Shown piece after piece: positions 1 through 25,720 of a stretch of DNA of 25,720 nt. This DNA comes from a virus. Made by a program: the position numbers and the translations under genes. Positions within the stretch are counted from its first letter, which is position 1. The number at the start of each line of letters is the position of its first letter. The notes under the pieces were generated by a model. That model ran no database searches. It had not been told where the DNA came from and was given only the letters and a program-made list of their open reading frames with translations. The stretch lies in the IMG/VR virus record IMGVR_UViG_3300007734_000516, positions 1 through 25,720 of that record. The stretch is one strand, 5' to 3'.

Positions 1-694
1 ACTTTTGCTCAAGAAATTGAGTTCTGGCAGGAATGTCCTCATCAATAGTCGAATTGGCATTTCGGAGGATGGTCTTAAACGCTTTCTTATCGAGGAGGTT
101 ATCCCCTACTTGAATGGGTTCAAAATCATCATTATCCAATTGTTCCTGAGCATACTTTCTGGCATCGAAGGCTTGTTTCCTTAAAACAGCTAGCCCGTCA
201 AAGTCATCGATATGCTCTAATGGCAAAGATCCCTGTGGGGACGAAGCGACGGGAGCTGGCTGTTGAGCTGGCTGTTGAGATTGCTGTTGGGAAACGGCAA
301 CTCGCAGTTCATTCAACTGGGCTTCCAAGGCTTTCCGCTTTGCGACTTCCTTACCTATACGGCGGTCAATTTTCTTCTTTAATTCGGCTGAAATGTCATG
401 AGAAGGAACGTCTTCGCTGTTGCTGTCCTCGGCGTTGGCCTCGGTTGCATCAGCTTCGGCAGATTCAGCTTGCGCTGCGTCTGGTGCTACGGATTGGTCT
501 GAGGCGTTTTGAGCCTGAGCATTCTGATCCGTTTGTGCGGCAGATTTGGCACTTTCGGACTCCATGTTTAGGAGCCTTTTGGCCGCTTCGGCTACACTCA
601 GATTGCCACTTCTTTCATCGCTTTTTGTTGCTGGCGATTGAGTCGCTTCAACTGGCTGCGAAGACGCTTGAACTGTCGTATCGTTATTACTCAT
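1..694 (-). CDS. Scaffold-like head assembly protein (3' end outside window)
   Basis: Open reading frame on the minus strand from ATG at 694 running off the window start, 231 codons visible without a stop. The protein starts MSNNDTTVQASSQPVEA. Residues 1-100 are low-complexity, acidic and Ala/Gln/Ser-rich; then comes a charged helical stretch (ELKKKIDRRIGKEVAKRKA, about residues 104-122), a Gln/Pro-rich linker, and a second helical region. No enzymatic motif is seen. Acidic, disordered, helical proteins placed just after the portal and just before the coat gene are typical phage scaffolds, which act as temporary cores for procapsid assembly. It follows the portal and a 96-aa gene on the same strand, with a 99-bp gap. 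Assignment rests on composition and position, not on sequence homology; a minor head protein is the alternative. The rest of the gene and the expected coat gene lie outside the window. Confidence 0.72.
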   Translation of the reverse strand, partial: MSNNDTTVQASSQPVEATQSPATKSDERSGNLSVAEAAKRLLNMESESAKSAAQTDQNAQAQNASDQSVAPDAAQAESAEADATEANAEDSNSEDVPSHDISAELKKKIDRRIGKEVAKRKALEAQLNELRVAVSQQQSQQPAQQPAPVASSPQGSLPLEHIDDFDGLAVLRKQAFDARKYAQEQLDNDDFEPIQVGDNLLDKKAFKTILRNANSTIDEDIPARTQFLEQK

Positions 695-793
695 GGGTTT
701 AATGCCCCCAAGGGCAGTAGCATGGCGTGATTGCCAAGTGCATAAGCCCTGCTAATAACTAATGAACAAGTCAACTACTATTATTTTCTCTAA

Positions 794-1084
794 TCAGGAA
801 GACCGCTGTTCAGCATCAATATCCGCCTGCTGAAGGCGCTGTCCTACAAAATCGTCGTAGAGGGAAATGATAGCTTCAAACGCACGAATCTCACCAGCAG
901 CGGCCAGAGACAATCGAGGGTCTTTAAGTACGGCATCATTAACTGAATCGAGCATAGCGTTGCGCTGTTGATCTCGAAGTTCATCTATAAAATCGGAAAA
1001 CGCATCATTGCCGACTAGGCGGAACATGGATTGTTGAATGCGATCTGATTTCTCCTGCGGGGTCATCCGAATGTTCCGTTTCAT
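794..1084 (-). CDS. Small helical phage protein between portal and scaffold
   Basis: A 96-aa protein, mostly alpha-helical and charged, with no membrane segment and no cysteine. It starts 5 bases after the portal stop codon, so it is almost certainly translated with the portal. I do not recognise a family. Its place between the portal and the scaffold suggests a head-assembly or packaging accessory, but this is positional inference only. The ATG at 1084 is preceded by AT-rich bases with no Shine-Dalgarno motif, which fits translational coupling to the portal gene. Confidence 0.7.
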   Translation of the reverse strand: MKRNIRMTPQEKSDRIQQSMFRLVGNDAFSDFIDELRDQQRNAMLDSVNDAVLKDPRLSLAAAGEIRAFEAIISLYDDFVGQRLQQADIDAEQRSS

Positions 1085-1089
1085 AAGAA

Positions 1090-3228
1090 TTAAGTGGCTT
1101 GCATAGGCCCAGGCATTTTAGCACCTAAACGGCCAGTCTCAGCATTCTGCTGCTGCATTTTCTGCTGGTTGTATTGTTTGGCGCGGGCGTCGATGCGGTC
1201 TTTAAAGTCCTTATCCTGACCGTAACGCTGCTGGACGTCAGGCTGCTGAAGATATTGCTGGATAATCTGCAAACCAAGATCTGGAGGAGTGCCAATCTTG
1301 ATATTCTTGGGGATACCAGAGAAAATCTGGGCAAGATCGACGTGTTCATCGTCAACCAGCTTTTGCTGGCCGATGGAGGCTGGCTGAATGATGCGTTCAG
1401 CGATATTGGGATCAATGCTGGAGACGAAAGCCTGGCAAAGCTCGCCGTAATTGATAATGCCTTCGCGATCTAGGGTTTGAGCGCCTTGAATGATGGCCTG
1501 CCACTTTTCAGCCATTTTCTTGAAGTCTGGCGACTGGACATCCCAAGAAAGGTAAAAGTCGAACTCCTCGTTGGGGTCACCCTTGTTAAAAAGGGAGGCA
1601 TCTGCCTGTTTTACGCCCATTACCCGAAAAGCGACTTGGTCAGAACCGTATTGCTTGTAGAGCTTCCATACTTGGCGAAAAGCGCGGGAAAGGCTGGAAA
1701 GGAATTTGTCTACCTCAAACTGGTTGTAGATTGGATCGACGGCGGGATCACCCTTGGCTGAAGCAAACCCATTGTACTCCTTGAAGGAGGCTTCGAGGAG
1801 AGCTTCGGAATTGTCCGTGTTCATATCCGGGATCGGGCGATCCGCGTAATGATATTCGTTGAACCGCCGCTCTGAAATAAGTGAACCTGGCCCCCAGCGG
1901 TTTGGTGGCCGACCTTGCGGATGGCAAAGGGGAGGCAATACGCCGATGGAAGCGGCATCAATGCGACTGTCCTTGTGTGCCTTGATTTGGTCTTGCCAAG
2001 GTTTACCGGGTTCAGGGATACCGCGGGAATCGTGCAGCTTGCGGCTTAGGTACTCGCGGCGATAGACGATAAACGGGTATTCGCCATGAGCATATCCCAG
2101 CAAGCCAAACTTGGCGTAGCCGGGCTGGGTGGTATCGGCTGGCTGCTGGGGATGAAAGACGGTGCAATAGACGCCTGGCACGCCATCTTCGTCTGATAGA
2201 CGCTGGTAGGCAAAGACAACGCCCACCTTGTCCGTAAACCGCTGTTGCGTGTAAACGAAGGAGCGCGAAATCGGCTGCATATACTCGGATGGCGAAATCG
2301 TGATCAACCGCCCCCTTTGAGTCGCAATGGCCTTTTCCACCCAGTCCTTATCCCAGTTGTCATCGCGGACTAGGGAGCGGAGTTGTTCAGCGGTAAAGTA
2401 CTCAACTCGGTAAATGCCAGAAACCCGTTCAAGATCGGTCGAAAACGACGGGATGAACAGATTTTCGTCGAGGTTGAAGGCTCGAATGACCGGATAACTG
2501 CGTTCTGGCCCCTCTACGGGTACGGAAGTCTCACCCGTTTGACGAAGTTCCTTGAGCATCTTTGAGGCTTTGCCGCGAGAGCAACCGTATTGCTCTTCAA
2601 AGATGGATTTAAGATCGTTGGCCGCGCCGTCATCTAGGACAAGCTGCTCAATGTTAATTTGAGGGAACTGTTGCTGAAGATCAGCAAGGCGAACGACTGC
2701 CAGCACTTTCTCGCGTCGTTTTTCCCAGAATTGACCAGTAACGGCGATGCCTTTCTCGTTAAGGAAGTTGGCGGCCATTTCAATCTCGCGGTCAATTTCG
2801 CGGATTTGCGTCTGGATAAGCCAGCGCATGAAATTGCTGACTGATTGCGCCCGGTTAAGGTCTGAGCTTTCTACGGGTACGGCAGCAAGGTTGGCGCGTT
2901 TAAACGCCATTAGCTGCAAGGCAACTTTCTTGTTGATGATGTTATCAACTAAGAAGACGCGCAAATCAGAAGCACCATCCCAAGGAGTAGGGCTAACTTT
3001 ACTACCTTCGCGAGCGTGTTTCTTGCCATCTGCGCTTTGTCCATTCCAGAGGGCAAACCGAGTCTCATAATTTAGGCGGCACTGGTCGATGTAAGGCTGG
3101 TTGTCCCGCACGCAATCTTCAAACGCTTTTTTAAGGAGGTTGAAATTTGGCCCCTCGTTTTCTGCTGGAGCTAATTGCAATCCAACATCACCAGCGGCGT
3201 TAACGTTATTGCCATCAATGGAAGACAC
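1090..3228 (-). CDS. Phage portal protein
   Basis: A 712-aa protein directly downstream of the large terminase on the same strand. The family builds the dodecameric ring at the capsid vertex through which DNA is packaged and ejected. The N-terminal third holds the PTPWDGASDLRVFLVDN segment (about residues 82-98), a 'P-W-DGASD-R-P/F-L-D' pattern seen in many phage portals, followed by helical regions. The middle is beta-rich (receptor-like stem/wing region), with many conserved aromatic residues. The C-terminal about 70 residues are Gln-rich, as in the barrel or crown region of P22-type portals; length (712) is close to P22 gp1 (725). It is spaced 44 bp from the terminase stop. The call rests on motif resemblance plus synteny with the terminase and a scaffold; I cannot run a profile search. 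Confidence 0.88.
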   Translation of the reverse strand: MSSIDGNNVNAAGDVGLQLAPAENEGPNFNLLKKAFEDCVRDNQPYIDQCRLNYETRFALWNGQSADGKKHAREGSKVSPTPWDGASDLRVFLVDNIINKKVALQLMAFKRANLAAVPVESSDLNRAQSVSNFMRWLIQTQIREIDREIEMAANFLNEKGIAVTGQFWEKRREKVLAVVRLADLQQQFPQINIEQLVLDDGAANDLKSIFEEQYGCSRGKASKMLKELRQTGETSVPVEGPERSYPVIRAFNLDENLFIPSFSTDLERVSGIYRVEYFTAEQLRSLVRDDNWDKDWVEKAIATQRGRLITISPSEYMQPISRSFVYTQQRFTDKVGVVFAYQRLSDEDGVPGVYCTVFHPQQPADTTQPGYAKFGLLGYAHGEYPFIVYRREYLSRKLHDSRGIPEPGKPWQDQIKAHKDSRIDAASIGVLPPLCHPQGRPPNRWGPGSLISERRFNEYHYADRPIPDMNTDNSEALLEASFKEYNGFASAKGDPAVDPIYNQFEVDKFLSSLSRAFRQVWKLYKQYGSDQVAFRVMGVKQADASLFNKGDPNEEFDFYLSWDVQSPDFKKMAEKWQAIIQGAQTLDREGIINYGELCQAFVSSIDPNIAERIIQPASIGQQKLVDDEHVDLAQIFSGIPKNIKIGTPPDLGLQIIQQYLQQPDVQQRYGQDKDFKDRIDARAKQYNQQKMQQQNAETGRLGAKMPGPMQAT

Positions 3229-3272
3229 ATCAGTTCTGCTAATGAGTCCTATTAAACAATCAAGAGAAAACT

Positions 3273-4910
3273 TTAATAGCTAAACGTTCTGCCTGACACT
3301 GCATTTGTATTTTCCTCGTAGAACTGGCAATTGCTGACGCAGAGGTAGCGCAAGCAATCAATGGGATCTTTGGTGGCTTCGTCCCGTCCTCCCTTGGCGG
3401 TGTACTCCTGCATTGAGTAGATCAAGTTCTGGCAGCGATCCGAGATGTAAAGCTTTGGCCCATTCAAGCTGGTGATTGGCTTTGTGTCGTCGTAAGAGAG
3501 CAGATTGTTGATTAACTGAAGCCCGTTCTCGATTTCCACGCCTGGAGCTGGGATAAAGGTCATCCCGGCGTCATCAAGGTCGGATATGATGGTGGTGGCA
3601 CCATCTGCTGATTGCTTTTCAGCCGCACCCAAGCGTGGATCAATGAAGCGTTCGTGAACCTCTTCGCCGTTTTCGCTGTTCTTGATTAAATCGACGTAAT
3701 CGAGGATTCCTTTACGGGAACCTTTCTGGGCCGGCCCCGCTTTGCCTTCAGCGGTAGAACCGGGCAAAGCCCAGTCATCGTAATCGGGCCACTCTCGGTA
3801 GACCCACCAAGTACCGGCTGAGTCGATGGCAACCCAGAGCATAAACCAGTTTTTGGATCCTGCGGGATCAAGGGCCATGAAACGGGTGACTGCATAATCT
3901 GCGTTTTTGAGCCAAGGGAGTTTGTCGTGGTCAATGACGTTGATGTCTTTGCTGAATCCAGAGAAGACGCTGGTGACTGATTTAGTTGGGATGCCATATG
4001 CTCTAGCAAGGATCTCTTCTTTTCGCCTTCCTCTGATTTTATGCTGGAAATCACGGGTGTCGATGAAGGCGTTGTCTTCCGTCCAGAAGTAATAAATAAC
4101 CGCACCAGGGCGCGAGAGCGACTCTTGGATAACGGGGAGTTCTTTGCCAACCAACGGAGCGAATCGTTTTTTGATTGTACGAGTTTTGCCCAGGATGTCC
4201 TGAACCAGCGGAGTCCAGCCCGTGAGCGTCGTGAACGTGAGGATAATGCGGCCATGGTAGTCGATTGTTCTGTATTGCAGGGTTTCAAACATTCTTTGGG
4301 GACATTCTTCGTCGCACCAGATGAGATGCGCCTTGTAACCTTCCGCCACCTGAGCGTCTGCTTGGTACTGGCGATAATTCCCAAATTTAATAGTGCCACC
4401 GCGCCGAGTCCCGGCAAGAGGTGGAAGGATGCAAATGTTATCAGTAAATCCATTTTTCTGAGAGTACTGAATTGAGTGGTTGATGCCCTTTTTACTAGGC
4501 AGATTGCGAATGCCAAGCGGAATGGCATCCCAGATCATTCGCTGTTGGTCTTCAATGCTGCGATCCTCGTTAACGTGATACGCTCTGACCTCGGCGGCGG
4601 GGATAGTGCCTGCGGCCCACATACACAGGCGTGAAGCAATGGTGCTTTTAGTGGAACGGTTGCCCCCAAGAATGATGTGAACCTGATACTTTGACCAATT
4701 GTCCATGACATCTTTCCATGCAGGCAAGATCCACCCCGCCCCAACCGGGTTGTTAACCGCTTCAAGCTGCCTCTGCTGCCTGAACGTGTAATAATTGACC
4801 AGTTTCTCCTTAGACCAAGTCCCCATTTCCTTTGAACTAGGGTTTTCTACCCAAGGTATACCAAAATTTGGACTGTGATCATCCGCAAAGTCTACGTCAC
4901 CGATAGGCAT
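3273..4910 (-). CDS. terL: Terminase large subunit (TerL): packaging ATPase and nuclease
   Basis: A 545-aa protein that drives DNA packaging and cuts the concatemer. The N-terminal ATPase shows a Walker A variant GGNRSTKST at residues 82-90, a Walker B HLIWCDEE at 195-202 (catalytic Glu after Asp), and a coupling motif LTFTTLTGW around 224-232. The C-terminal RNase H-like nuclease shows three well-spaced acidic sites: D348 in MALDPAGSKNW, D424 in RFIDPRLG, and D515/D518 in KDPIDCLRYL. Length fits the family. It starts 5 bases after the stop of a 59-aa gene and is followed by the portal, so it heads the packaging operon. The ATG at 4910 has no Shine-Dalgarno motif and probably depends on coupling. 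Confidence 0.95.
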   Translation of the reverse strand: MPIGDVDFADDHSPNFGIPWVENPSSKEMGTWSKEKLVNYYTFRQQRQLEAVNNPVGAGWILPAWKDVMDNWSKYQVHIILGGNRSTKSTIASRLCMWAAGTIPAAEVRAYHVNEDRSIEDQQRMIWDAIPLGIRNLPSKKGINHSIQYSQKNGFTDNICILPPLAGTRRGGTIKFGNYRQYQADAQVAEGYKAHLIWCDEECPQRMFETLQYRTIDYHGRIILTFTTLTGWTPLVQDILGKTRTIKKRFAPLVGKELPVIQESLSRPGAVIYYFWTEDNAFIDTRDFQHKIRGRRKEEILARAYGIPTKSVTSVFSGFSKDINVIDHDKLPWLKNADYAVTRFMALDPAGSKNWFMLWVAIDSAGTWWVYREWPDYDDWALPGSTAEGKAGPAQKGSRKGILDYVDLIKNSENGEEVHERFIDPRLGAAEKQSADGATTIISDLDDAGMTFIPAPGVEIENGLQLINNLLSYDDTKPITSLNGPKLYISDRCQNLIYSMQEYTAKGGRDEATKDPIDCLRYLCVSNCQFYEENTNAVSGRTFSY

Positions 4911-4915
4911 ATTGG

Positions 4916-5095
4916 TTATTTTTTACGGGCAGCGGCGATTGCTTTGATAATTTGCGTCCAAGGAATGATGCCTTGCCCATCAATGTTCAGCCCGTCCAAT
5001 TCAGCGGTAATGGACAGACGCGCATACTCTCTGGCCCCCTCTATCTCTGGCTCGACCAGCCATTCCTGAACAAAACGCTGAGTAATCATGCCCAT
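4916..5095 (-). CDS. Small protein upstream of terminase (59 aa)
   Basis: ATG at 5095 (a second in-frame ATG lies at 5089) to TAA at 4916-4918. The protein starts MGMITQRFVQEWLVE and ends IKAIAAARKK. It is helical, with no recognised domain, and ends 5 bases before the terminase start codon, which argues for co-translation. Its position is where a small terminase often sits, but it is far too short for a normal TerS; an accessory or vestigial fragment is possible. An in-frame stop just upstream (5099-5101) fixes the 5' limit. It faces the plus-strand operon across a divergent gap. Confidence 0.6.
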   Translation of the reverse strand: MGMITQRFVQEWLVEPEIEGAREYARLSITAELDGLNIDGQGIIPWTQIIKAIAAARKK

Positions 5096-5225
5096 AAGCT
5101 AGGCATCTGCTGATTTGTTTCAAGAATTGATCACCTGGCAACACGATCTATTAGACGAGCTAATAGTTAACCTGAAATCGCACTACCAATTTGTCATTTT
5201 TGGTGAAAATGGCATAACGAATCTG

Positions 5226-6104
5226 ATGAATATCAAACGTAATATCCTGATCGCAACCCCCTTAAAAGGGGATGTTCCCAAAAACTATTTTGTGACCAGC
5301 CTGCAACTGGCTGCACAGAAACTGTCCGACATCAAACTGGATTGGATTTTATTGGATGGCCCAGCCGTGCAAATGGCTAGAAATCAACTGGCGGCGTATG
5401 CCATTGAGAAGAATTTCCATGAATTGATCTTCTGGGACAAGGATGTGGTCGCTCAAACGGACGGGCAAAACACTACGGTTTCTGCAATCATGCGTTTGAT
5501 CTCTCATGACGTCGATATGGTGTGCGGAATTTACGGAACCCGCTCAATGGACACACATTGGCACGTTCAACCGCTGCCTGGAGAGCAACCGGGCCTGGAT
5601 GGTCTGCAAAAGGTCAAGCGTTGCTGCATTGGCTTCTCCAAGATCAAGACTTCCGTCTTTAAGAAGCTGATTGTCGATAACCCAGACCGCCTTGCCATCA
5701 TGGCTGACCCCAATCACGAACCCAAGGTCATTCCTGAGCTTTTCCCAATGGGCATCCAAGGCAAAAACACCCCTGAAAGTCGTTTGTCCGAGGTCAAGGC
5801 TATCTTAGGTGACCAAACCCTTCAGGATCACACCAAACTGGCCCGCATCGACCGCGAGCTAGGTTTAACCTACGACGAAAAGAACTTCTATGCCGGCGAA
5901 GACTATTGGTTCTGCGATCTGGTTCGAGCCAGCGGCTTTGAGGTTTACCTGGATACAAACCTGATGATGAGCCACACCGGATCAGCCAACTTCCCCATCT
6001 CAACGGAGGAGCTGGTCAAAGCTTTGAACGAACCTTGGCGCAAAGACGAGATCATTGCCATCAAGAAGAAGTTTGCTGAAGCCAAAAACCCTGCTCCCAA
6101 ATGA
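5226..6104 (+). CDS. GT-A type glycosyltransferase-like protein
   Basis: A 292-aa protein from the ATG at 5226. It has the order of a family 2-like GT-A nucleotide-sugar transferase: start strand NILIATPLKGDV, a DKD metal-binding motif at residues 71-73 (LIFWDKDVVA), GIYGTRS near 101, a GEDYWFC acidic motif at 224-230 (probable catalytic base region), and MMSHTGS at 248-253. The frame is open 37 codons further upstream to a TTG at 5115, but the family's first strand begins right after the 5226 ATG, so I prefer that start; the gap would then be a divergent promoter region. Phage enzymes of this kind can modify DNA bases or virion or host surface glycans; the acceptor is not visible. The next gene overlaps its stop by 4 bases (ATGA). 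Confidence 0.75.
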   Translation: MNIKRNILIATPLKGDVPKNYFVTSLQLAAQKLSDIKLDWILLDGPAVQMARNQLAAYAIEKNFHELIFWDKDVVAQTDGQNTTVSAIMRLISHDVDMVCGIYGTRSMDTHWHVQPLPGEQPGLDGLQKVKRCCIGFSKIKTSVFKKLIVDNPDRLAIMADPNHEPKVIPELFPMGIQGKNTPESRLSEVKAILGDQTLQDHTKLARIDRELGLTYDEKNFYAGEDYWFCDLVRASGFEVYLDTNLMMSHTGSANFPISTEELVKALNEPWRKDEIIAIKKKFAEAKNPAPK

Positions 6105-6541
6105 CAAACTTGTACAGACACTACAACACAACGGGAATTTTGCTTTATGTTGGAATTTCTATTTCAGCAATAAAAAGACTTTCTGAACACGCAGTCCAGT
6201 CTCGATGGTTTAATCAAATTGCTGTGATCAAAATTGAAAAATTTGAAACAAGAGAAGAGGCTCAATTAGCAGAAAAACAAGCGATTGAACAAGAAAGCCC
6301 CTTATTTAACATTAAGATGGTTCCTCGAAAAGTAGACGTTCCCTTTGTTAAATCCAATAGGCTGCTAACATTCCGAGAAGTTAATGCAATGATTGGTTCA
6401 ATTTGTAAAACTGCGCATCCCGCTTTAAATTTAGCCAGAAAGGGCTTGATTGAATCTGTTAGAATTAATGAACGAACAATACGATTCAACGAGGCAAGCG
6501 TACACAAATTTGTTGCTGGTAAAATTGGAGTATTGGCTTAA
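6101..6541 (+). CDS. GIY-YIG nuclease fused to excisionase-type HTH
   Basis: A 146-aa protein overlapping the preceding stop by ATGA. Residues 4-70 form a GIY-YIG nuclease: LYRHYN and LLYVGIS stand for the two name-giving strands, followed by a basic helix (AIKRLSEH), the metal-binding glutamate E58 in EEAQLAEKQAI, and N70. Residues about 85-140 (LLTFREVNAMIGS ... RTIRFNEASVHKFV) match the pattern of helix-turn-helix domains of the excisionase/HTH_17 type. GIY-YIG proteins with a DNA-binding tail are often homing endonucleases or cargo nucleases. The gene is clearly more AT-rich than its neighbours, which fits recent transfer. Catalysis is inferred from motifs; the usual R is displaced. Confidence 0.82.
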   Translation: MTNLYRHYNTTGILLYVGISISAIKRLSEHAVQSRWFNQIAVIKIEKFETREEAQLAEKQAIEQESPLFNIKMVPRKVDVPFVKSNRLLTFREVNAMIGSICKTAHPALNLARKGLIESVRINERTIRFNEASVHKFVAGKIGVLA

Positions 6542-6546
6542 CTCAA

Positions 6547-6777
6547 ATGAACTTAGAGGTAGACCTTTTTGGCAATAAGCTGGAATCCCCAGCACCCCCG
6601 CCCCCGCCTGTCCCTGTTGCCAAGAAGCGTTTCCGCCCACCGGCACTGCCGTCCTACTTCCCTACCGATGCGGCCTCGCCTCCCGTCAATCTGCTTTCCA
6701 CTACCCGCCGCTACCGCGTAGTAAAGCAGTCCCCCTGCCTCACCTACATCTACCACGATGACGACGATTCCTTCTAG
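6547..6777 (+). CDS. Small Pro-rich protein
   Basis: A 76-aa protein starting MNLEVDLFGNKLES, with a polyproline run at residues 16-22 and an acidic end (HDDDDSF). It begins 5 bases after the GIY-YIG stop on the same strand, so it probably belongs to the same operon. No family recognised. It converges with, and overlaps by 4 bases, the stop of the minus-strand gene. The N-terminal DLFGN pattern is seen in small phage proteins, but that is a weak hint. Confidence is moderate because the sequence is short and biased. Confidence 0.5.
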   Translation: MNLEVDLFGNKLESPAPPPPPVPVAKKRFRPPALPSYFPTDAASPPVNLLSTTRRYRVVKQSPCLTYIYHDDDDSF

Positions 6778-7469
6778 CCCTCGTATGGGCCAGGACTGGT
6801 ATCCCCCATCAGACTCTTCTTCAAAGCCATCTTCTGTTGCTTAATCGTCTCCAGCTTCGCTTCCGCCCCTTCCTCCGCTACTACTTCCTCTGCTAGCTGT
6901 ACGCTACACCCGCTGCTACCCCCGCCCAAGCTAGCATCCCCAATATCCATCTTCCCGTTCAGCTTCGCGATGATCTCTTCCTTCGACATCGCCCCAAAGT
7001 TGTTCACCTGGATATTCACGTTGCTCCCAGCCGTCGCGCTGGCCCCTGCCAACGCCCGCTTCTTGTCAATCGTCACTGCCATCGCAAAGGGCAGCGTATG
7101 CATAGGCATATCGTCAATATCCCTAATCATCCGGTCTATCACCAGATCCGTCAACCGATCCAGCTTCCCCATCAACCGCTCGTTAAACTTTTCCACACTC
7201 ATACCAACAATCCTCTGCATGATTCGTTTGTCATCATTTGTCATATAATCCAGCACCGGGCTTTGCCTCAAGCCAATTCCATTACCTTTCAACGTAGCCG
7301 TTGCCACATCCCTAACCAACCGCTTCACCCCATACGTCCTCTTCCTCGTCGTCTCCTTCTTCCACCGATTCGGCTTCCTTGCCTTCTTCGGCTCCGCCCC
7401 AACCGCCCCCGCCAACCCACCAGCCACCCCAGCCGACCCACCACTTCCACCCACCTCCTGCTCGCTCAT
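6774..7469 (-). CDS. DNA-packaging/terminase-small-like candidate (231 aa)
   Basis: A 231-aa protein with three parts: a Gly/Ala-rich N-terminus; a basic patch (KKARKPNRWKKETTRKR, residues 28-44); and a long helical region holding a TLPFAMAVTIDKKRAL stretch. That helical segment resembles regions found in proteins that phage annotation often calls small terminase subunits or HTH packaging proteins. It overlaps the upstream gene by 4 bases (ATGA at 7466-7469), so the two are one operon. On the minus strand it lies upstream of TerL, separated by the inserted plus-strand operon. A small terminase is an inference from position, basic patch and pattern; a generic structural or DNA-binding protein is the alternative. 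Codon third positions match this frame better than the overlapping plus-strand frames. Confidence 0.55.
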   Translation of the reverse strand: MSEQEVGGSGGSAGVAGGLAGAVGAEPKKARKPNRWKKETTRKRTYGVKRLVRDVATATLKGNGIGLRQSPVLDYMTNDDKRIMQRIVGMSVEKFNERLMGKLDRLTDLVIDRMIRDIDDMPMHTLPFAMAVTIDKKRALAGASATAGSNVNIQVNNFGAMSKEEIIAKLNGKMDIGDASLGGGSSGCSVQLAEEVVAEEGAEAKLETIKQQKMALKKSLMGDTSPGPYEG

Positions 7470-8554
7470 ACATTCACCTTCTCCTTTATCCCATCCACCT
7501 TATTCATCCAGGCTTCCGCCTCCTTCCTCATCTTATCCATAAATCCCTCCCCTCCATCAACCTCCCTTCTTACAACTTCTTCAGCCTCCTCCTTCCCCTC
7601 AATCGCACCAGCCTCCACATCCTCCTCTTTCACCTTCTCCTCTTCCCTTAAACTCCCTCCAATAAATCCCACAGGCTTTACTGTCATATCTCCAACCCCC
7701 GGCTGCTTCTCCAATTCCACCCTCCCCACAATCTCATATTCCGCATCCCGCCCACACCCGCTCACCCACACCCGCTTCACCTTCACCACCTCCCCATTAA
7801 ACAAGTTGTACCCACTCACCGCACACTTCGCCCACTCCTCCGTCCCTCCCACTATCCTCACCCGCGCGTACTCCTTGTTCCGACAGATCCCCCCTATCAC
7901 CCCTTCCCCAACCTCCACCCACCCACTCACATCCCCACTCACTTTAATCAATTTTTCAGGAGCCTCGCTTATAGCTTGACTAAAACCACTTTTCCCCTCC
8001 AGCTCCCCCCTAGGGGAGCGAAATTGTAAGCTTCGCTTTGTTTCTTTTAGCGTACTCCCTACTCCGCTCTCGCACCCCAAAGAGCCACTACTAGCTTCTA
8101 CAAGCTTCACGCCTCCACCACTGGCTTCATCTTGCTTCAGTTCAACTGACTGCAAAATTTCTACTCCTACAGCGGATCTATTGTAATTGTCAGTCAGGGC
8201 CAGGGCTTTGACCCCCCCCTCCCCTACGGGGGCAGACGCGGAGCGCGGGGGGGGGAGCGGGGCGGATGAAGGAACGGCCAGGACGGCCGGAACAACCGAC
8301 GCGGATGAAGGAACGACCGATTGTAGTGCTTGACCTGATACGGTTGGCAGTATCGGCAAAGTTGATACAACGAGAGACAATGGAAGCCGGTGCAAGCGAC
8401 AAAATCGGATTGCATCACTTTGCCGGCCGACACCGCATAGGTACGAAATCCAAGCTTTCTTGCCCCTCAAGCGCTGCCGAGTGGGGCTTTCGCGCCTTGG
8501 CTGAGGCGGTGGACGAATCGGCGAAGCAAGGGAAGGCGCAGGGGATGAGGGCAT
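7466..8554 (-). CDS. Hypothetical protein with beta-rich core and acidic tail; 5' part doubtful
   Basis: Residues from about 190 on look like a genuine protein: a beta-rich core (WVEVGEGVIGG, YARVRIVGGTEEWAKC, EYEIVGRVELEKQ) then a Glu/Lys helical C-terminus (about 300-362). The stop overlaps the next start by 4 bases, which supports translation at this end. The first about 110 residues are less convincing: Pro/Arg/Ser-rich, rich in alternative frames (a Cys-rich minus frame at 8224-8433 and a plus-strand frame ending at 8556 look at least as coding-like), and broken by a run of nine G (8247-8255) and eight C (8212-8219). The true start may lie anywhere between about 8150 and 8554, or the N-terminus may need a frameshift. 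No family recognised. Confidence 0.5.
   Translation of the reverse strand: MPSSPAPSLASPIRPPPQPRRESPTRQRLRGKKAWISYLCGVGRQSDAIRFCRLHRLPLSLVVSTLPILPTVSGQALQSVVPSSASVVPAVLAVPSSAPLPPPRSASAPVGEGGVKALALTDNYNRSAVGVEILQSVELKQDEASGGGVKLVEASSGSLGCESGVGSTLKETKRSLQFRSPRGELEGKSGFSQAISEAPEKLIKVSGDVSGWVEVGEGVIGGICRNKEYARVRIVGGTEEWAKCAVSGYNLFNGEVVKVKRVWVSGCGRDAEYEIVGRVELEKQPGVGDMTVKPVGFIGGSLREEEKVKEEDVEAGAIEGKEEAEEVVRREVDGGEGFMDKMRKEAEAWMNKVDGIKEKVNV
8212..8320 (-). repeat. Homopolymer and 13-codon duplication tract in a coding region
   Basis: An 8-base C run (8212-8219), a short hairpin (CCCCTACGGGG), a 9-base G run (8247-8255), and two copies of GCGGATGAAGGAACG at 8262-8276 and 8301-8315 (39-bp spacing, in frame, 13 codons). 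Such runs slip easily in replication, in sequencing and in translation. It lies inside the uncertain 5' half of the minus-strand gene at 7466-8554. Confidence 0.7.
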
Positions 8555-8682
8555 AAGTGGAACTGATTTGAGGCATCAATGAATCTACTGACAAGGCAAG
8601 GCAAGTGGGAAAAGATTGCGGGAAGTTGTGATCTACTCACTTAATGAGCGCAGGTGTCCGCTTTCGGGCGCCAAAAAACAGT

Positions 8683-8706
8683 CAGCAAATCAGCAAATCA
8701 GCAAAT
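8683..8706 (+). repeat. CAGCAAAT x3 leader before the 65-aa gene
   Basis: Three perfect tandem copies of the 8-mer CAGCAAAT ending 2 bases before the ATG at 8709. No Shine-Dalgarno motif is present. Related CAGC(N)AAA units precede the starts at 10412, 10803, 11660 and 16323. Confidence 0.75.
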
Positions 8707-8708
8707 AT

Positions 8709-8906
8709 ATGAGATACGAAACAACGGAAAGTTGGACGAATGCGCAGGCTCGAAAAGTCGCGCGTTGGGACCGCGAGCAAGCTGCGCACGATGCGATGGG
8801 GACGAACAACCGGGAATTCCCGATTGAACAGATGAAAGCTAGCCCCCGTTTGCCAGGCGAAGACCTGATTGCCTACGGCTCCCGGCTCAAAGGGGGTGCA
8901 AAGTGA
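8709..8906 (+). CDS. Small basic/charged phage protein (65 aa)
   Basis: ATG at 8709 after the CAGCAAAT leader; starts MRYETTESWTNAQARKVARW and ends RLKGGAK. Charged and helical, no recognised domain. An in-frame upstream start near 8616 exists, but the leader repeat lies inside that extension, so 8709 is preferred. It overlaps the next start (GTG at 8903) by 4 bases. It is the first gene of the rightward early arm. Confidence 0.7.
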   Translation: MRYETTESWTNAQARKVARWDREQAAHDAMGTNNREFPIEQMKASPRLPGEDLIAYGSRLKGGAK

Positions 8907-9046
8907 TCACGCTCAAACAAGCGATTAAAATTAGGGAGCTTGCAAATGCCCCGGCCGATGTTCGGAAAGCTTTTCTCTCGCGAGAAAAACGACGGGTGAG
9001 ATGGGTGAGAAAACACGCTTATCTTTTTAAGGGGGGTGCGAAATGA
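8903..9046 (+). CDS. Small basic protein with GTG start (47 aa)
   Basis: GTG at 8903 overlapping the previous stop (GTGA), stop at 9044-9046 overlapping the next ATG (ATGA). The protein begins MITLKQAIKIRELANAPADV, is strongly basic (RREKRRVRW-type region around 27-37), and ends FKGGAK. Nearly the same bases, AAGGGGGTGCAAAGTGATCAC-like, occur at both of its ends, so both it and the next gene start MIT and both it and the previous gene end KGGAK. The double overlap and a strong SD-like AAGGGGG 6-7 bases before the start support real translation. Confidence 0.72.
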   Translation: MITLKQAIKIRELANAPADVRKAFLSREKRRVRWVRKHAYLFKGGAK

Positions 9047-9675
9047 TCACAATTTCATCACTAATGGAAAGTGTCGGCGGCCTTTCCGCTCCTTCTAAAA
9101 TGCCTTGTTTTGGCTATTCAATACCTGCGGCACGGTGCAAGATCGGGCGGAAAATGCGAAAAGTGGCGGGTAGCATTTGCAGCATATGCTATGCCTTGAA
9201 AGGCCGGTATGCTTTCCCTAATGTCTCGAATGCCTTGGAACGGAGATTTCAGAAGATTAGCGGCAAATCATGGGTTCGCGACATGATTGCCGTAATTTCT
9301 CGCGTTGAAGTCAGCGGGTATTTCCGCTGGCACGACGCCGGGGATTTGCAAAGCGTGGCGCATCTAAAACGCATCGTGGCAATTTGCCAAGGCACACCAC
9401 AAATCAGACATTGGCTTCCAACGCGCGAGTATACCACCGTCAGGAAATTTTTAGAGCAAGGTGGCGTGATTCCCCCGAATCTCACGATTCGCCTTAGCGC
9501 TCTAATGATTGATGGACCAGCGCCGGAAAGCCTCGCAAAGCGTCTTGGCGTGCAAGTTTCGGGCGCGAGTGCATCCGCTTATTCGTGTCCTGCACCGTCG
9601 CAAGGGAATGTCTGCGGCGATTGTCGGAAATGCTGGAGCAAAGACACTTTTAACGTGTCCTACAAGGTCCACTGA
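9043..9675 (+). CDS. GP88-family phage protein
   Basis: A 210-aa protein matching the pattern of the 'gene product 88' family known from mycobacteriophages and many other phages: a CxxC in SICSICYA (C46, C49), YFRWHDAGDLQS (residues 93-104), LPTREY (125-130), PPNLTIRLSA (144-153), a C182, and a terminal CGDCRKCW cluster (C191, C194, C197). The fixed Cys, His and Asp residues suggest a metal or Fe-S centre, but the function of the family is not known to me. The start overlaps the previous stop (ATGA) and is preceded by AAGGGGGG as Shine-Dalgarno. A strong terminator follows 20 bases after the stop, ending this three-gene operon. Confidence 0.85.
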   Translation: MITISSLMESVGGLSAPSKMPCFGYSIPAARCKIGRKMRKVAGSICSICYALKGRYAFPNVSNALERRFQKISGKSWVRDMIAVISRVEVSGYFRWHDAGDLQSVAHLKRIVAICQGTPQIRHWLPTREYTTVRKFLEQGGVIPPNLTIRLSALMIDGPAPESLAKRLGVQVSGASASAYSCPAPSQGNVCGDCRKCWSKDTFNVSYKVH

Positions 9676-9695
9676 AATTTCCCTTCGCTCCCATC

Positions 9696-9726
9696 GCCCT
9701 TCCCCTAATCCGGGAAGGGCTTTTTT
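9696..9726 (+). terminator. Rho-independent terminator after GP88 gene
   Basis: Perfect 9-bp stem GCCCTTCCC (9696-9704) / GGGAAGGGC (9712-9720), 7-base loop, then TTTTTT at 9721-9726. Confidence 0.93.
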
Positions 9727-9751
9727 ATGTCCATTTTTTTTCGGGTGCGAT

Positions 9752-9966
9752 GGCCAGGGCGCCAGGGCGAGGCAAGGCGAGGCAAGGCGAGGTCGGGCGA
9801 GGCGGGGCGAGGTCGGGCGAGGCGGGGCGAGGTCGGGCGAGGCGAGGCGAGGCAAGGGCAGGGCGAGGCGAGGCAGGGCAGGGCGAGGCGAGGCGAGGCG
9901 AGGCGGGGCGAGGCGGGGCGAGGTCGGGCGTGGATGGGCGAGGCGAGGCGAGGCAAGGGCGAGATC
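9752..9966 (+). repeat. G-rich GGCGAGG array
   Basis: About 215 bases built from imperfect units such as GGGCGAGGC, GGGCGAGGTC and GGCAAGGC. G runs of two to four recur on the plus strand, which fits G-quadruplex-forming DNA or RNA. Long ORFs here exist only because the period is a multiple of three or lacks stops; they are low-complexity and not credible genes. It is the first part of a 736-bp gene-free stretch (9676-10411). Confidence 0.85.
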
Positions 9967-10012
9967 GGGCCGGCCAGCGCGGCGCGGCCCAGTTGGCCGG
10001 CGCGGCCTCACC

Positions 10013-10307
10013 GCTTGGCTTGACCGGCTTGACCCAGCCGCTTGACCGCTTGATCGGCTTGACCCGTTTGATCGGCTTGATCCGCTTGATCGGCTTGATC
10101 GGCTTGATCGGCTTTGATCGGCTTGATCGGCTTTGATCGGCTTGATCGGCTTTGATCGGCTTGATCGGCTTGATCGGCTTGATCGGCTTGATCGGCTTGA
10201 TCGGCTTGATCGGCTTGATCGGCTTTGATCGGCTTTGATCGGCTTGATCGGCTTTGATCGGCTTGATCGGCTTGATCGGCTTGATCGGGTCGACCGAGCT
10301 TGACCGC
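10013..10307 (+). repeat. 9-bp tandem array, unit CTTGATCGG
   Basis: About 25 copies of TTGATC in a 9-bp period, with occasional 10-bp units carrying an extra T and edge units of TTGACC. Each unit has a GATC. The unit looks like the -35 box of the promoter immediately to its right (TTGACC at 10328). There are no spacers, so this is a minisatellite, not a CRISPR array. A degenerate copy of the same layout lies at 11335-11545. Confidence 0.92.
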
Positions 10308-10327
10308 AAATAAATAATAATAGACGC

Positions 10328-10356
10328 TTGACCCAACTCACCTAGTGTGCATTCTC
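10328..10356 (+). promoter_or_regulatory. Promoter P1, TTGACC-17-ATTCTC
   Basis: -35 TTGACC (10328-10333), 17-bp spacer, -10-like ATTCTC (10351-10356), preceded by an AT-rich UP-like stretch (10308-10321). The same -35, spacer length and -10 occur at 11568-11596, and a close form at 14673-14701. It drives the ORF at 10412. Confidence 0.7.
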
Positions 10357-10366
10357 CCTCTCATCA

Positions 10367-10411
10367 GCTCCCATTCCGGGAGCATCAACTCAGCGAAAAC
10401 TTAGCGAAATT
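10367..10411 (+). promoter_or_regulatory. 5' leader: hairpin plus CAGCGAAA units
   Basis: A perfect 6-bp hairpin GCTCCC-attcc-GGGAGC (10367-10383) followed by CAGCGAAAAC and TAGCGAAAT (10391-10410) right before the ATG at 10412. No Shine-Dalgarno motif. Confidence 0.6.
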
Positions 10412-10699
10412 ATGAACAACATCTCCTCTTCCTCCGCCTTGGTGTTCTGGACTGCGCCAAAATCATTAGCCAAGTTGGCCGACAGCGGCAGCAGCCTCCT
10501 TAAGCCGGGCAGAAACCTTTCATCTTGGCACATAACCAAGATCGCGCCCTCCCTTTTCAGGGCTGGCCATTTTTCTCTGACAGGGCATGGAGATGCACTG
10601 GACGCTCAAATTAACAATATCCCAACCGGGCGCACGCCCGGACGGGCACTCCGGAATTTCCGCCGAAAGCTGCGGAAATCGCCGATCGCTTTCGCATGA
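10412..10699 (+). CDS. Orphan small basic protein (95 aa), single-gene unit
   Basis: ATG at 10412 downstream of promoter P1 and the CAGCGAAA leader; the stop is 21 bases before a strong terminator. It therefore sits alone in its own transcription unit. The protein starts MNNISSSSALVFWTAPKSL, is Ser-rich, then ends basic (RNFRRKLRKSPIAFA). No family recognised. The reading frame is not strongly distinguished by codon use and an opposing ORF (10520-10780) exists, so the region could instead carry a structured RNA. The signals at both ends favour a real transcript. Confidence 0.45.
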   Translation: MNNISSSSALVFWTAPKSLAKLADSGSSLLKPGRNLSSWHITKIAPSLFRAGHFSLTGHGDALDAQINNIPTGRTPGRALRNFRRKLRKSPIAFA

Positions 10700-10720
10700 A
10701 AGCCACCCTCTGAAAAACCA

Positions 10721-10752
10721 CCCCGCTACCTCCTCGGAGGCGCGGGGTTTTT
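10721..10752 (+). terminator. Rho-independent terminator
   Basis: Stem CCCCGC / GCGGGG with inner CCTCC / GGAGG (10721-10747), followed by TTTTT at 10748-10752. Confidence 0.9.
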
Positions 10753-10786
10753 CTGGTGCCAGAGCATTTCGCCGAGGCATTTAACT

Positions 10787-10802
10787 CAGCTAAAACAGCA
10801 TT
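10787..10802 (+). promoter_or_regulatory. CAGCTAAAA leader before 78-aa gene
   Basis: CAGCTAAAACAGCATT directly before the ATG at 10803, without a Shine-Dalgarno motif. No clear TTGACC promoter lies between the terminator ending at 10752 and this start; two GAGCATTT/GAGGCATTT elements at 10762-10782 recall the -10 side of P1/P2. Confidence 0.55.
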
Positions 10803-11039
10803 ATGACAACATCACACTTAATCAAACCCGCCATCAGTCGGAGCATCAGTCATGACGAGATCGTTTTGCTTTTGGTGGACGACGCAAGACAAGCCCTTGA
10901 GTGTATCGACAATGACGAAAACGTGACGGAGCTGGATTACACCGATACCGACAACGGCATTGACTGTTGGGGAAAGCGGTTCGGCGAAGACTTTCGCTTG
11001 TTGATCCGCTCCACCGGTCTTGTCGGAGGTGCCGCATGA
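10803..11039 (+). CDS. Small acidic phage protein (78 aa)
   Basis: A 78-aa acidic protein: MTTSHLIKPAISRSISHDEI, then a helical segment and an Asp-rich beta-like part (ELDYTDTDNGIDCWGKRFGEDFRLLIR). No family recognised. Its stop overlaps the start of the next gene (ATGA at 11036). It is expressed behind the CAGCTAAAA leader with no Shine-Dalgarno. Confidence 0.7.
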   Translation: MTTSHLIKPAISRSISHDEIVLLLVDDARQALECIDNDENVTELDYTDTDNGIDCWGKRFGEDFRLLIRSTGLVGGAA

Positions 11040-11284
11040 GTGCCACCACCTACACCGAAATCTCCCTAGAAGCCGCCGAGGCGATCTTCGGTGGCAAGCT
11101 GCCCGAATACCTCTGCAAAGAAAACAATTACGGCACCGCCGCCTTTCACTTCACCGCTTTCAAGGAAATCGTCGAGGCTGACGTGGCTCGCATCGCTGCT
11201 CAAAAAGCCGCAAAGCTCGCCGCTCGTGCTGCCCGCGCCGCTGTGCCAGCCCGCACATTCCGCCTAGTCTCAATCGGAGATTAA
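11036..11284 (+). CDS. Small Ala-rich phage protein (82 aa)
   Basis: ATG at 11036 in an ATGA overlap with the 78-aa gene. The protein starts MSATTYTEISLEAAEAIFGG and has a long Ala/Lys/Arg helix (residues 53-72) before a short end (TFRLVSIGD). No family recognised. A terminator begins 7 bases after the stop, so this closes a two-gene unit. A longer upstream start exists in frame but would run deep into the previous gene. Confidence 0.7.
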   Translation: MSATTYTEISLEAAEAIFGGKLPEYLCKENNYGTAAFHFTAFKEIVEADVARIAAQKAAKLAARAARAAVPARTFRLVSIGD

Positions 11285-11290
11285 GAATCT

Positions 11291-11319
11291 CCCACTCCTT
11301 CACCGGAGTGGGCTTTTTT
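11291..11319 (+). terminator. Rho-independent terminator
   Basis: Perfect 8-bp stem CCCACTCC (11291-11298) / GGAGTGGG (11305-11312), 6-base loop, then C and TTTTTT to 11319. Confidence 0.93.
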
Positions 11320-11334
11320 GTGCCGGTTTGCCGG

Positions 11335-11545
11335 CATCGATTGGCCGAGGCAGGGCGATGGGCAGGATCGGGGCAGGATCAGGGCGCAAATGGGCAGGAA
11401 ACGGCACAAGCGGGGCCAACAGGGGCGACGCTCGACCGCTTGACCGCTTGGCTTGACCGCTTGGCTTGAGCCAGCCGCACCGCTTGACCGCTTGATCCGC
11501 TCGACCGGCCCACTGCTTGATCGGCTTGACCGCTTAACGCCTTAA
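11335..11545 (+). repeat. Second, degenerate G-rich plus TTGACCGC array
   Basis: It follows the same order as 9752-10307: first a G-rich part with GGGCAGGATC/GGGGCAGG units (about 11340-11430), then CTTGACCGC, CTTGGCTTGACCGC and CTTGATCGG units (about 11430-11545), then an AAATAAAATAAG stretch. It fills the gene-free gap 11285-11659 with the promoter P2. Confidence 0.8.
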
Positions 11546-11567
11546 ATAAAATAAGACGTTATGGTGC

Positions 11568-11596
11568 TTGACCTATCTCATCAACTGAGCATTCTC
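11568..11596 (+). promoter_or_regulatory. Promoter P2, TTGACC-17-ATTCTC
   Basis: -35 TTGACC (11568-11573), 17-bp spacer, ATTCTC (11591-11596). It matches P1 at both boxes and spacing, and the two spacers share the CTCA core. Internally TGACCTATCTC and TGAGCATTCTC form a direct repeat 17 bases apart. Confidence 0.75.
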
Positions 11597-11630
11597 ACTC
11601 GTATCGACCCGCTTTTGGGCCGTAACAAAC

Positions 11631-11659
11631 CAGCTAAAAACAGCTAAAAAACAGCAAAT
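11631..11659 (+). repeat. CAGCTAAAAA x2 plus CAGCAAAT leader
   Basis: Two perfect CAGCTAAAAA units (11631-11650) followed by ACAGCAAAT directly before the ATG at 11660. No Shine-Dalgarno motif. Confidence 0.75.
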
Positions 11660-11941
11660 ATGAATACATACTGCCTCGATCGTTACTATCGGATCACGAT
11701 CACGAATTTGATCCTTAAATCTCAACCGGAGGGCCATCCAGTCGAGCTGGCACTTGACTCCATGGATTTCTCGGCTCCCACCTACGAGGACATCATTACC
11801 GAGATCCGCGGTCAGGTGGACGCTGACACGGTGCAAGTCGTTGACCGCTTGGATTGGGATGGCAGGGGAACCGTGACGGTCACCGGATTCGGCTTGGGCG
11901 AGGATGGTGAGGAGTTTTGCGTCGTCATCCGCTGCTACTAA
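11660..11941 (+). CDS. Small phage protein (93 aa)
   Basis: A 93-aa protein with an alternating beta pattern (YYRITITNLILKS, GTVTVTGFGLG, EEFCVVIRCY) and an acidic middle. No family recognised. It is the first gene behind promoter P2 and the CAGC leader, and the next gene starts 4 bases after its stop. The first residues include MNTYCLDRYYRITITN. Reading on the plus strand is favoured over a same-length minus ORF by its position behind the promoter. Confidence 0.7.
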   Translation: MNTYCLDRYYRITITNLILKSQPEGHPVELALDSMDFSAPTYEDIITEIRGQVDADTVQVVDRLDWDGRGTVTVTGFGLGEDGEEFCVVIRCY

Positions 11942-11945
11942 TACC

Positions 11946-12200
11946 ATGACGCTCCCAATTATTCACAGCAACGGAACCTCGGCCAAAGAGTTGACCGAGG
12001 GTTATCATGCCGCCCGGCTGGCGATGGAACGGGCTATCACGGCCCTCGCCAAGGTCGAATTTAATGCGAGAGATTATTACGTTCGTCAGGGTGCTTGGCA
12101 AGCGGCGCAGCTTGAGCGCGAGGAAATGTTTAACGACCTTCGCCGCATCACCAATGACCTGATGAAACACGAATGGCACTGTTCAAATTCGATCAAATAA
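11946..12200 (+). CDS. Small helical phage protein (84 aa)
   Basis: ATG at 11946, 84 aa, starting MTLPIIHSNGTSAKELTEGY. Almost entirely helical and charged from residue 13 on, suggesting a coiled-coil or helical bundle (AARLAMERAITALAKVEF). No family recognised. It lies 4 bases after one gene and 11 before the methyltransferase ATG, so all are probably one transcript from P2. An in-frame start at 11904 is possible but would overlap the previous gene by 38 bases. Confidence 0.7.
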   Translation: MTLPIIHSNGTSAKELTEGYHAARLAMERAITALAKVEFNARDYYVRQGAWQAAQLEREEMFNDLRRITNDLMKHEWHCSNSIK

Positions 12201-12211
12201 CATAACATGAC

Positions 12212-13411
12212 ATGGATACTACCGAAACAACTACACACCTTGGCCTGTGCGCTGGGTACGGAGGCATTGAGCTTGGACTCAAACGAGTCATCCCAAATCT
12301 GCGCTCAGTCGCTCTTTGTGAGATCGAAGCCTTCGCAGTTGCGAATCTGGTCAGCAAAATGGAGGCGGGACTCATGGAGCCAGCACCTATTTGGACGGAT
12401 CTTAAGACCTTCCCTTGGGAAAGCTTTCGAGACAAAGTGGACATCCTCTCTGGCGGTTATCCGTGCCAACCATTTAGTGCAGCCGGCAAGCGACTTGGAG
12501 GTGAAGACCCCAGGCATCTCTGGCCCTACATCGCAGATGGAATTCGACTTCTTCGACCCAAGCTCTGTTTCTTTGAAAACGTCGAAGGACACATTAGTCT
12601 CGGACTCCGAGAAGTCGTTGGAGAACTGGAACAAATTGGTTATTCAACGGCGTGGGGAATATTCTCAGCGGCTGAAGTTGGCGCACCGCACCAGAGAAAG
12701 CGGGTCTTCATCATGGCCTACCGTGACCGCGAACGAGGACAGTTATCGAATTGGTGGAGAGAGTCAGCAGAGCAAATGCCTTTCAGCGATGGCGAGACGA
12801 GGGGAAATGTCTGGCCTAGTCGCCCCGGTCAACCCCAGCACGCATGGGAAGGATGCGAATTGGCCGACACCGATACAAGGGGACAGTCACTTGGCATCAA
12901 CGCCAGAAGCGGCTCAACGCAGGATTGCAGAGGGCAAAGTTACACTCTCAAGACTAGTGGAGTCTGGCCTTCCCGCCCCGGTCAACCCCAGTACGGATGG
13001 GAGCCACCAAGAGTCGTGGGCAACGCCGAGAGCAGGCAAGACAACGGACGAGAACCCGGAGACTTGGGCGGCGAGGCAAGCCAAGGGGGATGTGGCACCT
13101 GTGCCGCTGACGGCGCAAGTGAAGGCGTGGGCGACACCGACAATAGGCGGCGAGGAAGGAGCGGAGACGAGACTAGCGAGAGGCAGGGACATGGGTCTGC
13201 ACGCGCAAGTGGGAGCGATGAAAAACTCAGCCAAACTGAACAGTCGCTGGGTGGAAACCCTGATGGGTCTGCCGGTGGGATGGACTATGCCGAGCTGTGC
13301 GTCACCTGTGACAACCGTACTGACGAACTCCGCCTCCTCGGCAACGGAGTCGTCCCTGCCACCGCAACCCTAGCCTTCCGCACCCTTCTTCAAGAAATTA
13401 TTTCCGCTTAA
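12212..13411 (+). CDS. DNA (cytosine-5) methyltransferase
   Basis: A 399-aa C5-methyltransferase. Motif I LCAGYGGIELG (residues 12-22, SAM binding), motif IV GYPCQPFSAAG (82-92, catalytic C85), motif VI ENVEG (122-126), motif VIII QRKRVFI (161-167), and a C-terminal motif X LLGNGVVPATATLAFRTL (375-391). Between motifs VIII and X the sequence is Gly/Asp/Ser/Arg-rich, with a repeated VWPSRPGQPQ element at about 200 and 250. It would methylate phage DNA, probably against host restriction; no cognate endonuclease gene is nearby. The target site cannot be read from the sequence. A second conserved protein is encoded in another frame of the same DNA (12537-13373). The start is 11 bases after the previous stop, without a clear Shine-Dalgarno. 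Confidence 0.95.
   Translation: MDTTETTTHLGLCAGYGGIELGLKRVIPNLRSVALCEIEAFAVANLVSKMEAGLMEPAPIWTDLKTFPWESFRDKVDILSGGYPCQPFSAAGKRLGGEDPRHLWPYIADGIRLLRPKLCFFENVEGHISLGLREVVGELEQIGYSTAWGIFSAAEVGAPHQRKRVFIMAYRDRERGQLSNWWRESAEQMPFSDGETRGNVWPSRPGQPQHAWEGCELADTDTRGQSLGINARSGSTQDCRGQSYTLKTSGVWPSRPGQPQYGWEPPRVVGNAESRQDNGREPGDLGGEASQGGCGTCAADGASEGVGDTDNRRRGRSGDETSERQGHGSARASGSDEKLSQTEQSLGGNPDGSAGGMDYAELCVTCDNRTDELRLLGNGVVPATATLAFRTLLQEIISA
12537..13373 (+). CDS. Overlapping out-of-frame gene nested in the methyltransferase
   Basis: A 278-aa reading frame from ATG 12537, +1 relative to the methyltransferase and wholly inside it. The protein has order and motifs I recognise from a family of phage proteins of unknown function that travel with cytosine methyltransferases: MEFDFF, SLKTSKDT, SDSEKSLENWN, RRGEYSQRLKLAHRTRESGS, repeated SWPTVTAN / NWPTP / SWATPRAG / AWATPTIGG blocks, then LNSRWVETLMGLPVGWT and a Ser/Pro-rich end. 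Random out-of-frame readings do not give such ordered motifs, so dual coding is likely. An in-frame start at 12207 would add 110 residues without family features, so 12537 is preferred. No Shine-Dalgarno motif is seen. Function is not known; an accessory to the methyltransferase is inference. Confidence 0.68.
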   Translation: MEFDFFDPSSVSLKTSKDTLVSDSEKSLENWNKLVIQRRGEYSQRLKLAHRTRESGSSSWPTVTANEDSYRIGGESQQSKCLSAMARRGEMSGLVAPVNPSTHGKDANWPTPIQGDSHLASTPEAAQRRIAEGKVTLSRLVESGLPAPVNPSTDGSHQESWATPRAGKTTDENPETWAARQAKGDVAPVPLTAQVKAWATPTIGGEEGAETRLARGRDMGLHAQVGAMKNSAKLNSRWVETLMGLPVGWTMPSCASPVTTVLTNSASSATESSLPPQP

Positions 13412-13438
13412 AATAAATCATCAAATCATCATCTTCTT

Positions 13439-13693
13439 ATGCCTTCACCAATAACTTTTCAAATCCTTATCCGCCGTAAGCGCCGCGCTCTCGGTTTAAC
13501 CCAGGCCCAGCTTGCAGCTATGCTCGACATCTCCCACAGGACTTTAGACTCTTGGGAGCGGTCAGAAATAAACCACAAGCCGCACATCCTGACCCAGGAG
13601 GCCGTCTGGGCGCGGATAGCTGCCTTCGATGCCCCTCCCGTCCCGCTTGACCCGCTTGATCCAGCTCTCTCAGCAGCTCCAGCAACGCCCTAA
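13439..13693 (+). CDS. XRE-family (Cro/CI-type) DNA-binding protein
   Basis: An 84-aa protein with a helix-turn-helix of the Cro/C1 type at about residues 7-48 (LIRRKRRALGLTQAQLAAML, ISHRTLDSWERSE). Short proteins like this are typical phage regulators, acting on operators in the early region. The C-terminal 20 residues are unstructured Pro-rich (VPLDPLDPALSAAP), encoded by a CGCTTGACCCGCTTGATCC stretch resembling the intergenic minisatellite. It lies 27 bases after the methyltransferase stop. The targets are not known; the TTGACC/TGACC promoter repeats are candidates. Confidence 0.85.
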   Translation: MPSPITFQILIRRKRRALGLTQAQLAAMLDISHRTLDSWERSEINHKPHILTQEAVWARIAAFDAPPVPLDPLDPALSAAPATP

Positions 13694-13718
13694 AAAATAA
13701 CTCCTTCCCCTTCTTTTT

Positions 13719-13940
13719 ATGTCCTACGAAAACAGCAACTGCCCCTGTGGTGGTAAGAAACTAACCAACACGATGCTTTGCCCTACTTGTGAAGTTTCAT
13801 TCTCCACTCATCCAGACCGCTTTGCGATGTGGGATCGCAAACTACCGTTTGCTGCCCGCCGTCAGGCTGCAATCAGGGTTCTGGCCATGTCTCGCAAACG
13901 GGCCGCTCAAGGATCTTCTCTTCCTCTGTCTTTCTCCTAA
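13719..13940 (+). CDS. Small zinc-ribbon-like protein (73 aa)
   Basis: A 73-aa protein starting MSYENSNCPCGGKKLTNTML. Four cysteines, C8, C10, C21 and C24, make a CxC-N10-CxxC pair suited to zinc binding. The C-terminal half is a basic helical region (FAARRQAAIRVLAMSRKRAA). No further family call. It lies 25 bases after the XRE gene in the same direction. Confidence 0.65.
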   Translation: MSYENSNCPCGGKKLTNTMLCPTCEVSFSTHPDRFAMWDRKLPFAARRQAAIRVLAMSRKRAAQGSSLPLSFS

Positions 13941-13978
13941 CAGCTGCGGTCAGCTCTTCAAAACTCACCGAAAACAAC

Positions 13979-14173
13979 ATGGCTATCACCGACCTCCACA
14001 ATGATCCGAACCACATCGTGCGCTCATTCGTGATCCCGAATGCTCCGACAACAGAAGGCATGAGCTACCAGACCGCCGATGGTCGAGTTTGGCGCGAAAC
14101 ATGGAACACCAACTGCGGCACCGCTCAAACTCTCGGACGTGTGCGCGATAATCGCGTCGAGCCTCTTCGCTGA
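13979..14173 (+). CDS. Small phage protein (64 aa)
   Basis: ATG at 13979 gives MAITDLHNDPNHIVRSFVIP and a beta-like second half (GRVWRETWNTNCGTAQTLGR). No family recognised. Weak CAGC-type leader units (CAGCTGCGGTCAGC, ACCGAAAACAAC) precede it. Longer in-frame starts would overlap the zinc-ribbon gene out of frame and look non-coding. It is the last gene before a 534-bp gene-free stretch. Confidence 0.6.
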   Translation: MAITDLHNDPNHIVRSFVIPNAPTTEGMSYQTADGRVWRETWNTNCGTAQTLGRVRDNRVEPLR

Positions 14174-14672
14174 ACAGCTCCAGTTGGTAAAGCTGGCTTG
14201 GTTAGGCTTGGTTAATCGCGTTTTGGTTCGGGTAACCGTTGGTTGCATAGCTCACCCCCTTGCGAGGGATGAGCTACTGGCTAACGCGCCTTGGACGGGG
14301 TGTCTGGCTCGCATTGAGGAGCCTGCTCGGTAGTGCCATCGCACACAGGACATCCTCGGCTCACTAGGTTTAAACCTTCACTACTTATGCCAGCGGGTGA
14401 TCGTTCTGGCTGCCGATTCTAATGATCAGAGGCTGATTCCTAACCCACCTTTCGGTGCGGCGGCTTGTGGGCCAATCTCAGCTTGAGGTCTTTGCAGCGT
14501 TGCGGGCTGCTCGCGCATCAGGGCATAAAAAAGCCCGCGTGGTAGAAGGCACGTCGGGCAACTGACTCCTAAAATGTTATGCTCGTCGCGGCTTCTACCC
14601 CGTTTGACGAGGGAGAACCTGAGCGAAGCACAACCCTCCGCAACTTATTTTTAAGAAACTTTGCGAAATAGT
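14174..14672. other. Gene-free stretch with several hairpins, candidate structured RNA or control region
   Basis: No convincing ORF on either strand. It contains GGCTTGGTTAGGCTTGGTT units near 14190 resembling the TTG-type arrays, a GGTT-cgggt-AACC hairpin (about 14226), a 7-bp hairpin TAGCTCA / TGAGCTA with inner CCC/GGG pairing (14248-14276), a CCCACC...GTGGG structure near 14443-14470, and a GCGGGCT/AGCCCGC pair near 14500-14538. I looked for a tRNA cloverleaf and found no canonical T-arm. A minus-strand terminator lies inside it, and promoter P3 ends it. Confidence 0.5.
14527..14559 (-). terminator. Minus-strand terminator
   Basis: Read on the minus strand: GCCCGaCGTG stem (14559-14550), 8-base loop, CACGCGGGC (14541-14533), then TTTTTT (14532-14527). 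A 9-bp stem with one bulge. No clear minus-strand gene ends here, so it may stop antisense transcription or end a non-coding RNA. Confidence 0.7.
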
Positions 14673-14701
14673 TTGACCTATCTCCAACAAGTGACCTATC
14701 T
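14673..14701 (+). promoter_or_regulatory. Promoter P3, TTGACC-17-CTATCT, repeat-containing
   Basis: -35 TTGACC (14673-14678), 17-bp spacer, CTATCT at 14696-14701. TGACCTATCTCC occurs twice, 18 bases apart (14674-14685 and 14692-14703). The ATG at 14708 is only 7 bases past the -10, so the transcript would be leaderless or nearly so. Confidence 0.6.
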
Positions 14702-14707
14702 CCTCTC

Positions 14708-14929
14708 ATGCCCACTTTGGGCACGTTCAGCAACCTCATCAAACCAGCTATGATTATCGATCCGCCAGAAATCGCTCTGACACCAGAGCAGATAGAGTCA
14801 GACATCCAGGCCGAGCAGGCTTGGTACGAAGCCCGTCGCCTCACCGAGGGTGACGTTGACGCCTTGGCCGAGCAAGACGCGGAAGGCCGCAACTATCGCC
14901 GGGGAATCAAGGGAGGCCGTCATGATTAA
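14708..14929 (+). CDS. Small acidic phage protein (73 aa), possibly leaderless
   Basis: ATG at 14708, 73 aa, starting MPTLGTFSNLIKPAMIIDPP, then an acidic helical region (ALTPEQIESDIQAEQAWYEARRLTE-type, residues 23-48) and a basic end (GRNYRRGIKGGRHD). No family recognised. It follows promoter P3 so closely that the mRNA may lack a leader. It overlaps the next start by 8 bases. An opposing minus ORF (14569-14892) is rejected because this gene opens the clear operon to 16976. Confidence 0.72.
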   Translation: MPTLGTFSNLIKPAMIIDPPEIALTPEQIESDIQAEQAWYEARRLTEGDVDALAEQDAEGRNYRRGIKGGRHD

Positions 14930-15116
14930 AAAAGCCTATCGTAAAAACAAGGGCGTCCTCGCCGCCTTGTACGCGGCCCAAGCGTGGAGAGGGGCAGCGG
15001 TCATTGCTGGTTGTTACGAGATCAACAACAAGCAGGAGCTGCTTTCGTTTTACAGATCCTCCATGCGTAATTGGGCAAAGTACGCCATCAAACGTCAAAG
15101 AATCAAAACGTCATGA
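14922..15116 (+). CDS. Tandem-duplicated small protein, copy A (64 aa)
   Basis: ATG at 14922 gives MIKKAYRKNKGVLAALYAAQ and shares its whole plan with the next gene: MIKKA/MIKEA, AAQAWR, HYEI/CYEIN, K-L-x-FYRSSMR-WAK. Basic, helical, no known domain. The start overlaps the previous stop by 8 bases and its own stop overlaps the next ATG (ATGA). No function can be assigned; small nucleic-acid-binding proteins are one possibility, given the charge. Confidence 0.72.
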   Translation: MIKKAYRKNKGVLAALYAAQAWRGAAVIAGCYEINNKQELLSFYRSSMRNWAKYAIKRQRIKTS

Positions 15117-15310
15117 TTAAAGAAGCCCTGTGGAAGAACGCTGACGTTGCAGCCAGTCTGCGTGCGGCTCAAGCTTGGCGGCAAGCGATTAACGTCTCGC
15201 AGCACTACGAAATCAAAGACGGCAAGAAGTTAATGGACTTCTACAAATCATCGATGCGGAGCTGGGCGAAACACGCTCTTCTCCTTCAAAAACTTTCCCC
15301 CAAGGAATAA
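15113..15310 (+). CDS. Tandem-duplicated small protein, copy B (65 aa)
   Basis: ATG at 15113 in ATGA overlap; begins MIKEALWKNADVAASLRAAQ. Residues AAQAWR, HYEIKDGKKLMDFYKSSMRS and WAKHAL line up with copy A over its full length without large gaps. Both are basic. The product is unknown, but it sits directly before Gp157, so the pair probably belongs to the DNA-replication module. Confidence 0.72.
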   Translation: MIKEALWKNADVAASLRAAQAWRQAINVSQHYEIKDGKKLMDFYKSSMRSWAKHALLLQKLSPKE

Positions 15311-15314
15311 CAAA

Positions 15315-15830
15315 ATGAAACTATATCAAATCCCATCGCAGATCGAAGAGATCTTCAGCTTCATCGACCAAGTACTCGCAGACGAGAGTCTGGCCGAAAA
15401 CGAGAAACAGGGCAAACTTGCCACCCTTAAGGATCAGTTAAATCTTGTCCAGATGGAGCGCAGGCAGAAATGCCTGTGGCTCTCACGCCAGTTCTTGAAC
15501 CTCCAGGCCGAGCGCATGGCGGTCAACGAACAACGCCAGAAGTTCAGCGAGCGCGTCGCCCGGCTGGACAAGCAGACCGAGTCCATCAAGAACTTCCTTG
15601 GCGTCATTCTCGACGCCGGCGAGAAGATGGCTGACGAGGTGACGCAGATCTCTTGGAGGAAGTCCGAGGGAGTCATTCTGCGGTGCGATCCTGAGTCCCT
15701 TCCTGCCCGTTTTACCCGCATCAAGGTCGAAGCCAGTCTCACCTCCCTCAAAGAGGCTTTAAAGGCTGGAGATCGCGAAGCGGCCCAAGTCGCCGTCCTT
15801 GAGCAGCGTCAAACCATTGCCATCAAATGA
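15315..15830 (+). CDS. Gp157-family protein
   Basis: A 171-aa protein with the plan of the siphovirus Gp157 family: an N-terminal helix with LxxLxxQLxL pattern (residues 10-45), a long charged coiled-coil middle (residues 45-110: RQFLNLQAERMAVNEQRQKF, ERVARLDKQTESIKNFL), then a beta-rich end with a W-R-K-S-E pattern (ISWRKSEGVILRC) and a closing helix. The family lies in replication/recombination clusters of phages beside SSB or recombinases; its exact role is unproven. It has a Shine-Dalgarno AAGGAA 8 bases before the ATG, rare in this arm. The stop overlaps the next start (ATGA). Confidence 0.85.
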   Translation: MKLYQIPSQIEEIFSFIDQVLADESLAENEKQGKLATLKDQLNLVQMERRQKCLWLSRQFLNLQAERMAVNEQRQKFSERVARLDKQTESIKNFLGVILDAGEKMADEVTQISWRKSEGVILRCDPESLPARFTRIKVEASLTSLKEALKAGDREAAQVAVLEQRQTIAIK

Positions 15831-16312
15831 AAACCAAGTCTGATTTATCAGAATATAGACAGCGAATAAACGACAACGTCCGAGGTTTGTTTTGCGACTG
15901 GGTTGATGAAGTGGTCGAGCATTCCATAAAACAAGTGGAAGATCTAATAATTGATGCGAAAAAAACTTTTGAGAGAGTCAAAGAACTTGAGGCAATTATT
16001 GCTCATAGAGAAGCCGAGGACAATTACGCCAAGGTTCAAAAAGAAGCCGCGGAAGCCTATGCCAACAGACCTTGGAAAGAACCTTCAGTGCCAATTTCTT
16101 CTTTAACATTATCGACCAGGATTCAGACTCTTTTTGATCAAGAAGGCTTTCAAAGCATTGGCGATATAATCGATAAGACCGAATATGATTTGTCCGCTAT
16201 TCGTAATTTTGGAAAGGTTTCCTTAGCAATTTTAAAAAATGAACTTGCTAAACATGGCTACGCTCTTCGCAGCGCAGAAGACTCTCATTTGTCAGCAAAC
16301 GTCAGCAAATAA
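15827..16312 (+). CDS. RNA polymerase alpha-CTD-like protein with coiled coil
   Basis: A 161-aa protein overlapping Gp157 (ATGA). Residues 1-80 are helical and charged (coiled coil). Residues 88-148 match the C-terminal domain of the RNA polymerase alpha subunit: SLTLSTRIQTLFDQEGF, SIGDIIDKTEYDL, IRNFGKVSLAIL, AKHGYAL. Arg98 corresponds to E. coli R265; N127, G129, K130 and S132 to N294, G296, K297 and S299, residues of the DNA/UP-element contact surface. N268, K298 and E302 are not kept. This is the helix-hairpin-helix fold that also contacts activators. The gene is more AT-rich than its neighbours. Roles could be mimicry or capture of host transcription, or simply DNA binding; which one is inference. 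Its 3' end is built from CAGCAAA units used as leader of the next gene. Confidence 0.8.
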   Translation: MKTKSDLSEYRQRINDNVRGLFCDWVDEVVEHSIKQVEDLIIDAKKTFERVKELEAIIAHREAEDNYAKVQKEAAEAYANRPWKEPSVPISSLTLSTRIQTLFDQEGFQSIGDIIDKTEYDLSAIRNFGKVSLAILKNELAKHGYALRSAEDSHLSANVSK

Positions 16313-16322
16313 AGTAAATTAT
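16293..16322 (+). promoter_or_regulatory. CAGCAAA leader overlapping the previous gene end
   Basis: CAGCAAACGT and CAGCAAATAA (16293-16312) encode the end of the previous protein and precede the SD-less ATG at 16323. Confidence 0.6.
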
Positions 16323-16976
16323 ATGCCCATCCTAATCCCCGCTTCTGGCGGAAAAAACGACCCGATTCCGTCGGGGACTCATCAAGCAACGTGCTACGGC
16401 GTAGTCGCCGTTGGGACGCTCCCCAACGAGCTTTACGCTCCCAAGCCCAAGGTCATTATATTCTTCGAGCTGCCGCATGAGCGGGCAGATTTTGGAGAGG
16501 CTAAGAACGTCCCCCGCACCATCAGCAAACGGTACACGCTCTCCTTCCACAAGAAGAGCGGCCTCCGGGCTGATATTCAAAGCTGGAAGGGAAAACAGAT
16601 GTCAGATGCCGAACTGACCACGTTCGACTTGGTTCAATTGATCGGCACGAACTGCCTCATCAACATCCAGCACGTCATCAAAGGCGACAAGACCTACGGG
16701 AACATTGCGGCCATCAGTCCGCTTGCAAAGGGCATGGCTAAGGAAGCTATGATTAGCCCAAAGTTGTACTTTAACCTGGTCGAGGCAATCGACGTGGCTC
16801 GCAAAACTAGGGAGCTGGTCGATTTCGGGATTATGCCTGACTGGTTGGCGAACACGATCAAAAAGGCCAAGGAGTACACGGACTTCGTTGGCGGATCTGG
16901 CAAGCCAGAAGCGACTGATGACGAGAAAGCCAATGTCGCCAGCGTTGATATCGATTCCGATTCAGTCCCGTTCTGA
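16323..16976 (+). CDS. SSB-like phage replication protein with SSB-type tail
   Basis: A 217-aa protein of a widespread phage family found next to replication genes: MPILIPASGGKNDPIPSGTH, CYGVVAVGTLP, FFELPHERADF, SKRYTLSFHKKSGLR, LIGTNCLINIQHV, GDKTYGNIAAISPLAKGM. The core is beta-rich, which fits an OB-type ssDNA-binding fold. The last residues are acidic and end SDSVPF, like the DDDIPF tip by which bacterial SSB recruits partner enzymes; Phe is terminal. A longer start at 16239 is open but overlaps the previous gene and lacks family features, so I use 16323, preceded by the CAGCAAA leader. ssDNA binding is inferred; SSB family membership is not proven. Confidence 0.75.
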   Translation: MPILIPASGGKNDPIPSGTHQATCYGVVAVGTLPNELYAPKPKVIIFFELPHERADFGEAKNVPRTISKRYTLSFHKKSGLRADIQSWKGKQMSDAELTTFDLVQLIGTNCLINIQHVIKGDKTYGNIAAISPLAKGMAKEAMISPKLYFNLVEAIDVARKTRELVDFGIMPDWLANTIKKAKEYTDFVGGSGKPEATDDEKANVASVDIDSDSVPF

Positions 16977-16997
16977 AGCCGCTAGTTAACCTGTCCT

Positions 16998-17024
16998 GCC
17001 GAGAGACTCTAAACCTCGGCTCAA
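16998..17024 (+). terminator. Weak hairpin, possible attenuator
   Basis: GCCGAG (16998-17003) / CTCGGC (17015-17020) with an 11-base loop, then TCAATTTT. The next ATG is at 17029. A weak terminator or attenuator would split the SSB module from the downstream chain. Confidence 0.45.
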
Positions 17025-17028
17025 TTTT

Positions 17029-17424
17029 ATGGGCTACATATCCGACACGATGGGCGCGTGTTCTGCGCTCCTAGAGAAGTACAAGCATTGGGCCGGCGAA
17101 GCCCCGCTCAACAAATCCAAGGTGAAGAAAGTGACTGATCGGCTTCCGATTAACAACACGGAGAAAGACGCGATCCTCACTCTCTACACCCAAGGAAAGT
17201 CCAGGCACGCGATTGCCAAGGCCACCGGACGTACCAACTACGAGATCGACAAGGTCGTCGTCGCAGTCGTCCCCCAAAAAATGCTTCGCAAGAAAGTGAT
17301 CTTCCCGGAGGATTACACCGCAACGGTAGTTTCCATGCGCCAACGGGGGATGACCTATCGTCAGATCGGCGATCAACTGCAAATCTCAACAGCCTCGGCA
17401 TTCCGCTTGGGCCACAACGCATGA
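17029..17424 (+). CDS. Double helix-turn-helix regulatory protein
   Basis: A 131-aa protein with two helix-turn-helix segments: LTLYTQGKSRHAIAKATGRT (about residues 51-72) and MRQRGMTYRQIGDQLQISTA (about 103-124), both of the resolvase/transposase-type pattern in which a glycine turn precedes a recognition helix. The N-terminus has no known domain. It probably binds DNA as a phage regulator; targets unknown. It opens the chain of overlapping genes: its stop overlaps the 28-aa gene ATG (17421). Upstream is a weak hairpin, so it may be transcribed partly on its own. Confidence 0.75.
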   Translation: MGYISDTMGACSALLEKYKHWAGEAPLNKSKVKKVTDRLPINNTEKDAILTLYTQGKSRHAIAKATGRTNYEIDKVVVAVVPQKMLRKKVIFPEDYTATVVSMRQRGMTYRQIGDQLQISTASAFRLGHNA

Positions 17425-17507
17425 GCGCATTATTCTGCCTCATTATTTCAGTCTTGGCCTTCTGCGTAGGTTATATGATGGGCTACCTATCGAGAGATCT
17501 AAAATGA
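17421..17507 (+). CDS. 28-aa single-pass membrane microprotein
   Basis: ATG at 17421 and stop TGA 17505-17507, overlapping both neighbours by ATGA. Sequence begins MSALFCLIISVLAFCVG and is followed by YMMGYLSRDLK, with one hydrophobic helix (about residues 3-22) and a basic end. The two exact overlaps in a chain of coupled genes support real translation; it is too short for standard gene callers. Function is unknown; small membrane peptides of phages can alter host membrane or act in exclusion, which is only a suggestion. Confidence 0.6.
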   Translation: MSALFCLIISVLAFCVGYMMGYLSRDLK

Positions 17508-18082
17508 AACACTTAAACTTAACGCCAAAAGAATTTTGCTCTGCCACCAACGCTTGCCGAGAAGGCCGAGTATTTTGCGAGAAATACAACACGATGGCAG
17601 AGGTTTGGGACGCGTGTAAGAAAGCAGAGTGGCTCCTCTGGATTTTAAGGGCTATCGACGCTCCAGCGAATGAAAAGAACGAGCGACTGTTCGCAGTTTG
17701 GTGCGCTCGAAACACTCCAATGCACGACGGACGCACGACGGGCGCATTGCTCACTGATCCACGCAGTGTGGCAGCTCTTGAGGTTGCCGAGCTATTTGCG
17801 TACGGGAATGCAACTAAGGAGGAGTTGGCTGCGGCATCGGCTGCGGCACGGGCTGCGGCATGGGATGCGGCTGCGGATGCGGCTGCGGATGCGGCATCGG
17901 CTGCGGCATCGGCTGCGGCACGGGCTGCGGCACGGGCTGCGGCATGGGATGCGGCATCGGCTGCGGCATGGGCTGCGGCACGGGCTGCGGCACGGGCTGC
18001 GGCATGGGATGCGGCTGCGGATGCGGCTGCGGATGCTCAGGCAAATCAATTTCGCACAATGATCAGTAATCCATTCAAATGA
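17504..18082 (+). CDS. Ala-rich repeat protein with immunity-like N-terminal domain
   Basis: A 192-aa protein in two parts. Residues 1-115 (MKHLNLTPKEFCSATNACRE, AEWLLWILRAI, RLFAVWCARNTP, LTDPRSVAALEVAELFAYGN) resemble a family of 'putative immunity' proteins common in phage and metagenomic genomes. Residues 108-180 are a tandem repeat of AAARAAAWDAA and AADAAADAA, encoded by GCTGCGGCNNGG units at about 17828-18036; the DNA is repetitive in codons as well. The tail NQFRTMISNPFK is ordinary. It overlaps the microprotein (ATGA) and the next gene (ATGA). The length of the repeat probably varies between related phages. What it is immune to, if anything, is not visible. Confidence 0.68.
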   Translation: MKHLNLTPKEFCSATNACREGRVFCEKYNTMAEVWDACKKAEWLLWILRAIDAPANEKNERLFAVWCARNTPMHDGRTTGALLTDPRSVAALEVAELFAYGNATKEELAAASAAARAAAWDAAADAAADAASAAASAAARAAARAAAWDAASAAAWAAARAAARAAAWDAAADAAADAQANQFRTMISNPFK

Positions 18083-18471
18083 TGACGCAAATGAACACGG
18101 AATTGAACACGGAATTGAACACACCTACACCCCGCACCGACGCCGAATGGTCTGCGTCGTTTGACGAATATTCGCAGCAACTTGAAACCGAACTCACCGC
18201 GCTCACCGCCGAGCGCGACCAACTCCGCGCCGAGTTTGAGAAGATTGCTGTCACGTCAGCCCAATTGGCCGACAACAACGTGAGTTTACGGCAAGAGCGC
18301 GACCAACTCCGCGCCGAACTCGCCACCGAGCGGGCGCGGCTGGACTTTCTGAGTAAACGCGACGGCGCATTTGATCATATACGGTGGGGCGATTATCGCC
18401 ACTATTGGGGAAGGGGCTTTGGTTCCATAAGAGAAATTATCGACGCGGCAATGAAAAAGGGCGCGAAATGA
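18079..18471 (+). CDS. Coiled-coil phage protein (130 aa)
   Basis: A 130-aa protein starting MMTQMNTELNTELNTPTPRT with a twofold MNTELNTELN repeat. Residues 30-95 are a strong coiled coil (QLETELTALTAERDQLRAEF, RQERDQLRAELATERARLDF). The C-terminus (SKRDGAFDHIRWGDYRHYWG, SIREIIDAAMKKGAK) resembles the end of small phage proteins of unknown function. It overlaps the previous gene and the next (ATGA at 18468). Confidence 0.72.
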   Translation: MMTQMNTELNTELNTPTPRTDAEWSASFDEYSQQLETELTALTAERDQLRAEFEKIAVTSAQLADNNVSLRQERDQLRAELATERARLDFLSKRDGAFDHIRWGDYRHYWGRGFGSIREIIDAAMKKGAK

Positions 18472-18650
18472 GCCTGCAACCCAAAGACAAAATCATCTTT
18501 AGCTACGATGATATCGAACTCATCAAGGACTCCCTCACCCATACCATCGTGACCTCCCATAACCGCGACACCCGCCTACCCAGCCAATGCCTCAAGCTTT
18601 TCCATCGTTTGGCCTTAATCAAATGGATCCCCAAGGAGCCTAAAAAATGA
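18468..18650 (+). CDS. Small phage protein (60 aa)
   Basis: ATG at 18468 gives MSLQPKDKIIFSYDDIELIK and ends IKWIPKEPKK, 60 aa, mostly helical with a basic C-terminus. The track of overlaps fixes the start (ATGA at 18468) and its stop overlaps the next ATG at 18647. No family recognised. A longer in-frame start at 18384 would overlap the coiled-coil gene and lacks coding character. Confidence 0.65.
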   Translation: MSLQPKDKIIFSYDDIELIKDSLTHTIVTSHNRDTRLPSQCLKLFHRLALIKWIPKEPKK

Positions 18651-19237
18651 CCTTTGGCGAACGAGCCTACGAAGCCTGTAAAGCCAAGGGAGCCTCCGTC
18701 TCCCGGCGCCTAACTCCGTCCGAATGGAAGGAAACCGTCCAGCTTGCCTTTGACGAGGCCATGCAGGAACTCCAGGCCGATCAGAAATCCCCTTCCATTT
18801 CAAAAAGAGAGCAAACGGAACTCTTTAACGCTCTAGCTATGGCCTGTGGCGCAAATCCCCTAGAATGCCCTTCTGCGATGAAGAAGTCCATTGCCGTAGC
18901 CTTGGCCGATATCCGCTCCGTCTCCCCCAACCTCACTTGCGACGAGATCAGTCGCCGCGCTCGCGCCTACCGCAACAAGCACCGGGACTGGCCCCTGACT
19001 CCAGCCTCCCTCTGCAAGTACTGGGGTTCCTTCTCCGAGAATGCAGATCTCGGTCGTACCTTTGCCGCTGTTCAGCAGCTCGAACCACCCAACTGGAAAG
19101 CCGTCATGCCTGAAATTATGGAGGGTTCAGATCCCGCCTCAATCGGGTATGTGATGGACACCCTCGGCTGGAATAAGCTATCAGATACCATGCGCGGCAC
19201 TATCCGCAAACGCCTTGCCGCTCAAAACCTCGAATGA
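18647..19237 (+). CDS. Phage replication-associated candidate protein (196 aa)
   Basis: A 196-aa protein overlapping the previous gene by ATGA. Helical N-terminus (residues 1-60), then a region ALADIRSVSPNLTCDEISRR, ARAYRNKHRDWPLTPASLCK, YWGSF (about 86-128). This 'VSPxLT...EI..RA..Y...W..TP..L..YWG' pattern is seen in phage proteins annotated as replication or hypothetical helix-turn-helix proteins. I cannot name the activity. It sits between regulatory and nuclease genes in the coupled chain, so a role in replication is plausible but inferred. Confidence 0.6.
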   Translation: MTFGERAYEACKAKGASVSRRLTPSEWKETVQLAFDEAMQELQADQKSPSISKREQTELFNALAMACGANPLECPSAMKKSIAVALADIRSVSPNLTCDEISRRARAYRNKHRDWPLTPASLCKYWGSFSENADLGRTFAAVQQLEPPNWKAVMPEIMEGSDPASIGYVMDTLGWNKLSDTMRGTIRKRLAAQNLE

Positions 19238-19392
19238 ATACTCGTCCTGCCATCAAAATGCCTCCCGAAAAAGTCCTAGAGCTAAAGAAGCTCCGTTCCG
19301 AGGGGAAAACACTCGGTCAAATTTCCCTTAAATTTGGCATCTCCACCGCTTACGCCTGGCGTATCATCAAGGGGCTTAATCGCGTCCTGTAA
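19234..19392 (+). CDS. Small HTH protein (52 aa)
   Basis: ATG at 19234 in ATGA overlap, stop TAA 19390-19392 overlapping the next ATG by one base (TAATG). It starts MNTRPAIKMPPEKVLELKKL and carries one helix-turn-helix, GKTLGQISLKFGISTAYAWR (about residues 24-43), of the resolvase/Hin-like type. A single-domain DNA-binding protein. Too short for the usual length cut-off but firmly framed by the two overlaps. Confidence 0.72.
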   Translation: MNTRPAIKMPPEKVLELKKLRSEGKTLGQISLKFGISTAYAWRIIKGLNRVL

Positions 19393-19799
19393 TGAACGAC
19401 GCCGACCGCCAAGCCGTCCTTGCCCTTTTCCCCAATGCCTCCGCTGACTTCATCCAACGTAACATCGAGGGCTTCCTTCGCCCACGTTCGCCTCTGGCTC
19501 CCAAAGTATGTGACCCCAAGCCTAAACACCATGCTAGGCCGAAACCATTGGATCCTCACAAAGATGAAGAAAGAAGCCAGAACAGCTCTCAAGCTCGCGT
19601 TAAAGTCACGATCACTCGCCACGGATCCAAGCTCCTCGACATCGACAACGGCGCCGGTGGTTGCAAAGCCCTGATCGATGCCCTCCGTTACGAGAAGTGC
19701 ATCGTCAATGACGATCCCGGCACTATTGATTTTGTCTTCCGTCAGGTCAAAACCACCAAAGACAAGCGGGGCACAGAGATCCTGATTGAGCCAGCTTAA
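19392..19799 (+). CDS. RusA-like Holliday junction resolvase candidate
   Basis: A 135-aa protein. Residues about 68-130 follow the RusA pattern: VKVTITRHGSKLLDIDNGAG, CKALIDALRYEKCIVNDDPG, TIDFVFRQVKTTKDKRGTEI. In RusA, Asp residues in a D-x-D-N context and an Asp after the helix bind metal, and Lys (CKALIDAL) acts in catalysis; these are present here as LDIDN, K, and NDDP. The N-terminal half is different (FPNASADFIQRNIEGFL, Pro/Lys-rich linker), so this is a shortened or divergent form. RusA enzymes resolve branched DNA before packaging. The stop overlaps the convergent minus-strand gene end. Confidence 0.7.
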   Translation: MNDADRQAVLALFPNASADFIQRNIEGFLRPRSPLAPKVCDPKPKHHARPKPLDPHKDEERSQNSSQARVKVTITRHGSKLLDIDNGAGGCKALIDALRYEKCIVNDDPGTIDFVFRQVKTTKDKRGTEILIEPA

Positions 19800-19963
19800 C
19801 GCTTCCCCTTTCCCGCCGCTTCCCGCCTCCATCGCCAAAGCAGGAAGGCGATACCCAGGATCGACCCAATCAGGGCCGCAATCTCATTAATTTGGCTCAG
19901 CGAGAACATCGCAATCGTAGGCGTAGCCGCGGTCAGGACGTCTTTTGAGAGGGTGTTAGTCAT
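19796..19963 (-). CDS. Small membrane protein beside holin (55 aa)
   Basis: ATG at 19963 to TAA at 19796-19798. It begins MTNTLSKDVLTAATPTIAMF and has one hydrophobic helix IAALIGSILGIAFLLW (about residues 28-43), followed by a very basic tail (RWRREAAGKGKR). It overlaps the upstream holin-type gene by 4 bases (ATGA), so it is likely part of the lysis set, perhaps a second holin, antiholin or spanin-like partner. The two convergent stops with RusA overlap. The type is inferred from topology only. Confidence 0.6.
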   Translation of the reverse strand: MTNTLSKDVLTAATPTIAMFSLSQINEIAALIGSILGIAFLLWRWRREAAGKGKR

Positions 19964-20367
19964 TTGTTTTTTTTAGCCATCCGATCCCCAAACCACCAGC
20001 CCACACAATTTAGGGCGGTAAAATTGATCTGTTCAAGGATTGGCGTGCGTTCTGGCCCCACCGAGTAAAAATAGATCACGGTGGCAACGACGATCAGCGT
20101 TAACGTGATGAACGGTCGAAACAGCGTTATGATGTTGGCACACCACGGAGACACGTTGGCCGGCACAACTGCCGCCTGCTGACTCGCCGTAAACGCCGCC
20201 CAGGCCGCTGCGTCCGCTGCGATCCCTGCCATCACCTTGGCTTCTTCCAGCTTCCGGGTATGCTCCCGCCCAGACCGAAACTCCTCAAATAGGCCATTGC
20301 CGATCCGCAACACCACCCCAAGCGCACCCCCGCCCAAGGAACTGCTGATTAGGTCAAGGACACTCAT
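19960..20367 (-). CDS. Holin-type membrane protein (135 aa)
   Basis: A 135-aa protein starting MSVLDLISSSLGGGALGVVL, followed by a soluble helix (FRSGREHTRKLEEAKVMAGI, about residues 31-50), then a membrane helix RPFITLTLIVVATVIYFYS (about 83-101) and a final hydrophobic stretch ending WWFGDRMAKKNK. The final 'GWWFGDR' matches holins of the three-transmembrane, gene-transfer-agent type (GTA_holin_3TM). Holins make membrane holes that time lysis. No endolysin gene is in the window; one may lie outside. It overlaps the next gene (19963). Upstream is a 40-bp gap and the charged 85-aa protein. Confidence 0.75.
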   Translation of the reverse strand: MSVLDLISSSLGGGALGVVLRIGNGLFEEFRSGREHTRKLEEAKVMAGIAADAAAWAAFTASQQAAVVPANVSPWCANIITLFRPFITLTLIVVATVIYFYSVGPERTPILEQINFTALNCVGWWFGDRMAKKNK

Positions 20368-20407
20368 CTCAAGGAAATCGGACTATGATTTTTTTCCTCA
20401 GGCAGGC

Positions 20408-20665
20408 TTACTCATCGTCGTCGTCGTCGTAATTCTTGTCCTTCTTCTTGCCCATTTTCTCCTTGGGCGCACTCACCGTCTTGTAGCCTTTCTGATCGTA
20501 GCTCATCTTGGCCCCGATCTTGTCTACGTTCACCTCGGCCCGCGCAGGCCGTAGAACCTTGTCAGGAACGCCTTCAATGCGGTCTCCTTTGGTCACGTTG
20601 CATTCACAGGGACTATGGTTTGAACGGGGAAGAACCCGGTTGGGAGACTGAGTCATGGTTTTCAT
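20408..20665 (-). CDS. Small charged phage protein (85 aa)
   Basis: An 85-aa protein starting MKTMTQSPNRVLPRSNHSPC, basic in the middle and ending in a Lys-rich then acidic tail (KKKDKNYDDDDDE). No family recognised. The ATG at 20665 (with a second at 20653) lies 9 bases after the stop of the large internal-virion-type gene. It sits between that gene and the holin in the same direction. The charged, flexible make-up gives no functional hint. Confidence 0.62.
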   Translation of the reverse strand: MKTMTQSPNRVLPRSNHSPCECNVTKGDRIEGVPDKVLRPARAEVNVDKIGAKMSYDQKGYKTVSAPKEKMGKKKDKNYDDDDDE

Positions 20666-20674
20666 AGAGGAAAG

Positions 20675-23600
20675 TTAAAAGGTAGAGTAGTTGGCGGGCT
20701 GGGGTTGTTGAGTCATTTGGTCAAAAACTCCTTGTGTGCCAAAGCGGGCAACGCGAGCTAAAAAGTCTGGAGTGCCTTGTCGAGAAGAAGGATTCAGGAA
20801 AGAACGGTTTTGAACAAGAGGGCTTGCGCCTATTCTTCTACCAAGGAAGGGAACCCCCAAGAATGCTCCACCCGCTATTGCGCTTCCCGTCTGCCCAAAA
20901 GTTAACCCTCCAGTTGTTGCCCCAACACCCGCTATTCCCAACATTCTAGCAGCATCATGAATTCCAAATTTCAAGGTGCTGTTAAAAGGATCTCTGACGA
21001 CGTCAGGCATACCTTGTGCGATCAAAGCAAGTTTCTTGAGACTGCCGGTAAACCCAGCTCCGTCTTCAAGCATCATGCCAAGAACCTTTGCATCAAATGA
21101 ATTTCTCGCTTCATTTGTGCCCGCTCTTATTGCGTAAAGTTTTGCGGTATTTTCCTTAGCAATTCTTAACTCAGAAATAAGACCAACTTTGCCTTGAGAT
21201 ACTGCTAATGCTTCCATTTTCTGGAAAGCGTTCTCTGCATTTAATTGAGCGGCCTTCGCTTCGCTCCTTATCCTGGAATCTCCGCTTTCGTTTGCTTGTC
21301 GATAAAGCCTTCTGGTGTCTGAACTAAAGTCTTTCCATTCTTTTAATAAACTAGGTGCTGTGCCGCCTAATGTAGAAAAATTCCTGTAGGCGTCCCCATT
21401 TAAAAGAAGCTGACCGTTAAAATTATCAGAAGATAAATCTTTTCCCTTAAAACCAGCGATTTCTGAAGCAATTTGTTTTAATTGAGGCTGATTCTTATTT
21501 GAAAGATATTGCCGTAAAGCATTTTGCCCTCCTGACGCTTGAACTAAAATAGGCCCAACGCCATTTTGTTGAAACATAGATGGATCAATCAAAAGATTCA
21601 GATCGTTGGCACTGGTTACTAGGTCATGCGCCCCTTGGCTGGTTCTGCGCTCAAATTGTTTCGCTGCATAACGACCTCGATCTACCATTCCTTGAGCGCC
21701 TATTCCGGCCACCCCAGAAGCTCCAGCTCGAAGAACGTCCCCTGCGCTAGCCATTTCCTTTTTGTCCATTGCTTTCTCAAAAACTTCCCCAGCAGCAGAA
21801 CCCACCCCAATCAAAGCCGCATTACGAGCCGTTTGCCCTGATTTAATAGGGATAAGGTTTGTAAGACCGCCCCTAACCGCTGATGGCATAGAAACCTTTC
21901 CGTTGTTGTTTAAATATTGGCTGATTGCGTCAGCGGTAAGTCCGCCAGCAAATCTAGTGAACGGGCCTCCATACATTGACAGGGCATTTATTACGGTGGG
22001 AGGTATTTGATTAAGAAGAGGAGGGGCATTTCTTGCTTCTTCTTTACGCAACAATGATTGATTCTCAAACCCCATTTCCTCCATTCTTCCCAACCCTTGT
22101 ATTTGCGCCGCTAACTGTTCACGGGTCTTGTCGGTTAAATTCCTTTCACTTAAATTTTTTTGTATCTTTTCCATGGACGTTCCAAAGGGGAAATAAAGTT
22201 CTTCTCCTTTGTATTTTACCCTATAACCAATAGGCGTTTTCGATTCATCGCCAATGCCCTCGGACAATTGAGTTTCTACATTCATATTGGTTTTGTTTGG
22301 ACTGGCCGCAGCGGCTTGTGCGTCGCTACCCCCTGCAAGACCTAGCCCGCCCACGGCTAACGCCCCAAGCCCCATCTCCCTTGCCCTGCTAGGCGATCCT
22401 ATACCGGGATAATTCGCAGCTTCATTAATAACTTCTTGCTGAGTAGGAAGAGATTGCTCAGGGCCACGGCCCAATTTCTCATTGATCCTAGCCCGTTCCC
22501 TCAAGGCGTTTCCTCGTTCCGTATCAAGCCGGCTCAATTGAGTTTGCTCAGGGCTACCTGTAAAACCTGTGCTTTCTTGGTTACCTAAACGGTTCTGCTC
22601 AATGATTTGCCTAGCTTCCTCAACAATTTGCTTTTGCTCCTCAAGACGAGCTTTTTGAAAATCTTGGCTTCTTAAACGATTAGCGACATCTTCACTTCTT
22701 ACTTTTTGCTCAAACGCTAAAATCTCTTTTCTTTTTAAATCTTTAAAAGCTTCGACTGAACCCTCAGCTGATTTAACAGGGACTGGACGAAGTCCTCTTT
22801 CAATTTCATCTGGAGTGTAAACCAGCGGGGCATCTCTGAGAATTGCCTCTTGTTCCTGCCGAGTGGATGGACGGTATTCTTCACTAGACGGAAGCGAAAG
22901 CTTTCCGCCTTTTCTAAAAGATTCGACTGAATCCTTGGCTGATTTAACAGAGACTGGACGAAGTCCTCTTTCAATTTCATCTGGAGTATAAACCAGCGGG
23001 GCATCTCTAAGAATTGCTTCTTGTTCCTGCCGAGAAGATGGACGGTATTCTTCACTAGACGGAAGCGAAAGCTTCCCACCTTTTCTAAAAGATTCGGCTG
23101 AATCCTTGGCTGATTTAATTAGGCTAGGACTGTCAATTTCGGTTTGAGTGTAAGGGGCGTCTCTAAGGATCGCTTCCGTTTCCTGCCGAGTGGATGGACG
23201 AACCAATTCTGCTTCTTCTCTAGAACGTTGCCTAAGCTCACGGAAAAGAGCGCGGACGGAAGGATCGTCTTGTTCATACGCCGAAAGCTCATTAACCTTT
23301 TTGCCTTTAATCTTAGACCACAGTTCTTTTGAGACTTTTAATAGTCCTTTGCTGGCTTCCCCGCTGCCTCCAATAATAGCCCCTAACGCGCCTCCGCCTA
23401 AGATTGAGCTAGCGTATTCTTCAACGGTAGGAACCCTCTTATCGTCCACCGCCGTTTCGACTGTCTTGGCGCCAGCCCCAATGCTACCGCCTATTACAGC
23501 GTTTGCAGCCGCTGCCCCACCTATTTGAGCCAAACGACCTCCACTCCCAGCCACCGCTTTAGCAATAGGAGCAGCAACTTTCCCCAAAGTAGCGCCTGGC

Positions 23601-23959
23601 AGTAAATTGATCAACGCCGCCGAAAGCATTTCCCCTGGAGCATACTTGGCTCGATCTCCACGTTCTATCTGCCTCTGCTGAGACTTGTAATTGCCGTATG
23701 CCCCCGCCGCCGGTGCAACCGCAAAGTAGCCCGGCCCCATCATCCCTCCAATCCCTTGCCCTGCCAAACTGATGCCAGCTTCCGTTGCAATGTCTCCAGC
23801 AATGTTACCAGCGGACTCCTTAAACGAACGTTCTTGTTTAACAGGATTGGCTTGATCCATGCCGTCTAACACATTCGCAATTTCATTTGCGGAATTGTAG
23901 TCTTTGGCTTCCGCCGCCTTTTTAAGGCCGTCCAACAATTGTTCTCGGCTGTAGCTCAT
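20675..23959 (-). CDS. Large internal virion/DNA-ejection-type protein with 57-aa repeats
   Basis: A 1094-aa protein from ATG 23959 (MSYSREQLLDGLKKAAEAKD); a longer frame from 24040 overlaps the upstream gene, so it is not used. Residues about 40-200 are Gly/Ala-rich with weakly hydrophobic helices (MMGPGYFAVAPAAGAYGNY, LPGATLGKVAAPIAKAVAGS). Residues 245-400 carry about 2.5 copies of a 57-aa unit (RPSTRQEQEAILRDAPLVYT, KSAKDSVESFRKGGKLSLPS, EEYRPS). The rest is helical, with further Gly/Ala-rich patches. Long proteins of this make-up near the end of a late operon are typical of internal virion proteins that leave the capsid with the DNA. No lysozyme or transglycosylase motif was seen. The identification is from size, composition and place. 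Confidence 0.62.
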   Translation of the reverse strand: MSYSREQLLDGLKKAAEAKDYNSANEIANVLDGMDQANPVKQERSFKESAGNIAGDIATEAGISLAGQGIGGMMGPGYFAVAPAAGAYGNYKSQQRQIERGDRAKYAPGEMLSAALINLLPGATLGKVAAPIAKAVAGSGGRLAQIGGAAAANAVIGGSIGAGAKTVETAVDDKRVPTVEEYASSILGGGALGAIIGGSGEASKGLLKVSKELWSKIKGKKVNELSAYEQDDPSVRALFRELRQRSREEAELVRPSTRQETEAILRDAPYTQTEIDSPSLIKSAKDSAESFRKGGKLSLPSSEEYRPSSRQEQEAILRDAPLVYTPDEIERGLRPVSVKSAKDSVESFRKGGKLSLPSSEEYRPSTRQEQEAILRDAPLVYTPDEIERGLRPVPVKSAEGSVEAFKDLKRKEILAFEQKVRSEDVANRLRSQDFQKARLEEQKQIVEEARQIIEQNRLGNQESTGFTGSPEQTQLSRLDTERGNALRERARINEKLGRGPEQSLPTQQEVINEAANYPGIGSPSRAREMGLGALAVGGLGLAGGSDAQAAAASPNKTNMNVETQLSEGIGDESKTPIGYRVKYKGEELYFPFGTSMEKIQKNLSERNLTDKTREQLAAQIQGLGRMEEMGFENQSLLRKEEARNAPPLLNQIPPTVINALSMYGGPFTRFAGGLTADAISQYLNNNGKVSMPSAVRGGLTNLIPIKSGQTARNAALIGVGSAAGEVFEKAMDKKEMASAGDVLRAGASGVAGIGAQGMVDRGRYAAKQFERRTSQGAHDLVTSANDLNLLIDPSMFQQNGVGPILVQASGGQNALRQYLSNKNQPQLKQIASEIAGFKGKDLSSDNFNGQLLLNGDAYRNFSTLGGTAPSLLKEWKDFSSDTRRLYRQANESGDSRIRSEAKAAQLNAENAFQKMEALAVSQGKVGLISELRIAKENTAKLYAIRAGTNEARNSFDAKVLGMMLEDGAGFTGSLKKLALIAQGMPDVVRDPFNSTLKFGIHDAARMLGIAGVGATTGGLTFGQTGSAIAGGAFLGVPFLGRRIGASPLVQNRSFLNPSSRQGTPDFLARVARFGTQGVFDQMTQQPQPANYSTF
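22771..23220 (-). repeat. 171-bp tandem repeat inside the internal virion gene
   Basis: ATTTAACAG(A/G)GACTGGACG recurs 171 bases apart (22771 and 22942), giving 57-codon in-frame units; a third diverged unit lies to 23220. The first two copies are nearly identical at DNA level, so the duplication is recent. Confidence 0.88.
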
Positions 23960-23975
23960 GTTATTAATTAGCGAC

Positions 23976-25631
23976 TTATCGCGTTGGAGACAAATAGCGT
24001 TGAGCTGATGAACTAAGGCTTGGCGTCGTCGCCCCATCAAGATTTATCATCTTGGCTGCGGGTCTAACTTCTCCAGTAATTGGATTAAAGTCTAAATCAA
24101 TAACTTTTCCATTGGGGTTATTGACCTTCTCTAGATTAATTTTATGCTGGGTAAGTATTTCGCTATCAGTCCTGTTGATTGAAGGGTTAAGCTTTCTGTA
24201 ATTATCTATTACATCTTCATCTGAACGTTGATTTAACAAATATTCCCCAATTTCTTTTTCAGACTTTCCTTCGACTAACATACTGTTTGATTTTACTATT
24301 TTCCCGAAATGTCTTTCTAGGTTAGACAATATTTTTATTAGATTTTCTTTTTCGCTTAACGTCTTCCATTCAAGACTTCCTTTAGACGCTTCTAATGCTT
24401 CAATTTCAAACTTTGCTATTTGGCCTAAACTTACTCCACCTTTTTTCAAATCTCGTAACGCTTGAAACGCTACGTTTGATTTAATTGTGGCTAATGCAGC
24501 ATCAACGTCTGTTTTTCTTAACAAGAAATTCCATGGTGTGCTTTTTTTAACAAGTGTTTTTGCTCTATCTATTGCTGTTAAAGCAACACGCGAATTGTCG
24601 GCAAATGCATTTGATTGCGCCACATCTTGGTCTTGTTTTGCTTTTACCGCAGCATCGACTTTATCTTGAGCGGCAACACGTTTTGCATAATCAGAGTCTA
24701 ACGTTCTATATTTAACTCCTCCGCGCCAAGCAACATTATAAATAGCTCCCGTTTCTGGATCCGTTTCTTTATAATCAGCGGGATCTTTGATTGATTTTGA
24801 TTGAGCAGTTTGTTCCGCAATTGCTCGCCTTGTCATTGCAGCCTCAAGGTTTGCAGGACTAAGGATCTGTCCTGTTGCTAAAAAGGCGTTTAAAGTTTCT
24901 TGAACATAAGGGTTTTTTAACTTTGCCGCAAAGTCTTCTTGAGCCGCTGGAGAAAGGACTCCGCCACCACGGGTAGGAACGGCGGAGTTAGGACTGCCGC
25001 CAGCATACGTTGGGGTTTCGGCTTGGTTATACTTAGGAACTTGAAATTGAGATAGTATTTCCTTGGACAGCACTCCAGTGCCTGGCGCGGTAATATTTGC
25101 ATTGCCGTAGCTAACCAACGATGGATCAGAAACAATTTTGCTGCGATCAATTATTGGGGCGTTTGGCGTTCTAAATTCGTTTAACGAAGTCAGCGTCTGC
25201 TCTTGAGCCGCCTCTTTTTGCGCTCTATTTTGGGCATCTGCGACTTCCTGATTAAAACGACTTGTTTGAGCTGCTCTTAGGGCGTTCTGCGAATCAACTT
25301 CAGCTTTCCCCTGAGCCATCTTTGCCATCATTATGTTGTTTTCCACCAGCGTTCCCATCCGGGCATACTTATCGCGCTGGCTTTCAAACGTACTTCCCTT
25401 CAAAAACTGCTTTAACGACTCATCGTCCTTGAACCCAAACTGCTCTTTGTTGGCAGTCAGCATTGATTCCATCGCCTTGTTCTTGGCGTTAAAGGAACTC
25501 TCCTCCTCCCTCGTCTTAAAGAACTGATTGATGTTATTATTCAGGTTAGAATAATACGCATCTTGCCCTCGGTTCATCCCCTGAGCAATTAGTTGGCCGC
25601 TGATATCTTGGACTCCAGGATTGTAAGGCAT
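23976..25631 (-). CDS. Internal virion-type structural protein (551 aa)
   Basis: A 551-aa protein starting MPYNPGVQDISGQLIAQGMN. Mostly helical and charged with Gln/Asn/Ala-rich stretches (residues 95-140: QNALRAAQTSRFNQEVADAQ, NRAQKEAAQEQ), a Pro/Gly linker (180-225), then a long helical part (330-500). No catalytic motif, no membrane segment. It lies 16 bases upstream of the 1094-aa gene in the same direction, so both are probably co-expressed late structural proteins. The C-terminus (LSSSAQRYLSPTR) is ordinary. Like the next gene, it resembles podovirus ejection or core proteins only by place and composition. Confidence 0.6.
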   Translation of the reverse strand: MPYNPGVQDISGQLIAQGMNRGQDAYYSNLNNNINQFFKTREEESSFNAKNKAMESMLTANKEQFGFKDDESLKQFLKGSTFESQRDKYARMGTLVENNIMMAKMAQGKAEVDSQNALRAAQTSRFNQEVADAQNRAQKEAAQEQTLTSLNEFRTPNAPIIDRSKIVSDPSLVSYGNANITAPGTGVLSKEILSQFQVPKYNQAETPTYAGGSPNSAVPTRGGGVLSPAAQEDFAAKLKNPYVQETLNAFLATGQILSPANLEAAMTRRAIAEQTAQSKSIKDPADYKETDPETGAIYNVAWRGGVKYRTLDSDYAKRVAAQDKVDAAVKAKQDQDVAQSNAFADNSRVALTAIDRAKTLVKKSTPWNFLLRKTDVDAALATIKSNVAFQALRDLKKGGVSLGQIAKFEIEALEASKGSLEWKTLSEKENLIKILSNLERHFGKIVKSNSMLVEGKSEKEIGEYLLNQRSDEDVIDNYRKLNPSINRTDSEILTQHKINLEKVNNPNGKVIDLDFNPITGEVRPAAKMINLDGATTPSLSSSAQRYLSPTR

Positions 25632-25649
25632 AAAGATTAATGCTAAAAG

Positions 25650-25720
25650 TTATCCTCCAAACGCTTTTCTCAAACTATCCAAAATGCTCGGTGCGCTTTG
25701 GTAAATGGCATTATTTCTAG
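25650..25720 (-). CDS. 3' end of a further late gene (mostly outside window)
   Basis: On the minus strand the frame enters from the window end and stops at TAA 25650-25652, ending NNAIYQSAPSILDSLRKAFGG. Only 22 codons are visible. It precedes the 551-aa gene by 18 bases, so it is in the same late operon. The end pattern (LRKAFGG) is common in phage structural proteins, but no identity can be given. Confidence 0.55.
   Translation of the reverse strand, partial: RNNAIYQSAPSILDSLRKAFGG

Follow-up and report, generated by a model that had tools for sequence, protein, structure and literature searches.

A CAG-Repeat 5' Leader as a Candidate Mobile Cassette for Shine-Dalgarno-Independent Initiation in a Phage Family

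Copies of a CAGC(A/T/G)AAA repeat stand in front of several genes in the window (the whole 25,720-nucleotide stretch of viral DNA analysed here), and every copy named in the initial annotation was found in place. With a probability of about 0.6, judged from the sequence, these repeats provide the ribosome landing site in a mobile 5' leader cassette for de novo initiation independent of the Shine-Dalgarno (SD) sequence. The cassette would serve the first genes of transcription units, mainly early ones. How ribosomes find SD-less starts is an open question, on which this leader bears.

The core CAGC(A/G/T)AA occurs 27 times in the window, compared with 14.1 +/- 3.5 in shuffled sequences, and none of 100 shuffles reached 27. 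Ten of the 27 copies fall within the 40-nt windows upstream of starts (2.9% of both strands in the window; 0.8 copies expected), where they sit 8-30 nt before five gene starts; the P of about 2e-9 is post hoc and counts tandem copies singly, the independent events being five clusters. The five sites listed in the initial annotation hold, and a sixth leader, before 14750, had been missed. The features are as follows.

8636..8648, + strand: dyad CTCACTTAATGAG, in the promoter region preceding leader 1 (counterpart in the relative L002, CTCATTAAGTGA)
8653..8672, + strand: hairpin of leader 1, GGTGTCCGCTTTCGGGCGCC (z -3.6)
8683..8706, + strand: three tandem copies of CAGCAAAT, 2 nt before ATG 8709
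8709..9675, + strand: unit 1, with ORFs 8709-8906, 8903-9046 and 9043-9675
10328..10356, + strand: putative promoter, TTGACC-17-ATTCTC with imperfect dyad CTCACCTAGTGTG, spacing the same at 11568
10367..10383, + strand: hairpin of leader 2, GCTCCCATTCCGGGAGC (z -5.4)
10391..10409, + strand: CAGCGAAAACTTAGCGAAA (CAGCGAAA and TAGCGAAA), before ATG 10412
10787..10802, + strand: CAGCTAAAACAGCATT (CAGCTAAAA at 10787 plus CAGCATT), before ATG 10803
11024..11032, + strand: contrast site, SD-like GGAGG at the coupled start 11036 (ATGA overlap)
11568..11596, + strand: promoter-like TTGACC-17-ATTCTC with dyad CTCATCAACTGAG, by inspection
11605..11622, + strand: hairpin of leader 4, CGACCCGCTTTTGGGCCG, weak (z -0.8)
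11631..11659, + strand: CAGCTAAAAACAGCTAAAAAACAGCAAAT (CAGCTAAAAA twice and CAGCAAAT), abutting ATG 11660
14673..14702, + strand: promoter-like region of leader 5, TTGACCTATCTC, by inspection
14709..14723, + strand: hairpin of leader 5, TGCCCACTTTGGGCA (z -2.9)
14728..14749, + strand: CAGCAACCTCATCAAACCAGCT, before ATG 14750, the sixth member of the set
16293..16309, + strand: CAGCAAACGTCAGCAAA (CAGCAAA at 16293 and 16303), upstream of ATG 16323

The pair before 16323 is the weakest case of the set because it overlaps the 3' end of ORF 15827-16312, lies 20-30 nt from its ATG and is absent from L002, where the orthologous leader has no AAA repeats. The leader before 14750 reads CAGCAACCTCCAGCAAATCCAGCT in L002, with an additional copy of CAGCAAAT. 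The preceding unit has its terminator hairpin 5' of the repeat at 10787..10802.

SD complementarity is absent at all five motif starts, as had been claimed, with duplex energies about 0 (-0.4 to +1.2 kcal/mol). Genes inside operons do use ATGA overlaps, but the strong SD-like sites at several of them had been overlooked by the first reading; they are found at the ATGA/GTGA-overlap genes 8903, 9043, 11036, 14922, 18647 and 6774-7469. In unit 1 the first ORF (8709-8906) has no SD, and ORFs 8903-9046 and 9043-9675, the latter of the GP88 family (PF17338), are coupled and have GGGGG SD-like sites. Across the phage family an SD core is present at 41% of coupled starts (control 14%) versus 8% of first genes (control 12%; P 4e-15). 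The unusual anti-SD envisaged for the host is not needed, as the coupled starts look SD-dependent. Because many first genes of the family have no motif and are SD-less as well, the motif looks like an elaboration of SD-less initiation and not a requirement for it. That the repeat replaces the SD is therefore correct for transcript-first genes and too broad in general, since first genes are SD-less with or without the motif.

In three families, those of GP88, the MNKSQHW gene and the 11660 gene, a gene that opens its unit has a motif leader, and the same gene inside a unit has an ATGA/GTGA overlap and an SD-like GGAGG/GGGGG. Position in the transcript seems to decide which start signal a gene has. 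These same-gene cases are matched natural pairs, SD-less behind a leader in one genome and SD-bearing at an overlap in another, according to whether a neighbour stands in front, and allow testing what each start signal does.

In its fullest form the cassette runs from a promoter-like region through a short GC-rich hairpin near the predicted RNA 5' end and a stretch predicted to be single-stranded to the AUG. The stretch is G-poor and A/C-rich and holds between one and four CAG words, most of them with an A tract behind. In 27 leaders, chosen for having the motif, the composition is 45% A and 31% C, with 4.9% G outside CAG; A reaches 63-70% at -14 to -12 and 67% at -10/-9, close to the family-wide A peak at -14/-13. 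The start region is predicted to be unpaired at 0.73 in motif leaders versus 0.52 at 296 other starts (P 1.7e-10). Without SD pairing, the 30S subunit would initiate de novo in this open region, and the A tracts near -13 and -9/-10 may contact it, possibly via the mRNA channel and S1. The hairpin would hold the 5' end folded and stable. Downstream genes would depend on termination-reinitiation at ATGA/GTGA overlaps, often with SD. The role at the translation start suggested by the initial annotation gains support from the proximity to the ATG, the predicted single-strandedness, the restriction to first genes, the motif/SD swap and the conservation in relatives; an effect on expression is presumed. 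Recognition may be by S1, the ribosome channel or a dedicated factor, and a regulator is a further possibility.

Versions of this leader occur in at least 10 related phage genomes, usually as a 5' hairpin followed by an A-rich stretch poor in G that contains 1-4 CAG words and extends to the ATG. The word is CAGC[A/T/G]AAA in the window phage and CCAGTAAA in relatives; leaders with CCAGTAAA are found in the high-GC relative G004 and leaders with CCAGTAAAAACAG in G002, G007, G009, G011, G012, G022 and L293. The initial annotation would have counted absence from orthologous leaders against its reading of the repeat; the motif is conserved in relatives, though not in the 16323 leader of L002. In the upstream 40-nt windows of low-GC family genomes, CAG[CT]?NAAA was counted 46 times versus 9.0 expected, and permuted or substituted control words were mostly near expectation in the same windows (one, AAATGAC, is invalid, as it contains ATG). 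A hairpin-plus-ATG scan gave 11 matches with CAG and 9 with the control AAG and fails to discriminate the two.

It is rather unlikely that the CAG word is inert, with low structure and A-richness sufficient and the shared word derived from a single ancestral leader by duplication and slippage into tandem copies. Leaders 10412 and 11660 are alike (about 68% over 200 bp across genomes), a resemblance that is not fully independent since leaders within one genome are partly paralogous, and our P values are post hoc and ignore paralogy. Motif-less first genes are SD-less too, and accessibility alone permits SD-less translation (PMC5397173), all of which would fit an inert word. However, CAG is retained where promoter, hairpin and spacing vary between leaders and across genomes (terminases about 75% identical), its G is almost the sole G retained in the leaders, and the control words are mostly not enriched. 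We are equally doubtful that the CAG word with its A tract acts as a sequence-specific signal for de novo starts, recognised by a dedicated factor that belongs to the phage or is associated with the ribosome. If it does, the phage family would have two start codes, this one for transcript-first genes and SD for reinitiation, with genes moved between them.

The triple CAGC word alone was ruled out as a family marker: in IMG/VR it occurs in over 120 stretches, of which 2 (the window and L167) passed the filter for non-coding leaders. A search with CAACCAGTAAAAACAG gave 61 matches, 7 before an ATG and five of those 7 in the phage family of the window; of the 128 matches to tandem AACCAGTA, 8 stood before an ATG, and few of these were leaders. 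A generic 5-mer enrichment revealed no clear single motif, because orthologs probably dominate.

A repressor or activator of early translation, from host or phage, that binds the repeats in the RNA at a position comparable to RegA or TRAP control appears distinctly unlikely. The tandem copies with a fixed core, irregular spacing of 8-14 nt and a place next to the AUG would suit such a binding site, but no candidate regulator was identified, and the leaders have no excess pairing with conserved nearby ncRNA (mean z +0.4). In the window, scans with Rfam and for tRNAs gave nothing at gathering level.

Under the preferred cassette reading, new genes would enter at the leader/ATG junction, presumably in this direction, and the displaced first gene would then show an overlap and SD. 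Homology between genomes repeatedly breaks inside the motif, with different genes following: L002 homology stops at 8697 within the repeat of leader 1, at 10399 in leader 2 (L002 position 5011) and at 11644 in the motif of leader 4, where L002 has an extra gene, and homology also stops after CAACCAGTAAAAACAG in L293. Genes differ or are added exactly at these breakpoints. The junction suggests how a phage could accept new genes and express them at once. The same breakpoints would be expected if the repeats acted as DNA, as short recombination or operator sequences at module boundaries. We hold this to be very unlikely, as the motifs lie on the coding strand, end at the ATG, are predicted to be single-stranded and stand mostly behind RNA hairpins, and the palindromic elements sit further upstream, in the promoter region.

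The hairpins have a mean z of -2.57 over 22 leaders chosen for having the motif, most at -2.3 or below. In an orthologous leader from four genomes, pair-preserving double changes affect three pairs, and in L002 the stem of the leader 1 hairpin differs at several positions with pairing kept. Promoter-like hexamers and hairpins about 40-90 nt upstream of the ATG would imply a 5' UTR, whereas a leaderless transcript would begin at the AUG; a transcription start there is predicted from sequence. A sigma-70 consensus scan gave no promoter at the leaders; the promoter at 10328 is therefore putative, and its -10-like hexamer, ATTCTC, fits sigma-70 poorly. The promoter dyad pattern was found in IMG/VR only in a close relative, with one match in an unrelated contig. 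An antitermination or RNA-stability element (put/nut-like, or a 5' protecting hairpin) with an incidental linear motif would account for the fact that most leaders have a hairpin close to their predicted 5' end, but is highly improbable given that hairpin sequence and loop differ from leader to leader, that the hairpin is weak or missing in several (motif without hairpin in G003, G004 33222 and 35563, and G007 13711) and that the units end at intrinsic-terminator-like sites.

One of the closest parallels is the start-associated sequence (SAS) of Cluster K mycobacteriophages, a 13-bp GGGATAGGAGCCC that contains the SD core (Pope et al. 2011, PMC3203893). It is repeated before non-structural gene starts of different families, mostly ATG, in one phage group, and about half of the copies have an upstream inverted repeat (ESAS) that does not support RNA pairing (PMC3203893). 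The present leaders are likewise short repeats in one orientation, a few nt before non-structural gene starts and confined to one phage group, with an inverted repeat just upstream. Unlike ESAS, their hairpins pair as RNA, and unlike SAS they have no SD and use a CAG plus A-tract word, often in tandem. The SAS consensus had 0 matches in the window with up to 2 mismatches, and no motif start has an AGGAG-type core pairing with 16S rRNA, duplex energies being about 0 at all of them. The leader works like the Cluster K SAS but is not one.

Arbiol and co-workers (2010, cited in PMC4177764) are said to have described early promoter-stem-loop elements of T4-type phages as mobile regulatory cassettes where exchange of small early genes takes place. 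In the present leaders a stem-loop and gene exchange were observed, with the promoter by inspection only; the CAG/A-tract leader up to the ATG, the lack of SD and the unrelated phage group set them apart from that description. The window phage is not T4-type, the relatives of its terminase, portal and major head protein being non-T4 phages such as C75C1. An alphaproteobacterial host was discarded as too weakly grounded (one terminase match, on a 7-kb MAG contig of 1.8x coverage with no 16S found). The omega leader of Tobacco mosaic virus, a plant RNA virus, is G-poor, has three direct repeats of 8 nt as well as CAA tracts and works without SD; it has no homology with the present leaders.

SD-less initiation in Bacteroidetes involves A at -3 and -12/-13, and adenines at -12/-13 promote initiation in Flavobacterium (PMC6847099); coupled starts in this phylum have no SD-like sites (PMC6728339). 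The phage leading genes share the lack of SD, the A-rich unstructured region and the A enrichment near -13, but differ in the specific repeated CAG word and in the SD core at coupled starts. In Haloarchaea, Crenarchaeota I and Cyanobacteria, SD serves reinitiation and is seldom used to start de novo (Huber et al. 2019, PMC6728339). The same division, with leading genes without SD and overlapping downstream genes with SD, is found here, but in a phage family, with a dedicated motif for leading genes and with one gene seen in both modes.

The CAGC(A/T/G)AAA repeats that the initial annotation had placed before several genes are present as it listed them, are over-represented in the window and cluster before five starts, and none of the repeat-bearing starts has a Shine-Dalgarno (SD) sequence, as had also been claimed. 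Naming each leader by the position of its ATG, the one at 14750 is a sixth member of the set. A common order of promoter region, short hairpin, CAG repeats and ATG was found at 8709, 10412, 11660 and 14750, with hairpins mostly of the CCC..TTT..GGG type. At two of these four leaders we spotted TTGACC-17-ATTCTC by eye in the promoter region; a consensus scan for promoters did not detect it. A CTCA-N5-TGAG dyad is perfect in the promoter region of two leaders and imperfect in that of a third, and terminator-like sites mark unit ends:

8636-8648, CTCA-N5-TGAG dyad, presumed promoter
10337, imperfect copy of the dyad, presumed promoter
11577-11589, CTCA-N5-TGAG dyad, presumed promoter
9696, intrinsic-terminator-like site, unit end
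10732, intrinsic-terminator-like site, unit end
11291, intrinsic-terminator-like site, unit end

The dyads could be an operator, perhaps for the HTH protein encoded at 13439-13693. Arrays of 9-10 nt CTTGATCGG/CTTGACCG repeats lie upstream of two of the leader promoters (10018-10300 and 11430-11540) and include TTGACC, the word of the presumed -35 element. Another array, in the intergenic region at 9760-9960, is made of approximately 10-nt GGCGAGGCGA-type repeats, which are also found in L002, a 38.8 kb IMG/VR contig (G001 in the family set) that is the closest relative of the window.

L002 carries leaders of like kind at matching places. At three of them, the nucleotide homology between the two genomes stops inside the repeat (8697/3523, 10399/5011 and 11644/6040, window/L002). 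Over the 100 nt preceding the ATG of these leaders the two sequences are 70-84% identical, compared with around 50% over the 100 nt following it, which is the background for gapped alignment; the L002 start taken for the 8709 comparison was one base off, which hardly altered the identity. At 14750 both the leader and the gene are conserved in L002, and at 16323 the AAA repeats are absent from the L002 counterpart.

The terminase of this 25,720-base IMG/VR virus record has 161 relatives in an IMG/VR search, and the contigs of 22 relatives were taken whole for the family comparison. Of the relatives that have a name, phage C75C1 ranks best (terminase 32%, portal 33%). The single MAG match is alphaproteobacterial and weak. 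SD-poor members are known among the Verrucomicrobia (PMC10783764) and the Cyanobacteria (PMC6728339); the data of this analysis hold no link between the phage and either group. Leaders of the form CCAGTAAA(AA)CAG, most of them behind a hairpin, were found in seven relatives (G002, G007, G009, G011, G012, G022 and L293). G003 and G004, relatives of high GC content, have CCAGTA(AA) leaders, and ACCAGTAAGTCC stands before the gene matching 16323 in G004 and G022. Because of these leaders in the relatives, the CAGC[A/T/G]AAA motif of the window looks like a local version of a family-wide element. The tests throughout this analysis were post hoc and took no account of shared ancestry. Using leaders selected for the motif, a hairpin was predicted in most of 22 leaders (mean z -2.57), and the start region was predicted to be more open at leaders (0.73) than at 296 other starts (0.52). 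In one orthologous leader hairpin, three pairs are kept via double changes in four genomes. In a set of 27 leaders, likewise selected for the motif, G outside CAG amounts to 4.9%, with maxima of A at -14 to -12 and at -10/-9.

The presence of an SD varies with the kind of start. With a 4-nt SD core at -16 to -4 as the criterion family-wide, and with starts predicted by a simple hexamer model written for this analysis, the core was found in 41% of coupled starts, that is, of internal genes with an ATGA or GTGA overlap (control 14%). For close starts the share is 18% (control 9%), and for the first genes of transcription units it is 8% (control 12%). Both states occur within three gene families. 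In the window the 11660 gene starts at an ATG behind a CAGC leader; in L002 it has TTGGAGGTGCGAAGTGA. The MNKSQHW gene follows a hairpin and CCAGTAAAAACAG in four relatives (G007, G009, G011 and G012). In L293 it has AAGGAGGACGCTAAATGA and is separated from the leader by a 95-codon gene. GP88 (PF17338; 9043-9675 in the window) has AACCAGTACAACCAACCAGTAAAAAA in G009 and AAGGGGGGTGCGAAATGA in the window. The occurrence of both states within three families argues that the choice of leader or SD goes with position and not with the gene.

In the simplest reading, the leader would serve de novo initiation without an SD, and the downstream genes would be reached by reinitiation with one. In Cyanobacteria and Haloarchaea the SD is far commoner for reinitiation than for leading genes (PMC6728339). 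In SD-less Flavobacterium, initiation is favoured by adenines at -12/-13, with S1 as a suspected reader (PMC6847099), and SD-less starts are generally low in structure (PMC5397173). Some sequence recognition of the CAG word is plausible, since the word persists where promoter, hairpin and spacing have changed. The observation made in the initial annotation is confirmed and extended to the phage family, and the interpretation given there is partly supported. The leaders can be classed as a variant form of the start-associated leader cassettes of phages.

Just upstream of an early leader lies a non-coding block of approximately 220 nt (14205-14425, + strand), conserved at 73-91% in 13 family genomes (the window, G001, G003, G005, G007, G009, G011, G012, G014, G017, G018, G019 and G022). 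Pair-preserving double changes affect 11 of its 49 predicted pairs, and an Rfam search of the block gave no match except a chance-level anti-hemB. The block is a good candidate for a structured RNA of phages that has not yet been described.

Elsewhere in the window, an alanine-rich tract is encoded by a long GCGGCTGCGGAT/GCGGCATCGGCT repeat (17820-18040) within the ORF at 17504-18082. The adjacent small genes 14922-15116 and 15113-15310 (14922-15310 together) encode similar proteins, apparently through tandem duplication, and the DNA methyltransferase gene (12212-13411) is overlapped in another frame by a long ORF (12207-13373).

Follow-up and report, generated by a model that had tools for sequence, protein, structure and literature searches.

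Short asymmetric sites called stoperators are known from Cluster A mycobacteriophages (L5 type), where they keep one orientation relative to transcription and lie in intergenic regions and at the early promoter (PMC9283540; PMC6550527). The Omega heptads of pSM19035 form runs of 7-10 consecutive short, non-palindromic repeats that overlap promoters; the single sites are weak, and the repeats are bound by an RHH protein (PMC9499535). The locus compared with these systems here lies in an IMG/VR virus record that was analysed as a whole (25,720 bases, called the window below), and no description of such arrays was found in the literature. The original prediction had described region 9752-10307 as a control region composed of a G-rich array, about 25 copies of a 9-bp unit, and a promoter.

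To the left of this region lies a GP88-family gene (PF17338), followed by a hairpin resembling an intrinsic terminator and then by the arrays. The reading of the region as a control element heading a transcription unit is supported. Terminator and arrays are followed by a promoter-like site and the ATG at 10412. The region 9696-10412, named module 1, contains the following features:

9696-9720, + strand: intrinsic-terminator-like hairpin closing the upstream GP88 gene (9-bp stem, then a T run)
9766-9963, + strand: G-rich tandem array of the GGCGAGGC type (198 bp; 5/20-bp period; TRF score 215)
9966-10004 (about), + strand: GC-rich inverted repeat between the G-rich and TTGAYC arrays (10-bp outer stem)
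10018-10305, + strand: array m1, about 30 same-strand TTGAYC cores, mostly CTTGATCGG or CTTTGATCGG (TRF and core counts)
10290-10318, + strand: sigma-70-like candidate TCGACC-N17-AATAAT, made up of the array end plus AT-rich AAATAAATAATAATAG (9/12 match)
10328-10356, + strand: promoter-like element TTGACC-N17-ATTCTC, common to module 2 and the relative L181
10367-10383, + strand: leader hairpin GCTCCC-ATTCC-GGGAGC, preceding an A-rich leader and the ATG

The existence of both arrays is confirmed, with the G-rich one measuring 198 bp rather than the predicted 215 or so; it is built of a GGCGA or 20-bp unit of the GGCGAGG type and has a G4Hunter mean of 1.16. The GC-rich inverted repeat (about 9966-10004) folds no better than shuffled sequences (z-score not significant), and a search of Rfam returned no RNA family. 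The candidate TCGACC-N17-AATAAT is weak, since hits of this kind are no more numerous than in shuffles, and the promoter-like elements as a whole match only weakly. Within 10018-10305, 31 cores lie within one mismatch of TTGACC, whereas 2000 shuffles average 1.4 and never exceed 6. The longer motif GCTTGAYCSG occurs 23 times in the window, always on the + strand, where 0.16 occurrences are expected. TRF calls a 9-bp unit in 27.1 copies at 10040-10288 (score 402), and this run is nearly uniform, with a higher-order period of 102 bp. Spacing was measured over a slightly longer stretch with 32 cores, 25 of them exactly TTGATC; neighbouring cores are 9 bp apart in 21 cases and 10 bp apart in 7. 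The unit, predicted to be 9 bp long, alternates between 9 and 10 bp, and the 5' end of the array, which holds TTGACC copies, is degenerate. The copy number of 25 is provisional: the record was assembled from a metagenome, and the array is not crossed by any second contig found for the same species. A long antisense ORF (9502-10341) runs through m1 and stays open only because the array unit has no stop codon in those frames; a coding role was rejected, as some other unit types have stops.

The layout of module 1 is repeated at 11291-11662, a repetition absent from the original prediction. The two modules share the order of terminator, G-rich stretch, CTTGACC array, AT-rich stretch, TTGACC-N17-ATTCTC, hairpin, A-rich leader and ATG. 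Leader hairpins analogous to that of module 1 are present in module 2 and near 14673, where a reduced third module lies:

11291-11312, + strand: terminator-like hairpin opening module 2
11343-11428, + strand: G-rich stretch, shorter and degenerate (G4Hunter mean 0.99)
11429-11535, + strand: array m2, degenerate CTTGACC/CTTGATC copies (TRF and core counts)
11568-11596, + strand: promoter-like element TTGACC-N17-ATTCTC, with a hairpin at 11606-11621
14673-14720, + strand: reduced module 3, a doubled TTGACCTATCTC element and hairpin without a long array

Two array-like units (CGCTTGACCCGCTTGATC) were also noticed at 13642-13662, inside the 3' end of an XRE gene (codons PLDPLDPA). This phage has other tandem repeats, located in genes (TRF). 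A 12-bp unit is repeated 16.8 times at 17827-18027, in ORF 17504-18082, which encodes an Ala-rich (AARAAAWDAA-type) protein matching phrog_18326, and a 171-bp unit is repeated 2.2 times at 22744-23118, inside the large minus-strand ORF 20675-24040. The segment 7001-8000, with the minus-strand ORFs 6774-7469 and 7466-8554, combines a very strong GC skew (-0.63) with C-rich short repeats.

Related loci were gathered by terminase searches. The longest close records of the clade, from tailed phages, reach about 36.6 kb, and the G002 and G001 records have matching ends. At the DNA level, neither the window nor the array region matched any named phage, and terminase identity to such phages is at most 32%. 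Among the 163 related loci scanned, clusters of at least four cores were found in this clade only, always outside recognised genes, on one strand and at an equivalent place; all arrays of the clade lie on the early-gene strand. As the arrays are related by descent, few independent events stand behind this same-strand rule. Copy number and unit differ between relatives, and two members of the same clade, G001 and G006, carry no such array, which indicates that it is dispensable. L181 is about 86-95% identical to the window in most shared genes and has the same module layout and place, with a similar G-rich array, a similar but altered GC-rich inverted repeat and an identical AT-rich AAATAAATAATAATAG; its array consists of irregularly spaced, unhomogenised CTTGACC. 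Unit lengths follow lineages, with 9 bp in the window, 13 bp in L045, L047 and L056 (AATTTGACC), 15 bp in L083 and L084 (GATTTGATC), and 14.5 bp (14-15 bp) in L067, L078 and L086 (ATTTTACCC). The array, its repetition within the genome, and the conservation of its place, strand and core over four unit types are results computed here.

Further early intergenic regions of the relatives hold a second array (L083/L084 and L067) or smaller groups of sites, as in the 13-bp-unit phages. The second array of L083 was observed directly upstream of an XRE homologue. In L083 m2 and in the arrays named type D (TTTACCC) the repeats come close to a start codon; the putative link of type D to TTGAYC is one of resemblance only. 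A small same-orientation core array was seen between convergent genes at G002 30449-30505 (also G003 16042 and G004 15374), a position that fits poorly with a simple promoter role. Exact-unit matches in other viral contigs were discarded, as those inspected look like unrelated in-gene repeats. A scan of IMG/VR for spaced TTTGACC triples gave 119 hits versus 80 for the pattern written backwards (one control only), and 25 versus 5 outside open frames (80 loci of each, L182-L261 versus L318-L397). Non-coding triples would thereby be about fivefold more frequent than the control pattern. Many of these non-coding loci belong to unrelated phages, and the excess is not used as support because the triples have no consistent orientation to genes.

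One explanation is a stoperator-like roadblock, in which asymmetric repressor sites would stop rightward RNA polymerase and shield the next cassette from read-through. The asymmetric core in a single orientation, the position of arrays after terminators, the one between convergent genes (G002 30449), and the proximity of the L083 m2 and type D arrays to a start codon are consistent with it, as known stoperators are likewise asymmetric sites whose orientation follows transcription (PMC9283540; PMC6550527). However, the sites are clustered at 2-4 loci with few isolated copies instead of being dispersed, none of the proteins examined was recognised as a cognate repressor or an integrase, and the XRE gene does not track the arrays. 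A roadblock is considered unlikely.

The conservation within the arrays concerns the core. In an unanchored hexamer count, the TTGACC-type hexamer is among the top recurring ones, and often the first, in nearly every array, with the variant TTGCCC ranking first in one type D array. With columns anchored on the core, its bases carry 1-2 bits, a value raised in part by this anchoring itself, and most spacer columns outside the uniform run of the window carry about 0.03-0.9. The core varies chiefly by C5 to T and T2 to C, and C6 almost never changes. The conserved core and degenerate spacers suggest that the uniform 25-copy run of the window is a local expansion of an older site array; in this way, the most recent growth of a functional array that is itself older can show up as a conspicuous tandem repeat. 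If the array were instead a neutral minisatellite, grown by slippage from a promoter -35 region and having no function of its own, then the nearly uniform 9-bp run with its 102-bp period, the difference in copy number and unit even from the close relative L181, and the other tandem repeats, in genes of the phage, would be expected. Yet slippage would not keep the core while spacers diverge, nor would it pick an identical core, strand and place in several lineages, and a purely neutral origin of the array is judged rather improbable.

The sigma-70 -35 box is TTGaca, with TTG the strongest part and A preferred at position 6. TTGACC has five of the six bases of TTGACA, and the adjoining promoter-like element contains the same hexamer, which would suit the predicted array of -35 boxes serving host RNA polymerase as decoy or loading sites. 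The pattern of variation is unlike the sigma-70 profile: position 6 is almost always C and never optimised to A, T2 is changed to C in many copies, and type D cores (TTTACC) are without G3. Such a decoy is thus very improbable. The prediction had also drawn attention to a GATC in each copy, but a GATC/Dam role does not withstand comparison, since TTGATC, so frequent in the window (25/32), is found in only 0-2 cores in most relatives; apart from the expansion in the window itself, L083 alone has GATC commonly. The G-quadruplex half likewise fails as a general part. L181 has G-rich repeats, L083 has them in another form, and the 13-bp-unit phages lack them; G002 and G003 have no G-rich array (G4Hunter about -0.2 to -0.1). 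Reading the other strand as primase sites (GGTC) was rejected as well, TTGATC and TTTACC being without GGTC.

It was also considered that the region is a replication origin, with TTGAYC sites as initiator iterons and the adjoining AT-rich AAATAAATAATAATA as the unwinding element. Same-strand direct repeats followed by an AT-rich stretch occur in the window and L181. None of the phage's proteins was recognised as a DNA polymerase or large initiator, which would leave it in need of a cis element recruiting the host replisome. Against an origin stand the two or more arrays per genome, the spacings of 9, 13, 14.5 and 15 bp that give no consistent 10.5-bp helical phasing, the AT-rich stretch that is absent in other unit types, and the lack of an adjacent initiator gene. 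The suggested GC-skew check gave no signal at the array, and the extremes of skew lie elsewhere, though gene direction confounds this measure. The likeliest of the rival readings are, in falling order, the origin, which is itself unlikely, the stoperator-like roadblock and the neutral repeat.

A protein reading the arrays was sought among phage genes. No recognised gene co-occurs with the arrays, and when shared ORFs were screened, none among the matches listed was convincingly specific to array-bearing phages. The XRE protein, suggested for footprinting in the original prediction, was rejected as the binder by its co-occurrence across relatives: its gene is present in the array-less G001 and G006 and was not found in the array-bearing G002, G003 and G004. 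The double-HTH protein, the second one named, was found only in the closest relative and was set aside too. As no array-tracking phage gene was found, a host factor may be the binder. The sole genome hit, L099 (JAURGE010000073.1), has an identical terminase and is binned in an alphaproteobacterial MAG at 1.8x coverage; it is probably a phage contig that strayed into the bin and no evidence of the host, and no such arrays were found in that MAG.

The view of the region as a gene-exchange junction, close to the recombination hotspot of the original prediction, gained support from pairwise alignments. The module is about 67-82% conserved between non-homologous flanking genes in G002/G004, G002/G003, window/G022, L067/L078 and L067/L086, and the G003/G004 alignment has the same pattern. 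In G002 versus G004, homology ends upstream at 26969, returns over the module at 27745-28264 (77%), is lost over the next gene, and is back at 28794 (90%). The first gene 3' of the array differs in all non-identical genomes examined. Homology over the module and not over its flanks makes it a conserved junction between replaced genes; this replacement on both sides, like the degeneracy of the spacers, is computed here. The phage has recombination genes of its own (an exonuclease and RusA), and the module may cause exchange by giving them shared sequence, or may merely survive it.

It is proposed, with about an even chance of being right, that the locus is a direct-repeat operator array that controls swappable early-gene cassettes and was locally expanded to a minisatellite. 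Region 9752-10307 would then lie at the 5' end of an exchangeable early-gene cassette as its control region, and its working part would be the asymmetric TTGAYC sites, all pointing along early transcription. The putative reader, a sequence-specific DNA-binding protein encoded by the host or coming from the phage, would be gathered beside the promoter by many weak adjacent sites and may control early transcription to the right, in the manner of direct-repeat operators. Recent slippage or unequal crossing-over within an older irregular array may have produced the 25 uniform CTTGATCGG copies, and the G-rich array and GC palindrome would be lineage-specific additions after the terminator. We infer protein binding, an effect on transcription and an aid of the module to cassette exchange. 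A broader and more doubtful possibility is a new family of operator arrays that are genome-polar and re-expand rapidly. In a widespread clade of uncultivated phages they would mark and control exchangeable accessory-gene cassettes, with a host factor as their reader and with concerted evolution renewing the unit while the core stays. The arrays offer a comparative handle on phage operator arrays, with one core in four units and spacings, at a fixed place and strand, and with the surrounding genes replaced. Should a host factor bind the sites, they would show plug-in early control of newly acquired genes and minisatellite growth tuning the number of sites.

Compared with Cluster A stoperators, the likeness lies in asymmetric sites with an orientation fixed to transcription; here, they are tandem-packed at 2-4 loci, and no cognate repressor was recognised. 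The Omega heptads are contiguous 7-bp units that may alternate in orientation, whereas the phage arrays are one-way with 9-15-bp spacing, and neither a ParA nor an RHH protein turned up in the phage proteins scanned. Plasmid and phage iteron origins share with them the direct repeats and, in some members, the neighbouring AT-rich stretch. The phage arrays differ in having no helical register, more than one array per genome, no adjacent initiator gene and an AT-rich part that is not conserved. Bacterial minisatellites (VNTR) are similar in the uniform 9-bp tandem run that differs between close relatives; here, however, older degenerate copies keep the core while their spacers drift, and they do so in several lineages.

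Follow-up and report, generated by a model that had tools for sequence, protein, structure and literature searches.

Oriented tandem arrays of a short site ahead of early operons in a phage family

Two blocks ahead of early operons

The window analysed here is the whole 25,720-base stretch of an IMG/VR phage record, in which a terminase and a portal-like gene lie on the minus strand and the early genes on the plus strand. Two blocks within it (block 1, 9696–10411; block 2, 11291–11660) each precede an early operon and have an order of parts in common: a terminator, a G-rich part, repeated units, an A-rich stretch, a promoter-like element, a hairpin, a leader and an ATG. Both blocks are also present in L186 (G010), the closest relative having an early region. 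The individual features, all on the plus strand, are as follows.

9696–9720, block 1: intrinsic terminator, with a 9-bp stem plus T run, belonging to the operon upstream
9766–9963, block 1: G-rich tandem array (GGCGA/20-mer); a similar array lies at L186 4570–4765
10020–10305, block 1: TTGAYC array of about 30 units of 9–10 nt (CTTGATCGG)
10308–10323, block 1: A-rich stretch AAATAAATAATAATAG, identical in L186
10326–10360, block 1: promoter-like element GCTTGACC-N16-CATTCTC, its promoter function being presumed
10367–10383, block 1: small hairpin GCTCCCATTCCGGGAGC of unexceptional fold (z = -0.5), ahead of the first ATG (10412)
11291–11312, block 2: intrinsic terminator
11346–11427, block 2: G-rich stretch with a weak 11-nt period (GGGCAGGATCA)
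11429–11535, block 2: CTTGACCG-type array of about 12 degenerate units (CTTGACCG/CTTGATCGG)
11544–11555, block 2: A-rich stretch AAATAAAATAAG within a TAACG...CGTTA near-palindrome; GATAACGTCTTAA/TTAACACGTTATC in L186
11566–11600, block 2: promoter-like element GCTTGACCTATCTCATCAACTGAGCATTCTC, identical in L186
11605–11622, block 2: small hairpin CGACCCGCTTTTGGGCCG, then leader to the ATG at 11660
14673–14715: a third TTGACCTATCTC-type element, accompanied by a hairpin (ATGCCCACTTTGGGCA region) but not by an array

A first-pass annotation had described block 2 as repeating the parts found at 9696–10356 in the same order. These are indeed present, with degenerate units, the span that it gave (11335–11545) covering the array part only. 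The GCTTGACC of the promoter-like element is the same sequence as that in the arrays (TTGACC in both). Isolated core sites elsewhere in the window number 24 and 29 by strand, with no clear strand excess. A sigma-70 scan of 9000–16500 returned five promoter-like sites, compared with 3.4 ± 1.9 in shuffles, and did not pick the TTGACC-N16-CATTCT element, which on its sequence we treat as a putative, unproven promoter. Open frames cross block 1 on both strands, but the other records yielded no homologue, and we rejected the arrays as coding sequence.

In this phage family, A-rich leaders composed of AACTCAGCTAAAA or AACCAGTAAA units often precede start codons without an evident Shine-Dalgarno sequence; examples lie at 10384–10411, 11623–11659 and 10784–10802 in the window, at G001 23520–23557 and at L089 5971–6003. 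The near-palindrome around the block 2 A-rich stretch, TAACG(T)...(A)CGTTA, occupies 11534–11560 in the window and 5989–6019 in L186, and GTAACG...CGTTAC inverted repeats are found directly ahead of the array in G004/G005 (L089 6929–6972, G005 12330–12375). Both are possible candidates for operators of a second regulator. Elsewhere, a 60-nt tandem repeat at 17827–18027 lies inside a predicted alanine-rich protein (17504–18082, AAARAAAWDAA-type).

Likeness between the blocks and among relatives

The blocks were compared by local alignment against 300 dinucleotide shuffles. The unit arrays score 88, compared with 18.5 ± 3.7 in the shuffles (0/300, z = 18.7), and the promoter-like elements, which form a 35-nt gap-free match, score 35 against 15.4 ± 2.3 (0/300, z = 8.5). 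For the terminators the values are 21 and 12.9 ± 2.2 (2/300, z = 3.7). The G-rich segments, at 31 against 24.1 ± 4.7 (36/300, z = 1.5), are not significantly alike beyond composition. Alignment of the blocks, proposed in the annotation as a check for likeness beyond composition, thus comes out in favour of the unit arrays and promoter-like elements and against the G-rich parts.

When whole units were kept and their order alone was shuffled, the observed score of the two unit arrays was reached in 44 of 1000 cases, and four other pairings of window and L186 blocks gave non-significant values of between 107 and 465 of 1000. Because unit-order shuffles nearly match the observed alignment, copying of the whole block is not demonstrated. 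What the blocks have in common is the unit and the promoter-like element, and for these the description "modular, copied control block" is supported in its first adjective and not shown to hold in its second.

A terminase search of IMG/VR yielded 161 relatives, 80 of which were kept. Related phages had been suggested as the place to look for such blocks, and tandem non-coding arrays with the core do lie ahead of one or two early operons in 10 of the 13 records examined. The first array precedes the first early operon and the second, where present, usually precedes the operon of a methyltransferase or HTH gene, that of G004 being located at an operon end. In L186 the flanks and promoter-like elements are nearly identical to those of the window, whereas the arrays have turned over (CTTGACCGAG in L186, CTTGATCGG in the window). 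Across the phages both unit and period vary (9, 13 or 14–15 nt): 13-mers AATTTGACCCAGC are found in G003, G004, G005 and L222, 15-mers GATTTGATCCTGGGC in G008, and 14–15-mers ATTTTACCCC in G006, G007 and G012, which carry TTTTACCC in place of TTGACC. G009, G001 and G002 have degenerate versions only, as read by eye and unscored. The A-rich stretch is absent from G004 and G008. In L186, a 45-nt insertion with a 20-nt-arm hairpin (5944–5991), absent from the window, lies between the block 2 unit array and the A-rich stretch.

In the slot ahead of the TTGACC array, the window has GGCGA repeats, G008 has GCGGGGGAAC and L222 has CCCGTGCTTGG; G003–G005 show no clear array there. The annotation had counted the G-rich units among the copied parts; their likeness between the blocks is at the level of composition and the relatives have unrelated repeats or none in that position. 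Since the content of the slot differs or is lacking between phages, we read it as unconstrained, and the G-rich arrays are most likely length-variable slippage.

Wider searches brought few matches. The terminase is only 23–32% identical to those of annotated phages, the closest being Phage C75C1 (host not given), and 3000–10700 of the window has no DNA match in INPHARED. An exact 27-mer of the unit occurs in IMG/VR only in the window's own record and in bacterial genomes at 17 scattered places, taken as unrelated. Three successive copies of the degenerate pattern ATTTGACC match 19 times in IMG/VR, family members being L211 and the new L222 only, and several of the others resemble coding pentapeptide-type repeats; the motif by itself is therefore not diagnostic. 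A terminase-based host search of about 790 sampled genomes of the order Burkholderiales and of Planctomycetota, groups selected for their availability, gave nothing useful. Apparently non-coding arrays with TTTGACC were also seen outside the family, in L214, L228 and L230 (TTCATTTGACC adjoining AAGATCCGAATCGGCC repeats) and in L221 and L229 (GATTTGACCTC 11-mers); all were picked by the search pattern and are possibly unrelated.

Core conservation and possible function of the arrays

To compare core with filler, each array was aligned to its repeated consensus unit with equal column weights. For 13 arrays taken together, matches number 813 of 911 (89%) in the six core columns and 629 of 820 (77%) in the other columns (p = 2e-12), a signal that stems from the 13–15-mer arrays; by themselves, the arrays of the window and L186 show no significant advantage of the core over the other columns. 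Between the 13-mer arrays at the corresponding position in G004, G005, L222 and G003, AATTTGACC is 0.81–0.95 identical and the 4-nt filler 0.43–0.66. A count by register gives p <= 2e-4 for every ordered pair, but its alignment could match up units that are not orthologous and the pairs are non-independent, so that these p-values are indicative. Clusters of at least three cores number 19 on the early-gene strand and 0 on the opposite strand, for a motif that includes TTTTACCC variants and was defined after the arrays had been seen; they occur in 10 of 11 records, G009 being the exception. Better conservation of the core than of the filler fits selection on repeated short sites. The annotation's view that the arrays are not chance low complexity is supported for the TTGACC arrays and the promoter-like element, which recur at corresponding operon boundaries in relatives, on the early-gene strand and with the core conserved beyond the filler.

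A neutral explanation is rather unlikely. The arrays could be a by-product of slippage, functionless simple repeats that grow and shrink between terminator and promoter, perhaps seeded by a short promoter motif: the window array has a 102-nt higher-order period with a 93% match, which points to recent expansion, the phages differ from one another in unit and period, as they do in the unrelated repeats of the slot ahead, and the arrays of blocks 1 and 2 are no more collinear than common units give. A neutral repeat should, however, decay evenly across its unit; older arrays do not, their core outlasting the filler, which favours an array of oriented sites. Slippage is likewise at odds with the exclusive strand of the core clusters, and with the way arrays recur at the same operon boundaries even where the array DNA of the phages can no longer be aligned. 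We consider it unlikely that the arrays serve as landing or decoy sites at which -35-like (TTGAC) units weakly bind the host housekeeping sigma factor and so raise or retain polymerase locally, although the core is similar to TTGACA, the canonical -35 hexamer, and identical to the -35-like portion of the element downstream, and a phage-coded binder common to all was not found when the HTH gene was looked at. Matching -10 elements do not recur in the arrays, and TTTTACCC, TTTTGCCC and TTGATC variants depart from -35. The precedent would be the E. coli promoter islands, which are horizontally acquired, AT-rich chromosomal regions with many -35-like elements crowded near true starts (PMC3661553, PMC7054387). 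The many -35-like elements are a shared trait, whereas the arrays here are built of ordered tandem units that contain GC and lack a repeated -10, and the promoter scan, at shuffle level, did not reveal the overlapping complete -35 and -10 signals of an island.

At least as unlikely is a replication origin, in which the units would serve an initiator as iterons and unwinding would take place in the A-rich stretch. As in theta-type origins, a short site repeated directly in tandem does adjoin an A-rich stretch in the early region, but several genomes have two arrays, each ahead of an operon; no GC-skew turn was found at the arrays and no initiator gene was recognised. Nor are the repeats of constant length as in iterons, being 9 or 10 nt in the window and degenerate in block 2, and the adjacency itself fails in L186, where the hairpin insertion splits the block 2 array from its A-rich stretch, and in G004 and G008, which have no such stretch. 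It is very improbable that the units act in the transcript, be it on translation, on antitermination or on the stability of the 5' leader. They do reach the start codon, after a hairpin, in G006/G007/G012 and in block 2 of G008; in the window, L186 and G003–G005, however, the promoter-like element or hairpin comes downstream of the arrays, and the fold of the array RNA is not unusually good (z = -1.35). A conserved early protein (18647–19237) was considered as a replication initiator and rejected, having neither a Pfam nor a PHROG match.

The reading that we prefer, with a probability of slightly under one half, is that the arrays are oriented sites through which a DNA-binding factor acts at the boundaries of early operons. 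Recognition sites of some 8–9 bp (TTGAYC/AATTYGACC or a subgroup version) would stand in oriented rows between the terminator and the early operon start, to be occupied by a sequence-specific factor coded by phage or host. Occupancy would tune transcription of the early operon downstream, and we infer both this binding and an effect by way of repression, activation or the stopping of read-through. The promoter-like element would itself hold one copy of the site. More tentatively, and with rather less likelihood, this may be a probably lytic phage family with an undescribed form of early-operon control, in which tandem oriented arrays of a fast-changing site are re-amplified independently in each phage, and one factor, either coded by the host or a phage factor that went unrecognised, reads both them and the promoter. 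A literature search, mostly without subscription papers, did not find such arrays described.

By behaviour, the nearest known system is the stoperators of Cluster A mycobacteriophages, in which we do not claim membership; iteron origins and promoter islands fit less well. Stoperators, the repressor sites of L5 and Bxb1, are short asymmetric 13-mers, many per genome and mostly in one orientation to transcription, that occur in intergenic and promoter regions and whose motif drifts between related phages (PMC9283540, PMC6550527). In the arrays, too, short asymmetric sites occur many times over and point one way relative to transcription. They differ in being tandemly packed where one or two operons start, rather than scattered genome-wide, and whilst a known immunity repressor binds the stoperators of those temperate phages, no repressor was recognised here and ten records, several of them incomplete, yielded no tyrosine integrase. 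A lysogeny repressor is thus not obviously needed.

The one common DNA-binding gene encodes an XRE-type HTH protein (window 13439–13693). It was rejected as a universal binder, being present in 6 of 10 records and absent from G003, G004 and G005, where the 13-mer arrays are clearest. Array spacing (9, 13 or 15 nt) shows no helical phasing across the family. If the arrays are regulatory, repeat expansion renews the number and sequence of the sites and leaves a short core in place, the matching of regulator to site during rapid change could be tested directly, and array length ahead of an early operon could be used as a reporter dial.

A conserved element near 14190

The annotation had also suspected a trace of the same architecture near 14190. 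What lies there is a single 10-nt duplication (GGCTTGGTTA twice, 14195–14214) without the TTGAYC core, present as one copy only in L186. A conserved non-coding element of the early region has its 5' edge here, and the supposed trace led in this way to the following finding.

Window 14188–14637, plus strand: predicted structured RNA
L186 8447–8844 and L089 10002–10461: the same element, found also in G003, G005, G008, G001, G009, G006, L209 and L027

A nucleotide profile of the element matches each of the ten further genomes studied in detail, or fragments of them, with E values of 1e-32 to 1e-154, and Rfam 15 holds no credible match to it. Across 11 sequences and 59 predicted pairs, pairing holds in 95.5% of cells. 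Covariation is seen as 41 cells changed on both sides, compared with 12.4 ± 2.8 in shuffles (0/500), a strong control, and with at most 8 when partners were slid, a comparison biased towards the structure by its prediction from the same alignment. From its sequence, the element has the appearance of a structured phage RNA, about 250–400 nt long, that is as yet undescribed. In its 3' part, modules have been swapped between phages.

Follow-up and report, generated by a model that had tools for sequence, protein, structure and literature searches.

One Phage Gene Read in Two Frames Probably Encodes Both Chains of a Two-Subunit C5-Cytosine Methyltransferase

Two overlapping reading frames at the methyltransferase locus

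The window, as we call the whole stretch of DNA analyzed here, is a 25.7-kb uncultivated virus record. PHROG matches to a terminase large subunit (3273-4910, minus strand) and to Mu Gam-like, RusA-like and endonuclease-like genes (15315-15830, 19392-19799 and 6101-6541, respectively) identify it as a tailed-phage genome or a fragment of one. Since close copies of the locus on bacterial contigs (L164, L165, L166 and L169) come mostly from Verrucomicrobiota, including a Pedosphaera MAG and Geminisphaera colitermitum TAV2, this is the suggested host group of the phage. Elsewhere in the window, long low-complexity open reading frames with RSSRSS/KPIKPIKADQ and GEARRGKARSG repeats occupy several frames on both strands at 9502-10341, and a repeat-rich frame with many AAARAAAW/DAAADAA units lies at 17504-18124, where several frames are open (HGLRHGMRLRM in another).

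The methyltransferase frame, denoted alpha, runs from 12212 to 13411 on the plus strand and encodes 399 residues with the features of a C5-cytosine methyltransferase large subunit. It matches PF00145 (E=1.2e-31), the match being limited to residues 11-182 and stopping at motif VIII, and its profile aligns with M.HhaI and M.HaeIII across motifs I-VIII. Motif I (LCAGYGGIELGL, 12245-12280), motif IV with its PCQ and catalytic cysteine (GGYPCQPFS, 12452-12478) and motif VI with its ENV (ENVEG, 12575-12589) all fall in invariant columns of alignment A2 of 84 alpha sequences, in which motif VIII (QRKRVFI, 12692-12712) is also found. Motif X (DELRLLGNGVVPATA, 13322-13366) is likewise marked by invariant columns, and the segment containing it, alpha residues 369-397, is matched by residues 294-322 of phrog_1008. 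The initial annotation credited this frame with the complete set of C5-methyltransferase motifs. This holds for I-VIII and X and fails for motif IX, which does not appear ahead of motif X in alignment A2. The target-recognition region (TRD) and motif IX, which one-frame enzymes carry on the same chain as the other motifs, are not on the alpha chain. A small gene resembling helix-turn-helix regulators (13439-13693) is located directly 3' of the methyltransferase.

The second long plus-strand frame, denoted beta, lies in the +1 frame relative to alpha (12207-13373) and encodes 388 residues, a putative TRD/motif IX subunit with what would be an overprinted N-terminal part. It matches phrog_1008 with E=3.8e-13 and is represented by alignment A1 of 84 sequences; across the family of the window its length ranges from 285 to 535 residues. 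A conserved helix (SLENWNKLVIQRRGEYSQRLKLAHRTRES, 12609-12695) contains W141, R149, Y152 and R155, all invariant in A1, and is the best-modelled beta segment, with local pLDDT up to 96. It is followed by a variable region of WPT/WPTP/WATP blocks (12714-13235), situated between motifs VIII and X at the place of a C5-methyltransferase TRD, as seen in A1 and A2. In alpha, the same DNA reads as a low-complexity linker with a conserved WPSRPGxPQ...WEPPRVV. Beta then shows a near-invariant motif-IX-like sequence, LNSRWVETLMGLPVGWT (13236-13286), whose consensus, LNPxWVExLMGLPxGWT, is located at the place that the TRD and motif IX take in one-frame enzymes. Both long frames and the ordered motifs that had been quoted for the second of them are thus present as first described. 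So is the direct repeat that codes in both frames: its two plus-strand copies of 41 nt (12809-12849 and 12962-13002) are 153 nt apart and 88% identical, and give VWPSRPGQPQ in alpha and APVNPST in beta.

Selection on the +1 frame

In all 80 loci chosen by alpha alone, the +1 frame is open and homologous, and its phase is always the same. No intact methyltransferase with an interrupted nested frame was found among these loci, and hundreds of relatives conserve the dual-frame arrangement. Synonymous codon shuffling of the window gave a mean longest +1 run of 182 codons, compared to 397 observed. The window alone is moderately unusual, as 15 of 2000 shuffles reached the observed length; among distinct homologues, 59 of 69 have a +1 run above all 200 of their own shuffles. 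Identity in the +2 frame, used as a control, likewise exceeded the shuffles, since all frames are lifted by shared ancestry and joint constraint; this test was therefore dropped in favor of flanking-gene and frame-specific stop tests.

Because related sequences share synonymous codons, divergence in the overlap was compared to that in flanking genes and in the part of alpha outside beta. With protein identity matched, the differences at fourfold-degenerate sites of alpha amount to 0.41/0.36/0.23/0.15 within beta, compared to 0.54/0.53/0.51/0.39 in the genes that flank the locus in these viruses and 0.76/0.73/0.56/0.33 in the stretches of alpha that beta does not cover. The share of alpha differences that falls on third positions is 0.42-0.44 versus 0.47-0.61 in flanking genes. 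The stop test is specific to the frame: in the first 108 codons, none of 2971 alpha-synonymous differences gives a +1 stop, with 242 expected, and +2 stops are not avoided there, with 137 observed and 75 expected. In the remaining codons, 34 +1 stops arise from alpha-synonymous differences versus 260 expected. The 5' part of beta is under the same synonymous constraint (0.31). It should be mentioned that the pairs entering these tests are non-independent, so the values are to be read as effect sizes and not as P-values. The dual coding proposed at the outset is thus backed by comparison, both by the open frames and by the strong constraint on alpha-synonymous sites.

The start of beta

The overlap had initially been assigned to 12537-13373, with beta starting at the ATG at 12537. 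This candidate start was ruled out because its methionine is poorly kept, many homologues having T, E, A, D or another residue instead, while an ATG adjoining the alpha start is universal. In the window, this ATG (12207) is located 5 bases 5' of the alpha ATG (12212), so that the two form a twin start, ATGACATG, at 12207-12214 on the plus strand. All 98 distinct homologues whose contig includes a parsable alpha start carry a beta ATG ahead of that start, at a distance of 2, 5 or 8 nt, versus about 4% expected from local ATG density. Three geometries are seen, ATGNNATG in 50 loci, ATGTG with GTG as the alpha start in 40, and ATGN5ATG in 8. At least 9 switches between them are required on the alpha tree, which indicates that the beta ATG has been maintained and not simply inherited. 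Outside the parsed 98, L083 retains the beta ATG and has CTG in place of the usual alpha start codon, and the distant phage C75C1 shows a reversed order, with the alpha ATG first and the beta ATG 7 nt downstream. A Shine-Dalgarno-like core is found in just 32 of 86 loci, and the window has none.

From these comparisons, beta probably starts at 12207 and not at 12537, which makes the overlap about 1.16 kb long instead of 0.84 kb; the claim of dual coding in this region stands, while its start and extent are revised. Across the family of the window, the overlap of alpha and beta ranges from 856 to 1606 nt, with a median of 1224 nt. In more compact relatives, beta starts inside alpha, 202 nt in for phage Bloom and 88 nt in for phage K1G, and R9.1 does likewise.

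Distribution of motifs between the two frames

Read along the DNA, the window has motifs I-VIII in alpha, the WPTP-type region and LNSRWVETLMGLP in beta, and motif X in alpha, which is the order of a one-frame enzyme. The distance from the start of the motif-IX-like sequence to the GN of motif X is about 35 codons, compared to 29 in the canonical L181 and L186. In one-frame C5-methyltransferases encoded by genomes of the same phylum, the profile match covers the full length (1-323), motif IX is in frame, and the +1 open runs reach only 42-162 codons. The split-type loci L179, L184 and L185 have +1 runs of 327-488 codons with a nested LNPxxxxxLMGxP. In the hhalign comparison of beta to canonical C-termini, LNPxWVExLMGLP falls in register with LTPRExxRLQGFP, with weak E values of 0.05-0.28.

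Outside the family of the window, beta is nested in the +1 frame, mostly unannotated, at 150 of 159 classifiable distinct loci from diverse phages, which were fetched with beta-type queries. The nested +1 beta is therefore the usual layout in many phage C5-methyltransferases, contrary to the initial expectation that such dual coding is rare. All 65 diverse betas that were compared match phrog_1008, a family named DNA methyltransferase. The point at which the motifs are divided is not fixed. In L168 (2974-4863), L219 (2238-3522) and L321 (2263-3298), alpha stops shortly past motif VIII, and the variable region, motif IX and motif X are on beta. In L218, motif IX is inside the open reading frame with I-VIII and motif X is in a different one; L290 similarly has I-VIII and IX in one frame, and such loci are rare. 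A motif set that stays constant while its split between chains varies is what would be expected if the two chains form one enzyme. Comparison of the sequences shows that both frames, the universal beta ATG and the motif complement are conserved, the last being split between the two frames.

Three loci depart from the arrangement by damage or insertion. L155 (2104-3283) and L157, from two separate datasets, have a single indel close to where motif VIII ends; it exchanges the frames, so that the beta N-terminus continues into the alpha C-terminus and neither gene is intact. In L116, an HNH-endonuclease-like frame (1262-1876) is inserted exactly within the motif IX codons, cutting beta short at LNPRWVCTLMNVP without interrupting the alpha frame, a situation also seen with the ShiLan element (PMC11855218).

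Structure prediction yielded no usable fold for beta, either with the window protein alone (84 homologues, pLDDT 54.6) or with the compact beta of L198 (65 homologues, pLDDT 60.7). A PDB fold search found no match at E<=0.001, the beta profiles A1 and A4 found no match among PDB sequences up to E 10, and beta matched no Pfam family. The N-terminal 110 residues of beta resemble nothing known. The position of beta, its motif-IX-like sequence and the movement of motif X between the chains nevertheless point to beta as the missing TRD/motif IX part of the enzyme to which alpha belongs, with motif IX recognized from register and place. The motifs of the nested protein are thus confirmed, and its initial label as a protein of unknown function has become doubtful.

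Proposed mechanism and alternative explanations

Considering the layout of the two frames, we think it likely that this one phage gene encodes both chains of a two-subunit C5-methyltransferase. Based on motif layout, the best reading of alpha and beta together is a variant of the two-polypeptide C5-methyltransferase of the M.EcoHK31I type. We infer initiation at both codons, formation of a heterodimer, the assignment of beta as the TRD/motif IX chain, and the biological role. Ribosomes would initiate at either codon of the twin start, the offset being 2, 5 or 8 nt (in the window, ATGACATG). Initiation at the downstream codon would give alpha, with motifs I-VIII and X for AdoMet binding and the catalytic cysteine; initiation at the upstream ATG would give beta in the +1 frame, both proteins arising from one message by competing initiation. 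The C-terminal part of beta would provide target recognition and motif IX, pack on alpha and complete the enzyme. The alpha-beta complex could then methylate cytosine at a specific sequence in phage (or host) DNA, probably as protection against restriction. As to origin, the ancestor may have been a one-frame enzyme with I-VIII, TRD, IX and X, in which two flanking frameshifts moved the TRD-IX segment to the +1 frame and separate translation then saved that segment. Later, in the family of the window, beta would have been lengthened upstream by overprinting until it shared the initiation site of alpha.

Several other explanations were weighed against this two-chain enzyme. That alpha is the sole product, with an open +1 frame that simply follows from conserved alpha residues and stop-poor codon usage, is scarcely credible. 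The 15 window shuffles that reach the observed length do indicate an intrinsically stop-poor +1 frame, but this reading is already contradicted by the comparative data: most homologues (59 of 69) exceed all 200 of their shuffles, +1 stops number 0 versus 242 expected, synonymous divergence is below that of flanking genes, and the upstream ATG is universal. Moreover, beta-type sequence extends beyond alpha in L168, L219 and L321. A real beta that starts internally, at 12537 or as in R9.1, K1G and Bloom, with the open 5' part reflecting some other constraint on the DNA, would agree with the internal starts of the compact relatives (202 nt in for Bloom, 88 nt in for K1G) and with the ATG that some homologues keep at the 12537 position. 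It is improbable considering that the conserved ATG is the one adjoining the alpha start, that the methionine at 12537 is not conserved, and that the 5' part is equally constrained (0.31) with +1 stops wholly avoided.

The two frames could also be joined by ribosomal frameshifting, which would fuse alpha I-VIII to the TRD-IX part of beta in one chain. The rare L218 and L290, with I-VIII and IX in one open reading frame, suggest that such a chain may be tolerated; still, a conserved beta ATG and a conserved beta N-terminus would be left unexplained, and we regard frameshifting as very unlikely. A different role for a genuine beta, either in inhibiting or regulating the methyltransferase or in countering host defence, draws on the lack of a fold match or Pfam family and on the N-terminal 110 residues. 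Set against it are an alpha without motif IX, a motif-IX-like sequence at the right place in beta, the shift of motif X between alpha and beta, and the constant company of beta and such an alpha. We hold this different role to be unlikely, about as much so as an internal start. Within the two-chain enzyme itself, we lean, with less assurance, towards a gene that is dual-coded as a whole, with both subunits end to end on ~1.2 kb, competing starts fixing their ratio, a recognition region resized by repeats read in two frames, and a beta N-terminus born by overprinting.

Comparison with known systems

Natural two-chain C5-methyltransferases include M.AquI, in which alpha has motifs I-VIII and beta the rest of the TRD, IX and X. 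This motif split is shared by L168, L219 and L321. In the window, by contrast, motif X remains on alpha and the genes overlap over their entire length. For M.EcoHK31I, Lee, Kam and Shaw reportedly described in 1995 a small-chain open reading frame nested in the large one in a different frame, and the two chains of the window are likewise encoded by one stretch of DNA, each in its own frame. The large chain of M.EcoHK31I (YGGCCR) has motifs I-VIII and X, as does alpha; in that enzyme, motif IX is confined to the small chain and the TRD is assigned to the large one (PMC3404938). The window differs in that the place of the TRD is read from beta, and in that beta spans the whole of alpha (388 versus 399 residues) from a twin start, with WPTP-type repeats.

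Translation of both frames has been described for the AUGGAUG site of Thermus rnpA-rpmH and for AUGUG sites in E. coli, with very few cases of twin-start translation in bacteria named (PMC9841429). The phage gene resembles these in having start codons a few nucleotides apart in different frames, with the AUGUG form in 40 of 98 loci. It differs in that the products are of similar length (~400 residues each) and would belong to one enzyme, and in that the spacing varies (2, 5 or 8 nt). Phage methylase genes of the ShiLan type also contain an out-of-frame second protein, an HNH endonuclease (PMC11855218), and L116 has an HNH insert as well; the ShiLan HNH is, however, a mobile insertion and not homologous to beta.

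Phages K1ind1, K1G and Bloom carry the same beta family (phrog_1008) nested in the +1 frame of a C5-methyltransferase gene, although their beta starts internally and is shorter. Databases usually list one of the two proteins. Both frames are annotated in Bloom, as two 'DNA cytosine methyltransferase' entries, and in K1ind1, as 'C-specific methylase' and 'Mte8-like'; often, as in R9.1, C75C1, SW3 and Nitzel, only alpha is. We found no record that explains the nested protein of K1ind1, K1G or Bloom as a subunit, and a literature search, with most subscription journals outside its scope, found no paper on a widespread nested arrangement. A nested subunit that carries motif IX is known in principle; the end-to-end dual coding from a twin start and the breadth of the arrangement appear to be new.

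If the two-chain enzyme is correct, hundreds of phage C5-methyltransferases annotated as one protein would in fact be two. The annotated protein cloned alone, for example in recoded form, would be inactive, and its specificity would have been sought in the wrong frame. The recurring 'unknown' WPTP/LNPxWVEWLMG proteins beside phage methyltransferases would also be accounted for. The locus would lend itself, as a natural system, to tests of twin-start translation in bacteria and of the joint evolution of repeats in overlapping frames. If dual coding extends over the whole gene, few other uses of an ambiguous start site would be as long or as widely conserved.
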